Source: a virus. From it: a stretch of DNA of 51,778 nucleotides. The stretch covers positions 1 to 51,778 of IMG/VR virus record IMGVR_UViG_3300023184_000172. One strand, given 5' to 3'. A program made the translations under genes and the position numbers. This document shows, piece by piece, positions 1 through 51,778 of the stretch. The notes beneath the pieces are model-generated. The model was not told the origin of the DNA. It searched no databases and worked only from the letters and a program-made list of their open reading frames with translations. The stretch's first letter is position 1, and every line of letters begins with the position of its first letter.

Positions 1-105
1 ATCTTTTGGACGTGGACTGTGTTTGTTATATGATTTCTTTGCTGAACCTCTTTTACGAGAACCGAATGAAACCTTTGATGATGTTAATGAACCTTTCTTT
101 GCCAT
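1..105 (-). CDS. Small basic protein, partial at window edge
   Basis: Begins MAKKGSLTSSKVSFGSRKRG and runs off the left edge after 35 residues, so its end is not visible. It is rich in Lys, Arg and Ser, which suggests nucleic-acid or virion contact, but no family is recognised. An AAAGGAG Shine-Dalgarno sequence lies about 8 bases before the ATG. That is rare in this window and suggests strong, SD-dependent translation. Confidence 0.7.
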   Translation of the reverse strand, partial: MAKKGSLTSSKVSFGSRKRGSAKKSYNKHSPRPKD

Positions 106-147
106 AAATTGTTACTCCTTTGTTTAGAAATAAATATATGGAAATAA

Positions 148-408
148 TTAATTCGTTGTATAAGCTACTTCATCTTTAAGGTATTTCTTAAGTGTATCGA
201 ACTCCTCTGCCTTTTCTGATACTGTCATTCTCAAACTACTAAAGATAACTTTTAAATCATCTATTGTATTAATTTTGCTATCCCAATCAAACTCATACCA
301 ATTAATAGGTTGAGGGGTTGGTTGTGGTTCTTGTACTTGTGTTTCTTCTTGTGGAGTTAATTCATAACCAACTTCTGTTGGAAATAATTCTAATTGTTCT
401 TTGCTCAT
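148..408 (-). CDS. Hypothetical protein, 86 aa
   Basis: Small soluble protein. Residues 20-37 are a Gln/Pro/Glu-rich linker, and residues 40-80 look helical, ending in a charged KAEEFDTLKKYLKDE stretch. The start overlaps the stop of the upstream gene as ATGA, so the two are probably translationally coupled. No family recognised. Confidence 0.75.
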   Translation of the reverse strand: MSKEQLELFPTEVGYELTPQEETQVQEPQPTPQPINWYEFDWDSKINTIDDLKVIFSSLRMTVSEKAEEFDTLKKYLKDEVAYTTN

Positions 409-845
409 TTTATTTTATTTTTATTGTAACGCCTTTCTTTAGCTTGTTTTAGTCTTAAATATTGTTTTGGTCTATCATCTAATTTTTTGGGGGTTGATTT
501 TATTTTAACAGGTAATGGTATATTCAAATGTGACATTGCACCGGTATCAACTCCAACTTTATAACGGCCATCCTTTTTTTCTATTTTTTTTAATTCTTTC
601 TTTTCTATTGATTTCTCTTTTAATTCTTTGTATCCTGTAATATATTTTATAGCTAATTTTATCTGATTAATTTCACTTCTATTTCCTTTTGAATAAACCC
701 ATACCCATCCTGGTTTATTATCTACTTTTTTACAATACATCCATTTACCATCTTTATTTTGATAACATAGTTTACCGGTTTCATCAACAAAGTAATTTGG
801 TATTTCTTCTATTTTTATTTTTTTTAGTAAAGTTAAATCTTTCAT
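405..845 (-). CDS. Lysine-rich hypothetical protein, 146 aa
   Basis: The N-terminal 60 residues (IPNYFVDETGKLCYQ, WMYCKK, GWVWVY) resemble a small beta-rich module such as the NUMOD-type modules of phage endonucleases. This is a weak impression and no nuclease motif follows. The middle is a highly charged KELKEKSIEKKELKKIEKK helix and the C-terminus is basic. It overlaps both neighbours by 4 bases, which indicates a translationally coupled operon. Nucleic-acid binding is an inference from charge only. Confidence 0.7.
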   Translation of the reverse strand: MKDLTLLKKIKIEEIPNYFVDETGKLCYQNKDGKWMYCKKVDNKPGWVWVYSKGNRSEINQIKLAIKYITGYKELKEKSIEKKELKKIEKKDGRYKVGVDTGAMSHLNIPLPVKIKSTPKKLDDRPKQYLRLKQAKERRYNKNKIK

Positions 846-1114
846 TTTATTTTATTAATGATTGTATTAAATTCTTGTCTATCTATCTTATCTGCGTTAT
901 ACATTTCAAATTTAACTTCTACGCCGGTATTCTTAACAACAATAACGTGATACTCATTTGCCATACCCGATTTATATATTTCATCTTTTATTTTACTGAA
1001 TTCATAATCATCTAATAAACTACTCAACCGCATAACAAATATTGGTTTAGGGTTAGTAACAATATTAGGATTAGAACTCATTCGTGGTGGGGTTGGTATT
1101 AAATTTCCAAACAT
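842..1114 (-). CDS. Hypothetical protein, 90 aa
   Basis: Small mixed alpha/beta protein with a Pro-rich N-terminus (LIPTPPRM) and a hydrophobic strand YHVIVVKNTGVEVKFEMY near the middle. It is the first gene after a G-tract intergenic element and overlaps the next gene by 4 bases. No family recognised. Confidence 0.7.
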   Translation of the reverse strand: MFGNLIPTPPRMSSNPNIVTNPKPIFVMRLSSLLDDYEFSKIKDEIYKSGMANEYHVIVVKNTGVEVKFEMYNADKIDRQEFNTIINKIK

Positions 1115-1130
1115 AACTATTTTAATTTAA

Positions 1131-1188
1131 GGGGGGTGGGGGCGGAATAAGGGGGGGTTCATTGTCGTTTTCCGAAATTTGATAATCT
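1131..1188 (+). repeat. G-tract/GTCGTT element, copy 1 (plus orientation)
   Basis: On the plus strand, G6-T-G5-C-GG-AATAA-G7 is followed by GTCGTTTTCC and AAATTTGATAAT. Two other intergenic copies (11939-11984 and 17069-17117) carry the same order on the minus strand: G-tract, GTCGTT, CC, A/T run, TTTGATAG. This copy is inverted relative to the genes around it. G runs this long are striking in an AT-rich genome, could form a G-quadruplex, and might insulate or terminate transcription. Confidence 0.6.
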
Positions 1189-1195
1189 CTATATA

Positions 1196-2323
1196 TTATT
1201 TCTTTAGGTCTTTAATCTTTCCCTTCTTTACAATACTCTTATCCATTTTCTTTGGTGTAACGGCTTGGTTTGCTTTCTTTTTGTATGGTGCAAATAAGGC
1301 TTTTCCATCAAACCCACCATCAACACTCACTTCACTATCATTCGTTACCTCACCCGTTTCCATATCTACTACATCATTAAAAGAATTATGTTTATCCATA
1401 GCTTCTTTTTGCTTTTGAAATAATTGTCTACCACTTTCTATCAAACTTTTATCATATACCTCTTTTGCATTTAATAGAGTACGTTTAAGTGGATATTCAA
1501 TGTTAAACTCTATATTGGCTACATCGGCATTTAGAACACCAATTTGTTCATCAATATTATCCATTCTCATATCAATATCTTCCATTCTATCTTTAATGAT
1601 GGTGATGGAATCATTGATATTAGTAAGGATGTCATTCGTTTCATTATCCCAATCAAATGTAGGACGAGATACGTGAATACCTTTATAATCATTCGTAGGT
1701 GTTTCTAATTCATTTTCATCACCCCAAATAATATCTTCATCGGCACCCATATCGGTATCGTAATGTAATCCTTCATTACCATTTTGACCAATTATATTCA
1801 TTCTATCATTTACAATTTCTTCTTCTACACTTCCCCAAGGCCCAAAGAAATCATTATCTAATTCATCGGTACTTTCATATCCTTCACTATCCTTATTATA
1901 ACGTTTTCTTACATCATCTATCACTTCATCATCTTCATCACCAAATTCTTTAAATGGGGCTTTATTTTTAATATCTCCGGTCGAACTACCAAAACCATTC
2001 CTTGCTTTCCATTCATCTAATCCGTCCTTAGTGGTATTATGTCGTAGGTCCTTATATTCATCCTCATCTTCATCATCAAACTTCCATTCGTTTAACTTTT
2101 CTTTTAAGTCTTCTCTTTCATAGTCGTGGATATCAGCGGCAAGTTCTTTAATTACACTATTCCACGAACTCATTTCAAAGCCGGAAGCAATGGTGATACC
2201 TTTAAAAATTTCCATTAATTCGGTTAAATCAAAATCGGAGTGGTCCATTTCAATAGTTACAGTCTTACCATACATAGTTGCGGTAAACTTAGCGGGAGGA
2301 TTGGGTGTGTTAGAGTACATCAT
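1196..2323 (-). CDS. Acidic coiled-coil hypothetical protein, 375 aa
   Basis: The start MMYSNTPNPPAKF was chosen over an upstream in-frame start because it follows an A-rich leader and a -7-like box. Residues 1-60 form a compact domain (YGKTVTIEMDHSDFDLTELM). Residues 80-215 are a low-complexity, Asp/Glu-rich region. Residues 220-300 are a coiled coil (DRMEDIDMRMDNIDEQIGVL). The C-terminus is Lys-rich (SIVKKGKIKDLKK). The layout resembles a scaffold or virion-associated protein, but no family was recognised. Confidence 0.8.
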   Translation of the reverse strand: MMYSNTPNPPAKFTATMYGKTVTIEMDHSDFDLTELMEIFKGITIASGFEMSSWNSVIKELAADIHDYEREDLKEKLNEWKFDDEDEDEYKDLRHNTTKDGLDEWKARNGFGSSTGDIKNKAPFKEFGDEDDEVIDDVRKRYNKDSEGYESTDELDNDFFGPWGSVEEEIVNDRMNIIGQNGNEGLHYDTDMGADEDIIWGDENELETPTNDYKGIHVSRPTFDWDNETNDILTNINDSITIIKDRMEDIDMRMDNIDEQIGVLNADVANIEFNIEYPLKRTLLNAKEVYDKSLIESGRQLFQKQKEAMDKHNSFNDVVDMETGEVTNDSEVSVDGGFDGKALFAPYKKKANQAVTPKKMDKSIVKKGKIKDLKK

Positions 2324-2346
2324 TATAGTATTTTTATTTATTACTA

Positions 2347-2378
2347 TAAAGATAAACAAAAGAAATGAAATAAAAAAA
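2347..2378 (-). promoter_or_regulatory. Weak -33/-7 type promoter
   Basis: A TATCTTTA -7 box sits upstream of the acidic coiled-coil gene at the right spacing, but the -33 position reads TTTT instead of TTTG. The match is therefore incomplete. Confidence 0.35.
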
Positions 2379-2386
2379 TAAAAACG

Positions 2387-3583
2387 TTAAAATTTTAAGT
2401 GTTCTCGTAAGTGTGTATCGAATATAATACCATTACAATACTCTCTATTCTTATTAGCAATACCCATAGCAACCTCAATTCTAATATTCCACTCACTATC
2501 CTCTATATCCCTTAGCCACTCTATATTACGGATTAAAGCGGGAATCCAACTACTATTTTTATAATCAATTGGTTTTAAAATATCCCAATTAGTGTATATA
2601 TCCCATAACTCATCCGTATAAAGAGAACGATAGGGAGTAAGAGAATTCTTTTCCATCAAACTATGTGCAAGGGGGTCTGTATGTATAAATGGTTTTCCTA
2701 AGTATAATAACTTAATAGTTTTCTCATTGAACTTAATAAGATGTAAGTGTGGGGATGTGATAGGAAATGTTTCATATACTACTTCCATTTGTGAGTGTAT
2801 AGTATGTTCTACAAACTGATGTATATAAGTGTTTCCATTAACTCCGTTATTTTGATGTTGAGAGAATAGATGTGAATTAAAGAATGGGGATGTGTAGTTT
2901 AATAACGGCAATGCGTGCTTATTCCATTTAGGAGATGTATTTGTCGTAAACTTTAATTCTACCTTATCATTTGTAAGGAAGTGTTTAGCCAACGCCATCC
3001 GTACCCTATCCGTCAACTTATTAATATGTAATCCTATCCTATGTTTTTTAGGTTGGTTGGTAAATACATCCCCCCCACAAAAAAATATCTCACCTGGAAA
3101 TTCTCCATTGTTATAATACGTTTGTAACCCTACCTTATTAGAAAATTTAAAATTCGTATAATTTACAAAAGGTATATCCCAAATTATCTTTACTCCTTTC
3201 ATATTACTAATACGTTCTAATAAAGTAGTTGATGTTCTTACCTCATTCAACATAAAGTAATCTTCGGTATGTTTCGTTATAACAATTACTACCTTTGTAC
3301 TCTCATCTAATCTTTCTAACCTATCTAATAGAGAAAGGTAATCCGATTCCATAACACCCGGTATAGATAGAACTAATACATTAACACATCCTTTTTTAAA
3401 TTCCATTGTAGAAATCTGAGATGCGTGTCCATACTCCCATACAAAATTATACCCATCTATTTCAAAATAACGAGTATCGGTTTTGTTTGACCAGTCTTTT
3501 GATACCTTACTAATTTCATCCTTTGTCCAAAAGTAAGGTTCTATTGACATCCAATCACCAATATAATTTACGTTTACACTCAT
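2387..3583 (-). CDS. Glycosyltransferase-like protein (GKPF family), 398 aa
   Basis: One of five paralogues in the window (others at 3580-4836, 27306-28463, 42015-43103, 43096-44352). Shared order: an N-terminal alpha/beta region with a VVIVITKHTED-like strand, a middle RIGLHINKLTDRVRMALAKH segment, and a C-terminal signature EKTIKLLYLGKPFIHTDP followed by a conserved aromatic region. The signature resembles the nucleotide-sugar side of GT-B enzymes such as fucosyltransferases, but no catalytic residues can be assigned by eye. The ATG at 3583 overlaps the upstream stop as ATGA, which supports this start over a GTG six bases upstream. Confidence 0.7.
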   Translation of the reverse strand: MSVNVNYIGDWMSIEPYFWTKDEISKVSKDWSNKTDTRYFEIDGYNFVWEYGHASQISTMEFKKGCVNVLVLSIPGVMESDYLSLLDRLERLDESTKVVIVITKHTEDYFMLNEVRTSTTLLERISNMKGVKIIWDIPFVNYTNFKFSNKVGLQTYYNNGEFPGEIFFCGGDVFTNQPKKHRIGLHINKLTDRVRMALAKHFLTNDKVELKFTTNTSPKWNKHALPLLNYTSPFFNSHLFSQHQNNGVNGNTYIHQFVEHTIHSQMEVVYETFPITSPHLHLIKFNEKTIKLLYLGKPFIHTDPLAHSLMEKNSLTPYRSLYTDELWDIYTNWDILKPIDYKNSSWIPALIRNIEWLRDIEDSEWNIRIEVAMGIANKNREYCNGIIFDTHLREHLKF

Positions 3584-4836
3584 ATCCACCCTAATTCTTT
3601 TATCCTATCAAAGATTGAAGTATTGTAATATACATCTTCGAAGTGTTTAATATTTTCTTGTGCTATCTTATTTGCTCTCTCTATTAAATCACCATATTCC
3701 ATTTCACTCATATCTAACAATTGTTGGATTCTCTCAAACAATAAATCTAGCCACATTGTGTTACCTACCTCTATGTAAGTATCTTTATTAAAATAACTGG
3801 CATTATACATTTGTAACAACTCCGGTCCTAGTAAGCAATCATATTGTTGAAACCCATACTCTTTTACTAAATGATACATAACAGGATCAGTATTAATAAA
3901 CGGTTTGCCTAATAAAATATTCTTTAATATTTTTTCAGTAGGTTTTCTATGTGCCTTTGATGGTTCTTTGGTATTAGTTTCATACACTATATCGATATCT
4001 GAATTGATAAATAGTTTAGCTAACCCTAAGAAATAATTTGGTGGGTGATAGCCATGCTCTGCGTTTTTGTTTGGATTGTATCTTAATGTACTATTGCGTT
4101 CTATAAAGTATGAATCATGCTCCATATACTTTTCTAATGGATAATTAGTTTCACTCAATAATCTATTATGATGAACAAACTGATGTTTATAGTTAATAGT
4201 TAAAAACATTTTAGGATGTGATATATAATCCGTAGTTAAGAATCGTTTAACCAGTCTATACCTTTCACCGATACCATTACCGATTGTACCCATATGAAAC
4301 CCAATTCTTTTATCTTTCTTTAATCTACTGAATACATCTTTGTTATAATAGAAATTAGTAATACCATTCCCACTCATATCTTTTTGTAAATTAATATAAT
4401 CATAGAAATATATTTTAGGTTCAAACACTGCAGTCTCAGTATTAATCAATGGAGCATTATGTATAACCTTTATATTATTACATTTAGAAATTTTATCAAA
4501 CATTATATCTTCAATCTCACCTCTAATACTAAATATGTTTTGTTCTAAATTACCACCAATGATTATAATCGTTACATCCGTATTGATATATTTGTTTACT
4601 ATATTACATAATGGTTGGTAATCCTCAGCAAACATTCCTATCTTTATAATATGAATTGTGTCACTACATAAATCCGTATCAGGTATAGTTGTACCTACAA
4701 CATGCTCAATGGTATATCCATTCCAGTCACATTTTTGTTCCATAAAATTTTTGGTAAGGTCTTTGATTTCATCCAATTGATTATATGTGAATAGTAACCC
4801 ATCGTCTTGTCTTTGGTAGAAATTAATTTTCTTCAT
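3580..4836 (-). CDS. Glycosyltransferase-like protein (GKPF family), 418 aa
   Basis: Close relative of the next gene downstream. It has TVIIIIGG-like strands near residue 100, KDKRIGFHMGTIGNGIGERY in the middle and the C-terminal signature TEKILKNILLGKPFINTDP. The start MKKINFYQ is preferred to an upstream one because it aligns with the N-terminus of the paralogue. The two genes overlap by 4 bases and were probably duplicated in tandem. They may build or decorate a glycan; the substrate is unknown. Confidence 0.7.
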   Translation of the reverse strand: MKKINFYQRQDDGLLFTYNQLDEIKDLTKNFMEQKCDWNGYTIEHVVGTTIPDTDLCSDTIHIIKIGMFAEDYQPLCNIVNKYINTDVTIIIIGGNLEQNIFSIRGEIEDIMFDKISKCNNIKVIHNAPLINTETAVFEPKIYFYDYINLQKDMSGNGITNFYYNKDVFSRLKKDKRIGFHMGTIGNGIGERYRLVKRFLTTDYISHPKMFLTINYKHQFVHHNRLLSETNYPLEKYMEHDSYFIERNSTLRYNPNKNAEHGYHPPNYFLGLAKLFINSDIDIVYETNTKEPSKAHRKPTEKILKNILLGKPFINTDPVMYHLVKEYGFQQYDCLLGPELLQMYNASYFNKDTYIEVGNTMWLDLLFERIQQLLDMSEMEYGDLIERANKIAQENIKHFEDVYYNTSIFDRIKELGWI

Positions 4837-4908
4837 TGTAACATCTTTAGTTTGTGTAATACACATATAAGTATATAATAATCCTAAAGTTGAAAATTTT
4901 AACCTCAC

Positions 4909-5117
4909 AATATTTGTGTACCAGGTTCATATATAAAAAAAAAATAATGTGTCTAATTACAAGAAATGGAGAATCTCGAAACACCTGCTACCGTTGAGTT
5001 GCGTCCAATCCACTATAATGACGAAACCCTTGCTACGGTTGGATTGTATCGAGTCAAGCTATCCCTTTACTTTTCCGGGATTGTGTCAAGCTATCACTTT
5101 ACTAAATTTTGGACATG
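4909..5117 (-). other. Repeat-rich non-coding region
   Basis: No credible gene. Two different motifs each occur twice: CGAAACNCNTGCTACNGTTG at 4977-5001 and 5022-5046, and GTCAAGCTATCNCTTTACT at 5053-5071 and 5085-5103 (plus-strand sequence). CAATCC/GGATTG and ATCCC/GGGAT pairs could fold locally. The stretch lies between a strong minus-strand terminator and the glycosyltransferase-like genes. It could be a small RNA, a leader or a protein-binding region. Confidence 0.45.
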
Positions 5118-5147
5118 AAAAAACCGGATAGATTTCTCTACCCGGCT
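5118..5147 (-). terminator. Intrinsic terminator
   Basis: On the minus strand, CCGGGTAGA-GAAA-TCTATCCGG forms a 9-bp stem with a GNRA-type loop, followed by TTTTTT. It lies just after the histone-like gene and closes that operon. Confidence 0.85.
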
Positions 5148-5179
5148 CTTACACTATGAAAAACTAACCAATAAAATTT

Positions 5180-5599
5180 CTATTCAAATTCACTCGCTAA
5201 CTCCTTCGCTACTGCTCTACTCTTTTTTGCAGTGCTTATAGCGTGTTCATTCATTCTTATAAGGACCTCTTGCTCTATGTACTTATTTGCTAAGTTCGTA
5301 TTAATAAATCTCTTTAGTTCCTTTGTTCTATATACTACACTATATACGTCTTGCATTAAGTTCTCGCTGTAATTACTTACTATCTTATATAGCTTAGTGT
5401 ACTTGTCTTTGATTGCTTCTCGTTTTGTCACTTTCTTTGCTACTATCTTTTTAGCTACCGCCTTTGTTTGTCTCTTAGCTACTACCTTACGTGCAGCTAC
5501 TTGCTTCTTAATTACTTTAGATACCGCCTTCTTTGCACTAGCTACATTCTTTTTTACATTAGCTACTTTCTTTGCTTTCATTGTTACTTTCTTACTCAT
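5180..5599 (-). CDS. Histone H1-like nucleoid protein, 139 aa
   Basis: Residues 1-62 are an extended Lys/Ala/Val tail (KKVANVKKNVASAKKAVSK and similar), like histone H1 C-terminal tails and bacterial Hc1/Hc2 proteins. Residues 63-139 form a helical domain (YTKLYKIVSNYSENLMQDVY, YIEQEVLIRMNEHAI). It probably binds or compacts DNA. The plain AAxKK repeats bind through charge, so phage or host DNA could be the target. It ends at a strong terminator, which suits high expression. Confidence 0.75.
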   Translation of the reverse strand: MSKKVTMKAKKVANVKKNVASAKKAVSKVIKKQVAARKVVAKRQTKAVAKKIVAKKVTKREAIKDKYTKLYKIVSNYSENLMQDVYSVVYRTKELKRFINTNLANKYIEQEVLIRMNEHAISTAKKSRAVAKELASEFE

Positions 5600-5646
5600 A
5601 TGTTTGTTATTTTGTTTTAAAGAATTTATTTTTGTTACCGGTCCTA

Positions 5647-5934
5647 TTAGTTAAGTCCCCATTGGTTTAACATATTAGCACCTTCCGCTGCCCGCGTTAT
5701 TTGTTTATTACGTTGCTTTACTACATCATTCATTGCATCACCCATTGCCATAGTCATACCGATTAATTCATCAGTCGATTGAAAGGGACCATTTTCGTCA
5801 TTGAATAATTTTTGTAGTGTTTGTATTGTTGCTTCGGCAGTATGTTTAGGGGTCCTGTCACTTGCTACTATTGCTACTAATACTGAATACAATTGACTGA
5901 TTGCTTGTTGTTCGTTTGTTAGTTCTTTACTCAT
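5647..5934 (-). CDS. Hypothetical protein, 95 aa
   Basis: Predicted all-helical protein (ELTNEQQAISQLYSVLVAIV, DELIGMTMAMGDAMNDVVK). It begins 2 bases after the upstream gene and has no membrane segment or metal motif. No family recognised. Confidence 0.75.
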   Translation of the reverse strand: MSKELTNEQQAISQLYSVLVAIVASDRTPKHTAEATIQTLQKLFNDENGPFQSTDELIGMTMAMGDAMNDVVKQRNKQITRAAEGANMLNQWGLN

Positions 5935-5935
5935 A

Positions 5936-6451
5936 CTACTTTGTTAAATTATAAATTAAAATTGCTAAAGGAAACCATGATACTAATAAAAATTGTATAA
6001 TAGTTTCAATTTTAGTTCTTAAATATGGTGGATTGACTACTGATTTATCATATACCATATCAAGATTTTTTATTTCTCTTATGCCAGATTTAGAACGTCT
6101 ATCACTTACTTTGTATGTATTCCATTTAAAAGTATAAAAATGAATTTGATGTTTCTTAATAAACACATTGTATAAATCGGAAATATAAAATAAAGGTGTT
6201 ATAAAAAGTAAGCCATTAAATAAACTTACAGGCCACATATACCATTTTATATATTGTCTATTCCAATGACTACCTTTGTCATAGGTGAACTCTACATCAC
6301 CTGCTTCATATCCTTTATGTGACCAACACTCCAATTCATCAATTGTTACTATTTTATTGGTTGCTTTTTGTTTTGGTTCCATTAAAGAGTTGGCCAAATT
6401 ACTGCCTATTCTAAATCCAAACCCACGTGTTATTGCGTTTACTATACTCAT
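5936..6451 (-). CDS. Membrane protein, 171 aa
   Basis: Two hydrophobic segments: WPVSLFNGLLFITPLFYI near residues 74-92 and IIQFLLVSWFPLAILIY near residues 150-167. Between them lies a basic loop with DRRSKSGIREIKNLD. The N-terminus has an amphipathic Gly/Ile stretch. It probably sits in the host inner membrane with the basic loop in the cytoplasm. No family recognised. Confidence 0.75.
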   Translation of the reverse strand: MSIVNAITRGFGFRIGSNLANSLMEPKQKATNKIVTIDELECWSHKGYEAGDVEFTYDKGSHWNRQYIKWYMWPVSLFNGLLFITPLFYISDLYNVFIKKHQIHFYTFKWNTYKVSDRRSKSGIREIKNLDMVYDKSVVNPPYLRTKIETIIQFLLVSWFPLAILIYNLTK

Positions 6452-6483
6452 AATTTATTTAGTGTAGGTCACTACCCGTTTTT

Positions 6484-6663
6484 TTATTTTATAGTTTTAC
6501 TCATTGTTTGTAATGCATTGTATAGGTATAATAGCTTATCCAATTGTTCGTTACTCAAATTATTCATAGCCTTACAATCGGTGTCTAATGCTATACCCAT
6601 TGTTAATACTACCATTTTCAATTGCTTCTTAGTCATCGTTACTGTGATTTCGTTTCTTTTCAT
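6484..6663 (-). CDS. Small hypothetical protein, 59 aa
   Basis: Starts MKRNEITVTMTKKQLKMVVL and is helical throughout (LSNEQLDKLLYLYNALQTM). It fits exactly between the membrane protein and the GIY-YIG gene. No family recognised. Confidence 0.65.
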   Translation of the reverse strand: MKRNEITVTMTKKQLKMVVLTMGIALDTDCKAMNNLSNEQLDKLLYLYNALQTMSKTIK

Positions 6664-6668
6664 GTTGA

Positions 6669-6986
6669 TTATTTATGTGTTGAATTTAATTTATAATGAT
6701 AATTTTGTAAGTACATTGTTTCTAACTTATGTGCTTCAGCCTTACCCCTTACTACATCCTTAACAAATACATCATATACATTTGCTCCGTATTTTCTCAT
6801 ATCATTATATAAGGCCCAGTCTTTATTCTCTTGCTTTGCTCTACTAACATGCTTTTGAAAACGGCGTACTGCACTATAATTGAATGCTCTACCTATACAC
6901 GCTGTAACTCCTATATAACACTTGCCATTGATAGTGTTTACAATTTCGTATATAATGTGATTTCTATCGCTTCTCTTTTTACGCAT
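6669..6986 (-). CDS. GIY-YIG endonuclease, 105 aa
   Basis: A single GIY-YIG domain with no separate DNA-binding domain. The GIY/YIG strands read IIYEIVNTINGKCYIGVT (residues 10-27). A conserved Arg follows in the RRFQKHVSRA helix, and the catalytic Glu is in KAEAHKLETMYLQNY. Stand-alone proteins of this size occur as phage homing endonucleases and repair-type nucleases. No intron or interrupted gene is visible next to it. Confidence 0.85.
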   Translation of the reverse strand: MRKKRSDRNHIIYEIVNTINGKCYIGVTACIGRAFNYSAVRRFQKHVSRAKQENKDWALYNDMRKYGANVYDVFVKDVVRGKAEAHKLETMYLQNYHYKLNSTHK

Positions 6987-6987
6987 A

Positions 6988-7098
6988 CTACTTAGATTTG
7001 TTTTGAATTGTTTGAATAATTGTTTTAATTAATACCGAACCTAATAAACAAAGTGCGGTAATTATAATAAACTCTAAAATACTAATTGATTGACCCAT
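6988..7098 (-). CDS. Single-pass membrane micropeptide, 36 aa
   Basis: MGQSISILEF is followed by one transmembrane helix (IIITALCLLGSVLIKTII) and a short polar tail QNKSK. It fills the gap between two genes. No family recognised. Confidence 0.6.
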   Translation of the reverse strand: MGQSISILEFIIITALCLLGSVLIKTIIQTIQNKSK

Positions 7099-7130
7099 AA
7101 TTGATAAAATTGATTGATTAAAAAAATTGA

Positions 7131-7505
7131 TTAAGCCCAATACATAATTAAGATATTCTCAATCTGCTTACTACTTAAACCCATACCCTTCAATTCACGC
7201 TTAACAGAAGGTATAAATTTCTTATCAATCTGCCCGTAACTCATAGGATAGTCAGAAATGATACGAGTAATTTGAGCCGACTCTTTTTTCAACATACTAA
7301 AAAATTCACAAGCCTTTTTAATTTCAGGCTTATTTCTACATACTACCTTATGCGTACGTCCCATAAAATCCTTAAATATTACTATTGAATTAGGATTAAC
7401 TGAATTACTCATTTTTGTAGCCGCCATATTAATATAAACGGGTCTGGCATTACGGGCAGTATTATAAGCCACGTCAGTAAATTCGTTTGTCATTTTGTTA
7501 TTCAT
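7131..7505 (-). CDS. Hypothetical protein, 124 aa
   Basis: First gene behind promoter/inverted-repeat element A. It has a beta region (SIVIFKDFMGRTHKVVC) and a C-terminal helix-turn-helix-like stretch (VKRELKGMGLSSKQIENIL) that could be a small DNA-binding domain. The control region suggests a regulated early gene. No family recognised. Confidence 0.7.
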   Translation of the reverse strand: MNNKMTNEFTDVAYNTARNARPVYINMAATKMSNSVNPNSIVIFKDFMGRTHKVVCRNKPEIKKACEFFSMLKKESAQITRIISDYPMSYGQIDKKFIPSVKRELKGMGLSSKQIENILIMYWA

Positions 7506-7534
7506 ATATAATTTTTTTTTAATGTGAAGGGTAC

Positions 7535-7631
7535 TCGCTCAACCCAATACATAAAGATAACACTATTTTTGAGACTAACAATAGCAAAAGTGAACTATTT
7601 TTAAAATTCTTTATTGAGAATCAACAAGTTA
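7535..7631 (-). promoter_or_regulatory. Duplicated promoter element, copy A
   Basis: About 95 bases match copy B at 41366-41460. Both have, in minus-strand order, TAACnTGTTGATTCnCAATAA, then AAAAATAGTT, then TATCTTTATGTATTGnGT. The distance between AAAAATAGTT and TATCTTTATG is 33 bases in each copy although the sequence between has diverged, so the spacing seems to be under selection. TATCTTTA fits the -7 box; the -33 box is poor. Confidence 0.65.
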
Positions 7632-7643
7632 CGTCACCCAAAT

Positions 7644-7723
7644 AAGGGGACCGGCATAAGTCATTGACATACAACTACTTAGATAAGTCACTCAAAATCA
7701 ATGACTTATGCTATTTTCCCCTT
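7644..7723. repeat. Long inverted repeat with nested palindrome (A)
   Basis: Arms AAGGGGA plus GCATAAGTCATTGA pair with TCAATGACTTATGC plus TCCCCTT, giving about 21 bp with a short internal loop. The loop holds a second hairpin, ACTTA-GA-TAAGT (7677-7688). There is no T-run after either arm, so this is not a simple terminator. Copy B has the same plan: an outer stem with an inner ACTT/AAGT palindrome. Confidence 0.75.
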
Positions 7724-7800
7724 CATATTAGAAAAAATCTAAATATAATCGATTTTATTAGATAATTTTCATTTCACACCGGGGACTAATTAGATAATTT

Positions 7801-8160
7801 CTAACGAAACAGGTCTTTTTTACATTTCCACTTCATTTTATCCGCTAACTCATTTGCTTGAATTTCTAAGGGATTGTCGCAGTAATTGTAAATTGTATCG
7901 TATTCGTAGTATTTCTTTGTACTTTGTTTATAGTGTACCCATTCATGTATAATAGTAGAAATGATTTCCACTACTGATGTATGCTTATTTTTATAAACTG
8001 AAATTATATTATCTTCGAAATCATAATCGCCACAATCCTCACCCGTACTATGCCACTCTAATTCCGGTAGGTACTTACGCCTGTAATTCAAGCCCACATT
8101 GACTTTGCACCAATTCATTACTCTTATGGCGTGATGTCTTTTAAATTGTTTTATATTCAT
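7801..8160 (-). CDS. Zincin metallopeptidase-like protein, 119 aa
   Basis: The zinc motif HEWVH lies in STIIHEWVHYKQ (near residue 73), followed about 25 residues later by EIQANELADKM, which could supply the third ligand. The size and arrangement resemble SprT-like or ImmA/IrrE-like proteins. The substrate is unknown. Expression starts from a well-formed promoter and passes through a hairpin leader. Confidence 0.7.
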   Translation of the reverse strand: MNIKQFKRHHAIRVMNWCKVNVGLNYRRKYLPELEWHSTGEDCGDYDFEDNIISVYKNKHTSVVEIISTIIHEWVHYKQSTKKYYEYDTIYNYCDNPLEIQANELADKMKWKCKKDLFR

Positions 8161-8178
8161 TGATTCAGTTTAAAAAGA

Positions 8179-8268
8179 AACGGGTTAGGAGGTCACTATT
8201 TGAGGGAGTGTAAAAGGAGTAACTAAGCAACCATTTGAGAATATTGTATTATTCTGTCCTAACCCGTT
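8179..8268 (-). promoter_or_regulatory. Hairpin 5' leader of the zincin gene
   Basis: AACGGGTTAGGA and TCCTAACCCGTT pair perfectly over 12 bp around a 66-base loop. The stem begins just after the -7 box, so the mRNA would start in or near the hairpin, and the ATG follows about 19 bases after the 3' arm. This could stabilise the mRNA or act as a protein- or ligand-binding control. Confidence 0.6.
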
Positions 8269-8272
8269 ACCA

Positions 8273-8304
8273 CTAAGATACGATTTTTATTTCAGTCTAC
8301 CAAA
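8273..8304 (-). promoter_or_regulatory. Bacteroidota-type promoter (TTTG-N20-TATCTTAG)
   Basis: TTTG, exactly 20 bases, then TATCTTAG on the minus strand. It shares TTTGGTAG and a CG before TATC with the other promoters in this window. It drives the zincin gene. Confidence 0.75.
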
Positions 8305-8592
8305 TTATATTCAATCTTTTTATGTGAACTAAGTGTGTAAAAATATCCCCTAAAAAATTTTGCGGTCCGACTGAATGAATGGATAAGGTCTATTCTCAGC
8401 TTTGATACCCATTAATTCCTTTCCATTCTCTTTGTAACCCTTATATGTGTTGAATTGTGGGGATATGTGGGTATAAGTGGTAAATTATTGTATGCCCTAC
8501 CTTATTATTGCTCTATTATATATCAATATACATAAATAGGGATATGATACACTTATAGCCGTTATTTGATATGGTCTAATAAATGATATTAT
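8305..8592. other. Intergenic region, no gene seen
   Basis: About 290 AT-rich bases with no reading frame that has gene-like features, no RNA gene signature and no clear terminator. It separates the zincin promoter from the upstream operon that ends at 8593. Confidence 0.5.
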
Positions 8593-8748
8593 CTATTGAA
8601 TATTATCTAATCTTTGCTTTCTTTGTTTATAGTATTCATCTAACCTATCCTCTAATTGACGGATTCTATTTAAACTCTTATTCATTCTTATAATGGCTAT
8701 TGTACCTATTGTTATAGCTATTACACTTATTGTTATAATTCCTATCAT
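8593..8748 (-). CDS. Single-pass membrane protein, 51 aa
   Basis: An N-terminal transmembrane helix (MIGIITISVIAITIGTIAII) is followed by a charged helix (QLEDRLDEYYKQRKQRL). The form is like that of small phage spanin- or holin-like accessory proteins, but nothing specific supports that. It starts 5 bases before the upstream gene ends its stop region. Confidence 0.6.
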   Translation of the reverse strand: MIGIITISVIAITIGTIAIIRMNKSLNRIRQLEDRLDEYYKQRKQRLDNIQ

Positions 8749-8752
8749 AGTA

Positions 8753-8932
8753 TTAATTATCCCTTTTTTGTTTGATATTCTCTAATTCCTCAATAAGACT
8801 CCCTATCATATCGTCTCCTAATTGGATTTGATGTAACCCTTTTACTTTTAGATAGTTTTCTAAATACATTGACGTAGAGACTTTGTTATCCCCATCTATT
8901 ATCTTTATTTCAATTCTTGCTTTGTTATCCAT
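8753..8932 (-). CDS. Small hypothetical protein, 59 aa
   Basis: MDNKARIEIKIIDGDNKVST forms a likely beta hairpin, followed by a helix ending ELENIKQKRDN. It follows the first MLTI-family gene in the transcript and has the usual A-rich leader. No family recognised. Confidence 0.65.
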   Translation of the reverse strand: MDNKARIEIKIIDGDNKVSTSMYLENYLKVKGLHQIQLGDDMIGSLIEELENIKQKRDN

Positions 8933-8948
8933 ATTATTTATATTTTTA

Positions 8949-9272
8949 TTAATTATTCATTTGTAGTATTGTTTCTATATTGTGTATAAACATTTCTTTC
9001 CAACGTATTTGTGGAAGGGTTAGATTTACTCTCCTTTGTGGCTCATTACTATTGTATAAGGTATAGTAGTTATGAGTGTCCATACCATATTCACCTTTTA
9101 CCTTATTCCTTTGTAGTATTAAGCATTCATCTATTATAGTTTTATGTTCGGACCTTATGTGTATTTGATAATGGTCTCCGTATTCATATACACCCTCTAT
9201 ACTATATCCATCAGTTGTATGCCTTAGTAGGGTTTCACTTATTAGTTTATGTCGATTTTCTATTGTTAGCAT
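8949..9272 (-). CDS. MLTI-family protein 1, 107 aa
   Basis: Member of a family that I do not recognise, with 17 copies in this window. The plan is MLTIENIxKI at the start; a strand with W/Y-x-V and E/D residues; an aromatic strand (here YQIHIRSEHK); an I-x-L-x-R strand; a G-x-Y strand pair; and a C-terminal helix of the form I-x-x-I-x-x-IL. It looks like one small beta-sheet-plus-helix domain. No signal peptide, membrane segment or catalytic motif is conserved. The start codon context ATGCTAACAATAGAAAA is kept at DNA level in many copies. Confidence 0.8.
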   Translation of the reverse strand: MLTIENRHKLISETLLRHTTDGYSIEGVYEYGDHYQIHIRSEHKTIIDECLILQRNKVKGEYGMDTHNYYTLYNSNEPQRRVNLTLPQIRWKEMFIHNIETILQMNN

Positions 9273-9273
9273 A

Positions 9274-9468
9274 TTATTTATTTTTATCTTTTAGTACTCC
9301 GATTAGGGATTGTTTTACGATTAAAAGTTCTATTAATTCATCCCAACTTTCTGCCCTATCCCCTATTATAGTATTGTATTCATTCAGTATCTTATCCCTT
9401 TGGGCATCCGTTAGTGTTATACTTAATTGATGTTCTATTTCCTTAATATCGTTTATACTTACATTCAT
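9274..9468 (-). CDS. Small helical protein, 64 aa
   Basis: Two or three helices (INDIKEIEHQLSITLTDAQR, WDELIELLIVKQSL). It sits between two MLTI-associated genes with a 1-base gap on one side. No family recognised. Confidence 0.7.
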   Translation of the reverse strand: MNVSINDIKEIEHQLSITLTDAQRDKILNEYNTIIGDRAESWDELIELLIVKQSLIGVLKDKNK

Positions 9469-9480
9469 AGCTTATCATTG

Positions 9481-9732
9481 TTATTTAGTTTTATACCGCT
9501 TATTTCTTTTTTGTTTCTTATAGGGTATTGTTAGTGCTATACTCATACCTGTCTCATACTCCCAATATAAATCATATGAACTCCATACATACACATTCCA
9601 TTTCTTTGTGTTTATAAGGTTGTGCTGATAGTATATTGATTGAGTGAGTGTATCTTCGTTTTGATTACTTAGTGTCTGTGTCCTTACTACTATACTCATT
9701 AGACTGAATAGTATTGTTATTATCCATTTCAT
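9481..9732 (-). CDS. Secreted protein with signal peptide, 83 aa
   Basis: The start MKWIITILFSLMSIVVRTQT gives a clean signal peptide; a longer reading frame upstream would bury it. The mature part is aromatic (WNVYVWSSYDLYWEYETGM) with a basic tail. It overlaps the upstream gene by 68 bases in another frame. Probably exported or held in the envelope; function unknown. Confidence 0.6.
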   Translation of the reverse strand: MKWIITILFSLMSIVVRTQTLSNQNEDTLTQSIYYQHNLINTKKWNVYVWSSYDLYWEYETGMSIALTIPYKKQKRNKRYKTK

Positions 9733-9847
9733 CTTTATTATTTTTATTACTACCGCTATTATGTGTTTCATCCGTAGTGACATCGGGCTTAACTCTACCG
9801 CTATGCTTCCTAATCCAATTATACATAAAATCATTTACATTACTCAT
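9665..9847 (-). CDS. Polar hypothetical protein, 60 aa
   Basis: Starts MSNVNDFMYNWIRKHSGRVK and ends in a low-complexity Asn/Ser/Asp/Lys tail. The tail shares its DNA with the signal peptide of the next gene in another frame. No family recognised. Confidence 0.55.
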   Translation of the reverse strand: MSNVNDFMYNWIRKHSGRVKPDVTTDETHNSGSNKNNKDEMDNNNTIQSNEYSSKDTDTK

Positions 9848-9878
9848 ATCAATTATTTTTATATCTTTTTGTGTGTAT

Positions 9879-10064
9879 CTATAATTCATCTTCACTTTCT
9901 ATTAAATTGTTTTTATACATCCACTTACTCATTTCTAAAATTAGTTTCACACTCTTATCGTCCAAGCGACGGCTTTGTTCGACTAACCTATCGATTGATT
10001 CTTTACTCAATAGGATGTACTCGTCTATTCCATCCATATTGCTAACTCTATTTACTATATTCAT
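9879..10064 (-). CDS. Small helical protein, 61 aa
   Basis: Acidic and helical (SKESIDRLVEQSRRLDDKSV). It ends IESEDEL and starts 1 base after the upstream gene's stop. No family recognised. Confidence 0.7.
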   Translation of the reverse strand: MNIVNRVSNMDGIDEYILLSKESIDRLVEQSRRLDDKSVKLILEMSKWMYKNNLIESEDEL

Positions 10065-10065
10065 A

Positions 10066-10338
10066 TTATATTCTTGTTGTTCTATTAGGATTACTTAACC
10101 AATCTTGGTATCCCTTTTTATTTTGTTTTCTTTGCTCTCTTATTTTTAACTCCTCTCTCATTGGTAAAGATAGTATAAACGCAACTCCGAAAAACAATAA
10201 GGCAATTAGAACATAAGGTAGGTAGTTGCCTAATTGTATTGCGAGTAATCCAATACCTAATATTCCTATCGTTACTACTATGATTAATGCCATTGAAAGT
10301 AAAAATGCGTTAATGTTTCTTTTTAAATTTGTATTCAT
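10066..10338 (-). CDS. Membrane protein with two helices, 90 aa
   Basis: Two closely spaced hydrophobic helices (residues 13-35, ALIIVVTIGILGIGLLAI, and 38-57, YVLIALLFFGVAFILSL), then a basic tail (REELKIREQRKQNKK). The hairpin topology leaves both ends in the cytoplasm by the positive-inside rule. A holin role is possible but unsupported. Confidence 0.7.
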   Translation of the reverse strand: MNTNLKRNINAFLLSMALIIVVTIGILGIGLLAIQLGNYLPYVLIALLFFGVAFILSLPMREELKIREQRKQNKKGYQDWLSNPNRTTRI

Positions 10339-10369
10339 ATTATTTTATATTACATTTCAATCATTGTTT

Positions 10370-10714
10370 TTATTTAAATAGATTTGTTATATGTTTGTCC
10401 AATTTGCCGGCGAATAGGTTTATGTTCTCTATATCCTTTGTATGCACTTCCGTCAACATTGTCAAAGGGTTTGTCACATATTGGGTAGTCAATTCATAAT
10501 AGTACCAAGGTTTATCACTCCTATCTTGCCTATTCCTATGTAGTATTACCGTAACCTCATTAACTATGTTATTGCCATTACCGTTTACAATCCATCCATA
10601 CATCGCATGCTTTATATGAAATGCGTATCTATCCGGGAAAATATACACATCCATAACATGCCATCCGTTTATACCCATACCTATAATATTATCAACATTC
10701 TCTATTGTTATCAT
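10370..10714 (-). CDS. MLTI-family protein 2, 114 aa
   Basis: The start MITIENVDNI was chosen over a longer frame because it matches the family and begins 6 bases after the upstream stop. It keeps WHVMDVYIF, YAFHIKHAM and the I-x-L-x-R strand as VILHRNRQ, then a YYYEL strand. Helix at the C-terminus: NLFAGKLDKHITNLF. Confidence 0.8.
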   Translation of the reverse strand: MITIENVDNIIGMGINGWHVMDVYIFPDRYAFHIKHAMYGWIVNGNGNNIVNEVTVILHRNRQDRSDKPWYYYELTTQYVTNPLTMLTEVHTKDIENINLFAGKLDKHITNLFK

Positions 10715-10719
10715 ACGGG

Positions 10720-11007
10720 TTATATTATATTTGCCATAAAATGTGTCATAGTGATTAGAAACTTTTGACAATCCAATAGGTCCTTTTTTTGTAACCACAT
10801 TTGTTGTCCCTCATACGTCATACAATACCAATCCCTATGTGGATGGTCCTTTTGTGGTGGGTGTATACGGCTTAGAGTGACCTTGTAAGGATTATTAGGT
10901 GCGAATTCCCTATCAATCCAAAATACATATGCCCAATCGATTTCTTGCACTTTCATATTTGCATTTGTATAATTTCTTATCCTATCTATGTTATGTATTG
11001 TTAGCAT
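10720..11007 (-). CDS. MLTI-family protein 3, 95 aa
   Basis: Shortest intact member. Starts MLTIHNIDRI, then VQEIDWAYVFWID and the family strand YKVTLSRIHPP. The C-terminal helix is QKFLITMTHFMANI. It overlaps copy 4 by 17 bases, so the array is tightly packed. Confidence 0.8.
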   Translation of the reverse strand: MLTIHNIDRIRNYTNANMKVQEIDWAYVFWIDREFAPNNPYKVTLSRIHPPQKDHPHRDWYCMTYEGQQMWLQKKDLLDCQKFLITMTHFMANII

Positions 11008-11305
11008 CGATTTCGGTTTTACCTATTATTGTATGTATGTATTGTAGTATGCCTACCGGCGTTATATCACTACCCTTTAACCAAAAATCATACTCCTTAC
11101 CATTGCTATTAGTTTTCAATTGGTATCGGTCTAATGCCTGGTCTTTGTTTCTATTCAATCCAAATGACCAATGATACATTTTGTATTGACCTACGTTAGT
11201 AAGGACAATTTGATATTGAGTAGGTGCTTCAATTACTTCGTACACTTCCCACTTCTCCGTTATTTGTTTGTCGTGTATTTTATCTATGTTTTTTATTTTT
11301 AACAT
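10991..11305 (-). CDS. MLTI-family protein 4, 104 aa
   Basis: Starts MLKIKNIDKI. Clear family strands WEVYEVIEAPTQYQIVL and FGLNRNKD, then YQLKTNSNGKEYDFWL. The final helix is GILQYIHTIIGKTEI. Separated by 1 base from copy 5. Confidence 0.8.
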   Translation of the reverse strand: MLKIKNIDKIHDKQITEKWEVYEVIEAPTQYQIVLTNVGQYKMYHWSFGLNRNKDQALDRYQLKTNSNGKEYDFWLKGSDITPVGILQYIHTIIGKTEIDANNT

Positions 11306-11306
11306 A

Positions 11307-11615
11307 TTATTCGTTTAACATTTTATCAATTAAGTTTCCTATAAAGTACGGAGATATTTGATGTAAACTTAACCATCTATTTATTTTAGTTTGGTCAAAA
11401 TCCTTATACAATCTATAAACAGGTTCTTTTCTGCCACTCATATATTGGCTCTCTCTATTCAAATAGAATATATTTTTTACATTGCCATTTATCGTAATAG
11501 CAAATCCATATACATTTTTGTAAACATCGATTGTTTCTTCTGCCTTACTTATATACCATTTATTAATAGATGAACCCACATTTATTATTTTATCTATGTT
11601 TTGTATCTTTAGCAT
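11307..11615 (-). CDS. MLTI-family protein 5, 102 aa
   Basis: Starts MLKIQNIDKI; strands WYISKAEETIDVY, YGFAITINGN and FYLNRESQYM. Ends FIGNLIDKMLNE. It overlaps copy 6 by 7 bases. Confidence 0.8.
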   Translation of the reverse strand: MLKIQNIDKIINVGSSINKWYISKAEETIDVYKNVYGFAITINGNVKNIFYLNRESQYMSGRKEPVYRLYKDFDQTKINRWLSLHQISPYFIGNLIDKMLNE

Positions 11616-11917
11616 ATCATTTTATTTTTAACAACCATTTCTACTAATTCGGTCCAATTTCGTATATCGTTTGTATTAACGTAAGTATGTGTACCAGCCG
11701 TTGTCCACAATCTATAACCCCTACGTTTATGTTTAGTCCTATTCAATAAAACTAATTGTGCTTTTGTTGTAATATATACACGTGCGATTGAATCTTTTGG
11801 CATAAAAATAAATCGGTATTCTATGTTTGATGCATCCACTCCGTACAATATCCAATGCTTACCTGCATAACTGAATTCTTTATTCTTTATATCCGCTATG
11901 TTTTTTATTACCAACAT
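11609..11917 (-). CDS. MLTI-family protein 6, 102 aa
   Basis: Starts MLVIKNIADI; strands HWILYGVDASNIEYRFIF and LVLLNRTKHKRRGYRLW keep the L-x-R and G-Y positions. The helix is WTELVEMVVKNKMI. It is the first gene after G-tract element 2, so a new transcript may start here. Confidence 0.8.
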   Translation of the reverse strand: MLVIKNIADIKNKEFSYAGKHWILYGVDASNIEYRFIFMPKDSIARVYITTKAQLVLLNRTKHKRRGYRLWTTAGTHTYVNTNDIRNWTELVEMVVKNKMIC

Positions 11918-11938
11918 TATATATACAATTTATACTAT

Positions 11939-11984
11939 CAAAAAAATTTAGGTAACGACACTTTTTCCCCCAACCCCCCCCGCG
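11939..11984 (-). repeat. G-tract/GTCGTT element, copy 2
   Basis: On the minus strand: G8-TT-G5, A run, GTGTCGTTACC, AAATTTTTTTGATAGT. It begins right after the stop codon of the upstream MLTI gene and ends just before the start of the next. TTTG is present, but no TAnnTTTG box lies 20 bases on, so promoter activity is uncertain. Confidence 0.6.
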
Positions 11985-12308
11985 TTATTTACTGAAATTA
12001 TGTAATTGACCACCTAATATACCAACGAACATTTTAAAATTTAATAATCCCTTTGTTAGTGTTGTATAACGATTATCTTGGTCATTATACATTTTCCACT
12101 CATTTAATGTACTACTAAATTCATTATATCTTAATAGTTTAAAGTTTACATACTTTGGATTCTTTACACCAAATGTAGTACCATAATCAAATCTTACTTT
12201 AATAATATAATCATGCTTTCGTTCCTCTATACTCATTACTACCCAATGTGCGTGTGGTGTATGTATTTTATTTCCTTCTATTTTTTGTATGTTTTCTATT
12301 GTTAGCAT
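11985..12308 (-). CDS. MLTI-family protein 7, 107 aa
   Basis: Starts MLTIENIQKI; strands HWVVMSIEERKHDYIIKV and VNFKLLRYNEF. The final helix is LNFKMFVGILGGQLHNF. Its stop codon abuts the G-tract element, so this gene may end a transcript. Confidence 0.8.
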   Translation of the reverse strand: MLTIENIQKIEGNKIHTPHAHWVVMSIEERKHDYIIKVRFDYGTTFGVKNPKYVNFKLLRYNEFSSTLNEWKMYNDQDNRYTTLTKGLLNFKMFVGILGGQLHNFSK

Positions 12309-12318
12309 ATCATTTGTT

Positions 12319-12633
12319 TTAACCTAAGCCTACTAATCTTAATTTGTCAATGAATATATCCATGTTACTAATTTCGTCTTTTGATATATACAATTTATGT
12401 CCCTTACTACTATGTAATGTAAAATATGTTCCCAATGTATTGTGTTGAGCCGGTTCTCTATCCAATGTAATTGTTATTGCATACTTTCTATTGGTTATTG
12501 TTATTTTATAACTACCTTCACGTTTTAATGTTATTGGGTCACTCACTAAACTTTCAATTATACTTTCGACATAAAAGTTTTTCTTACCTAATTGTCTAAA
12601 TGTTAGTTTTATATGGTTTTCTATTGTAAGCAT
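12319..12633 (-). CDS. MLTI-family protein 8, 104 aa
   Basis: Starts MLTIENHIKL; strands FYVESIIESL, YKITITNRK and ITITLDREPAQ, then LGTYFTLHSS. One of the best matches to the family pattern. The helix is ISNMDIFIDKLRLVG. Confidence 0.8.
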   Translation of the reverse strand: MLTIENHIKLTFRQLGKKNFYVESIIESLVSDPITLKREGSYKITITNRKYAITITLDREPAQHNTLGTYFTLHSSKGHKLYISKDEISNMDIFIDKLRLVGLG

Positions 12634-12634
12634 T

Positions 12635-12958
12635 CTATTTTATTTTTAATATGTTCTCAATAATTCCACTCATATCAGTTGCTACCCAATTCCAATTCTT
12701 TATTAGTTGCTTATCTATGTAACGAGTTGATGTTGTCCTATAAATAGAACTATTAATTATACCCCACATCCCATACTTACCATCAGGATTAGTTTCTCTT
12801 GCTAAATAGATAGAACACAATGGTTCATAATCCTTATCCCGTATTTTAAATTCATATACCAATTCCTTTTGCTCTACATCATATATTGTGCAACCTTCAA
12901 AAAAACAAAAATCACTTTCTGTCATTGGGTTACCTATATAATTCTTTATTGTTAGCAT
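12635..12958 (-). CDS. MLTI-family protein 9, 107 aa
   Basis: Starts MLTIKNYIGN; strands CTIYDVEQKELVYEFKI and CSIYLARETNPDGKYGMW. The final helix is WVATDMSGIIENIL. One-base gaps or near-gaps separate it from both neighbours. Confidence 0.8.
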   Translation of the reverse strand: MLTIKNYIGNPMTESDFCFFEGCTIYDVEQKELVYEFKIRDKDYEPLCSIYLARETNPDGKYGMWGIINSSIYRTTSTRYIDKQLIKNWNWVATDMSGIIENILKIK

Positions 12959-12959
12959 A

Positions 12960-13277
12960 TTAATCTATTTGCATTACTCTTTCAATACAATATATAAAAG
13001 TTTCTTTACTTTTTATTTGTTCATAACTTAATAACATACATTTTTTATCATCATCCTGGTCCCACAATATATAACCCTCCGCCGTTGGAAACCTACTAAC
13101 AAACCTATTCAATACCAATCGGATATCGCTATGTGTTTTATTTACATGTCTTATGTGTAAATGATATTGTTCGTTACCCTCTTGATTCCATTTCCATGTG
13201 TTAAATACATAATAGTTTCCTATTGGTATTGTTATTCTTTCATTGATTAACTTATGTGTGTTTTCTATTGTTAGCAT
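12960..13277 (-). CDS. MLTI-family protein 10, 105 aa
   Basis: Starts MLTIENTHKL, close to copy 1 (MLTIENRHKL). Strands YYVFNTWKWNQEG, YHLHIRHVNK and IRLVLNRFVS. Helix ETFIYCIERVMQ. Copies 1 and 10 may be the most recent duplicates. Confidence 0.8.
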   Translation of the reverse strand: MLTIENTHKLINERITIPIGNYYVFNTWKWNQEGNEQYHLHIRHVNKTHSDIRLVLNRFVSRFPTAEGYILWDQDDDKKCMLLSYEQIKSKETFIYCIERVMQID

Positions 13278-13278
13278 A

Positions 13279-13617
13279 TTATTTAGTTGCTTCGGTTTTC
13301 CACCAATGTTCTGCTTTAGCTAGGATTTTGCATATCTCCGATGCTAATCCATCTTTAGTTTTAACATCATCAATAGTAACGAAGCTTCTGGTTGCCAAAT
13401 GCAATCCCATTACAAATATTTGATACTCTCCTCTATTTACATCCCTACCCAATCGTACTTCAATTTCTTTATTATATCCCTTACCATCACTAATTGGACC
13501 GAAGTGGAAAGAATAAAATTGTTCACTTAACTTATTTTGTGTTTCGGTTATCTCTCTCAATCCTCTTTGGTGGCAGAAGTTTAACTCTAATTCCTTTATG
13601 TTCTTTATTGTTAGCAT
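13279..13617 (-). CDS. MLTI-family protein 11, 112 aa
   Basis: The start MLTIKNIKEL was chosen over an ATG 27 bases upstream because it matches the family. Strands FYSFHFGPISDG and IEVRLGRDVNRGEYQIFV keep the L-x-R and G-x-Y positions. The C-terminus is longer than usual (LAKAEHWWKTEATK). Confidence 0.8.
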   Translation of the reverse strand: MLTIKNIKELELNFCHQRGLREITETQNKLSEQFYSFHFGPISDGKGYNKEIEVRLGRDVNRGEYQIFVMGLHLATRSFVTIDDVKTKDGLASEICKILAKAEHWWKTEATK

Positions 13618-13633
13618 TGTTATTATTTTTGTT

Positions 13634-14026
13634 TTAATTTTCATCGTTGGTTTCCTTTTCGGGTATTGGTGTATCGTTTCCTTCTATATTGTAAACTATT
13701 ATTTTATTTTCAAATCTATTTAATGTATCATTCCATATATCACCGACAACATGTATTTGGTTTTTCATAATAGTCAAAGTATATTTATTATTCTTTTCGT
13801 CCACTCCACTTATTATTCCCTTAAACCCACCAAATAATCTTTTAGTGCTTTTGTTGGTTATATTAATTTTTATATCCTCATATTCGTTTTTTATTAGTAT
13901 CTCTTTACTTCCTATCTTAATACTGCCTTCGTTTAATAAAGCGCTTCTTTTTGTTATTGGATATGTTTGTGCATTAACACTTATCACACTTAATAAAATT
14001 ATTAGAATAGATATTATTTTTTTCAT
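13634..14026 (-). CDS. Secreted protein with signal peptide, 130 aa
   Basis: MKKIISILIILLSVISVNAQ is a textbook signal peptide with the VNAQ-T cleavage pattern common in Bacteroidota. The mature region is beta-rich (IKIGSKEILIKNEYEDIKIN, YTLTIMKNQIHVVGD) and ends in an acidic tail. It probably acts in the periplasm or at the surface of the infected cell. No family recognised. Confidence 0.7.
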   Translation of the reverse strand: MKKIISILIILLSVISVNAQTYPITKRSALLNEGSIKIGSKEILIKNEYEDIKINITNKSTKRLFGGFKGIISGVDEKNNKYTLTIMKNQIHVVGDIWNDTLNRFENKIIVYNIEGNDTPIPEKETNDEN

Positions 14027-14027
14027 A

Positions 14028-14597
14028 CTATTTCTTTAAATCTCTTTTAATATCCTCTTTAACTTTCTCTAAATATACTAACCTTTCATTTTGTGAAACA
14101 AACGGCACACTCCAAAATTGACGAGTCTTTGTTTTAAACCAACCGAATACAAATGAATATACCCCTAATGTTAATCTCAATTTTACTGAATTAAGATACA
14201 TTGTTAATACAGGTAATGCAGGTGCTCCATGTGTCAAATAAGTTCTAACTTTTTTATCACTTAACAAAGGTGTTGGATAACCATACAATTTTGTAATCGG
14301 TGTAAACTTATATGCAAACCCCGGCGTAAATATTTGGTCAAAGAATGCCTCCATTGCTGGCGTGCATCTAAACCACCATACGGGAGATATAATATAAATC
14401 CTATCTGCCCATGTTATTAAATGTTTATACTTTTCAATCTTATCTTTTGTAAATTGGAATGTTATATTTTCTTTGTATAAATCAATTACACACGTTTCCT
14501 CTTTATTTTGTTTTAAAAATCCTTCAATAGTTTTCATTATACCATTGTAGCAGAAACTCTTTTTATCAGGGTGTCCTATTATAATTAAGTTTTTCAT
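14028..14597 (-). CDS. NAD(P)H-quinone reductase-like flavoprotein, 189 aa
   Basis: Flavodoxin-like fold of the NQO1/YheR/KefF group (flavodoxin_2). The N-terminus LIIIGHPDKKSFCYNGIM is the FMN/FAD phosphate loop. WADRIYIISPVWWFRCTPAM matches the conserved isoalloxazine-contact motif (P-x-WW). FDQIFTPGFAYKF matches the D-x-x-F-x-x-GFA-Y motif. It probably reduces quinones or other acceptors with NAD(P)H. It lies 1 base from a secreted-protein gene. This is an unusual phage gene; a redox or stress role is an inference. Confidence 0.85.
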   Translation of the reverse strand: MKNLIIIGHPDKKSFCYNGIMKTIEGFLKQNKEETCVIDLYKENITFQFTKDKIEKYKHLITWADRIYIISPVWWFRCTPAMEAFFDQIFTPGFAYKFTPITKLYGYPTPLLSDKKVRTYLTHGAPALPVLTMYLNSVKLRLTLGVYSFVFGWFKTKTRQFWSVPFVSQNERLVYLEKVKEDIKRDLKK

Positions 14598-14598
14598 A

Positions 14599-14850
14599 TT
14601 ATAATTTTATATACCATTTACCAAATTTGAATATCATTTTGAAAATACCAATTATTAACATCATAGGTATTATCACCGGCCAAAATATAGAGAATGAAGT
14701 AAATGCTTGTTCATTACTTTCCCAATCATCATACCAACCACCCTCACTTGCCCATTTATCGTAATCAAATCCAATCTTCACTCCAAAGTATTTGAAAAAT
14801 GTTAGTGTCAATAAAAATCCTATTATGTATATTGTTATTATTGTTATCAT
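14599..14850 (-). CDS. Membrane protein with two helices, 83 aa
   Basis: An N-terminal helix (MITIITIYIIGFLLTLTFF) and a second near residues 53-72 (IFWPVIIPMMLIIGIF), with an acidic, Trp-rich loop between (WASEGGWYDDWESNEQ). No family recognised. Confidence 0.7.
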   Translation of the reverse strand: MITIITIYIIGFLLTLTFFKYFGVKIGFDYDKWASEGGWYDDWESNEQAFTSFSIFWPVIIPMMLIIGIFKMIFKFGKWYIKL

Positions 14851-14855
14851 ATATT

Positions 14856-15074
14856 TTAAAGTTTTTCTATTTCTTGTTTAACTTCTATCCAATATTTCAT
14901 TTGAGAATGATTTGCCCAATAACAAGTATCACTATCAAAATCATCAGCTTCCATAAATCCTATAACTTCATCTACTGCTATTAATGCACATTCGATTTTA
15001 TGTTCGTTGTAACCCGTTTCTGGACAGTTGAACATATCCTCTACTAAGTCTAATGCTTTTTCTTTTGGTGTCAT
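14856..15074 (-). CDS. Hypothetical protein, 72 aa
   Basis: Acidic helical protein. TPKEKALDLVEDMFNCPETG and KIECALIAVDEVIGFME resemble small phage proteins of the same length seen in many tailed phages. No catalytic residues are visible. Confidence 0.7.
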   Translation of the reverse strand: MTPKEKALDLVEDMFNCPETGYNEHKIECALIAVDEVIGFMEADDFDSDTCYWANHSQMKYWIEVKQEIEKL

Positions 15075-15090
15075 ATATTTTATAGTTTTT

Positions 15091-15465
15091 CTATTTATTG
15101 TTTAACTGCTTTTCAATACTGTCTTGTTGTTTAAGATACTCGGGGTCATATTCTCCTGTGGTGTGGTTCCATAGCACTTTAACCGGTCCATTGTAGGTAG
15201 CGTAGAAGATATCCGGCTTACATGGGTAGAATTCACCTTTTACTCCTTTGATTATAAAGTCTCCGTCTGATATCTTCATATCGCCTTCTAGTGTCTGGAT
15301 CGAATACTCATGAGTCCATTGGAGAGAATCATTACTATCCTCCATTCCTAATACTCTTATTACTAGTCTATTACTCGGCATCCAAGTCAACGCTTCATCC
15401 ATAGTTTCTGGTGTCCACTGGATTGCTTCTATCGTTACTGGCTTTTTTGTGTATTTTTGTATCAT
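15091..15465 (-). CDS. PGDYG-like phage protein, 124 aa
   Basis: The N-terminus (KYTKKPVTIEAIQWT) and the segment ISDGDFIIKGVKGEFYPCKP match the pattern K-KPV-x-IEA-x-QW ... GD-x-I-G-x-G-E-x-x-CKP-x-IF of a widespread small phage protein family (PGDYG-like). Its role is not established. It overlaps the next gene by 4 bases. Confidence 0.75.
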   Translation of the reverse strand: MIQKYTKKPVTIEAIQWTPETMDEALTWMPSNRLVIRVLGMEDSNDSLQWTHEYSIQTLEGDMKISDGDFIIKGVKGEFYPCKPDIFYATYNGPVKVLWNHTTGEYDPEYLKQQDSIEKQLNNK

Positions 15466-15674
15466 ATGTTATTCCATTTATTTGCGAAGTTATTATCATT
15501 TTTAAGTAAATAATCAAACTCTTCTATTTTTAATATTCTAAATTTTCCGGTAGAGTCTTCCACTAACCAATTATCATAAAGCCAATCATCTAAATCACCT
15601 ACATCTGATTTTCTCCATAGTTCGTCCATTCCGTTACCATAGTTATCATATAGTGTTTCTAATGCTGTTTTCAT
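15462..15674 (-). CDS. Hypothetical protein, 70 aa
   Basis: Acidic, with repeated short motifs (LDDWLYDNWLVED, IEEFDYLLKNDNNF). The start lies 2 bases before the upstream micropeptide's stop. No family recognised. Confidence 0.7.
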   Translation of the reverse strand: MKTALETLYDNYGNGMDELWRKSDVGDLDDWLYDNWLVEDSTGKFRILKIEEFDYLLKNDNNFANKWNNI

Positions 15675-15675
15675 T

Positions 15676-15801
15676 TTATTTCTTCGATTTTGATGCTTTA
15701 ATCAATTTTGATGCTTTAATCAATAGTATTGTTATCCACACTACTGCCGTCAATACACATGCTATTTCTACTATCAATGCTATTATTCCTAATGTTTTCA
15801 T
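15676..15801 (-). CDS. Single-pass membrane micropeptide, 41 aa
   Basis: One transmembrane helix (IALIVEIACVLTAVVWITIL) followed by LIKASKLIKASKSKK. The LIKASK part comes from an exact tandem duplication of the 18-mer TTGATTAAAGCATCAAAA, which suggests slippage during replication. Confidence 0.6.
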   Translation of the reverse strand: MKTLGIIALIVEIACVLTAVVWITILLIKASKLIKASKSKK

Positions 15802-15802
15802 A

Positions 15803-15979
15803 TTAATTGTCTATTTTGTAATCTATAAATGCTACTATTCCAATTAAGAAACAAACCATTGAAATTATTGCCCATTGCTTATCTAAATTGGACATTATTT
15901 GTATTAGTAAAACTCCAAATGTTAATCCACATAATATAACTAATGCTGCTCTTGCTATTGATTTTAATATTTTTATCAT
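15803..15979 (-). CDS. Membrane protein with two helices, 58 aa
   Basis: Two hydrophobic helices (AALVILCGLTFGVLLIQIM and WAIISMVCFLIGIVAFI) around a short charged turn (SNLDKQ). The stop is 1 base from the next start. No family recognised. Confidence 0.6.
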   Translation of the reverse strand: MIKILKSIARAALVILCGLTFGVLLIQIMSNLDKQWAIISMVCFLIGIVAFIDYKIDN

Positions 15980-15982
15980 TGT

Positions 15983-16138
15983 TTAGTGTTTATGTGATAC
16001 TCCTCGTTTCTTAAATAAATCTTCATAACTACCGCCACTCTTTGTTTGTTTTGGTTCTTTGTATGCTTCATATGCCATTAAGCCAATGAATACAACTACT
16101 GCTACAATTGTAACTATTAAAAATGCCATTGCTTCCAT
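15983..16138 (-). CDS. Mosaic single-pass membrane protein, 51 aa
   Basis: The N-terminus (MEAMAFLIVTIVAVVVFIGL) matches the N-terminus of the protein at 18619-18861. The C-terminus (SGGSYEDLFKKRGVSHKH) matches the C-terminus of the soluble protein at 18867-19187 (SGSYDDLFKKKGIAHKN). It looks like a fusion of parts of two neighbouring genes, or their common source. The shared DLFKK-x-G tail is probably a binding motif. Confidence 0.65.
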   Translation of the reverse strand: MEAMAFLIVTIVAVVVFIGLMAYEAYKEPKQTKSGGSYEDLFKKRGVSHKH

Positions 16139-16139
16139 C

Positions 16140-17009
16140 TTATATAAATTTTAATATTGATAAATCTTTTTGTTTTGCTTCTACCATTATATCCACTACA
16201 TTACCATACGTTTCAGGTAATCTCTTTATGTAATCACTATGTGCCTGTGGTTTACTACCCTCTTTACTTTCCGAATAGTGAACTGCCGGCGTTATATCTT
16301 TCGGCCATGTACTCATAGCTAACTCTAATGCATCTTGCTCACTTAAATTTCCGGTATTGAATGTGTGGTGATGATAATCAAATACAATAGGTATCTTTAT
16401 TGCATTATGAATATACATTAAGTCTTTAACTGAATACATACTCGCCTTATCGTCATTCTCAATTGTTAATCGGCTCTTTACTGAATCAGATAGTAGTTTA
16501 AAATTATCTATGAACCTATCCATTGCACTTTGCTTATCACCATACACTCCGTTACAATGTATATTAATTTTATTGTAAGGTGTTTTACTTAATCCTAATG
16601 CATCCATTAACCTACCATGCACTTCTAAATCATTTATTGTATTTTGTACTACCGCTTCTTTTGGTGAAACTAATACATTGAACGGACCTGGATGAAATGA
16701 TAATCTTTGTCCATACTTTGTTGCTTTCTCACCACATCTTTGTAGTATGATTGCGATTTCATTCCAATCTTTTAGTTGCTCAAATTGGTATTCGGTAGCC
16801 CACGGCATCATATCGGAACTCATACGATACATCTTAATACCATTCTGCTCATTCCAGTCTATAATCCGTTCTAAGTCCGCTACATTTTGTATAACACAAT
16901 CCGATACATAATCAAGTCCCTTTTCTAAGAAAGTTCTCTTAATCATTGTTCGGTTTGTAGTGACACTTTTACCTAAGCTCATATTAATACATGCGTAACC
17001 TAAATTCAT
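16140..17009 (-). CDS. uvsE: UV damage endonuclease UvsE/UvdE, 289 aa
   Basis: TIM-barrel endonuclease that nicks DNA 5' of UV photoproducts. Family landmarks: GYACIN at the N-terminus, YRMSSDMMPW (residues 62-71), RLSFHPGPFN (near 104), INIHCNGVYGDK, RLTIENDD (near 187) and FDYHHHTFN (near 217). The His, Glu and Asp residues in these motifs are the usual metal ligands. Length is typical. It starts from a strong promoter, separate from the MLTI genes upstream. Direct repair of phage DNA is the likely job. Confidence 0.92.
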   Translation of the reverse strand: MNLGYACINMSLGKSVTTNRTMIKRTFLEKGLDYVSDCVIQNVADLERIIDWNEQNGIKMYRMSSDMMPWATEYQFEQLKDWNEIAIILQRCGEKATKYGQRLSFHPGPFNVLVSPKEAVVQNTINDLEVHGRLMDALGLSKTPYNKINIHCNGVYGDKQSAMDRFIDNFKLLSDSVKSRLTIENDDKASMYSVKDLMYIHNAIKIPIVFDYHHHTFNTGNLSEQDALELAMSTWPKDITPAVHYSESKEGSKPQAHSDYIKRLPETYGNVVDIMVEAKQKDLSILKFI

Positions 17010-17040
17010 TTGTTTTTGTTTTATATGTCTTATACATACT

Positions 17041-17072
17041 CAAAGATACGAAATATATATGAAACTATCAAA
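17041..17072 (-). promoter_or_regulatory. Bacteroidota-type promoter (TTTG-N20-TATCTTTG)
   Basis: A perfect TTTG, 20 bases, TATCTTTG on the minus strand, 32 bases before the uvsE start. It is joined upstream to G-tract element 3. Confidence 0.85.
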
Positions 17073-17117
17073 AAAATTGGGGTAAACGACCTTCGCTCAA
17101 CCCCCGCCCCTTCCCCG
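17069..17117 (-). repeat. G-tract/GTCGTT element, copy 3
   Basis: On the minus strand: GCGGGGAAGGGGCGGGGG, TTGAGCGAAG, GTCGTTTACCCC, AATTTTTTTGATAGT. It begins right after the stop of the upstream MLTI gene and runs into the uvsE promoter. The TTGAGCGA part also appears in duplicated promoter element A. Confidence 0.65.
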
Positions 17118-17477
17118 CTACATTCTTTTTAGGTAATGGTTTGTATATAAATGCTGAAAATATGTTTCAATTGTATATATAAATGCATTTGCGTTACTCA
17201 TATCCTTTGGATGTATTGCGAATGTAGGCATTATGTTATTACTATTCAATTCTAAATATAATGCGTAAAATGGCTCATTCGTATCGGAATCAATCCATTT
17301 GTGTTTATCCAATATTAAATTACATTTATGATTATATTGATGTGAATATAACTGAATTTCATAATAGTTAGGTGTTGATTTACTTTTATCTAATACATCG
17401 GCTATATTCTTAATCATATAATCCGTGTCCTCTAAATGCACATCTAATAATTTTCTTATGTTTCTTATTTGTAACAT
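17118..17477 (-). CDS. MLTI-family protein 12, 119 aa
   Basis: Longest clear member. Starts MLQIRNIRKL; strands YMIKNIADVL, YYEIQLYSHQYNHKCNLIL and FYALYLELNS. The helix is ANAFIYTIETYFQHL. The I-x-L-x-R position is altered to LILDKH, so this copy has diverged. Confidence 0.75.
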   Translation of the reverse strand: MLQIRNIRKLLDVHLEDTDYMIKNIADVLDKSKSTPNYYEIQLYSHQYNHKCNLILDKHKWIDSDTNEPFYALYLELNSNNIMPTFAIHPKDMSNANAFIYTIETYFQHLYTNHYLKRM

Positions 17478-17478
17478 A

Positions 17479-17775
17479 CTATTTGATTATAAGTTCAGTA
17501 ATTCGTTTTACCATTTTCCGTTTTGTGTTTATTTTATCCTTTGTTAATAAACTTCGTTGAACATTACCCACACTATCCCAATACCATAATTCATATAATG
17601 CCGTGTCACCTCGTCCAATTGGTGTTCGTTCTAAACTCATTTCAAATCCAATGTTATGATTATTAGCTACCACTATTCTATATTGCGTTTCGGTTTCCTC
17701 AACACTATGAATAAACACAGTCGTGTCTCTAATCTTTGTATATACAATTTCAATATAGTTCTTAATTGTTAGCAT
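17479..17775 (-). CDS. MLTI-family protein 13, 98 aa
   Basis: The start MLTIKNYIEI was chosen over an upstream in-frame ATG by family alignment. Strands VFIHSVEETETQYRIVV and FEMSLERTPIGRGDTALYEL. Ends RKMVKRITELIIK. It overlaps copy 14 by 7 bases. Confidence 0.8.
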   Translation of the reverse strand: MLTIKNYIEIVYTKIRDTTVFIHSVEETETQYRIVVANNHNIGFEMSLERTPIGRGDTALYELWYWDSVGNVQRSLLTKDKINTKRKMVKRITELIIK

Positions 17776-18062
17776 ATCAAACCTTTTATACACCTAACTA
17801 CATATCGCATATTTTTTAGTTGGTCTTTTGTTATTGCCATATACTCCGTACCATGTTTTACTATGAATAATCCAATAGGTGTAGGTTTACGAGATATAGT
17901 ACAATGTATCATATGACCTTCATTTGGATTATCCACATGAATATGATAATGCATTAATGAACTTTTAATATTAGTTATCGTCCATCCATCACCTACATCT
18001 GATAATACAATGTTCTCACTATTTTTTATCGTTATCCGATTTTGTTTCAATGTTGGCTGCAT
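17769..18062 (-). CDS. MLTI-family protein 14, 97 aa
   Basis: An 8-residue extension (MQPTLKQN) precedes RITIKNSENI, which replaces MLTIENI. The rest is typical: GWTITNIKSSLMHYHIHV, then CTISRKPTPIGLFIV. It shares 44 bases with the membrane-protein gene upstream, which may explain the altered start. Confidence 0.75.
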   Translation of the reverse strand: MQPTLKQNRITIKNSENIVLSDVGDGWTITNIKSSLMHYHIHVDNPNEGHMIHCTISRKPTPIGLFIVKHGTEYMAITKDQLKNMRYVVRCIKGLIC

Positions 18063-18306
18063 TTAAAAGTTCAGTTAGTAATTTATTACCATTAACATCT
18101 TTTTTCTTACTAAGATTATCATTAATTTCTGATAAGATTTCTACCCCCTTTGTGCTATCATGTTCTTTGATACCCGCTAACTTTTGTAAATGTTCTACAA
18201 CTTCCGGTTCAGGTTCATATGTCTTTGGATTCAATAAACGCTTTTGTTCTTGCTTTGCACCCACTAACCAACCGATAATGAATACCATAATTAATAATAC
18301 TACCAT
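18019..18306 (-). CDS. Single-pass membrane protein, 95 aa
   Basis: An N-terminal helix (MVVLLIMVFIIGWLVGAKQE) anchors a cytoplasmic helical domain (VVEHLQKLAGIKEHD, LSEINDNLSKKKDV). It is one of a run of three genes with similar N-terminal anchors. No family recognised. Confidence 0.7.
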   Translation of the reverse strand: MVVLLIMVFIIGWLVGAKQEQKRLLNPKTYEPEPEVVEHLQKLAGIKEHDSTKGVEILSEINDNLSKKKDVNGNKLLTELLNAANIETKSDNDKK

Positions 18307-18309
18307 AAC

Positions 18310-18615
18310 TTATTTCTTTTTATGTTTTTCTTTTAATGTTGTTATAATCACATTGCGTACTTCTGCTTCAAATTCCTTACTATGTTCTGTCCTATAATCC
18401 GTTTGTGTTTTTGGTTTACTATCTATTGAGCCCATTGTGTCATCATTTAGTGAACTAGTTTTATACGGGTAAACTGCTCCTGTAATTTCCATATCAAAAT
18501 ATCCACCATCTTTTTTAATTTGATTGGTTAATTGTTTTGTACCTTGTTCTATTCCTACCATAAATGCAACACACCATACAATAATCAATACAATTAATGC
18601 TATTATAATTTCCAT
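18310..18615 (-). CDS. Single-pass membrane protein, 101 aa
   Basis: The N-terminal anchor is MEIIIALIVLIIVWCVAFMV; the rest is polar with a basic C-terminal helix (VRNVIITTLKEKHKKK). The ME-hydrophobic start recalls the next gene and the mosaic protein at 15983-16138. Confidence 0.7.
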   Translation of the reverse strand: MEIIIALIVLIIVWCVAFMVGIEQGTKQLTNQIKKDGGYFDMEITGAVYPYKTSSLNDDTMGSIDSKPKTQTDYRTEHSKEFEAEVRNVIITTLKEKHKKK

Positions 18616-18618
18616 AGG

Positions 18619-18861
18619 TTATTTGTTTTTACGTTTTAATTCTTTTAATCTTTGTTCGTACAATTCTTTATAGTGTTTTTTACTCCAACCATCATTTCTA
18701 TCATTATTCATTTCATAAAAAAATGTTTGTAACTTACTATCATGCTGACGTAATTTAAGTTCTAAATCAGTTTTGGTTTCTTTATATACTTCATAACCCA
18801 TTAAACCAATAAATACTAATACTGCTACTAATACTACTATTGAAAATACAATTGCTTCCAT
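18619..18861 (-). CDS. Single-pass membrane protein, 80 aa
   Basis: The N-terminus (MEAIVFSIVVLVAVLVFIGL) followed by MGYEVYKE is nearly the same as in the protein at 15983-16138. The rest is a charged helix (YKELYEQRLKELKRKNK). This supports a shared origin and exchange of modules. Confidence 0.7.
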   Translation of the reverse strand: MEAIVFSIVVLVAVLVFIGLMGYEVYKETKTDLELKLRQHDSKLQTFFYEMNNDRNDGWSKKHYKELYEQRLKELKRKNK

Positions 18862-18866
18862 ATCAT

Positions 18867-19187
18867 TTAATTTTTATGTGCTATACCTTTTTTCTTAAAT
18901 AGGTCATCGTAGCTACCACTTTCGGTTTCAATAACTTCATCTTGTTCTAATGAACCCATTACCCTTACTGCTTCTACAAATCCTTCGGTGAATATTAACT
19001 TTTCATTCTCATCACTACCACTATAAAATTGTGCAGCAAATCCAGTTAATGTTTCTAAGTTTTCGATTTGTTCTTTTAACTTATCAACTCGTACTTGTTT
19101 AGACCATTTACCCATATTGTTTACGGATTCATAGTATTTCCAATATTCTAATTCCTCTTTTAGTTTCTTTAATGCTTTTGTTTCCAT
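18867..19187 (-). CDS. Soluble helical protein with DLFKKxG tail, 106 aa
   Basis: Coiled-coil-like N-terminus (ALKKLKEELEYWKYYESVN, VDKLKEQIENLETL), a central FAAQFYSGSDENEKLIF segment, and the C-terminal tail SGSYDDLFKKKGIAHKN shared with the mosaic membrane protein at 15983-16138. Confidence 0.7.
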   Translation of the reverse strand: METKALKKLKEELEYWKYYESVNNMGKWSKQVRVDKLKEQIENLETLTGFAAQFYSGSDENEKLIFTEGFVEAVRVMGSLEQDEVIETESGSYDDLFKKKGIAHKN

Positions 19188-19203
19188 TGTATTGTTATTA
19201 ATG

Positions 19204-19824
19204 TTAAAAAGGATTTGATGGTGTGTTTTGTTTTAACTCATCTATTTGTCTTTGTAACTCTTTTATTGTATCTACCATTGAACCATGTGTATATGTTGTA
19301 TTACCATTAGTGTAAACAATATTAGTTCCATTTGTAGTTATCTTATTTATAATACCGGTTGGTGCTGATGTTAATTGTCTACTTAACATTTCATCAATTA
19401 TTTCCTCATACCTTACTCTAAATAAACTCACCGTTCTAATATCAACTAATTCTATTTTATGTTCTATATTAATACCATTCAAATCTAATAAGTTAAGTGT
19501 GGTTTTACTATATCCATTCCCAATCATTAATTCTAAATGCCACTTTGGTTTTTGTGGTAAGTTTAAATTCAATACATCTGCATAATAACATTCACCGGTT
19601 GCATTGTGTATTGGATTAACACAAGTATAACCTTTGTATGTAAAACCACTAATCTTATCCCAATTCTTAATTTTCATAGGTTTCTTTAATTTACTTTTAT
19701 GTGTTGGTATATCTTTGCCACCCCACACTCCTAAATGACAACTGATATGGTCATAATTAACTAAATAATCATAATCCACATTTGAGGTATCACTGCCACA
19801 TATACTACATACCCAATGATTCAT
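19204..19824 (-). CDS. Zinc-ribbon protein with coiled-coil tail, 206 aa
   Basis: The N-terminus has CSICGSD and later HISCHLG, which could form one zinc site (residues 6-33). TCVNPIHNATGEC may add another. The middle is beta-rich, with a Gly/Asn/Thr region (GTNIVYTNGNTTYTHG). The C-terminus is a coiled coil (MVDTIKELQRQIDELKQ). Function unknown. Confidence 0.7.
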   Translation of the reverse strand: MNHWVCSICGSDTSNVDYDYLVNYDHISCHLGVWGGKDIPTHKSKLKKPMKIKNWDKISGFTYKGYTCVNPIHNATGECYYADVLNLNLPQKPKWHLELMIGNGYSKTTLNLLDLNGINIEHKIELVDIRTVSLFRVRYEEIIDEMLSRQLTSAPTGIINKITTNGTNIVYTNGNTTYTHGSMVDTIKELQRQIDELKQNTPSNPF

Positions 19825-20035
19825 TTCGTTTTGTTTTATACAAAGATACTAAATGAATTATCAATATTGTACTATTCACCACTATAACCGGATTATCATT
19901 TCGTATAATACCATATGACATCCACAATATACAACCGATTGAGTTTAATATTCTTAATAACTTCATATTCTTAGCCATCATTGATGCTAATGTAATTAAT
20001 GTAGCCCCATATCCTAATATTTCTATTGTATTCAT
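19805..20035 (-). CDS. YgjV/SemiSWEET-like membrane protein, 76 aa
   Basis: Three transmembrane helices with GYGATLITLASMMAKNMKLL, LNSIGCILWMSYGI and NPVIVVNSTILIIHLVSLYK. The pattern of G-Y near the start, N-x-x-x-LR-x-x-N, W-x-x-YG and P-x-x-x-x-N is that of YgjV-like and SemiSWEET/PQ-loop proteins. The start MNTIEILGYG was chosen because the -7 box lies only 5 bases upstream, so the mRNA is probably leaderless. Substrate unknown. Confidence 0.7.
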   Translation of the reverse strand: MNTIEILGYGATLITLASMMAKNMKLLRILNSIGCILWMSYGIIRNDNPVIVVNSTILIIHLVSLYKTKRNESLGM

Positions 20036-20040
20036 ATACT

Positions 20041-20072
20041 TAAAGATACGAAAAAATACCCATTTTACCAAA
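20041..20072 (-). promoter_or_regulatory. Promoter giving a probable leaderless mRNA
   Basis: TTTG, 20 bases, TATCTTTA, then AGTAT and the ATG. For a -7 box, transcription would begin at or within a few bases of the start codon. Confidence 0.75.
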
Positions 20073-20073
20073 G

Positions 20074-20099
20074 AAAAAGGGTACTTTTTATGTACCCCT
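20074..20099 (-). terminator. Intrinsic terminator
   Basis: On the minus strand, GGGTAC-ATAAAAA-GTACCC followed by TTTTT. It lies after the SGNH gene and just before the next promoter. Confidence 0.75.
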
Positions 20100-20131
20100 T
20101 ACTGCTATTGACTTGTATGGTATGCAACATA

Positions 20132-20959
20132 TTATAAAATATCGTAATGTGTATTGATATATTCGTATAAAAACTCAGCAAACTTTATGTTGCCAAAATA
20201 ACCAGGATGTAAATCGTTTAATATATCAGCACCTAATTCATCTTTTATCGTATATCCTTTTTTCATTATCCAATGATGAAAATCAGTATGCCCTTCTATA
20301 TTTAATTCATTTGATAATAATGATTTATCTAAAACTCCTTTTAGTTTTTGGCCACCTTCAAAATATATAAATTTAATTTTATGGTATTTTAAAAATGTCA
20401 ATAACATCTCCGCCTCTCTATTCATTTTACTAACTTCAATATCATAATCTATAAAGTTATCTAAGTATTTTTCTAATGCACTATCTTTATTTGTATTTTC
20501 AAAATCGCCATGACATCCATCCATATAATACCCACGTGTTGCATTTACATAATCTCGCACACCATCCTCGTTAACTGAATGATTTACTACTACCCAACTA
20601 TTTAGATTTGTTGAATACATATCTAATCTATGAAAGTATGCTGGTAATTCTAATAACAACAGTAACTTATCTTTTTTATCCCAATTTCGTTTTACAAAAT
20701 CAAAAGCTTCTCTAACTGCTCTACCAGTTCCACCACCACTCGCTGCTTTGTTTTCTACTTTACATCCTAACATATCTGCTAACCTACTAGCATATGTAAC
20801 TTCTAATGTCTTATCCCACCATACATTATATTTTTCTTTGTAAACATCACGTACTAATGTTACCTTATCATCTGCATACTTAATGGTTTCTAATCCACCA
20901 CCTGCACTATGTGAACAGCCAGTTGCAAATACTATTTCTATATTATGTTTATTTGTCAT
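20132..20959 (-). CDS. SGNH-hydrolase-like protein, 275 aa
   Basis: One of four related proteins. Block I is FATGCSHSAGGG (nucleophile Ser in the GCSHS motif), the Gly/Asn region is ENKAASGGGTGRAV, and block V is DLHPGYFGNIKFAEF with the D-x-x-H pair. This is the GDSL/SGNH esterase layout, for example sugar O-acetyl or lipid ester hydrolysis. No signal peptide is visible, so it acts in the cytoplasm. It is last in its operon, followed by a terminator. Confidence 0.8.
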   Translation of the reverse strand: MTNKHNIEIVFATGCSHSAGGGLETIKYADDKVTLVRDVYKEKYNVWWDKTLEVTYASRLADMLGCKVENKAASGGGTGRAVREAFDFVKRNWDKKDKLLLLLELPAYFHRLDMYSTNLNSWVVVNHSVNEDGVRDYVNATRGYYMDGCHGDFENTNKDSALEKYLDNFIDYDIEVSKMNREAEMLLTFLKYHKIKFIYFEGGQKLKGVLDKSLLSNELNIEGHTDFHHWIMKKGYTIKDELGADILNDLHPGYFGNIKFAEFLYEYINTHYDIL

Positions 20960-21147
20960 AAGAATTTTTTACACCTTTCTATTGATTCGTTTTCTGCTCT
21001 TGCTTTTGCTCTATACATTATTCTAACAATAGCACCCAATTGTTCATCGGTTAAATCATCATCTAGTATTATTTCTTTTCGAATTAATAATGTTTGCTTA
21101 GCTTCCTCTGCCCATTCAATTATTTCTTTTGCATATCTTTTTTCCAT
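20956..21147 (-). CDS. Small helical protein, 63 aa
   Basis: The start MEKRYAKEIIEWAEEAKQTL was chosen because it lies next to the upstream stop. It is entirely helical and highly charged. It overlaps the SGNH gene start by 4 bases. No family recognised. Confidence 0.65.
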   Translation of the reverse strand: MEKRYAKEIIEWAEEAKQTLLIRKEIILDDDLTDEQLGAIVRIMYRAKARAENESIERCKKFL

Positions 21148-21148
21148 A

Positions 21149-21409
21149 TTAATTAAACCATTTATCAAATTCAGTTGGCTCTGGTCTGTCTACTTTTTTT
21201 GTTATCTTTCTTGTTTTTACAAATGGTTTATCACTTTTAATACCATCCATTTGTTTTGGATTTGATTTCTTTACTTTTACCTTTTCTGGATTCAATTCTG
21301 CTCTTAATTGAATTTTCTCTCGCATAGTTAAATCAGTTAATCTATGGTATTGTTTTAAATCTAATACTGAGTCAACTAAGTAATATCCATCCTTATCCTG
21401 CTTCAACAT
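21149..21409 (-). CDS. Basic hypothetical protein, 86 aa
   Basis: DGYYLVDSVLDLKQYHRLTD forms a small N-terminal region; the rest is Lys/Pro-rich (VKVKKSNPKQMDG) with a terminal EFDKWFN. No family recognised. Confidence 0.65.
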   Translation of the reverse strand: MLKQDKDGYYLVDSVLDLKQYHRLTDLTMREKIQLRAELNPEKVKVKKSNPKQMDGIKSDKPFVKTRKITKKVDRPEPTEFDKWFN

Positions 21410-21674
21410 TTGTTTCAGTTTTAATGATTTGTTTATGTATTCTCGCTGCTACTTCATACCATTCATTTGTTACACATACTTCTAACATATCGGGTAACAT
21501 ACTTTCATCAAACTCTAATTCGTTTTGTTCATCGGTATTTTTTTCGTATAATTCAATAAGTTCATCCATCACACCTTCCATAAACTCACTATCTTTTAAT
21601 GTGTTTATAAGTTGCTGCATAAATAACTTTCTTATCTCACCATCTCCTGTGTGCTTATTTCGTCTACTTTTCAT
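21393..21674 (-). CDS. Acidic helical protein, 93 aa
   Basis: The N-terminus is basic (MKSRRNKHTGDGEI), followed by acidic helices (FMEGVMDELIELYEKNTDE, LPDMLEVCVTNEWYEVAARI). It is joined to the SPFH gene upstream by a 1-base overlap. No family recognised. Confidence 0.7.
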   Translation of the reverse strand: MKSRRNKHTGDGEIRKLFMQQLINTLKDSEFMEGVMDELIELYEKNTDEQNELEFDESMLPDMLEVCVTNEWYEVAARIHKQIIKTETNVEAG

Positions 21675-22228
21675 TAGTTATTGGTTGTATCGGTTAAGGG
21701 AACTATTGATTGTCTATTTGCATCTCCATCGCTTATAACTCTAATAGATGTGATTTCAGCTAAATCGGTTAAAGTGACCTTTTCTATATTAATCCCCCAC
21801 TCAGCTACTTTTTTACCAATCTTTTCAGTTAGTTCAATTTCAATATCAACCAGGTCTTCCCAATTTCGTTCCTCAATAATTTCTCTAATCATTGCACCCG
21901 TAGTATCAACTAATACATCGGTAGGGTGTGCTAATTTAGTTAAGAATAAAAATGCATCACAAATATCGTATCTTACAATTGCTCTTACAACTATATTTTT
22001 ATAATCCAAAGATGTTATTGATTGTGGATGTAAATGTATTGATTGTGTTACTATCGTTTGATGCCATACTGAATCTACAAATGGTATTTTCCAATGTAGA
22101 CCTGGATTCTTTATATCATTAAACTTACCAAACCTCAATACCAATGCCTTTTCCCACATATCTACTACGAATAATGGCATCAATGAATGCCCAAATTGTT
22201 GTATTACTGCTATTAATTTATCAAACAT
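21674..22228 (-). CDS. SPFH/Band-7 (stomatin-like) protein, 184 aa
   Basis: Residues 1-25 form a hydrophobic start (AVIQQFGHSLMPLFVV), followed by the family signature ALVLRFGKFNDIKNPGLHWK and IPFVDSVW. Then VRAIVRYDICDAF and VDTTGAMIREIIEERNWEDL match the Band-7 domain, and IEKVTLTDL matches its end. It is shorter than cellular stomatins (about 260-300 aa), with the C-terminal coiled coil mostly lost. SPFH proteins scaffold membrane microdomains; why a phage carries one is open. Confidence 0.85.
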   Translation of the reverse strand: MFDKLIAVIQQFGHSLMPLFVVDMWEKALVLRFGKFNDIKNPGLHWKIPFVDSVWHQTIVTQSIHLHPQSITSLDYKNIVVRAIVRYDICDAFLFLTKLAHPTDVLVDTTGAMIREIIEERNWEDLVDIEIELTEKIGKKVAEWGINIEKVTLTDLAEITSIRVISDGDANRQSIVPLTDTTNN

Positions 22229-22242
22229 ATTCTTATTTTATA

Positions 22243-22274
22243 TAAAGATACGATAAATTATCGAAACTACCAAA
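22243..22274 (-). promoter_or_regulatory. Bacteroidota-type promoter (TTTG-N20-TATCTTTA)
   Basis: Perfect spacing of 20 bases; TTTGGTAGTTTC at -33 closely matches the promoters at 34239 and 8273. It drives the SPFH operon. Confidence 0.85.
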
Positions 22275-22276
22275 TG

Positions 22277-22387
22277 TTATTGTGATTTTCTATTCTTAGC
22301 CTTAACATCAATAGTTCCCTTTGTATTGGTTTTGCCAACTGAATTGTTAGATACTACTTTGTTCTGCTTCTTCTTGTCTGACTTCAT
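22277..22387 (-). CDS. Small basic peptide, 36 aa, overlapping gene
   Basis: MKSDKKKQNKVVSNNSVGKT followed by a Lys-rich tail (KAKNRKSQ). The first 14 codons overlap the end of the upstream gene in another frame; the rest fills the gap before the SPFH promoter. It may bind nucleic acid; this is inferred from charge. Confidence 0.5.
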   Translation of the reverse strand: MKSDKKKQNKVVSNNSVGKTNTKGTIDVKAKNRKSQ

Positions 22388-22616
22388 TATGTTTTGTAAT
22401 AGGATGTCCTTTTGGCTCATTGATTTGTTCATATTCTAAATCTTGTATTGTTTCTAAAAATATATAATCGTTGGATGTTTTAGGTCTTAATATATAATCG
22501 GCTCCATAATATTCTTTTGCTAACTCTAAATCTTTTATTCGTTCACCATTAATTGTTTTCTTAACGATATATAATTTATCGTTAAACCGCATTGATTGTC
22601 TATTTAATTGAAACAT
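22347..22616 (-). CDS. Hypothetical protein, 89 aa
   Basis: Mixed alpha/beta: FNDKLYIVKKTINGERIKDL, EYYGADYILRPKTS, then an acidic tail. The end overlaps a small basic gene by 41 bases. No family recognised. Confidence 0.7.
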   Translation of the reverse strand: MFQLNRQSMRFNDKLYIVKKTINGERIKDLELAKEYYGADYILRPKTSNDYIFLETIQDLEYEQINEPKGHPITKHNEVRQEEAEQSSI

Positions 22617-22617
22617 A

Positions 22618-22821
22618 TTATTTAGAGTTTGTTTCTTTTGCCTTTTGTTCTGCTAAATAATCACCTAATACTTTACTACCTCGTTTAGTAGTCATTAATT
22701 CCTTTTGTGAAACTCTTATACCATTACGATATACCCTTAGTTCTAGCTCCTCACCATTCTTTAACATAAAGAAATGATATTCAGGCTTAAAGAATTGCTT
22801 TATTTTTCTAAATATATTCAT
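22618..22821 (-). CDS. Small basic protein, 67 aa
   Basis: The start MNIFRKIKQFFKPEYHFFM was chosen because a -7 box ends 4 bases upstream, making a leaderless mRNA likely; an upstream start would lie inside the promoter. The N-terminus is an amphipathic basic helix and the middle has a strand pair (EELELRVYRNGIRVSQ). No family recognised. Confidence 0.65.
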   Translation of the reverse strand: MNIFRKIKQFFKPEYHFFMLKNGEELELRVYRNGIRVSQKELMTTKRGSKVLGDYLAEQKAKETNSK

Positions 22822-22825
22822 AATG

Positions 22826-22857
22826 TAAATATACAATAAGTTATCCATTATACCAAA
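22826..22857 (-). promoter_or_regulatory. Promoter giving a probable leaderless mRNA
   Basis: TTTG, 20 bases, TATATTTA, then CATT and the ATG of the next gene. It overlaps the tail side of a terminator for the upstream operon. Confidence 0.75.
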
Positions 22858-22862
22858 CAAAA

Positions 22863-22892
22863 ATAGGGGTATTTTTTAATTACCCCTATTGT
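22863..22892 (-). terminator. Intrinsic terminator
   Basis: AATAGGGGTA and TACCCCTATT form a 10-bp stem around an AT-rich loop, followed by TTTTTG on the minus strand. It closes the operon that ends at 22911. Confidence 0.85.
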
Positions 22893-22910
22893 TAATATAA
22901 ATATATAATA

Positions 22911-23249
22911 TTATTCAGTTACTTCTTCTACTGGAATTTCTACAACTGGTCCAACACCTGTCTCATGTACATCATCTGCATGCTCACCATTCACATCTTT
23001 ATCCCAAACAAAACAATATCCAGGGTTTGCTACTGATGCTGCTGATGCTTTTACTTTATCATTTGGAGTGATAACTAAGTATCTGTCGGTTTCAAACTCA
23101 TCCATACTTAACACAGCTGCTGTGAATATAGTTCCATCTTCATTTACTAATGTAACACCAACTTGTCCAGCTTGATACAATGCTTCATTTGCATCTGATA
23201 ATTCTCTGAATCCAGCGTATTTAACTTCTCTTGTTATTAATTCTGACAT
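22911..23249 (-). CDS. Hypothetical acidic protein with SD site, 112 aa
   Basis: Compact, with VKYAGFRELSDANEALYQAG, then GVTLVNEDGTIFTAAVLSMD and YCFVWDKDV. It ends in an acidic, Val/Pro-rich tail. It has a good AAAGGAG Shine-Dalgarno sequence 7 bases from the ATG, and more Gly, Ala and Val than its neighbours. This suggests an abundant, perhaps virion, protein. No family recognised. Confidence 0.75.
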   Translation of the reverse strand: MSELITREVKYAGFRELSDANEALYQAGQVGVTLVNEDGTIFTAAVLSMDEFETDRYLVITPNDKVKASAASVANPGYCFVWDKDVNGEHADDVHETGVGPVVEIPVEEVTE

Positions 23250-23252
23250 TTT

Positions 23253-24047
23253 TTAATCTCCTTTTTCTTTTATATAAGTATTATGTTTTATGTAATTAAG
23301 TATGTTTTTGGCTATAAATTTATGTCCAATTTCTCCAAAATGTGAATCTTTTACTATTTTATTAGTTTCAAATTCAATAATCAAATCAGTATTCCAATCT
23401 ATATGATTACTACATTCATATGCCGTTTCTACAATACCCCTATCACATTCAAATTTAATTAAATTAGAAAAATCTAATATAGATGTATTTTCTTTTATAC
23501 ATTGCTCTATATTTGGATAACTCCATAAAAATACATTCTTAGTTATATTACTTTTAATGTAACTTAATAGTGATAATATCATTACAACTGAATTTATTGA
23601 TAACCAATCTTCGAAATCTAAATGTGCCATATAAAACTGGCGATATTTATCATTATCATATTTTAAACCGCCACCCGCTTGAAATGCAGTAGTTTCCCAT
23701 TTTCCTTCATTATTTTTATATGGAACTTCAAATCTATGGTAATGTGTTAATTGAAATAATACAACATCATTCTCTTTTATATTTGGTAGGTCTTTTAATA
23801 GTTTTTTAAATTGTTGTGAATTACTATCCCCACCTTCTGCTCTCAGAATCCAATCTAACTTTAATTCATCTGCTATTATTTCAAAAAATGGAATTCCCTT
23901 TCTACCCAACCATTTGGTATATTCGGTTTCCATAAAATTAATATCACCTTTTATTCTCGGTAATCCTGGATCTTCAAAGTGTGAATATCCTAATAGATTG
24001 CCGGCACTATGTGAACATCCAAATATCCAAAGATTATTTTGTTCCAT
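23253..24047 (-). CDS. SGNH-hydrolase-like protein, 264 aa
   Basis: Block I is LWIFGCSHSAGN, the Gly/Asn block LRAEGGDSNSQQF, and block V DSHFGEIGHKFIAKNI with the D-x-x-x-x-x-x-GH pattern. NDVVLFQLTHYHRF matches the strand before block III. It overlaps its paralogue upstream by 14 bases, so the pair arose by tandem duplication. No signal peptide. The substrate is unknown. Confidence 0.8.
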   Translation of the reverse strand: MEQNNLWIFGCSHSAGNLLGYSHFEDPGLPRIKGDINFMETEYTKWLGRKGIPFFEIIADELKLDWILRAEGGDSNSQQFKKLLKDLPNIKENDVVLFQLTHYHRFEVPYKNNEGKWETTAFQAGGGLKYDNDKYRQFYMAHLDFEDWLSINSVVMILSLLSYIKSNITKNVFLWSYPNIEQCIKENTSILDFSNLIKFECDRGIVETAYECSNHIDWNTDLIIEFETNKIVKDSHFGEIGHKFIAKNILNYIKHNTYIKEKGD

Positions 24048-24765
24048 TTTTAAAATGTTTTATTATATAATCTGCCCAAAGTTTATGACCAGGCTCACCA
24101 AAATGCCCATCGGGAACCTCACCATTTGTTTCTTGTGCCAAAGCCATTTTATTATCAAACATAAAAGAACTAAATTTAGTATATTCTGCAGGCATTAAAA
24201 ATATATTTTCATTATCTATTTCTATTAAATCATTATCATGTGTCCATATACATACATTATCACATAATAAATTTAATAAATACTTTATTGCTTTAATTTG
24301 TCGGATTAATCTATCTTTGAATACTTTATTATTTCTATTTAGTATGACGCCCAACAATCCACTTTTATTTAAGCCATGTATTTCAAATATATCATCCGGT
24401 GTTGTTGATATACTACCTATATTAGTTGGTTGTAATATATCATTTATCAGTAAATCAAATCTTTCAAAGTAAGATATTCCAATTATAATATAATCATCCT
24501 TCTTTATGTTTTCTATATTTGTAAATATATTATCAAATATCATTTCATTTGATGCACCACCTTTAGCTGTATTCACTAGTTCTAAATTGAAATGGTTAGA
24601 CACATAATCAGGATAGATTAGAATTTCTTCTCCATCCTGTTTATTTAAATATTTTCTATAAGAAAGTGTAATTGGTGAATATGGATTTTGCTTTGGTGAA
24701 CGAATACAGCCATCACCTGCGGTAAAAGAATCACCGAAACACCATAATTTATTTTGTGTAACCAT
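24034..24765 (-). CDS. SGNH-hydrolase-like protein, 243 aa
   Basis: Block I is LWCFGDSFTAGDG, the most classical GDSF form of the four paralogues. NTAKGGASNEMIFDNIF supplies the Gly/Asn block, YIIIGISYFERFDL the next strand, and DGHFGEPGHKLWADYI block V. A cytoplasmic esterase or lipase-like role is likely; substrate unknown. Confidence 0.85.
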   Translation of the reverse strand: MVTQNKLWCFGDSFTAGDGCIRSPKQNPYSPITLSYRKYLNKQDGEEILIYPDYVSNHFNLELVNTAKGGASNEMIFDNIFTNIENIKKDDYIIIGISYFERFDLLINDILQPTNIGSISTTPDDIFEIHGLNKSGLLGVILNRNNKVFKDRLIRQIKAIKYLLNLLCDNVCIWTHDNDLIEIDNENIFLMPAEYTKFSSFMFDNKMALAQETNGEVPDGHFGEPGHKLWADYIIKHFKNGTK

Positions 24766-24782
24766 TATTTAATATTAATATA

Positions 24783-25049
24783 CTACCATTCAATCAACTT
24801 AGCAATAGGCCATGCTGGATTTGAAATACCTAATAGATGTGCTTCCTCTATTAATCTTTCTTTTAATTCATCATCTTCTATATCTAGAAAATTAACATGT
24901 TCGTATTTCACTAATTCATCTTCAGCAATAGAAATTGTTGAAAATGTATTATCTTCATTTAATACAATAAGCCCAAATAATTTTGCTTCTACTAATTCTA
25001 CATTAGCAGTGTGTTCTAAAAATGGGTCAAATGCTTCTAAATTTATCAT
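24783..25049 (-). CDS. Acidic hypothetical protein, 88 aa
   Basis: The start MINLEAFDPF was chosen because it follows a typical A-rich leader. Very acidic and helical (DIEDDELKERLIEEAHLLG). It lies between SGNH and sugar-kinase genes. No family recognised. Confidence 0.7.
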   Translation of the reverse strand: MINLEAFDPFLEHTANVELVEAKLFGLIVLNEDNTFSTISIAEDELVKYEHVNFLDIEDDELKERLIEEAHLLGISNPAWPIAKLIEW

Positions 25050-25084
25050 TTTGTTTTGTTTTATATAAATATATGTTTTTATTA

Positions 25085-25816
25085 TTATAATGTAACTACA
25101 CCACGTTTTTGTACAACTTTTGTTGCACAATCATTTGCATATTCAATACTAACTTCTATACTATTTGTTTTTAAATAACTAATTACTAATGAAGCCATAA
25201 AGGTATCACCTGCACCACTTAAATCTCTAACTTCAATATCATTGTTCACCGGATATGTAATACCATCATACATTGCACCTCTCTCACTCATTGTTATAAT
25301 CAATCTATCTCGCCACATTTCGTATTCTTGTCCTTTACAATTTTCCCATTCAACTTCATTTATCTTAATGAATGTATAATTACCCATTTCTGCTGATAAT
25401 GGTTTCTTTGTATCTATAAAAGTTAATGGATGTGAATCACTAATCAATTTCAAATCTTCTAACGATAAAAATCCTTTGTCATAATCACTTACTATAACCG
25501 CATCATAATCATTGAACGGAACTCTTTTTACATCAAATGAATTACTAACCTTATCATTACTATCAATTCTGATAATCATATGATTTGCTTTTTCCTCTAC
25601 ATATCTCGTCTTTGTAATTTGTTCTTTGTTAGTAACCAATTCAACTTTCTCTGCACCCAATGATTTAAGATTTGCTACTACATTACCACTCATACCCATA
25701 TTGGTAATTGTTCTACTCGGTTCAAAGATTGGCACCGGTCCTTCAGGACATAATCTCTTACAATAACCATATACAAATACATCAGTACAACTATCACCGA
25801 TAACTAAAACTTTCAT
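25085..25816 (-). CDS. PfkB sugar kinase, heptose-kinase-like (HldE/RfaE N-domain), 243 aa
   Basis: The N-terminus reads LVIGDSCTDVFVYGYCKRLC, then PEGPVPIF, then GMSGNVVANLKSLGAE. This order is that of the kinase domain of HldE/RfaE, which phosphorylates heptose 7-phosphate in ADP-heptose synthesis. DLSGAGDTFMA (near residue 205) holds the catalytic Asp and anion hole of the PfkB family. At 243 aa it is shorter than RfaE1 (about 315 or more) and lacks the nucleotidyltransferase half, so the acceptor sugar may differ. It overlaps an SGNH gene by 4 bases. Confidence 0.85.
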   Translation of the reverse strand: MKVLVIGDSCTDVFVYGYCKRLCPEGPVPIFEPSRTITNMGMSGNVVANLKSLGAEKVELVTNKEQITKTRYVEEKANHMIIRIDSNDKVSNSFDVKRVPFNDYDAVIVSDYDKGFLSLEDLKLISDSHPLTFIDTKKPLSAEMGNYTFIKINEVEWENCKGQEYEMWRDRLIITMSERGAMYDGITYPVNNDIEVRDLSGAGDTFMASLVISYLKTNSIEVSIEYANDCATKVVQKRGVVTL

Positions 25817-26478
25817 AATAACGATTTCCTATAAGTATTAATATGTTCAAAAAAATGATTAGCCATTCGTTGATGTCCTAACTCATTAAAATGCTTATCA
25901 GGATTACTATTCGGTTGTATAATATGTTGTTCCTCTAATTGGTCTTGCCACTTTGTATAAAACGAATAGTTTGTAAATTCTTTTGTTGAATTGGGGGCGG
26001 GAATAAAATCTATAATTTCTTTGTACCTATTAAAATCTGAATGTATTTGTCCCTCTGCACTCCAATAATAAATTGGTATTTTCTTTTTACTACACCAATT
26101 GTTTACTTGCTTATTGAACCATTTGTAATTAACATTTCGCATTTCTATTAGATTATCTATAAATGTACCTTGATTTCGTATAAAGTAATTTTCTAATTCT
26201 ATTAGTTGTGCTTTTGTTGGATAAATATTATACCTATCAAAAAATGTAAATTCAAATATTACCTTATCACCCGGCTGAATTTCATCTCTCCTATCTATAA
26301 ATTGTAATATAGATACCCAATTACATTGTCCGGGACGTGCACTATTTACTAATTCTAAATCTAATTTATCTGCTAATACATAAGGCCAGCTAATTCTTAA
26401 TGTATCTTCATCTCGTGGGTTAATTAAATTCATTCCGGTTGAAAATGAACACCCAAATACCCAAAGTTTATTTTTCAT
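25813..26478 (-). CDS. SGNH-hydrolase-like protein, 221 aa
   Basis: Block I is LWVFGCSFSTGMN, the Gly/Asn block is NSARPGQCNW, and DKVIFEFTFFDRYN is the following strand. DKHFNELGHQRMANHF is block V. It shares these blocks with the SGNH proteins at 20132, 23253 and 24034, and is coupled to the PfkB gene. Confidence 0.8.
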   Translation of the reverse strand: MKNKLWVFGCSFSTGMNLINPRDEDTLRISWPYVLADKLDLELVNSARPGQCNWVSILQFIDRRDEIQPGDKVIFEFTFFDRYNIYPTKAQLIELENYFIRNQGTFIDNLIEMRNVNYKWFNKQVNNWCSKKKIPIYYWSAEGQIHSDFNRYKEIIDFIPAPNSTKEFTNYSFYTKWQDQLEEQHIIQPNSNPDKHFNELGHQRMANHFFEHINTYRKSLL

Positions 26479-26620
26479 CCTCCTCCCAATTTAAAAAATC
26501 TTCACCTTTGTAATCAGGATGATTTTCTTTCATATCATCAATACCTCTTACCCAAAAAAATGAAACGATTGCAGCCATTATAAAGCTGCAACCGATTCCT
26601 ACTACATAGCTCATTATCAT
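26468..26620 (-). CDS. Single-pass membrane micropeptide, 50 aa
   Basis: MIMSYVVGIGCSFIMAAIVS and FFWVRG form one membrane helix, followed by an acidic tail (MKENHPDYKGEDFLNWEEDE). It overlaps the SGNH gene by 11 bases. No family recognised. Confidence 0.6.
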   Translation of the reverse strand: MIMSYVVGIGCSFIMAAIVSFFWVRGIDDMKENHPDYKGEDFLNWEEDEK

Positions 26621-26623
26621 ATC

Positions 26624-27328
26624 TTATTCTTTTATTTCTATTGAACTCCAATCATTTGTATCAGTGTCCCATATCCATATTGGATTTGCTAATACATATC
26701 TAATGTTTAATAACGATGCATTCAAACTTATCATACCCTTTACCGGTACTTCGGTTTCCTCTTTAATCATTCCACCACATTCATGTATGTGTCCAAATAC
26801 GTGGACCTTAGGGTGTATGTCATTGATTCTATTAGCTAACATCTCACAACCAACATTATAGTTACCCCTCACACTTACATCAAATCTACCATATCTCGGT
26901 GTATGTGTCACTAACAAATCTACAGTTCCGTCCGTTGGAACTTTTTGCCATACTTCATCTAACTCTGCGTTTCTATGTTTCATAAATGCCCACATACCAA
27001 ATACAGGAGACCATGGACTACCATAGATACCTAATCCATCGATGTTTATAAAACTAACTTCTAAATAGGTAACTCCATAGTTATTTGCCAATAACCAATT
27101 ACGCCTATCCATTTGCTGTAATACAAAATCATGATTACCCGCAACTAATACTTTATGTTTTGCATTTTGTTTACTAAACCAATTCATAAATAAATCGGTT
27201 TCTTCAAATTCACCATAACGAGTACAATCACCACTATGCACAATAATATCTACATAGGGTAACTCACCATATAATTCAGTAATCTCAAGGTGTCTACCAT
27301 GAGTGTCACTTAAGAACATTATTTTCAT
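26624..27328 (-). CDS. Calcineurin-like metallophosphoesterase, 234 aa
   Basis: All five metal motifs are visible: MFLSDTHGRH (D-x-H), HSGDCTRYG (GD), VAGNHDFVLQ (GNHD), VTHTPRYGR (the H of motif IV) and HVFGHIHECGG (GH-x-H). The overall layout matches the MPPED/cpdA-like group. The ATG at 27328 was chosen over a TTG upstream. The substrate could be a cyclic nucleotide or phosphodiester. It sits in the surface-chemistry island. Confidence 0.9.
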   Translation of the reverse strand: MKIMFLSDTHGRHLEITELYGELPYVDIIVHSGDCTRYGEFEETDLFMNWFSKQNAKHKVLVAGNHDFVLQQMDRRNWLLANNYGVTYLEVSFINIDGLGIYGSPWSPVFGMWAFMKHRNAELDEVWQKVPTDGTVDLLVTHTPRYGRFDVSVRGNYNVGCEMLANRINDIHPKVHVFGHIHECGGMIKEETEVPVKGMISLNASLLNIRYVLANPIWIWDTDTNDWSSIEIKE

Positions 27329-28463
27329 AACCAATTAATTTTTCTATTTCTAATATTGTATTCGTAGGATTAAAACTATCAATTATAAACTTATAATTCT
27401 TTTCTAATCTTTGTTGAACACTATCTGATTCATATATTGCTTTAACTTCATCAATTGGTAATTCATTGATTCGTTTTAAAGCACCTACAAATATTTCTAT
27501 TCTTTGTGTTTCCGTTTTATTATCATCCCAACCAATTTCTAATCCAAATACATCTTCAAATGTTTCTATTCCATGTCCTCTTAATGCTGAATTAAAACCA
27601 TTACATTGTAAAGATAAGAATATATTTTTACATAACCAAGATCTAATTGTTTTTTCTGTCAATCTTAAATCATCCCCACTATCACCACTACTTTCAATAG
27701 TAAATGAAATATATGAATCTAATGAATTTATATTAATTGTATCATAAATATCATTGGTGTCCGAACTTTGTATCTGTCCTAATGCTACCGCCTCTTTATT
27801 CTCATATATAAAAAACTCATTTACAAATTGATTTAAGTATTCGGTATCAATTACTAAATCATCATTCCCACTTCTGCCACCACCCGGTCTATTTCTATAA
27901 TTAATAAATGCATCGATTGTATTAATATCACCAAACGTATCTTTTTTTATTATATTACCAAATGTATAATAACATTGGTTTAATTGAATATCTGCTTTTT
28001 TTAGCAATTCAAATATTTTAAGTCTTCGTAGATTTATAGAACGATTAAATAAATTAAACTTCTTTGTTCTATTATCTTTTATTTTATATGCTACATTTGA
28101 AAATAAGTTTGTAAATGGGTAACATCTATTTTTAAAAGATAAATCATTATCAATACTATACTTATCTAAATGCGTTGTTAAGAAATATATGTTATGATTT
28201 GTGTTTCTATTTTTTACAATTGCTTTACGTCTATGCTCATTACAATATTCATGTTTAATAAACAAAAATATATTTAATTTTATATTTGGATTTACCGATT
28301 CATTTATGTTATCAATTGTATCTAATGTAGTAAATAATACATCATTATCTTTAAGATTAGCAATATAACTAAAATCACTATATTGTAATTCTATAAGATT
28401 ATACCCAATTGATTCAAAATATTTAAAGTCTAAACCATAAATAGAATCGTAGTAAAATGTCAT
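27306..28463 (-). CDS. Glycosyltransferase-like protein (GKPF family), 385 aa
   Basis: Divergent member. The signature reads LTEKTIRSWLCKNIFLSLQ, followed by GIETFEDVFGLEIGWDD. The N-terminal half has strands such as DVLFTTLDTIDNI and LNIFLFIKHEY, like the paralogues. The Gly-Lys-Pro-Phe core is replaced by CKNIF, so activity may be lost or altered. It overlaps the metallophosphoesterase start by about 20 bases. Confidence 0.6.
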   Translation of the reverse strand: MTFYYDSIYGLDFKYFESIGYNLIELQYSDFSYIANLKDNDVLFTTLDTIDNINESVNPNIKLNIFLFIKHEYCNEHRRKAIVKNRNTNHNIYFLTTHLDKYSIDNDLSFKNRCYPFTNLFSNVAYKIKDNRTKKFNLFNRSINLRRLKIFELLKKADIQLNQCYYTFGNIIKKDTFGDINTIDAFINYRNRPGGGRSGNDDLVIDTEYLNQFVNEFFIYENKEAVALGQIQSSDTNDIYDTININSLDSYISFTIESSGDSGDDLRLTEKTIRSWLCKNIFLSLQCNGFNSALRGHGIETFEDVFGLEIGWDDNKTETQRIEIFVGALKRINELPIDEVKAIYESDSVQQRLEKNYKFIIDSFNPTNTILEIEKLIGYENNVLK

Positions 28464-28464
28464 T

Positions 28465-28662
28465 TTATAATTTTAAATCTTTAATCGTATCAACTATATC
28501 TGCTTCACTCTTATATATTTCTTTAACCTTATCTAATGCTTCATTGTATGCTAATTCAGCTATCGTTGCTGCATCATCTAATTTAATATATGAAAATGTA
28601 TCACCATCTTTGTTTTTAAGCGAAAGAAAGCCAGTTGCTTTTATTTTGTTTTGCCAATTCAT
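28465..28662 (-). CDS. Small hypothetical protein, 65 aa
   Basis: Short beta region (TGFLSLKNKDGDTFSYI) followed by an acidic helix (AATIAELAYNEALDKVKEIY). It sits 1 base from the glycosyltransferase-like gene. No family recognised. Confidence 0.7.
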   Translation of the reverse strand: MNWQNKIKATGFLSLKNKDGDTFSYIKLDDAATIAELAYNEALDKVKEIYKSEADIVDTIKDLKL

Positions 28663-28667
28663 AGGTA

Positions 28668-28838
28668 TTACTTTTTTGAATAAGTATTATCATTTGTAAG
28701 TTTCCGTAATAAATCTTGCTGACCCTTTGTAAAATTCCCTTTCTCAGTCAGGTGTTTATCTAAAGATTCTAACAATTTAAGTTTACGGGTAAAGTAATCT
28801 CTTGCTTGTTCTAATAGTAATCTATCGTATCTGCTCAT
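28668..28838 (-). CDS. Small charged helical protein, 56 aa
   Basis: MSRYDRLLLEQARDYFTRKL and KLLESLDKHLTEKGN make a probable helical hairpin; the tail is NDNTYSKK. It fits exactly between two genes. No family recognised. Confidence 0.65.
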   Translation of the reverse strand: MSRYDRLLLEQARDYFTRKLKLLESLDKHLTEKGNFTKGQQDLLRKLTNDNTYSKK

Positions 28839-28840
28839 AG

Positions 28841-30046
28841 TTATTCAAATGTATTTGTTACTGAATTATATTTCCAACGATATATTGTACCTGTCATAAC
28901 CACACCATCTAAATAATATAAATTATTCAGTTGATATAAATTTAATTTATATAACCATGCCTTTGACCCAGTTTGATATGTTATTATATTAGTTTGATTA
29001 AACGTTTTATAATTATCAGTTGTTTTATACATAATTAATTGAAATCCATTATACCAATTAACACCACTATCAATTGTTCTATTGAATAGTATTTCAGTTG
29101 TACCATCATTATCAATGTCTGCTGCTACAATATCTAATACTAATGCCCATCCGAGTGTGTTTGGCTCACATATAATTGTATTGTTACTAAAATCATTGTT
29201 GTTATTCCAAAATATAGTAGATTTAGAATATCTATCTGAATTTGGGAATCCTTCAAATCCTGTCATTATAACATCATTCTGGCCATCTTTGTTTACATCT
29301 AATATTTCAATTGTTAGATACCCCGATGCTCCATTATATTTCCAATCGGTTGTTTTAAAAGTACCATCACCATTTCCATATAAAACTTTAATACTATTTC
29401 CAGCAGTTACAATAATATCAATGTTTCCATCCTTATTTAAATCACCACTTGCCCCACCATGCCAAAAGTTTTTACCAATATCCGGTAATGTTCCTAATTT
29501 ATATTTGCCTGTTTTTTTGTCACTTAATAACAATGTATTTGTTTCACCCGGCCAATAATTATTAGTTTCATATCCATGATTACATAAAAATAAATCAGGT
29601 AAACTATCATTATTAAAATCACCTACAATTGTTTTTCTAGTTGTTTGATTACCACTATAATCAATTGGCAACATGCTATTATCACTAACATATGATTTAC
29701 CATTGTTTATAAAAACATCAGGTTTTGAATTAAACTCACCATCCGAGGTGTATGGGTAAAAAATATCTTCTAATCCATCATTATTCATGTCTACATATAC
29801 CCAACCATTATTACTATTACCATTATATTTTCCAATAGTTCTACTGCCAAGTTTTATTCTAAGTGAATCTATATTAATAAATTTCTTTGTATTTTTTAAT
29901 TCATACGATGTCTTACCATAATATATAATTTTTGGTATCTCAACCGGAGATATAACTACCTGCGTACCTGGTGTTATAACATTTGGAATTGTTTTACTAC
30001 AACTAATTAATACAATTAATATAATTCCTAATACTATATGTTTCAT
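28841..30046 (-). CDS. FG-GAP/VCBS beta-propeller lipoprotein, 401 aa
   Basis: Residues 1-17 are a lipoprotein signal (IVLISC-S lipobox), so the protein is exported and lipid-anchored. At least five FG-GAP/VCBS repeats carry calcium-loop Asp motifs: DMNNDGLEDIFYP, DFNNDSLPDLFLC, DLNKDGNIDIIVT, DVNKDGQNDVIMT and DIDNDGTTEILFN. This makes an integrin-like beta-propeller. In the infected cell it would sit on a membrane surface, where it could bind a glycan or block a receptor. A host-derived surface protein is a plausible origin. Confidence 0.9.
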   Translation of the reverse strand: MKHIVLGIILIVLISCSKTIPNVITPGTQVVISPVEIPKIIYYGKTSYELKNTKKFINIDSLRIKLGSRTIGKYNGNSNNGWVYVDMNNDGLEDIFYPYTSDGEFNSKPDVFINNGKSYVSDNSMLPIDYSGNQTTRKTIVGDFNNDSLPDLFLCNHGYETNNYWPGETNTLLLSDKKTGKYKLGTLPDIGKNFWHGGASGDLNKDGNIDIIVTAGNSIKVLYGNGDGTFKTTDWKYNGASGYLTIEILDVNKDGQNDVIMTGFEGFPNSDRYSKSTIFWNNNNDFSNNTIICEPNTLGWALVLDIVAADIDNDGTTEILFNRTIDSGVNWYNGFQLIMYKTTDNYKTFNQTNIITYQTGSKAWLYKLNLYQLNNLYYLDGVVMTGTIYRWKYNSVTNTFE

Positions 30047-30588
30047 AATATTTTTTTATTATTACGATATCTGTTATTATTATTTAACAATTCACTTGCT
30101 TTTAAATTATTAATATCTAAGTTAAGATATTCACATAATTTTTTAAGTTCGTCTTTTGTTTTAAAAATGCCTTCATATGTTATATGAAATGCATCTATAC
30201 TAACGATATTTTTATTTTGTTTAACAAATTCTTTTTCTATTCTATTTAGCTCACCCATCCTATCTGAAATCCATTTATCATTTATTTTATAGTTTGAATG
30301 ATAATCATAATTTGGTTTTTCATCACAATATAATAAACTAACTGCACTATCAAATGTATCAGTACGTGTTAATGTTAACACCTTATCAAACTTTGATATA
30401 TAATTTGGTATATCTTTAATATGATGATGTATTTCTTTAACAATAAAATTATCACTATTCAAATCAAAATCAACTGGAAAAATTGGATTGTGTAATTCGT
30501 TTATTGTTTTATACCCCAACTCCATACCCAACCATTTTAGGAATGTTGTAGAGCCACTTCTCATATTTGCAATAATTAAAATTTTCAT
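30043..30588 (-). CDS. Sulfotransferase-like protein, 181 aa
   Basis: Residues 1-20 read ILIIANMRSGSTTFLKWLG, the 5'-phosphosulfate-binding loop of PAPS-dependent sulfotransferases. KVLTLTRTDTFDSAVSLLY resembles the 3'-phosphate-binding motif (R...S). A helical C-terminal part follows. It is shorter than cellular enzymes (250 or more). It overlaps the lipoprotein gene by 4 bases, so a glycan or protein at the surface is a reasonable target by context. Confidence 0.75.
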   Translation of the reverse strand: MKILIIANMRSGSTTFLKWLGMELGYKTINELHNPIFPVDFDLNSDNFIVKEIHHHIKDIPNYISKFDKVLTLTRTDTFDSAVSLLYCDEKPNYDYHSNYKINDKWISDRMGELNRIEKEFVKQNKNIVSIDAFHITYEGIFKTKDELKKLCEYLNLDINNLKASELLNNNNRYRNNKKIL

Positions 30589-30589
30589 A

Positions 30590-30940
30590 TTAATTTTTAA
30601 CGAATAATTGAATACCTACTATTACAAATCCTAATCCTAAACATACCGCATTCTTTATTGTAAGTGTTTCTTTGAATAGGTAGTGTGACATCAATGTGAA
30701 TATAATTACACCGATACCAAATCCTAACAAACGAGAAGGCCATATTTGCCCACCAAACCCAGCTATGAATGCATTTACACTTTGTATGTAAAACCATCCT
30801 AACGGCAACGATGCTAATATAACCAACCATTGATACTTCTCATACCAACCATACTTGTAACTACCTTGTAATTGTAAAAATGTACCAATCTGTCCTAAGA
30901 TACCAAATAAGATACCTATGATTATTTTATTATAATTCAT
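30590..30940 (-). CDS. SMR/EamA-like four-helix membrane protein, 116 aa
   Basis: Four hydrophobic helices. LLGFGIGVIIFTLMSHYLFK followed by ETLTIKNAVCLGLGF is the typical end of SMR and DMT (EamA) half-transporters. The length fits SMR (100-120 aa), but the N-terminal Glu of EmrE-type pumps is not seen. It may move a lipid, sugar or small compound. It is coupled to the sulfotransferase gene. Confidence 0.65.
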   Translation of the reverse strand: MNYNKIIIGILFGILGQIGTFLQLQGSYKYGWYEKYQWLVILASLPLGWFYIQSVNAFIAGFGGQIWPSRLLGFGIGVIIFTLMSHYLFKETLTIKNAVCLGLGFVIVGIQLFVKN

Positions 30941-31559
30941 TTGTTATATATTTTCTTTTCAAGATACATTCGTAATAATCCAAAACCTCATCTTTGCCAT
31001 CTTTACTACGAACCCATTTTTGTCCAAATTCTTTTTTACATTGCTCTATTCTCTCTCTCTTTGATTTAGTTTTATCCGTATCGTTTTTATAGAATAACCA
31101 ACTTGTCCAATAATGGTCGTGATATGGGCTGTAAAATGTTAATGCTATTTGATAACCAAAGAACACAAATGATAAAACAGGATTCCATTCAAATCTATAA
31201 TCGGTATCATTCCATTTTGTTTTCCAACCCAACCCACAATAACTGAAACCTACTTTAAGTGGTACTGCAAAGTTATAGTTTTTCTTTTCTTGAAATAACT
31301 CTTCAAAAGATTTTATCTTACGAGCATGTTCAGGATTTAATTCATTCCATCTCTTTTGTGCTGCTATTTCCGATATAACCGCTGCAGTTATCAGTTTATT
31401 ATTTCCTTTAACCCATTTTCTAGGAAAGAAATAAGGAATACCTATTGCTATTTTACCGGCATAGAAACCAACTTTAAATGGTTTGAATGGTGAGTTTAAT
31501 ATTCCCAACCAACTGAAACGATTTATTAAGTATTTTAATTCAAATTTTAACTTATTCAT
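30930..31559 (-). CDS. Hypothetical aromatic-rich protein, 209 aa
   Basis: Very rich in Trp, Tyr and Phe: VGFSYCGLGWKTKWND, FVFFGYQIALTFYSPYHDHY. These are not clean transmembrane helices. The C-terminus is basic (KTKSKRERIEQCKKEF). It overlaps the SMR-like gene by 11 bases. No family recognised with confidence. Confidence 0.7.
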   Translation of the reverse strand: MNKLKFELKYLINRFSWLGILNSPFKPFKVGFYAGKIAIGIPYFFPRKWVKGNNKLITAAVISEIAAQKRWNELNPEHARKIKSFEELFQEKKNYNFAVPLKVGFSYCGLGWKTKWNDTDYRFEWNPVLSFVFFGYQIALTFYSPYHDHYWTSWLFYKNDTDKTKSKRERIEQCKKEFGQKWVRSKDGKDEVLDYYECILKRKYITNEL

Positions 31560-31560
31560 A

Positions 31561-32085
31561 TTATCTATTTAATTTTGTTATACATTCATCAACCTTATCT
31601 CTTAACTTACCTTTGAATTGCATTTCACCATTTACTTTTACGTGTCTCCATTGTGGGATATTCATAAACTTAAAATGTAATGCCACATTCAAATCATCAA
31701 TTGCTATCCAATTACTAATCTTATTATCTTTAACCCACTTTGCTATTTGTGCCGCTCTCATATAATCATTTGAACATCTACTCATCTTATACCACAGGTA
31801 TTGATATGTTGTTGTATCAATTAAATGTGAACGATGTATTCCATAGTGTTGAAATATTGCACGCATCTGGTCAAATGAAAAATGATTTCTCCAATCTGAG
31901 CTCAATACTAACTCAGCATTTGTTTCATCTAATATAGTTTTCAATGCTTCACATTCAGGTATATCCCAAGCGTATGGTATTGTAAATGGTGTTACTATTC
32001 CTTCATCAATAGTAACCTTTCCATCACCCCAATTTCCCCACGCTAAAGGCCCATCTACATCTATGAATATTATTTTCTTTCTCAT
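31561..32085 (-). CDS. HAD-family phosphatase, Swiss-army-knife type, 174 aa
   Basis: Motif I is IIFIDVDGPLAWG (DxDG); motif II is AELVLSSDWRNHF (the S-S-D-W-R form typical of HAD_SAK proteins); IAIDDLNVAL is the motif IV Asp pair. This group is linked to nucleic-acid end repair. The adjacent ligase strengthens a repair role. Confidence 0.85.
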   Translation of the reverse strand: MRKKIIFIDVDGPLAWGNWGDGKVTIDEGIVTPFTIPYAWDIPECEALKTILDETNAELVLSSDWRNHFSFDQMRAIFQHYGIHRSHLIDTTTYQYLWYKMSRCSNDYMRAAQIAKWVKDNKISNWIAIDDLNVALHFKFMNIPQWRHVKVNGEMQFKGKLRDKVDECITKLNR

Positions 32086-32088
32086 AAC

Positions 32089-33198
32089 TTATTCGTATTT
32101 GTTTCTATCAATATTAATTACATACGGAAAACGGGGAATACCATCAGGTGTTAAATTGAAATACTTAATCGTTGCTTGCTTACCGATTAGTTTCTTTTTA
32201 CTCTTTAACATTTCAGCAGTTTCATCCCAAGTTCCTTTTACATTTGATTTGAAAGGTTTACCATCAATCGTTTCAAATACCATATAACCAGCAGTTCCGG
32301 TTCTATTACCCTCACCCTCTACAATATCTAAAATAGTATATTCATCATCAACAAACGATTTATGTTTTAATAAGTTCTTACTTCGTTTGTTTTCATACTT
32401 ACCATTCGTTCTTAACATCTGACCTTCGTAACCTTTCTCTACATATCCCTCATACAATTCCATAACTTCATCTTCATTGTTACATGAATAAGTTTCTACT
32501 ATTCTACAATACGGGTGTAAATTTAAGTATGTTGAAAACAATATTCCTAAATCATACATTCGTTTTATAAAGTTATTATTTGAACTCGGTAAATCGTATA
32601 TGTGATATTCAATTTGTCTTTCACTTTCTTTTAAGTCAGCATCGGTTGGTTTTGTTTTCTTTACCAATGATACAATCTTATTAAAGTCATTTGCGAACTT
32701 ATCTGCATACAACTCACCATCGAATATCAAATCAGGATGCTTTTTAAACAACCCTTCTAAACTTTCTCTAATATGTGGTGCTGAAAGAATAGGTTTACCA
32801 TTTCTACTAAACATACCTTCACTTGTCACAATACATCTAATACCATCTAACTTAGCTTGTGATGCAATTGGATATGTAATCTTATCTTTACAATCTTCCC
32901 ATTTAGCAGCCAACATTGGTTCAAAGTATTGTGTTTTGTTTATGTCTTTAATGAGTTCATAGTAACCACTCTCTAACTTCTTTGTTCTCTTAGCGATTGC
33001 TTCTTTCATAGCTTGTTCCTTATCGGTAGTTTCGTTTAACTTACCGGTATTCTTACCATACACTATTGTCCATTCATTTGTAGTAATTATACCACCAATT
33101 TGTCCACTATGGGTTCGGTATTTATTACCTACTACTTCAATTGTCCACTCTTGTGTTGCACCTGTCTTTGTCTTTTTGTAAATTGTTTCTAATTTCAT
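32089..33198 (-). CDS. ATP-dependent DNA ligase with N-terminal WGR domain, 369 aa
   Basis: Residues 1-80 are a WGR domain (TYKKTK...QEWTIEVVG pattern, then YRTHSGQIGG and WTIVYGKNTG), known from PARPs and some ligases. Then come the nucleotidyltransferase motifs: ASQAKLDGIRC (motif I, Lys adenylation), MFSRNGKP (Ia), LIFDGELY (III), GYEGQMLR (IV) and KNLLKHKS (V). The OB-fold follows. It seals nicks; the WGR part probably binds DNA ends. The ATG at 33198 abuts the upstream stop. Confidence 0.93.
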   Translation of the reverse strand: MKLETIYKKTKTGATQEWTIEVVGNKYRTHSGQIGGIITTNEWTIVYGKNTGKLNETTDKEQAMKEAIAKRTKKLESGYYELIKDINKTQYFEPMLAAKWEDCKDKITYPIASQAKLDGIRCIVTSEGMFSRNGKPILSAPHIRESLEGLFKKHPDLIFDGELYADKFANDFNKIVSLVKKTKPTDADLKESERQIEYHIYDLPSSNNNFIKRMYDLGILFSTYLNLHPYCRIVETYSCNNEDEVMELYEGYVEKGYEGQMLRTNGKYENKRSKNLLKHKSFVDDEYTILDIVEGEGNRTGTAGYMVFETIDGKPFKSNVKGTWDETAEMLKSKKKLIGKQATIKYFNLTPDGIPRFPYVINIDRNKYE

Positions 33199-33199
33199 A

Positions 33200-33532
33200 T
33201 TAATCGTTTTTATCGTATTCAGCATCTAAAATTCCTCTCATCAGGGAAAGGAAACCATCTTTATTTTTTAATTCCGTTTCACCTACTGCATTTATTGAAA
33301 TTACATTATCGTAATCTTCATAACATACTGAAACATTATAACCAAATTCACCCGCTTCTCTTTCAATAATGATTGCTGCACCAACACTCGTTTTATCACG
33401 TCTACTTAAACGAATAGTATAACTGTGGTCTGGAGATTGACTTGTTCTTTTATAATCCACCTTTGCGCCCATCACTTCCCATTTTTCAATGTAAGTGCCT
33501 ACTAATTTTTTTATGTTTTGTATTGTTAGCAT
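33200..33532 (-). CDS. MLTI-family protein 15, 110 aa
   Basis: Starts MLTIQNIKKL; WEVMGAKVDYKRTSQSPDHS, then YTIRLSRRDK and AIIIEREAGEFGYNVSV keep the family pattern. The end is acidic (SLMRGILDAEYDKND). It lies 15 kb away from the main array, next to the ligase. Confidence 0.8.
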   Translation of the reverse strand: MLTIQNIKKLVGTYIEKWEVMGAKVDYKRTSQSPDHSYTIRLSRRDKTSVGAAIIIEREAGEFGYNVSVCYEDYDNVISINAVGETELKNKDGFLSLMRGILDAEYDKND

Positions 33533-33611
33533 ATAATTCAGTTCATCCTATATCAACCACTCACCATCGGGTCGAATTTAAGATTTTTTTAGGTTTTGTT
33601 TTGATTGATAG

Positions 33612-33956
33612 TTATTTCTTTCGTTTGTAGTATTCATCATTAATTCTATATAATAGCAATCCAAAGAATGCATCCTTCTTACCAATTGATTCCTTACTCA
33701 ATTCAGTTTGGTATATTACCGTAGTCCATTCATCATACACTATCGTTATATGATACTTCCCCAACGGATTTATATTCCTATCTATAAGGACACCAGCCCT
33801 ATCATCCAACATCATACCCTTATTATCCATCCTAGCCAATACAATCTTATAATAATCCTCTCTCCTTTGTGGGTTTTGTTTTTGGCAGGCCTCTAATACC
33901 TTCCAATCGTTTAATTGAGCCCCAATCAAATCTCCTATGTTTTGTATTGTTAGCAT
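33612..33956 (-). CDS. MLTI-family protein 16, 114 aa
   Basis: Starts MLTIQNIGDL; WKVLEACQKQNPQRREDYYK, then IVLARMD and VLIDRNINPLGKYHITI. Same MLTIQNI start as copy 15, so the pair probably duplicated locally. 79 bases with no feature separate them. Confidence 0.8.
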   Translation of the reverse strand: MLTIQNIGDLIGAQLNDWKVLEACQKQNPQRREDYYKIVLARMDNKGMMLDDRAGVLIDRNINPLGKYHITIVYDEWTTVIYQTELSKESIGKKDAFFGLLLYRINDEYYKRKK

Positions 33957-33957
33957 A

Positions 33958-34218
33958 TTATAATTGTTGTATCTTTTCCATTACATCCGTTACATCTATG
34001 TCTCTTAAATAACCAATCACATCATTTGTAATTGGTGTATCATATGTTATTTGACCATCTTTACCTAAGACTGCCAATTCATATAATCCCTTATCACCAC
34101 CGTAAGAGTGTTCGTGTTTCACTACTGATGCACCATACCCATTGTCAAATGTGATACGAGTAATAACTCCATCTTTTTGTGGGTGTTTCTTAAATTGTAA
34201 ATCGTTAAATGTTTTCAT
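33958..34218 (-). CDS. Widespread phage protein (NGYG type), 86 aa
   Basis: Pattern F-NDL-F, ITFDNGYGASVVKHEHSYGG, GLYELAVLGKDG, then TPITNDVIGYLRDIDV. This is a common small phage/plasmid protein with beta strands and a C-terminal helix, of unknown role. Its order of strands and final helix looks like that of the MLTI proteins, so a distant link is possible. Confidence 0.8.
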   Translation of the reverse strand: MKTFNDLQFKKHPQKDGVITRITFDNGYGASVVKHEHSYGGDKGLYELAVLGKDGQITYDTPITNDVIGYLRDIDVTDVMEKIQQL

Positions 34219-34238
34219 AATTTGTTTTGTTTAATCTA

Positions 34239-34270
34239 TAAAGGTAGTTCATTTTTCTGATACTACCAAA
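34239..34270 (-). promoter_or_regulatory. Bacteroidota-type promoter (TTTG-N20-TACCTTTA)
   Basis: TTTGGTAGTATC at -33, spacing of exactly 20, TACCTTTA at -7. A 20-base A-rich leader follows before the NGYG-type gene. Confidence 0.8.
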
Positions 34271-34276
34271 TTTATA

Positions 34277-34804
34277 TTATGGTTTAAGTTGTTTTATATG
34301 TTTACAAGTTTGTGGTATTGCTTTACTATACTGATATGCCGGACAAGTACAACTCCAATCACTTGTTCCACCCACATTTTCTGTCACTTCGTATGTTAAG
34401 TTAGGACCTGAACTACTCGGTACACTATGTTTAATTTCGGTTAAAGTTAAATCGGTTATACCCATCATATTAGGTCTTACATCTGTTAAGTCAACCTTAC
34501 TTGCCACATCATACATATTTGAAATAGCAAAATCTTTAAATCGTTCCACTGTCAACATATGTGCTTTTGGAATAGGTAATTTTTCGTGCAAATACCAACC
34601 ATCAGTTCCCTCACCCAATACACATATTTTAACATTGTATTGTGCTTTTTCCCAATCCATTTCAAATAGCACTACATTATTCCAATCAGTAGTACTATTA
34701 TCCATCACAAAAAATCCATCAGTAGATACATCAATACTAAGTTTCTTACTACCTACTATGATTTGTTCGTTATCTACTTTGTTAAAGTTTTCTGGTTTTT
34801 TCAT
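34277..34804 (-). CDS. SWIM zinc-finger protein, 175 aa
   Basis: The C-terminus WSCTCPAYQYSKAIPQTCKH fits the SWIM finger C-x-C-x(n)-C-x-H. The N-terminal 110 residues are beta-rich (FVMDNSTTDWNNVVLFEMD). SWIM fingers bind DNA or proteins. A second SWIM protein is at 37422-37760. It overlaps the next upstream gene as ATGA. Confidence 0.8.
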   Translation of the reverse strand: MKKPENFNKVDNEQIIVGSKKLSIDVSTDGFFVMDNSTTDWNNVVLFEMDWEKAQYNVKICVLGEGTDGWYLHEKLPIPKAHMLTVERFKDFAISNMYDVASKVDLTDVRPNMMGITDLTLTEIKHSVPSSSGPNLTYEVTENVGGTSDWSCTCPAYQYSKAIPQTCKHIKQLKP

Positions 34805-35205
34805 ATTTTATAAATTTTAATTTTTCTTAATTTTGTTTGTTTATCGTTTGCTCCAATTAATATATCAATTCGTTTCTTATATCGTTTGTTCATTACATCG
34901 TGAACCCTATATGTACCATCATATTTACCGGCACCAACAATTCTAATCTTTTGTCCAAACTTATATTTCTTTTTTAAATCCCTACTAACTGCAATAATTC
35001 TATGTTTCTTTGGGTTAGTAATCTTAAACCCACTCGCAGTTATATTGGGTGTACTATCAGTTTCGGCTTCACTTGCTTTATATGTTGTTAGTGTTACTAT
35101 TTCAGGAGTAAGTGTTTCAATCAGTTCATTGACTCGTAATTCTTCCCTTTCCATTTCGTAGGGTAACAATACCATTACAATTGAAAGTATTATATTGTAA
35201 TTCAT
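34801..35205 (-). CDS. 3D/double-psi-barrel secreted protein, 134 aa
   Basis: The N-terminus (NIILSIVMVLLPYEME) is a short membrane or signal segment. Residues 55-120 (ITASGFKITNP, KHRIIAVSRDL, GQKIRIVGAGKYDGTY, HDVMNKRYKKRIDI) match the 3D/RlpA-like double-psi barrel with its D...D pair. Such domains accompany peptidoglycan-acting proteins. It may act on the cell wall, though it lacks a separate catalytic domain. Confidence 0.75.
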   Translation of the reverse strand: MNYNIILSIVMVLLPYEMEREELRVNELIETLTPEIVTLTTYKASEAETDSTPNITASGFKITNPKKHRIIAVSRDLKKKYKFGQKIRIVGAGKYDGTYRVHDVMNKRYKKRIDILIGANDKQTKLRKIKIYKI

Positions 35206-35208
35206 AAC

Positions 35209-35517
35209 TTATAATAATTTAGGTGTCCAATCATCTGTTAATAATTTAAGTTTCTCCATTAGAGTATCTATATTCATTATATCTTCATGCTTTATCCAAT
35301 AGGGGTATCTTACACACATTGCTTCGTTACTCCATTTTCCAATTGTGTAATAACCATTTTCTACCGGCCTTCTATCTAATATAATGAAATGCCTCATATG
35401 TCCTCTCCATACATTAATTCTATAATCATCTCTCCTTTCATCAATATCCTCAATGTAGTTTTTATCATCCCACTCTTTACGGAATAGTTTTTCAAAGTTC
35501 TTAATTGTTAGTTTCAT
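35209..35517 (-). CDS. MLTI-family protein 17, 102 aa
   Basis: The start MKLTIKNFEKL was chosen by family alignment; it overlaps the upstream gene by 17 bases. YIEDIDERRDDYRINVWRG, then HFIILDRRPVENGYYTI follow the pattern closely. Helix MNIDTLMEKLKLL. The extra Lys after Met is unique. Confidence 0.8.
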   Translation of the reverse strand: MKLTIKNFEKLFRKEWDDKNYIEDIDERRDDYRINVWRGHMRHFIILDRRPVENGYYTIGKWSNEAMCVRYPYWIKHEDIMNIDTLMEKLKLLTDDWTPKLL

Positions 35518-35878
35518 AATATTTTCTTTTATGTCTTTCTTCAAATTTATCCTCTACTAATTGTGCAGCTTTCTTATATCCTTTATCTAATAGTAATATG
35601 ACCGCAAACATATCAGCTGAAATTTCATCACCATCGTTTCTATCGTTTGTGTGTTTCAACATTATGTGTGCTACTTCATGTGCTTCAACCCATCTTAATT
35701 CATCTTTGGTTAATGGAATTTCACCATCTATGAATACACAACCCGAACTTGTTTCAGCAAAACCAAAACCACACATATCAAATAAAGGTTTCATCACATC
35801 ATATCGGTAGTCATCTTTGGTTAGTATTGCAACTGCGATGTCACTACGGAACTCACTAAAATATGTTTTTGTTTTCAT
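35501..35878 (-). CDS. ImmA/IrrE-like zincin, 125 aa
   Basis: The HEVAH motif lies in WVEAHEVAHIMLKH, followed by GDEISADMFAVILLL, where E or D gives the third ligand. This is the ImmA/IrrE-like arrangement. Such peptidases often cleave repressors; no repressor gene is next to it. Confidence 0.8.
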   Translation of the reverse strand: MKTKTYFSEFRSDIAVAILTKDDYRYDVMKPLFDMCGFGFAETSSGCVFIDGEIPLTKDELRWVEAHEVAHIMLKHTNDRNDGDEISADMFAVILLLDKGYKKAAQLVEDKFEERHKRKYYETNN

Positions 35879-36237
35879 TAACTTTTAATTAAATCGTTAA
35901 GCATACTTTGAATATTTACTACCGATGATATTCTTTCCTTATCATATCCTCTATGGAATAAAGGTAGATATGAACCATTCGGTCTTTTTTCAAATAACTG
36001 AACTTCAATGTGATTACTTCCATTGTTTAATGTAATATCCATTCTCATTATTTCCGGTACTGAATATGTACTTTTTAACCATTTGAAATAAACTCCATAT
36101 TTTTTATATCTCCCATCACTTCCTAAATCTAGGACATTGGTACATACATATTGTTGTGTATCTGCCGAGAATAAACCGATAGTAAATACCTTATCCATTA
36201 ACATCACTGGTCCTCTTGCCATTTTTTGAATACTCAT
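35878..36237 (-). CDS. Hypothetical protein, 119 aa
   Basis: Beta-rich N-terminus (DKVFTIGLFSADTQQYVCT), then IMRMDITLNNGSNHIEVQLF, and a helical C-terminus (SSVVNIQSMLNDLIKS). One-base overlap with the ImmA-like gene. No family recognised. Confidence 0.7.
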   Translation of the reverse strand: MSIQKMARGPVMLMDKVFTIGLFSADTQQYVCTNVLDLGSDGRYKKYGVYFKWLKSTYSVPEIMRMDITLNNGSNHIEVQLFEKRPNGSYLPLFHRGYDKERISSVVNIQSMLNDLIKS

Positions 36238-36255
36238 AACTTATTGTTTTTAATT

Positions 36256-36471
36256 TTATCTATATAATGTTACAAACTCACCGAACTCTCTATCAAACAC
36301 TTCTAATAAATGTTCGTAATTACCTTTCATCATTTCTGCTTGAATAGCTTTACCATCTAATCCTAATTGCTTAGCTAATCTACTAGCCATACCAATCAAT
36401 ACAAATGCGTTACCATCAGGTCCCGTCAAATCAATTTCAATTCCCAATTTTTCATTTTTACTTTTTATCAT
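36256..36471 (-). CDS. Small phage protein, 71 aa
   Basis: GPDGNAFVLIGMASRLAKQL and EMMKGNYEHLLEVFDREFG are typical of a small helical protein common in tailed phages. Function unknown. Confidence 0.75.
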   Translation of the reverse strand: MIKSKNEKLGIEIDLTGPDGNAFVLIGMASRLAKQLGLDGKAIQAEMMKGNYEHLLEVFDREFGEFVTLYR

Positions 36472-36474
36472 AAC

Positions 36475-36570
36475 TTAATTTTTATTTTTATTAATGGCTC
36501 TTTCCATTTCATGATGTTGTTCTATCCACTCTCTAAGAATGAATAGAACTTTTGTTATTATTGTTTTCAT
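36475..36570 (-). CDS. Micropeptide, 31 aa
   Basis: MKTIITKVLFILREWIEQHH then EMERAINKNKN. One amphipathic helix. The stop is 3 bases from the next start and the gene fills a gap exactly. It could be an antimicrobial-like or membrane-active peptide; no direct support. Confidence 0.5.
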   Translation of the reverse strand: MKTIITKVLFILREWIEQHHEMERAINKNKN

Positions 36571-36571
36571 A

Positions 36572-36949
36572 TTACCACCAACTTGTGTAATATACTGTCT
36601 TACCATTTGCTATTGCTTCCCTTGCTTTAGCAACAAATAATAAATCATTTTCATTTTCTTCATCATTATTACCACTCTGCCCAAAAAAGAAACCCGATGT
36701 ATCAGGTAAATCATTTTGTTTTATATCATGCTCTAAATCCTCTAAATCATTTAAAGTTAATACAACACAATCACCATTGAAATCATGCGATGTTCCACCT
36801 TTACTTTCATATAACGATTGCATCCATCCATGTAAGTTAGGATGTTTACGCCAATAGAAAACTTCCTCTGGTTTAAAATTCTTAGTTTCAAAGTCTACTT
36901 CCGTTTTCGGTTTAGCGTTAGTAGAAAACGCGTACATATCTAATCCCAT
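36572..36949 (-). CDS. MGLDMY-type phage protein, 125 aa
   Basis: The start MGLDMYAFSTNA and the motif FYWRKHPNLHGWMQSLYE mark a widespread phage family that is sometimes mislabelled as phosphoglycerate kinase. C-terminal TVYYTSWW is also typical. The earlier ATG was rejected because MGLDMY is the family start. Function unknown. Confidence 0.85.
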   Translation of the reverse strand: MGLDMYAFSTNAKPKTEVDFETKNFKPEEVFYWRKHPNLHGWMQSLYESKGGTSHDFNGDCVVLTLNDLEDLEHDIKQNDLPDTSGFFFGQSGNNDEENENDLLFVAKAREAIANGKTVYYTSWW

Positions 36950-36953
36950 AAAA

Positions 36954-37058
36954 TTATTTTTTATTTTTGTTTTCAAATTTTGTTATAATACTATCAACAA
37001 TCCATAGTCCAAATCCAAATCCGACTATCATTAATATCATTATCAATTTCATTGCCAT
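36954..37058 (-). CDS. Single-pass membrane micropeptide, 34 aa
   Basis: MAMKLIMILMIVGFGFGLWI then VDSIITKFENKNKK: one membrane helix and a basic tail. It fills a gap of about 110 bases exactly. No family recognised. Confidence 0.6.
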   Translation of the reverse strand: MAMKLIMILMIVGFGFGLWIVDSIITKFENKNKK

Positions 37059-37061
37059 ATA

Positions 37062-37418
37062 CTAATATTTTACTTTACCAAATGCCATTGCCATAGATAA
37101 TTCGTATCTATCATAGAACTCTACATTTTGTTTCACTTCGTTAATATCGATTTTACAATCAACCGTGTCACCTTTTGCATTACAACCTACGATTAAACCA
37201 TTACCTGCGAATGGCTGATGTGCTCCTTTATACACAAAGAATATGTTTTCACTATTAAACAATCCTTCATCATCTACCATAATAGTATCACGCTTCTTTA
37301 ATGAATGTGCTATTGTGAATATTTGTGAACCAATTTGTTTGTTAATATCATTGTAGTCAGATGTAATATCTACTTCAATAACTTGTCTTTTTACTGCATC
37401 AATTTTAATTGCTTTCAT
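37062..37418 (-). CDS. DUF3846-like protein, 118 aa
   Basis: The layout MKAIKIDAVKRQVIEVDI, DTIMVDDEGLFN, FFVYKGAHQPFAGNGLIVG is that of DUF3846, a common small phage protein of unknown function. Length is typical. Confidence 0.8.
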   Translation of the reverse strand: MKAIKIDAVKRQVIEVDITSDYNDINKQIGSQIFTIAHSLKKRDTIMVDDEGLFNSENIFFVYKGAHQPFAGNGLIVGCNAKGDTVDCKIDINEVKQNVEFYDRYELSMAMAFGKVKY

Positions 37419-37421
37419 GTT

Positions 37422-37760
37422 TTACTTTTTAGTTTTTATTTTAATAATGTGTTTACAATCTTTACCTCTACCGAAACCATGTGCTGGACAACTACAACTC
37501 CAAAACCCTTCATCATTTGTCACTTTGTATGTGTTACCATTACTACCATTAACTTTGAATTCTTTTAGTTTAGTTTTAATTAATTTAGGCGTTTTACCTA
37601 ATTCAATTTTATCCCACATCTTTTCTAATTCGTTCCAACTATACCATCTATTTACTTCTATCCACCCACTACTCTTTTCACCACCGGTACATACAATCCA
37701 TGTCTTACCGGATAATGGTGATTCAAAACAAATAGGTGGTAAGTGTGATTTGATTCTCAT
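37422..37760 (-). CDS. SWIM zinc-finger protein, 112 aa
   Basis: C-terminal WSCSCPAHGFGRGKDCKHII fits the SWIM finger (C-x-C, then C-x-H). The N-terminal part has a Trp-rich stretch (WIVCTGGEKSSGWIEVNRWY). It shares the finger with the protein at 34277-34804 but has a different N-terminal domain. Confidence 0.8.
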   Translation of the reverse strand: MRIKSHLPPICFESPLSGKTWIVCTGGEKSSGWIEVNRWYSWNELEKMWDKIELGKTPKLIKTKLKEFKVNGSNGNTYKVTNDEGFWSCSCPAHGFGRGKDCKHIIKIKTKK

Positions 37761-37763
37761 AAC

Positions 37764-37916
37764 TTATTTTATTTTCTTTGAATACTCTTTGTTTATTATT
37801 ATTGTTTCTATATCATCATTAGATGTCAATTGTGTAATATGTGAATATGATAATTTGTTTATATTCACTCTATCACCTAATTTTGTCACTATGGTTATAT
37901 CGTAGTATGTTTTCAT
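37764..37916 (-). CDS. Small hypothetical protein, 50 aa
   Basis: MKTYYDITIVTKLGDRVNIN then KLSYSHITQLTSNDDIETII. Probably three strands and a helix. Its ATG overlaps the upstream TAA as TAATG, a sign of translational coupling. No family recognised. Confidence 0.65.
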   Translation of the reverse strand: MKTYYDITIVTKLGDRVNINKLSYSHITQLTSNDDIETIIINKEYSKKIK

Positions 37917-38320
37917 TAGTCTAAATGATTTCTACCACCAGCACCCATAGTACCAAATGATGCGTTACTCATAAATGTTTCAATACCATGCTTCTTAAAT
38001 GGTTTTTCTTTCTTAGGTTTGATTCCCATCTTACGATTATATCTTTGTGTAAATAACAATAACAAATCATAGAACCTATCTTTCCAAAACTCTATTGCTT
38101 TTGTTTCTACCTTATCGTACCTATCAACACGCTTTGCTCTACCATACTTAGTCATAATAGCTTCACCCCAAACAGGTGTATAACATTTTACTTTTGTTTC
38201 ACCCGCTATATCCTTTATATTAAGATATGTTAATGCTTCGTTACATACATCTAATGCCTCTTTATGATAACCTGCTTTGCTCATCCACTTTGATTTCTCA
38301 ATCGATTCTATCAAGTTCAT
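37916..38320 (-). CDS. Hypothetical helical protein, 134 aa
   Basis: Helical N-terminus (SIEKSKWMSKAGYHKEALDV, resembling a TPR-like helix pair), a YTPVWGEAIMTKYGRAKRV middle, and a basic C-terminus that ends GTMGAGGRNHLD. No family recognised. Confidence 0.7.
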   Translation of the reverse strand: MNLIESIEKSKWMSKAGYHKEALDVCNEALTYLNIKDIAGETKVKCYTPVWGEAIMTKYGRAKRVDRYDKVETKAIEFWKDRFYDLLLLFTQRYNRKMGIKPKKEKPFKKHGIETFMSNASFGTMGAGGRNHLD

Positions 38321-38321
38321 A

Positions 38322-38543
38322 TTAATTTGATTTAAAGTTTAAGTTCGAATATTTTTTCATATCGTATTGTCTCATTAGGTCACCCGCATTTAGTTTCAAT
38401 GTTGGGTCCTCATATGATTGAGATATGTTTAATTCTTTCATCCAATTTTGAAACTCTAAAGTACCAATTGTTTCTTGTCTTTCTTGTTCTAACTTCTCCC
38501 ACATTATTATATTTGGGTCCGTTTCGTTATTATATATTGCCAT
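38322..38543 (-). CDS. Small hypothetical protein, 73 aa
   Basis: MAIYNNETDPNIIMWEKLEQ, then ERQETIGTLEFQNWMKELNI. Helical and polar; one base from each neighbour. No family recognised. Confidence 0.7.
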   Translation of the reverse strand: MAIYNNETDPNIIMWEKLEQERQETIGTLEFQNWMKELNISQSYEDPTLKLNAGDLMRQYDMKKYSNLNFKSN

Positions 38544-38544
38544 C

Positions 38545-38733
38545 TTATTTGTTTTTGAATATTGCTTCTGTAATTATTAAGTAATACCATCTCGGTAAGT
38601 AAAAGAAACACTTTATAAAGACCCATATATTGTATCTTACATCATGTTCTAATGCTCTACCTTTCATTTGTTTTTTAATTGTATATAGTAACGGAAATAA
38701 CGCTACTAAATACCATAATATAAATGTTCTCAT
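38545..38733 (-). CDS. Membrane-associated protein, 62 aa
   Basis: The N-terminal helix TFILWYLVALFPLLYTI is followed by a basic segment and a second hydrophobic part (YNIWVFIKCFFYLPRWYYLI). Probably two membrane passes. No family recognised. Confidence 0.7.
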   Translation of the reverse strand: MRTFILWYLVALFPLLYTIKKQMKGRALEHDVRYNIWVFIKCFFYLPRWYYLIITEAIFKNK

Positions 38734-38734
38734 A

Positions 38735-39415
38735 TTAAGATACCCTCAATGCATACTTGCCGTTTAATTGTTTAGCCAAATACCATCCACGTTTCTTTGA
38801 TGGATTTCGTAATGATTGTAAATGATGAATAAAACTACCACCATTAATCATAATTGCGTTACCTCTAATAACAACATCATAGTACGTTTTCAATTCAGTA
38901 TAAGTTGCATCCATTCTATTATTCAGAAATTGCCATATTTGTTTTGTAATAGTTCCATATGGTTTCTTAGAATGTGGATGAACTTTTGGTGTATTTGTCA
39001 CTACAGCTTTTCGTGCAGTTCGATAATGTATATTCATAATACTTTGATATATTGCACTATTTTTAGTTTGCATTTTATTATAGTGCCCATCTGCTAAACC
39101 TAATTTCATGTTACCTAATATACGAGCATTTACAACTGATACTTCATTATATGCCATATTCTGTCTATGAATACCTTTCGTACTATTGTAGTTTGGATTC
39201 TTAGGATGCAGATATATGTCAATGTATTCTGCTAATATCCAAGGTACATCATTTTGTTTACCAACACTCCAATTTGTCACTACGGATTTTCTATCACTAT
39301 GTCTACCTTTCAATACTACCCAACCAAAAATTTGTTCTAATACTTTTTTAACTTCTATAACTTGGTCCTCATTTTTCATTGGGATAGTTGCGATATAATT
39401 TTTTGTTCTGCTCAT
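38735..39415 (-). CDS. Hypothetical protein, 226 aa
   Basis: Residues 1-140 are basic and mixed (RHSDRKSVVTNWSVGKQNDV). Residues 145-226 (GTITKQIWQFLNNRMDATYT, ELKTYYDVVIRG, RGWYLAKQLNGKYAL) resemble a winged-helix DNA-binding domain. Perhaps a regulator or DNA-binding protein; not certain. Confidence 0.65.
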   Translation of the reverse strand: MSRTKNYIATIPMKNEDQVIEVKKVLEQIFGWVVLKGRHSDRKSVVTNWSVGKQNDVPWILAEYIDIYLHPKNPNYNSTKGIHRQNMAYNEVSVVNARILGNMKLGLADGHYNKMQTKNSAIYQSIMNIHYRTARKAVVTNTPKVHPHSKKPYGTITKQIWQFLNNRMDATYTELKTYYDVVIRGNAIMINGGSFIHHLQSLRNPSKKRGWYLAKQLNGKYALRVS

Positions 39416-39425
39416 ATTGTTTGTT

Positions 39426-39776
39426 TTATTTTATATAAGAAGGTCCGTATTCACCCCAATTTGCTGTTCCATCTATAATGTTACCTCGTGCGTGTTTTGC
39501 TGGTGCTTTCCAAGTTGCTGGTTTTAATAAGTCACCTTTCTTAATCGGTGCACCTTTCAAATCACCATCCACTCTACTAATGAAACCCCAACAAGTAGTT
39601 CCAGTCCATAAACGGATATACTTATTACCAATCTCAACTACTAACGGCTGATATTGATTAATCATATCGGCGGTAGTATAATACTTTAATCGTTTTGCAT
39701 TCACTTCATCAATAAATGTGGCAACAATAGGATTACCTTTAAGATACTCTATTGCTTTTGCATCGGTTACTCTCAT
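39426..39776 (-). CDS. Phage protein of unknown function, 116 aa
   Basis: Conserved-looking pattern: YQPLVVEIGNKYIRLWTGTT, CWGFISRVDGDLKGAPIKKG, ATWKAPAKHARGNI, NWGEYGPSYIK. This small beta-rich protein type is found in large phages. Function unknown. Confidence 0.75.
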   Translation of the reverse strand: MRVTDAKAIEYLKGNPIVATFIDEVNAKRLKYYTTADMINQYQPLVVEIGNKYIRLWTGTTCWGFISRVDGDLKGAPIKKGDLLKPATWKAPAKHARGNIIDGTANWGEYGPSYIK

Positions 39777-39777
39777 A

Positions 39778-40266
39778 TTATCTATTTTTGTTTAAGGTAA
39801 ATAATTTTTTATTGTTATATCTTTGTTCATCTTGTTTTATAGTATCTGCATAATTATTGAATGCACTATAATCTCTTTGTTTAGCATCTTCATCCGCATC
39901 TTCGTTTGATACTACTCTATACTCACCATTTACTATTCTATCATCTTCGGTAAAACCCGCACCATCGTATTCAGGTTCAACTTCTTCATCAATAGCATTT
40001 TTAAGAATATCACGTTCTTTATCGTATTGTTCTGCATTAAACTTACTTACATAATCTAATGCTTCATCTAAGCTTTTACACTCATCATATAAAGCAGTTT
40101 GTATTTTATCTCTCAATACTTCCGATTTATGTAATTCAGTCTTAAAGTAATTTATACTACTCATATTACTGCCCAACTCTTTTAAGTTCAATGTATTTGT
40201 TTCTACTAACTTACTAGTTGCATAATACAACTGATTCAATTCTAACAATGTTAATTCTAATTTCAT
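39778..40266 (-). CDS. Helical protein, 162 aa
   Basis: Long helices at the N-terminus (LTLLELNQLYYATSKLVETN, LHKSEVLRDKIQTALYDECK), then an acidic C-terminal part with NEDADEDAKQRDYSAF. Possibly a coiled-coil assembly factor; no family recognised. Confidence 0.7.
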   Translation of the reverse strand: MKLELTLLELNQLYYATSKLVETNTLNLKELGSNMSSINYFKTELHKSEVLRDKIQTALYDECKSLDEALDYVSKFNAEQYDKERDILKNAIDEEVEPEYDGAGFTEDDRIVNGEYRVVSNEDADEDAKQRDYSAFNNYADTIKQDEQRYNNKKLFTLNKNR

Positions 40267-40277
40267 ATATTTAATTT

Positions 40278-40475
40278 TTATTTGTTTTGTTTATAGGTTT
40301 GGTTGTAGTATTCTTCTCCTGCTTCTCTATATCCGTATACTCCATCTATATTACCATAGTAAGCATCTATTATCTGCTCTTTTTCTTTTTTAAGTAAATT
40401 AACTAATTCATTTCTGTATTCAAATTTTATTGAATTTGATAATTTATCAATTAATTCTTGCATTGCTGTTTTCAT
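40278..40475 (-). CDS. Small hypothetical protein, 65 aa
   Basis: MKTAMQELIDKLSNSIKFEY then NELVNLLKKEKEQIIDAYYG: two helices. The Tyr-rich end (YGYREAGEEYYNQTY) is polar. No family recognised. Confidence 0.7.
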   Translation of the reverse strand: MKTAMQELIDKLSNSIKFEYRNELVNLLKKEKEQIIDAYYGNIDGVYGYREAGEEYYNQTYKQNK

Positions 40476-40487
40476 ATTTTTATATTT

Positions 40488-41333
40488 TTATTTTACATTA
40501 ACTAATTTACTTTGAGCAGCTTTTGTTATCATTGGATTAACATCATACACACTAAACTTGCTATCCATAGGGATAATGAATTTGTTATGTGCGGTATCAA
40601 TCTTATTTCTAACAAACTTAAACTTTAAGCCTACAATTACACCCGTCTCATCTAAGTGTCTCATATCGTACGCATCACCATCAATTACTTTATAACCCAT
40701 AAATGATTTTGGTAATTGTTTACCTTCAAATACCATAGCAACTCTACCTTTATTATTTTCTAATAACTCTAATGATTGTAACATATTGTAACCACTAAAA
40801 GAATAAGTCAAATCATAGTTAGGATAGAATTGTAATAAACCAAATCGTTTAGCTACCTTAGTATAATCATAAAATGTCACTTCGTTAAACACTTCAAATA
40901 TTACTTTACCATTGTATTGAAACAAAGTAGGCTCAATATCCGATGTACCATTCAAACGAACTGAAAATGTATATCCTTTAGCAAATGCATCGTTTCTTGC
41001 TTTATTAATTTCAGTTACTAACCAACCCATAAAGAACTCTCTATGCTCAAAGAACAATTTAGTTTTTTTGATACGAGCTTTATTGATTGCGTTTTTCTTT
41101 ACGTCAATTCTATTGTGTCCACTTTCAGTTAAACACGCTTCTCTACATTCTGCCGTACTCATAGGACAAACATTATAACCACTTAACGATGCCGGCGCAA
41201 GATACAAAATGTAAGTCATTTCGTTATACTTTAAACCTTTAGCAATCTTTGAACTACTTGCTACACTACCTAAATAAGATAAACCCGTTACCTTTTTAGC
41301 ATTACCAATTGTTGTAAACTTCATTGTATTCAT
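40488..41333 (-). CDS. GP88-like protein, 281 aa
   Basis: The cysteine motif YNVCPMSTAECREACLTESG (near residue 65) matches GP88, known from mycobacteriophages and other phages. TFSVRLNGTSDIEP and AMVFEGKQLPKSFMG are further landmarks. Cys residues may bind metal or iron-sulfur. The start MNTMKFTT was chosen for its A-rich leader; an earlier ATG exists. It is the first gene behind element B. Function unknown. Confidence 0.8.
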   Translation of the reverse strand: MNTMKFTTIGNAKKVTGLSYLGSVASSSKIAKGLKYNEMTYILYLAPASLSGYNVCPMSTAECREACLTESGHNRIDVKKNAINKARIKKTKLFFEHREFFMGWLVTEINKARNDAFAKGYTFSVRLNGTSDIEPTLFQYNGKVIFEVFNEVTFYDYTKVAKRFGLLQFYPNYDLTYSFSGYNMLQSLELLENNKGRVAMVFEGKQLPKSFMGYKVIDGDAYDMRHLDETGVIVGLKFKFVRNKIDTAHNKFIIPMDSKFSVYDVNPMITKAAQSKLVNVK

Positions 41334-41365
41334 ATTATAAATTTTTGTTATGTGACTACTCATTC

Positions 41366-41460
41366 TCTCGACTCAATACATAAAGATACGACTTTATATT
41401 GGACTTTGAACAGCCAAAGGTAACTATTTTTGAAAGTTTTTATTGGGAATCAACACGTTA
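41366..41460 (-). promoter_or_regulatory. Duplicated promoter element, copy B
   Basis: Counterpart of element A at 7535-7631, with identical 33-base spacing between AAAAATAGTT and TATCTTTATG. It lies upstream of the GP88-like gene. Confidence 0.65.
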
Positions 41461-41505
41461 CACATATGATTTTTTGTAATATGGTAAAAAAGGTGTAGAC
41501 ATAGA

Positions 41506-41555
41506 TAACCCATTGATTGTCAACAAGTTATAACTTATTGATTTTCAATGGGTTA
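41506..41555. repeat. Inverted repeat with nested palindrome (B)
   Basis: TAACCCATTGA and TCAATGGGTTA pair over 11 bp. The loop has the palindrome AAGTTATAACTT (41525-41536), part of a wider near-palindrome. It has the same two-level plan as repeat A and lies the same way round relative to the promoter element. Confidence 0.7.
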
Positions 41556-41613
41556 GGAATTAGGGTTATTATATTACATTTTTATCTAATATTTACCCTA
41601 ACTTTGTGTATTT

Positions 41614-42018
41614 TTACCAGGAAATTTCCCAATCTTTAAACTCTGCCGCTAAACAATCTATTTTATAATCCATTCTGCCACCAACAACTTCCTGAATTTT
41701 ATTCTTTGCCACATTTCTAATACCATTGATACCATGTGTTAATTCTAAATTGTTTCCCTCTTTAATACCTTTACGATAATTTGATTCATTCTGCCAGATA
41801 TGTGTATTGATTTGTGCTAATACTACAATTGCTCTAATAGTTTCACCACTAATTTGTTTGTCACTACTATCTAAACATAATTGAATATCATGTACGATGT
41901 CCGCAATTTCCTGTGCGTATTCTGCTTTGTGTTCAGGAATCTTTACTTCTTTTAATTGAGCTATACTCAATCTGTCAATTAACTCCGCTAATGTTGGGAG
42001 ATATTTTCTTTCACTCAT
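41614..42018 (-). CDS. Helical phage protein, 134 aa
   Basis: Pattern ELIDRLSIAQLKEVKIPEHK, IADIVHDIQLCL, IVVLAQINTHIWQNESNYRK. All-helical, seen next to sugar-related genes in large phages; role unknown. It overlaps the glycosyltransferase-like gene by 4 bases. Confidence 0.7.
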   Translation of the reverse strand: MSERKYLPTLAELIDRLSIAQLKEVKIPEHKAEYAQEIADIVHDIQLCLDSSDKQISGETIRAIVVLAQINTHIWQNESNYRKGIKEGNNLELTHGINGIRNVAKNKIQEVVGGRMDYKIDCLAAEFKDWEISW

Positions 42019-43103
42019 AATTGTATGTTTTTTAAATAACGAATTAATATTTGTTGATTATTTCTAATTTCATCAAAGGAATCATAATATAACTTATGTA
42101 ATTCTTGATATGATAAATTTGATAATTCATTTACTTTATCACAAAACTCATTCAAATCATATCCAACATTACAATAGTATAAAGGAGAATTAAATGTCAT
42201 TCCAAATTCCTTACTGAAATATTCTAATGTATTTTCCGGTCCCCAAAAACAAAATGGAACTCCAAACAATATTGGTTTATATATTTTTTCAGAATAGTGT
42301 AATATATTACTTCTATCTGCGTATGGATGAAATGGTGTGCGTGAACTAAATCCTTCTGTTATTATTTCAAAGTAAATATTAAAGTAGTGTGTTATATTTG
42401 TATTAGGTGGTGAAAAATATCTTGGATTCTGTATTTCGTTTTTTACTTCAAAATACTTAGATTTATTTTCATTCATACCATCTAATTCTAATGGTAAAAT
42501 ACTATATGCGTTAGAATTTTTAATATATTCAGTATCGGTTTTATTAACATCATACCATTGTGGATTAAATTCCTCATGTTCCAAATTCCAACAAAAACTA
42601 ACTAATCCATCATCTAATTTATTAGTGTTGTATAATGATTCAAATATTTTAAATCGTTCAGTTCTTAAATGATGATTTAAAAATAAATATTTTTTCAATC
42701 TTTTTTTACTACTCAGATTATTTTCTTGTATATAATTTATAGTTTCAATTTTATCACCAAAACTATGTAGTAATTGTAATGCGTGTATTGGAAAAAAGAT
42801 ATGTGATTTGAATTGACAATTAAGTATATTTACAGTCAGTATTTTAAAATTAAACCCACTTAATTCTGCTTCCAATCTTTTATAGGTATTTACATCAATA
42901 TAACTTTCGGTAGAAATAAAATCTAAATATACATTTTGAATGTTTTGCTTTTTTATGAATAATCCAATACGTTCTATTTTAGGACGAGATGAATCTTCCA
43001 TTATACTTAATACTAAGCATTCTTTTGTTGGATTTATAAAACCACATGGTAAGTGTTCATATTCTACAAACTCTTTATTTTCGTATCTAAAATATTTATT
43101 CAA
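42015..43103 (-). CDS. Glycosyltransferase-like protein (GKPF family), 362 aa
   Basis: Signature SEKIYKPILFGVPFCFWGPE, then YFSKEFGMTFNSPLYY and a C-terminal helix. Middle: KKYLFLNHHLRTERFKIF. It starts with a TTG, overlapping the upstream stop; no better ATG is in frame. Forms a tandem pair with the next gene. Confidence 0.7.
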   Translation of the reverse strand: MNKYFRYENKEFVEYEHLPCGFINPTKECLVLSIMEDSSRPKIERIGLFIKKQNIQNVYLDFISTESYIDVNTYKRLEAELSGFNFKILTVNILNCQFKSHIFFPIHALQLLHSFGDKIETINYIQENNLSSKKRLKKYLFLNHHLRTERFKIFESLYNTNKLDDGLVSFCWNLEHEEFNPQWYDVNKTDTEYIKNSNAYSILPLELDGMNENKSKYFEVKNEIQNPRYFSPPNTNITHYFNIYFEIITEGFSSRTPFHPYADRSNILHYSEKIYKPILFGVPFCFWGPENTLEYFSKEFGMTFNSPLYYCNVGYDLNEFCDKVNELSNLSYQELHKLYYDSFDEIRNNQQILIRYLKNIQL

Positions 43104-44352
43104 CTGAAAACAATTTTATAGTATTAATCTTTTCTTTCTCTATCAATTTAACCAAAACATGGTAGTTATATTCACAATTAAATTTTGTTTCTTCAACCAG
43201 TTCTCTTAATTTTTCTATATCCATATTTGCCAAATCATCTAATATCTTTAAAAACTTAGTAAACCTTCTTTTATAAAATATAGCCTTAGCATTATCCTCA
43301 TGTCTAACATCATCCAGTATCTCATAAAATTCCGTAGTATCATCCAATATATCTGCATCATATAATTGTGGGAACAACTTAAATCCATATTCCTCTAATC
43401 CTTTATAGATGCCGGCACTTCCAAATATCAAAAATGGTTTCTTACATACAATAGGTCTAAATGCCTTTTCAGTAAGAGAACAAAAATCAACCGGGTCACT
43501 TAGGGTTTCTATTACTAAATCAATCAGTGCGTTATTATTCTTTTCAAAGTTCACCCACTTACAATTGTAATAGTGTCCACCTTCTAATTCATTTTGAAAT
43601 ACTCTAACAGGAAACTGAAATGAATCATCTATATCATCCAATAGTTTCTTATTACCATCTCTTTCTCTTTCTGAATATGTAATATATTTCTTACCATCAT
43701 CCCAATGTCTAAAAAAGAAAGTTGCTTCACACTTACTCAACATCCTATTATCCAATAAGTGTTTATATAAGTGCATTCTTGCTTCTCTTGGTTGGTTATT
43801 AGTAGTATAAAAATGCTTTTGTGCCTTTGAACTATTAACTACAATATTCTCTACTTCAATTTTTTCTATATTGTTTTCTAAAAAGTAAGGTAAACATCCT
43901 AAGTTATAGATTACATTTATATTTTCCCAATCATGCGACCAATTCTTTGATGCGATACTAATAAATACCTTATCAATTTGGTCACCGAAAAAACGATTAA
44001 GGTGAAATACCAATTCAGGTACAGGACCACTCACTGTTAAAAAATCCATATCTTCACCATAGAATATGAACTTCTTTATAACACCAGTCCTAAGTTTGTC
44101 TAAAATTTCTTTTGATTTCTCTAATTGTAAGAAACCAGGTATTGCAGATGATATTGATTCGGTATAGAACATACAATAAACTTCTTCATCCTCTACAAAT
44201 TTTATATCACCATACTTTTGTACGCTGAATATAAATTGCTTCATATGACCTTGTCTAATGTAATTGTTTTGACCTTCCTCTGAATAGAAATCTAAATCAA
44301 TAACACCCCATTGGGATTTGTATTCTGTAAACTTAATTTTAATCTCTTGCAT
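43096..44352 (-). CDS. Glycosyltransferase-like protein (GKPF family), 418 aa
   Basis: Signature LTEKAFRPIVCKKPFLIFGS followed by KGLEEYGFKLFPQLYDADIL; this is closest to bacterial proteins with the TEK-x-x-RP-x...PF-x-x-G motif. Middle: ARMHLYKHLLDNRMLSKCEA. The N-terminal half has VYCMFYTESI and KFIFYGEDMDFL strands. It probably transfers sugar, but the donor and acceptor are unknown. Confidence 0.7.
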   Translation of the reverse strand: MQEIKIKFTEYKSQWGVIDLDFYSEEGQNNYIRQGHMKQFIFSVQKYGDIKFVEDEEVYCMFYTESISSAIPGFLQLEKSKEILDKLRTGVIKKFIFYGEDMDFLTVSGPVPELVFHLNRFFGDQIDKVFISIASKNWSHDWENINVIYNLGCLPYFLENNIEKIEVENIVVNSSKAQKHFYTTNNQPREARMHLYKHLLDNRMLSKCEATFFFRHWDDGKKYITYSERERDGNKKLLDDIDDSFQFPVRVFQNELEGGHYYNCKWVNFEKNNNALIDLVIETLSDPVDFCSLTEKAFRPIVCKKPFLIFGSAGIYKGLEEYGFKLFPQLYDADILDDTTEFYEILDDVRHEDNAKAIFYKRRFTKFLKILDDLANMDIEKLRELVEETKFNCEYNYHVLVKLIEKEKINTIKLFSVE

Positions 44353-44755
44353 AATTCTTATAATAACTATACAAACTCATTAAATCACCACCACAATTTT
44401 CAACTGCTTCCTCAAATATATTCAAACCAAATACTTCTTTGAAATCCTTTTCCAATTTATAAAGTATCTTTTGTTCGTCTTTGTGTGCTTCTAATTGTAA
44501 TTTAATGGCTTTTAATCGTTTCATTCTACTTGCTTCTAATGCTGCTTCTATACGATTCTTTTCATCAGTCCCACCATAGTTATCATATGTTTGTTGATAT
44601 ACTTGTTGTGTGGTTGCTTTCATTTCATCAGCTTCTGCAAATAAATAACTATAATCATAATCACCATTTTGTATCTTATCAAATAAAGGGGCTCTATCTG
44701 AAAGCGGTTTTTTTCTCTTACCCTTTGTCCACCATCTGAAGCGATTGTAACTCAT
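44339..44755 (-). CDS. Charged helical protein, 138 aa
   Basis: Basic N-terminus (YNRFRWWTKGKRKK), then long helices (EAALEASRMKRLKAIKLQLE, DEQKILYKLEKDFKEVFG). It overlaps the glycosyltransferase-like gene by 14 bases. Could be an assembly or adaptor protein; no family recognised. Confidence 0.7.
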   Translation of the reverse strand: MSYNRFRWWTKGKRKKPLSDRAPLFDKIQNGDYDYSYLFAEADEMKATTQQVYQQTYDNYGGTDEKNRIEAALEASRMKRLKAIKLQLEAHKDEQKILYKLEKDFKEVFGLNIFEEAVENCGGDLMSLYSYYKNYARD

Positions 44756-45023
44756 ATACTGCTCTTTTTAAATAGATTTCATTTAATTTATGTGTAACTT
44801 CTGCAATTATTCTTTCATCCTTTGTAACTTCTGCTACCGCGGCTTCAACATCGGCAGTACAGAATCTTGTATCATAATATGCATTGATTCTATCCATTGT
44901 TTCCTCTGCCTTAGCTTCCCAATATTGCTCATTTAATTTTTCATTAGCAAGATATTGTTCGTATAAATAATCCTCATCACCACTTTCATTAATTGGTGGG
45001 TTCGTTGGTAATTGTTGGTTCAT
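44718..45023 (-). CDS. Acidic helical protein, 101 aa
   Basis: Acidic helices (DEDYLYEQYLANEKLNEQYW, AEVTKDERIIAEVTHKLNEI). It overlaps the next gene by 38 bases. No family recognised. Confidence 0.7.
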   Translation of the reverse strand: MNQQLPTNPPINESGDEDYLYEQYLANEKLNEQYWEAKAEETMDRINAYYDTRFCTADVEAAVAEVTKDERIIAEVTHKLNEIYLKRAVYELQSLQMVDKG

Positions 45024-45183
45024 AATATTCTTTTAAGGTTTTTTCTATAAATTGTATTGCTTCACTATCACCACTATATGCATCATAACTAGTATAACAA
45101 TGAACAAACTTCTCAATTCCATGTGTTTCCAATTCCCACATTACGGAACTAATGTTTGATATGTGGCAGTGATTAAATCCCAT
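44989..45183 (-). CDS. Small hypothetical protein, 64 aa
   Basis: The start MGFNHCHISNISSVMWELET was chosen over an ATG 9 bases upstream because it lies closest to the upstream stop; the choice is not firm. Contains several Cys and His residues (HCHIS, FVHCYT), perhaps a metal site. No family recognised. Confidence 0.6.
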   Translation of the reverse strand: MGFNHCHISNISSVMWELETHGIEKFVHCYTSYDAYSGDSEAIQFIEKTLKEYYEPTITNEPTN

Positions 45184-45439
45184 TAGATGCATCTTTCATT
45201 CTATTCATAAATATCGCCATAGAGGCACTTTCGTTTTCTTTTGCTATTTTGGTCACTCCATCATAATCAAATTCAGTATTAGTTACTGCACTACTAATAC
45301 TTGCATACTTTTTAGTGAGGTAACCGGATAATGGTCTTGTATGTTGTTTTAAAAATGCGGCTTTATTATCCAAATATTCAAACAACTCAGAGTCGGTCAT
45401 TTGCTTTAGTTCTTCATCAGTTTTGTTCTTAAATTCCAT
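45173..45439 (-). CDS. Small helical protein, 88 aa
   Basis: The start MEFKNKTDEELKQM was chosen because the -7 box ends just 3 bases upstream; a TTG start upstream would lie inside that box. Helical (DSELFEYLDNKAAFLKQHTR), with a KIAKENESASMAIFMNRMKD C-terminus. The mRNA is probably leaderless. Confidence 0.7.
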   Translation of the reverse strand: MEFKNKTDEELKQMTDSELFEYLDNKAAFLKQHTRPLSGYLTKKYASISSAVTNTEFDYDGVTKIAKENESASMAIFMNRMKDASNGI

Positions 45440-45442
45440 ACT

Positions 45443-45474
45443 CAAATATACTAATAATTATTTAATAAAACAAA
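45443..45474 (-). promoter_or_regulatory. Promoter giving a probable leaderless mRNA
   Basis: TTTG, exactly 20 bases, TATATTTG: a perfect consensus match. The ATG follows after AGT, so it lies at or next to the expected start of transcription. The TTTG lies in the T-run of the terminator upstream. Confidence 0.85.
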
Positions 45475-45508
45475 AATAAAGGGGAACATTTCTGCTCCCC
45501 GTTTATTA
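45475..45508 (-). terminator. Intrinsic terminator
   Basis: On the minus strand, AATAAA-C-GGGGA pairs with TCCCC-TTTATT around GCAGAAATGT, followed by TTTTGTTTT. It closes the DUF262-HNH operon just before the next promoter. Confidence 0.8.
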
Positions 45509-45509
45509 A

Positions 45510-46910
45510 TTATGCTTCTTCATTCAAGAGTTCTTTACGTCTTTCTAACACCTTTTCCCATTCTTCATATTTTAAAGCACTCTTATCTGCATTACAACGT
45601 TTACATGATACAACTAAATTATCCAATTCAGTTAAACCACCTTCTGCGTATGGTACTCTATGGTCACACACTGCTTTTTCCATTGTTATCGTATCATCAC
45701 AATATCCACACTTACCATCTTGTTCTTCAAATTTGATAAGTTTATCATCATAAGAAAATGTTCGTTTAGAATCTACAATTGTAACTTTATTATCAGCTAT
45801 CATTGCTTCAAAAATTCTATCAGTTACATAAACTAAATGGTGTGCATCGCTAGTAGAACGTAATAAGTCTTGTATTGTAAATTCCATCTTTCTCTTATTG
45901 TCGTACCATATATTATTTGGTGATTTAAGTTTCTTTAATTTAGCCATTGCTGTTAAAAACATTGGGAAAAACTTGTCACTTTCTACTTTATATCCAGCAT
46001 CAATAAATTTCTTCAAAACATAGAATGAATAAGTAAATGAACGTCCAGATACTTTCTTCCTAATATTATATTCACGTATTGCTTTATCTAATTCCTTGAG
46101 ATACTTTTCAAACTTTGTTTTCTTACCAACCCATATATTATCAATTTTAAATGAATCATATAAAGTATCTAATGTAGGTTGTGTAAGTTCCATTGTTTTG
46201 TCATTTACAATACTATTAAACCAATGTGCTAATACTTCTTCTAAATTCCTACCAGTTGGTTTTGCGTTTATATAAGTATGAATTGAACCTTTGTTATCGG
46301 TTGAAATTTGAAACATCTTATATTTCAATTTAGCATTTGTTGAATCATCCGTATATTCACCATCAACTAATGATTGAACATATGCCGCACCATCCGAAAA
46401 TTGAGCTGAACGTTTATCTTGTTTAGTAAGTGGTGTCCCATTATTGATTAATATAAATCTGCTATGTGCGGCTTCCTCACCAACATTTTCACTAACTAAA
46501 AATAACAATTCAGTATCTAAAATAGCTTCACGCATAGTATCATCTAAATCAGAAAACCATTTACCCCCCAATCCAACAAAATCACTACCAAATTTTGTAA
46601 TTTCTTTTGGTAACTTTACACAATCAGATAAGATTGCTAAAATGGTCTTATATCGTTGTTGTCCATCCTCAACATAATACTTATTACCTATCTTTGTTAA
46701 TTCAAATAATGGTAATGGATTACCTAATGCTAAGCTAAGAAATAACTTCTTTTGCCAAACCGCACCCGCTGTTTTTGGAATATCAATAAATAGATATTTC
46801 CTTTGTCTACGATAATTGATTAAAAATGTTTTGTGATTGCCTAACAATTCACTAATTTTCATTGTTTGTAATTTGTAACCCTTTGCGATGTTTACTGGAA
46901 TTTGTTCCAT
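45510..46910 (-). CDS. DUF262-HNH nuclease, 466 aa
   Basis: The N-terminal DUF262 (ParB/GmrS-like) domain has YVEDGQQRYKTILAILSD near residue 80, the DGQQR motif used in nucleotide binding or hydrolysis. The C-terminal HNH domain is CGYCDDTITMEKAVCDHRVP then NLVVSCKRCNADKS, with two CxxC pairs and the catalytic DH. This resembles a fused GmrSD-type modification-dependent restriction enzyme. In a phage it may attack host or rival DNA. It has a structured leader of its own. Confidence 0.88.
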   Translation of the reverse strand: MEQIPVNIAKGYKLQTMKISELLGNHKTFLINYRRQRKYLFIDIPKTAGAVWQKKLFLSLALGNPLPLFELTKIGNKYYVEDGQQRYKTILAILSDCVKLPKEITKFGSDFVGLGGKWFSDLDDTMREAILDTELLFLVSENVGEEAAHSRFILINNGTPLTKQDKRSAQFSDGAAYVQSLVDGEYTDDSTNAKLKYKMFQISTDNKGSIHTYINAKPTGRNLEEVLAHWFNSIVNDKTMELTQPTLDTLYDSFKIDNIWVGKKTKFEKYLKELDKAIREYNIRKKVSGRSFTYSFYVLKKFIDAGYKVESDKFFPMFLTAMAKLKKLKSPNNIWYDNKRKMEFTIQDLLRSTSDAHHLVYVTDRIFEAMIADNKVTIVDSKRTFSYDDKLIKFEEQDGKCGYCDDTITMEKAVCDHRVPYAEGGLTELDNLVVSCKRCNADKSALKYEEWEKVLERRKELLNEEA

Positions 46911-47009
46911 ATTGTTTGTGTTGGTTAACCTATGACCTTCCGAGGTTTTGTGTTTTAAAGCTTACGCTTGCGACCTATATTGGTCTTTTTATATTAACAA
47001 TTGTGTTAA
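46911..47009 (-). promoter_or_regulatory. Hairpin-rich leader of the DUF262-HNH gene
   Basis: In 99 bases on the minus strand there are TTAACA/TGTTAA, GACC-AATATA-GGTC, ACCT-CGGA-AGGT and GGTTAACC. Small stems of this density suggest an RNA-level control or operator sites. No -33/-7 promoter is clear. Confidence 0.4.
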
Positions 47010-47612
47010 TTAAATATTTTGTTCTTTGTATAATTTTAAATACTTATCACTCATTTTTTTGTAGTTCATTCTGAAATTAGGAGGCATTGCTTCATAGATA
47101 GCTTTGTTACCATATGGTGCATTACCCGGTGAACTCCATTTTTTTGAATATCGCATCCAATTATAAAACTGGATATATGCGTTGGCCTTTTTGATATAAT
47201 CATTAAGGTCAATTGGTAGTTTCCACTTCTTAATTAACTTAACCGTACGTTTTTCATTATCCAATTCTAAATCTCTACTTTGTTGTATTGCTTTCTTAAT
47301 ACTTCTAATTTTCTTACCACCCAACCAATCATCTAAATGGGTCACTCCGGTTGAACCCGTTTGCCATATGTTAGTGCTCTTATCTTGCCATTGTGTTAAG
47401 TGTGCATATTCATGTGCTAATACACCTAACCAATCCTTACTCTTACCCGCTACTACTAATTTCATAGTTTCTTCACAAAAGTAACCACTACATCTAATAT
47501 TACCACTCAATACCAAATATTTTACAGGTCTTATTTGGCATTTAATACCTACCTCTTTACAATGTCCTTTCACATGATTAATGAATGCTCTTACGTTTTT
47601 TGTTAATGCCAT
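47010..47612 (-). CDS. Zincin metallopeptidase-like protein, 200 aa
   Basis: WLGVLAHEYAHLTQWQD has the HEYAH zinc motif (near residue 67). RDLELDNEKRTVKLIKKW may give the third ligand. The N-terminal part has a GYFCEETMKLVVAGKSK strand pair. Found in many large phages as a putative metallopeptidase; its target is unknown. Confidence 0.8.
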   Translation of the reverse strand: MALTKNVRAFINHVKGHCKEVGIKCQIRPVKYLVLSGNIRCSGYFCEETMKLVVAGKSKDWLGVLAHEYAHLTQWQDKSTNIWQTGSTGVTHLDDWLGGKKIRSIKKAIQQSRDLELDNEKRTVKLIKKWKLPIDLNDYIKKANAYIQFYNWMRYSKKWSSPGNAPYGNKAIYEAMPPNFRMNYKKMSDKYLKLYKEQNI

Positions 47613-47622
47613 TTTAGTTTGT

Positions 47623-48192
47623 TTAATTGTTAATAAAAGGATTCACTTGTTGTGGCCAATAATCTTCATCATCACCACCTGCGATTTCATTATCATCCGT
47701 AAAACGATATTTGTGAATAGTGTTATCGTAATGTACTGCTCTACCACTTTCTTCGTCTTGATATTCTAATTCACCTTCCATTAAATCTTCATCGTGTCCG
47801 GTCACTTCATATAAACCACAAAAGCCCATACCCGCTTCTTCGTATGCTAAACTGAATGATAAGGTTGGAAATGCCTTTGCTGCATATTGAATGAATGCAC
47901 TATTAGGTCCCCATGCTGTATCATACGATATTTCCAAATAGGTATCTGTATTTAATCCGATACAACTTTCAGCTACATCCCACTTTGTACCCCAGTTATT
48001 CACTCTCCAACTATACCAACCCGGATTTGCACCGGACTCTGTTAATAAATCAGCGGGTGTTGGATATAATATTTCCATTGTAAAATTCAATTCATCACCT
48101 TTCTCAGGTTTTACTAATGTCAATTCTTTGAATTTATTTAATTCATGAATATCACCACTTACTTTTAAGAAATTGTTGCACCAATTAGGCAT
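47623..48192 (-). CDS. Api92/YubB-like ferredoxin-fold protein, 189 aa
   Basis: The start MPNWCNNFLKVSGDIHELNK is characteristic of the Api92/YubB (DUF1281-like) family. PGWYSWRVNNWGTKWDVAES and LEISYDTAWGPNSAFI are its conserved core. The family is common on phages and plasmids and its role is not known. Confidence 0.88.
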   Translation of the reverse strand: MPNWCNNFLKVSGDIHELNKFKELTLVKPEKGDELNFTMEILYPTPADLLTESGANPGWYSWRVNNWGTKWDVAESCIGLNTDTYLEISYDTAWGPNSAFIQYAAKAFPTLSFSLAYEEAGMGFCGLYEVTGHDEDLMEGELEYQDEESGRAVHYDNTIHKYRFTDDNEIAGGDDEDYWPQQVNPFINN

Positions 48193-48212
48193 ATATTTAA
48201 TTTTTAGGATTT

Positions 48213-48251
48213 AAAAAATGATAGGGGAACTAACTTAATAGCTCCCCTATC
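48213..48251 (-). terminator. Intrinsic terminator
   Basis: On the minus strand, GATAGGGGA pairs with TCCCCTATC (9 bp) around a 14-base loop, then ATTTTTT. It terminates the AAA+/VWA operon, before the YubB-like gene. Confidence 0.85.
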
Positions 48252-48262
48252 GGTTAGTGTTG

Positions 48263-48305
48263 GGTATAGCCGTTATGAGTATGTATAAAACTATACCCTC
48301 ATAAC
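48263..48305 (-). promoter_or_regulatory. Mutually exclusive hairpins (possible switch)
   Basis: On the minus strand, GTTATGAG (8 nt) pairs with CTCATAAC, while GGTATAG inside its loop pairs with CTATACC beyond it. GTATA-GTTT-TATAC can also form inside. The two long stems interleave and cannot form together as simple hairpins. It lies 3 bases after the AAA+ stop and before the terminator. Confidence 0.55.
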
Positions 48306-48308
48306 CTA

Positions 48309-49538
48309 TTACCAAACAATAGTATCATCATTTGTTTCTTCCTCTTTCACTTCGTTGAATAACTTTTCACCTTCATTCTCATCAACAATGTACTTTTGAA
48401 TTAACTGCTTGATATAAGTTCTTTCCGAATCCATACCACCATCTTGTGAATAGAACGGGAAGATTGCTACCTCAGCTGCTTCTAACAAACTGAAACCATC
48501 GTATAACAAACCTGCCATCTCTACCGAAATACGAGTTGATACAGCCGTAGTTAATTTGCCGGCATCACCTTTGATTTGGTCTCTAGTGTGTGCAGCAATC
48601 TCTGCTACTGATTTCAAATTGTAATCATTCGTATCAGGATATAACATCTTTAACAATTCATATTCCTGCTCAGCATTCAATACGTCTACCTCAATTGTCA
48701 CGAATCTATCTAACAATGCTCTATCCATTACACGCGTTGCAGTATATTCCGAACCAATGTTAGCAGTTGCAATAAAGGTCACTCCTTCTGCCACCTTAAC
48801 AATTGGTGAATTTTCTTGCTCATCCAAACGTAAGTATCTTTGTGTTTGGTCTAACACCGTCATTAGGATATTAGCGGCTTCTGGATGTGCTCTACTTAAC
48901 TCATCTAATAACACAACTGCGTAAGGTGTCTTAATAGCTTTAACGAATGCACTCTCACTAAAATAAGTACCACTTGCTTTGTTGAAATGGGTATTACCAA
49001 TTAACGCCGCTCTCGGATCTTGTGTTGCACCTAAGTTAAAGTAATGGAAAGGTCTCTTTAACGCTGCAACTAATGCTTTAGCTGCCATTGTCTTACCACT
49101 ACCAGCAGGTCCGGTCATCATTATATTACGAGCTCTAACTGCTGAACGTAATAAATATTTCCACTTCAATTCATTCATAATTAAGTTAGCAGGTTTTAAT
49201 TGCATACCATCCTTGTGAATAAAATCGATAACGTCTTTATGTTCTGTTGGATTCTCTACGATAGTTTCAGCAATATCGGTATTCATTGGCTTAACCAACA
49301 TATCCGTATATTCTTGCATCTCTACCATACGATAAGTTTTAACACCATTCTTATTGATGTGTCCTCTTACTGCTTTACCTTGTGTTGCTGCTCTCTTTCT
49401 CATTGAGCTACCCACAATGGTAGAATCACTACTACTTAATACATCACCCGCCGTATTAACTAAGTTAAAACGCGATTTGATGTTTTCTACTTTGTACACT
49501 TCATTAGTGTAACCGAACTCTTTGTTTACTTTACTCAT
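48309..49538 (-). CDS. MoxR/CobS-type AAA+ ATPase, 409 aa
   Basis: Residues 1-130 form an N-terminal domain; a 20-residue segment near 66 is basic. Walker A is GPAGSGKTMAAKALV, Walker B VVLLDELSRAHPEA, sensor 1 FIATANIGSEYTA, and the Arg finger region is MDRALLDRFV. This is the MoxR/CobS family, which usually partners a VWA protein, as in the gene upstream. The pair may act as a chaperone-like remodelling or metal-inserting machine. Confidence 0.93.
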   Translation of the reverse strand: MSKVNKEFGYTNEVYKVENIKSRFNLVNTAGDVLSSSDSTIVGSSMRKRAATQGKAVRGHINKNGVKTYRMVEMQEYTDMLVKPMNTDIAETIVENPTEHKDVIDFIHKDGMQLKPANLIMNELKWKYLLRSAVRARNIMMTGPAGSGKTMAAKALVAALKRPFHYFNLGATQDPRAALIGNTHFNKASGTYFSESAFVKAIKTPYAVVLLDELSRAHPEAANILMTVLDQTQRYLRLDEQENSPIVKVAEGVTFIATANIGSEYTATRVMDRALLDRFVTIEVDVLNAEQEYELLKMLYPDTNDYNLKSVAEIAAHTRDQIKGDAGKLTTAVSTRISVEMAGLLYDGFSLLEAAEVAIFPFYSQDGGMDSERTYIKQLIQKYIVDENEGEKLFNEVKEEETNDDTIVW

Positions 49539-49568
49539 AACTGTTTGTTTTATTTTAAAATTTAAATA

Positions 49569-51620
49569 TTATTTCTTTAAGAATAGCTCATTCATTGTCT
49601 TAACAATAGGAACGATTTGTTTAACATCAATGAAACGGCTATCGTTACCATACATCACTTTGAAATTCTCACGCGAACGTCCATATCCATGTGTATCACC
49701 TACAAAGTAACTCATAATTTGAATACCCATATCCTTAATTTGCCCTATCATTTTCTTAGTATGTAACAATGCATTGTGTCCACTATAACTACATTGATCA
49801 TTTGAGAAACTAGGTTCACCATCACATATGTTTAAGAAATATGATTCCATATCTTTGTTACTCTCTACTAAGTGTTTAAGTATCGCTTGATAACATAAAC
49901 CTTCAGGTGTTGTACCATTAGCGTGTAATGCAGGGAACAATCTCTTAACTTTCTCAAACTTATCAAATCTACTATCATACGCTATACATACATAAGGTCT
50001 ATTACCCCACGTACCTCTGATAGAAACTTGTACATTTAAGTTATTAACCATTGATGCTGCTTTACAAATAGCAATTGTCACTGCTAATGTATCATCCCAC
50101 AACGTACCACTCATAGAACCACTACCATCGATAGTAACGTGCAACATTACTTTCTTAAATCTATCTACTTCTTTATGTGAGAATACATTAACATAATCAT
50201 AACCTAAGGCCGCTACCATTCTCTTATCAATTCTACCATTCTTTTGACGTGGATTGATTGTTTCTCTTTCCTCACTACGAACTGCAATACGCTTACCTAA
50301 GATAGTACCCATTACGATACCTCTTTGTAAAGTATCATTATTCCATCCACTCCACTTTTCATTGTAGAAATTAGCGAACGGAAAGTGTCCATCTTGCATT
50401 AATGCTTCTGTCATTTTCTTAGATACGATACATTGAACAGGTTTGATATAACCACCATTGTCTAATTTAGTGTCACCTACTGATTGCATTTCAGTTCCAC
50501 TTTCTGACATTTGCTCTAAGGTATCATCCTCTTTCTTAGTTAATCCTTTCTTTTTGATTTGGTTATTAACGAAGTCCTTTTGCTTTTGGATTTGTTTATC
50601 CAACTGCTTTTTACCAGTCGAACTCATCATATCCTTATCACCACTTTCGGTTGCTTCACCATCACCCTCAGTCGGTTCACCCTCGCCTTCACCATCACCT
50701 TTTGCACCATCCTTACCTTGCTCATCAATATCAACTAAGATATGTTTTAAGATAGTATTAGTAATTGATTCGGCTACTGCTAATGAATCTTTGGTATTTT
50801 TCAATCTACCAATATTCTTAAGGTCTAACAATTCATAGATTTCCTTTAACCCTTTCAATTTGTTAAGGTCAGTATTACTATTTGTAATGTTAATGATACG
50901 GAACATATACGATTGTAATTTCTCATCCGTATATTCATCACTCTTTAATCCTTTATCAATTGTAGCATCATAGAAATACTCATCATACAATGCTCTATAA
51001 TAATCTCTATAACCTGGACAAGTATTGTATATGTATTGGTCAATCCTTCTATCCTCTACGAAATTGGTTAGTGATTTAACTACATCAAATAATTGTTCTT
51101 TGTTTCTATGTCTGTCCATAGAATCATATTCAGGAGCATTTATATCTACACCCGCTGCTTTGGCAAAACTATTAAACATATCATCCGATGCAGAATACTT
51201 AGGCATCAATTCAAAATCCGTAAGAACAATGTGTGATGCTTCGTGCAATGCTAAACCAACCGCAACATCAAACTTTTCGGGTTTAACTTCGGCTGATAAC
51301 ACTACTGATTTTCCATCGGTATATGAATCACCTTTACGGGCGAACTTTACAGGAATAGGTTTGTTTGTAAGAATGCTAACAAAGTTAGAGATTGCTCTCT
51401 TATGTGCATTCAATTTAAGTAATTCGGTAGTATCTGTTTCTACCTTATTAACGTCTTTTGGTTTCCACTTATCACCACCCCAATATGTAGTAGGTGTGTC
51501 GTAAGTGCTCCATTCATTAGCCCAAAACGAAGATGCTGATTTTTTCTCTTTTTTCTTTGTGTACGAACCCTTAGTTAAATAATCTAAAGTACCCGTCTTA
51601 AAACTGTCATACCAACTCAT
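49569..51620 (-). CDS. CobT-like VWA protein with zincin motif, 683 aa
   Basis: The start MSWYDSFKTG was chosen because an upstream one would run into the RNA gene. Residues 120-170 hold GLALHEASHIVLTDF, an HExxH zincin motif. A Gly/Glu/Asp-rich linker (DGEGEGEPTEGDG) follows near residue 315. The C-terminal VWA domain has the MIDAS motif DGSGSMSGT and later LNICDGEPSF. The order (helical part, acidic linker, VWA) is that of CobT, but the zincin is an addition. Partner of the AAA+ gene downstream. Confidence 0.9.
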   Translation of the reverse strand: MSWYDSFKTGTLDYLTKGSYTKKKEKKSASSFWANEWSTYDTPTTYWGGDKWKPKDVNKVETDTTELLKLNAHKRAISNFVSILTNKPIPVKFARKGDSYTDGKSVVLSAEVKPEKFDVAVGLALHEASHIVLTDFELMPKYSASDDMFNSFAKAAGVDINAPEYDSMDRHRNKEQLFDVVKSLTNFVEDRRIDQYIYNTCPGYRDYYRALYDEYFYDATIDKGLKSDEYTDEKLQSYMFRIINITNSNTDLNKLKGLKEIYELLDLKNIGRLKNTKDSLAVAESITNTILKHILVDIDEQGKDGAKGDGEGEGEPTEGDGEATESGDKDMMSSTGKKQLDKQIQKQKDFVNNQIKKKGLTKKEDDTLEQMSESGTEMQSVGDTKLDNGGYIKPVQCIVSKKMTEALMQDGHFPFANFYNEKWSGWNNDTLQRGIVMGTILGKRIAVRSEERETINPRQKNGRIDKRMVAALGYDYVNVFSHKEVDRFKKVMLHVTIDGSGSMSGTLWDDTLAVTIAICKAASMVNNLNVQVSIRGTWGNRPYVCIAYDSRFDKFEKVKRLFPALHANGTTPEGLCYQAILKHLVESNKDMESYFLNICDGEPSFSNDQCSYSGHNALLHTKKMIGQIKDMGIQIMSYFVGDTHGYGRSRENFKVMYGNDSRFIDVKQIVPIVKTMNELFLKK

Positions 51621-51654
51621 ACTCTTTAAGTTTATATGTGAATAAATATTATGT

Positions 51655-51778
51655 AGAAGATAGTAGGGGAATCGAACCCCTACCACGTTTCCAAAACTAT
51701 CTTAGTTTATCTGCAATTAAGCAGAAATCTTAGCTCTACTAGCTAATTGGCTCAATCTTTGTGAATAATACAAAGCTC
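51655..51778 (-). ncRNA. tRNA-like 3' end; possible tmRNA (ssrA), partial
   Basis: A T-arm, AGGGG-TTCGATT-CCCCT, is followed by ACTATCT as an acceptor strand; no CCA is encoded. Upstream, the hairpin TCTGC-TTAATT-GCAGA holds an in-frame TAA in its loop, as the tmRNA tag hairpin does, after codons reading ASRAKISA-stop. The frame stays open to the window edge. But AGATAGT, complementary to the acceptor strand, also lies 46 bases upstream (51696-51702), so a compact armless tRNA-like fold or a plain tRNA remnant is possible. The 5' part is outside the window. Confidence 0.5.

Follow-up and report, generated by a model that had tools for sequence, protein, structure and literature searches.

An undescribed family of small paralogous proteins in a gene array of a T4-superfamily jumbo-phage lineage

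A viral sequence of 51,778 nucleotides (IMG/VR record IMGVR_UViG_3300023184_000172, here called the window) carries exactly 17 homologous genes, 14 plus 3, for small proteins outside the described families, and the array that they form evolves through duplication, loss, reordering, and single-gene exchange between phage lineages. We infer that the products are most likely host-facing binders held as an exchangeable repertoire and directed against the host or against its defences, an explanation to which we give about an even chance.

The genes lie on the minus strand throughout and form two clusters, within which the cassettes are tightly packed and point the same way. Each cassette encodes one domain of ~105 residues, and most start with a DNA element at the start codon that the family shares. 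Unrelated genes, a flavodoxin-like protein and UvdE among them, break up the 14-gene block at 9274-10338 and 13634-17009. Profile searches indicate that the 17 are homologues rather than chance resemblances: leave-one-out profiles, in which 16 members built the profile and 1 was sought, recovered 17/17 (E 4e-14 to 7e-7), while a profile built only from other phage records found the same 17 in the window (E <= 2.1e-13), the next window open reading frame scoring 0.0077. Both searches bear out the earlier proposal, made from the letters of the window, of 17 MLTIENI paralogues at these places. All 17 locations stood, whereas the starts at 10714 and 17775 had to be corrected and the start at 18062 is an atypical MQPTLKQNRITIKNSENI. 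The members and one recurring intergenic element are as follows, with leave-one-out E values.

8949..9272, minus strand: member 1, profile match, E 4.2e-14
10370..10714, minus strand: member 2, start corrected to MITIEN, E 5.3e-12; no close orthologue in other records
10720..11007, minus strand: member 3, E 2.7e-7; homology block to record G004 from -13
10991..11305, minus strand: member 4, E 5.1e-11
11307..11615, minus strand: member 5, second AlphaFold model (pLDDT 90.9), E 4.9e-8
11609..11917, minus strand: member 6, E 6.5e-7
11918..11984, minus strand: G-rich/T-tract intergenic element in a PeSL-like position, recurring in relatives
11985..12308, minus strand: member 7, E 4.7e-9; block to a distant phage, -12 to +324
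12319..12633, minus strand: member 8, E 1.9e-12
12635..12958, minus strand: member 9, E 6.1e-11; at another array place in G004
12960..13277, minus strand: member 10, first AlphaFold model (pLDDT 90.9, pTM 0.82), E 1.2e-12
13279..13617, minus strand: member 11, E 1.7e-7; orthologue in distant lineages only
17118..17477, minus strand: member 12, E 1.6e-8
17479..17775, minus strand: member 13, E 1.3e-13; widely shared orthogroup, 9-member group
17769..18062, minus strand: member 14, atypical N-terminus, E 1.7e-10
33200..33532, minus strand: member 15, E 7.3e-12
33612..33956, minus strand: member 16, E 3.4e-10; orthologues in other lineages only, 84% protein identity to G001
35209..35517, minus strand: member 17, E 1.3e-10; most conserved and syntenic orthogroup, alignment with invariant stretches

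The motifs described earlier are real: residues I4, N6, Y38, and Y69 are near-invariant across the family, and R58 is present in 203/243 members. Conserved and variable positions alternate along the strands in the family alignment, and the isoelectric points have a median of 7.8 and span 4.4 to 10.2. The description of an undescribed, radiated family was upheld by searches of Pfam, PHROGs, and PDB sequences. Among 140 members scanned against Pfam and PHROGs, no family was hit by two or more members, the best E being 0.00097; a profile of the 17 had a single match in PDB sequences, at E 0.85; and no recognised anti-defence relative was found for the family. The NGYG-type protein at 33958-34218, to which a link had been suggested, matches phrog_4074 (E 7.4e-17) and is a neighbouring gene of similar size that lacks profile similarity to the family (hhalign probability 0.1%, E 0.44); we rejected this homology, and sequence leaves the suggested link unsupported.

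AlphaFold gave confident models (pLDDT ~91) for two paralogues that are 28% identical, members 5 and 10, and predicted the same arrangement for both, a short helix followed by an antiparallel sheet and a C-terminal helix. This agreement between divergent copies points to the shared fold that had been anticipated. In the models, the N-terminus belongs to the domain (helix 4-10 or 7-10) and is no separable leader; across the family, the sheet face lacks conservation. A Foldseek search of PDB and viral models returned nothing at E <= 1e-3; the best viral match, A0A7U0G8J9, is nameless (E 0.017, TM 0.54). The best solved-structure match of both models was CapZ, the actin capping protein, by weak VIA Z scores of 7.0 and 7.2. 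Its sheet and C-terminal helix are arranged as in the family models, but at Z < 8 and 7-8% identity only the arrangement is common, and we claim no homology.

The family, which we regard as phage-specific, occurs in 26 further viral contigs, all from one T4-superfamily jumbo-phage lineage. Across 19 records, the window included, there are 278 copies representing 244 distinct proteins, with up to 33 per contig, and seven more records beyond these also carry the family; in a BLAST network at E < 1e-3, 231/244 distinct members were joined in one. The family profile, which detects the family in every family-carrying relative on which it was run, had no match in five related named genomes (LR756508, immuto, Mel-JY01, LR756511, and RM378). 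The second of these, Flavobacterium phage immuto, is the nearest isolate (terminase 57.5% and capsid 51.6% identical). Searching isolated phages by tblastn with two members gave a 32-residue match at E 0.3, or none, and scans of bacterial genomes by DNA motif and by orthogroup, both limited in reach to close relatives, were empty. PHROGs for terminase, portal, capsid, and sheath are present in relative G003; the window fragment yielded none of these genes. The host of the window virus probably belongs to the Bacteroidota.

Between close relatives, none of 170 matches of other genes was displaced, compared with 5/31 for family genes, which are often absent altogether. Median identity between close relatives is 73-77% for the family and 88-90% for other genes. 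Some family genes are closer to distant lineages than to close relatives, and lineage discordance was seen in 4/15 family genes against 5/70 others (Fisher p = 0.048). Member 7 is 90.8% identical in DNA to a distant phage from -12 through the stop codon, that is, over this gene exactly, and member 10 is displaced in G004, with its nearest relative in the distant record G005. Truncated homology blocks have their left edge at the start in 78% of family cases and 59% of other small genes, and single-gene blocks make up 35% and 21%, respectively, in pairs that are not independent. As gene-boundary breaks are common in other small genes too and the enrichment over them is modest, we do not claim the start element as an exact exchange site or assign it a role in recombination.

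The dN/dS comparison proposed as a test of diversification gave no pervasive positive selection. Among close orthologues, median omega was 0.30 in the family and 0.18 in other genes of the same relatives, a raised but purifying value with no gene-wide positive selection. Omega was 0.45 at presumed exposed sites and 0.15 at presumed core sites, a contrast that is partly circular, since the two classes were set by hydrophobic conservation in the same alignment and not by solvent exposure. Because pervasive positive selection was not seen, the diversity stems mainly from old paralogue divergence combined with gain, loss, and shuffling.

The start-codon context is conserved, as had been noticed, but it is in part a nucleotide feature, which the sequence-only reading had not told apart from the protein motif: it is also conserved as DNA, in a family-specific word. 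At the loci examined, 84/84 exact copies of ATGCTAACAATA lay at family starts, and no ATGCTAACA start was found among 699 other genes. Leu2 is CTA in 122/168 cases, whereas this codon accounts for 13% at other positions in the family and for 11% among the early codons of the 699 other genes. Thr3 is ACA in 127/133. Spacing within arrays peaks at +1 nt (57/180) and -7 nt (26/180), the latter placing the upstream stop within ATGCTAA. Within orthologues, codon conservation is 0.73 at Leu2 and 0.73 elsewhere, and 0.70 against 0.82 at Asn6; these codons being no more conserved than others, the element is preferred rather than rigidly fixed. A scan of nine relatives for a RegA-like repressor produced no PF01818 match over the cut-off, a weak negative obtained without a T4 positive control.

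Several other explanations deserve weighing. The binder model has a more specific version, which we consider unlikely, where each copy would neutralise a different toxin or nuclease of host defence or of competing phages. Polyimmunity loci, composed of tandem SUKH and other immunity proteins, are defined by homogeneous arrays in which distant paralogues of one fold follow each other in tandem, with differences between close strains (PMC3482391), and the family array gives the same picture, sharing their variable content and lack of a catalytic signature. Unlike these loci, it is phage-borne and has no detectable sequence relation to Pfam immunity families, none of which matched among the 140 members; no toxin partner was seen, and the two limited bacterial scans did not find the family. 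T4-like internal proteins, packaged in the head and injected, would use a shared N-terminal signal to send varied proteins into the capsid for action at entry. In joining a conserved N-terminus, MLTI(E/K)N, to varied sequence, the family resembles those with a shared signal, and terminase, capsid, portal, and sheath place its phages in the T4 superfamily; this account is nevertheless quite improbable, as the N-terminus is modelled inside the domain, its conservation is partly at the nucleotide level, which a peptide signal does not need, and the array neighbours are not head genes. There is a similarly small chance of a nearly neutral ORFan expansion, with tandem duplicates turning over at little benefit. 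Turnover and loss are indeed rapid, and T4-like phages in culture can lose ORFan regions with a gain in fitness (PMC4503421), but omega near 0.30 and orthologues 80-99% identical across records, with intact frames, imply selection on the protein. Very improbable are autoregulators that bind RNA or DNA at their own genes' start element through the sheet: many copies carry this family-specific element, start regions are weakly structured (mean MFE -2.1 vs -6.3 kcal/mol within genes), and one model weakly resembles an ssDNA-binding protein (4pso, Z 5.6), but Z < 8 is uninformative, and the spread of isoelectric points and the unconserved sheet face are unlike a common nucleic-acid site.

For the host-facing binders that we favor, the conserved core would serve as a scaffold on which the exposed sheet face and loops vary, giving every copy a partner of its own; host proteins and components of defence systems are the most likely partners. 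These inhibitors or host-takeover binders would make up a replaceable set, suited to the hosts that the phage lineage infects. The arms-race role suggested earlier fits the gene turnover and lateral exchange, although it is still inferred and pervasive positive selection was not seen. With the common start element, any two cassettes could be set side by side and still have a correct stop and start; the element may also permit shared translational control. Tentatively, one may picture one-fold binder cassettes joined at this element, previous stop to next start, with specificities gained and dropped singly against changing defences.

In an uncultured jumbo-phage lineage, the family takes up as many as 33 genes of one contig, although it lies outside described families. 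To our knowledge, it is rare for phages to maintain one small fold as tens of shuffled variants. The members make up a ready-made library of candidates for binding the host or its defences, through the array one can test directly whether phages maintain exchangeable repertoires of specificity, and the shared start element provides a concrete hypothesis for continued cassette interchangeability.

T4-type phages reportedly have hyperplastic regions with PeSL promoter/stem-loop cassettes. The window array differs from these in that one gene family dominates and has a DNA word of its own at its start codons. The G-rich/T-tract element lies, in relatives, upstream of different family members and of other genes, and a similar composite element near 17074 combines a T tract with a promoter-like pair, TTG-20 nt-TATCTTTG. 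The stem-loop part of the element lacks folding support (z-scores 0.58, 0.83, -1.74, and 0.50), and an Rfam scan gave no match. With the T4-type regions, the window lineage shares its T4-superfamily background, the shuffling of small non-core genes while the rest stays collinear, and a recurring intergenic composite element with a T tract.

Translation and profile searches bore out the claim, made from the sequence alone, of 17 homologous genes in this 51.8 kb virus record, 14 in an array block and 3 outside it. All lie on the minus strand, and unrelated genes split the block:

8949-18062, minus strand: array block with 14 family genes
33200-33532, minus strand: family gene outside the block
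33612-33956, minus strand: family gene outside the block
35209-35517, minus strand: family gene outside the block
14028-14597: flavodoxin-like protein within the block, unrelated to the family
16140-17009: UvdE within the block, unrelated to the family

Leave-one-out profiles regained each of the 17 genes (E 4.2e-14 to 6.5e-7), and a profile built from other records only returned exactly these 17 in the window at E ≤ 2.1e-13, the next window ORF scoring 0.0077. A small protein inside the array (13634-14026) has a Bacteroidota-like signal peptide; it scores weakly against the family profile (about E 0.008), and its sole orthologue is in a distant relative.

IMG/VR queries with three single members, one orthogroup alignment and one start-motif DNA pattern yielded 26 additional contigs, the longest 274 kb, all matched by the family profile. 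By iterated profile, 278 copies were counted across 19 records, window included; a 101 kb contig had the most, 33, and the 274 kb contig had 19. These copies represent 244 distinct proteins, 231 of which fall into one BLAST network. The 274 kb relative encodes terminase, portal, capsid and sheath of T4-superfamily type, and since its terminase and capsid resemble those of Flavobacterium phage immuto (57.5% and 51.6% identity), we infer that the host is likely one of the Bacteroidota. The family profile had no match in immuto, Microcystis phage Mel-JY01, RM378 or two huge-phage genomes, nor in bacterial genome scans, which were sensitive to close relatives only. Two members in relatives' loci share a C-terminal extension of ~100 residues (NTSSL.SNKFV...PPP...PDWY...RAKKAA) that others lack. 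They are listed here with other side observations:

L056 2723-3373 (G002 52422-53072): family member with extension
L069 1721-2323 (G012 26720-27322): family member with extension
20132-20959, 23253-24047, 24034-24765 and 25813-26478: apparent paralogous SGNH-hydrolase-type proteins, by eye only (N-termini GCSHS/GDSFT/GCSFS)
2387-4908 and 42015-44352: large protein pairs, apparently paralogous and glycosyltransferase-type, by eye only
48309-49538: apparent MoxR-type AAA ATPase
49569-51686: adjoining large protein, apparently VWA-type, its best phage relatives being a 484 kb uncultured phage and Mel-JY01

Gene order was compared between the window and three close relatives. All 170 matches of other window genes were collinear, whereas 5 of 31 family matches were displaced; identity was 73-77% for the family and 88-90% for the rest, and missing genes were commoner in the family. 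Some family copies are closer to distant lineages than to the close group: 12960-13277 shares 78% identity with the distant record G005 and 58% with the close group; the orthologues of 13279-13617 and 33612-33956 all come from distant records. Homology can span one gene, as at 11985-12308, where identity to G003 (the 274 kb relative) is 90.8% from -12 to the stop codon, in contrast to a UvdE protein identity of merely 64%. Gene-sized homology blocks made up 35% for the family versus 21% for other small genes, and the left block edge lay at the start in 78% versus 59%, the pairs in both comparisons not being independent; such blocks occur in other genes as well.

In the loci scanned for it, all 84 occurrences of ATGCTAACAATA lay at family starts, and none of 699 other genes began with ATGCTAACA. 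Codon choice at these starts is unusual: Leu2 is CTA in 122/168 (13% elsewhere in the family), Thr3 is ACA in 127/133 and Ile7 is ATA in 107/110. Neighbouring cassettes are most commonly spaced by +1 nt (57/180) or -7 nt (26/180), the latter placing the upstream stop within ATGCTAA. Because the codons for Thr3, Ile4 and Ile7 show higher conservation within orthologues than codons elsewhere, while those for Leu2 and Asn6 do not, we take this start element to be a nucleotide preference that cassette joints have in common. Common ancestry, provision of a stop and control of translation may each play a part; its use as a recombination site is hypothetical.

A recurring, very G-rich intergenic element, GGGGcGGGGGTTGGGGG...GTCGTT...AATTTTTTTGATAGT, stands out in a genome otherwise of 30% GC, upstream of family members and also of unrelated genes. 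It recurs in loci L053, L065, L071, L073, L074, L076 and others; at 17074 a TATCTTTG box follows it, placed 20 nt beyond TTG in the manner of Bacteroidota promoters. A second conserved spacer is also found in L051, L056 and L057:

11918-11984, minus strand: G-rich element
about 17050-17115, minus strand: G-rich element
33533-33611, minus strand: spacer CTATCAATCAAAACAAAACC...GATATAGATGAACTGAATTAT, between family genes

Given 140 family rows, AlphaFold2 modelled 12960-13277 with pLDDT 90.9 and pTM 0.82; the paralogue 11307-11615, 28% identical, gave 90.9 and 0.83, the two predictions being not fully independent since rows are common to both alignments. The structure prediction proposed in the sequence-only reading gave one arrangement for two divergent paralogues, with a short helix at the N-terminus, a five- to six-stranded antiparallel sheet and a helix at the C-terminus. 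Along the strands, positions that are hydrophobic in 90-100% of members alternate with a neighbouring, variable set. The most constant non-aliphatic residues are N6, Y38, R58 and Y69, and no catalytic constellation is evident. CapZ was the top match of both models, yet a weak one (Z 7.0 and 7.2), and Foldseek with the predicted models returned none at E ≤ 1e-3. A literature search of an incomplete paper collection found no account of the family, which appears undescribed in the libraries searched, in line with the initial failure to recognise it.

Family orthologues are constrained by purifying selection, with a median ω of 0.30; the remaining genes of those genome pairs give 0.18. Core and exposed sites gave ω of 0.15 and 0.45, a contrast that is indicative only, because the site classes came from the same alignment.

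The best-fitting reading is a repertoire of binders whose putative partners differ: the copies, numbering in the tens, share a fold whose core is conserved while one face varies, they turn over one gene at a time, and each orthologue is under purifying selection. Rival explanations are that the proteins are injected, act as immunity-like inhibitors, regulate their own genes or result from near-neutral expansion. Small genes like these, located outside the structural region, would most likely serve host takeover or counter-defence. The closest known setting is the hyperplastic regions of T4-type phages, studded with promoter/stem-loop cassettes (PeSL), as cited in PMC4503421, and the closest known logic is that of the polyimmunity locus (PMC3482391).
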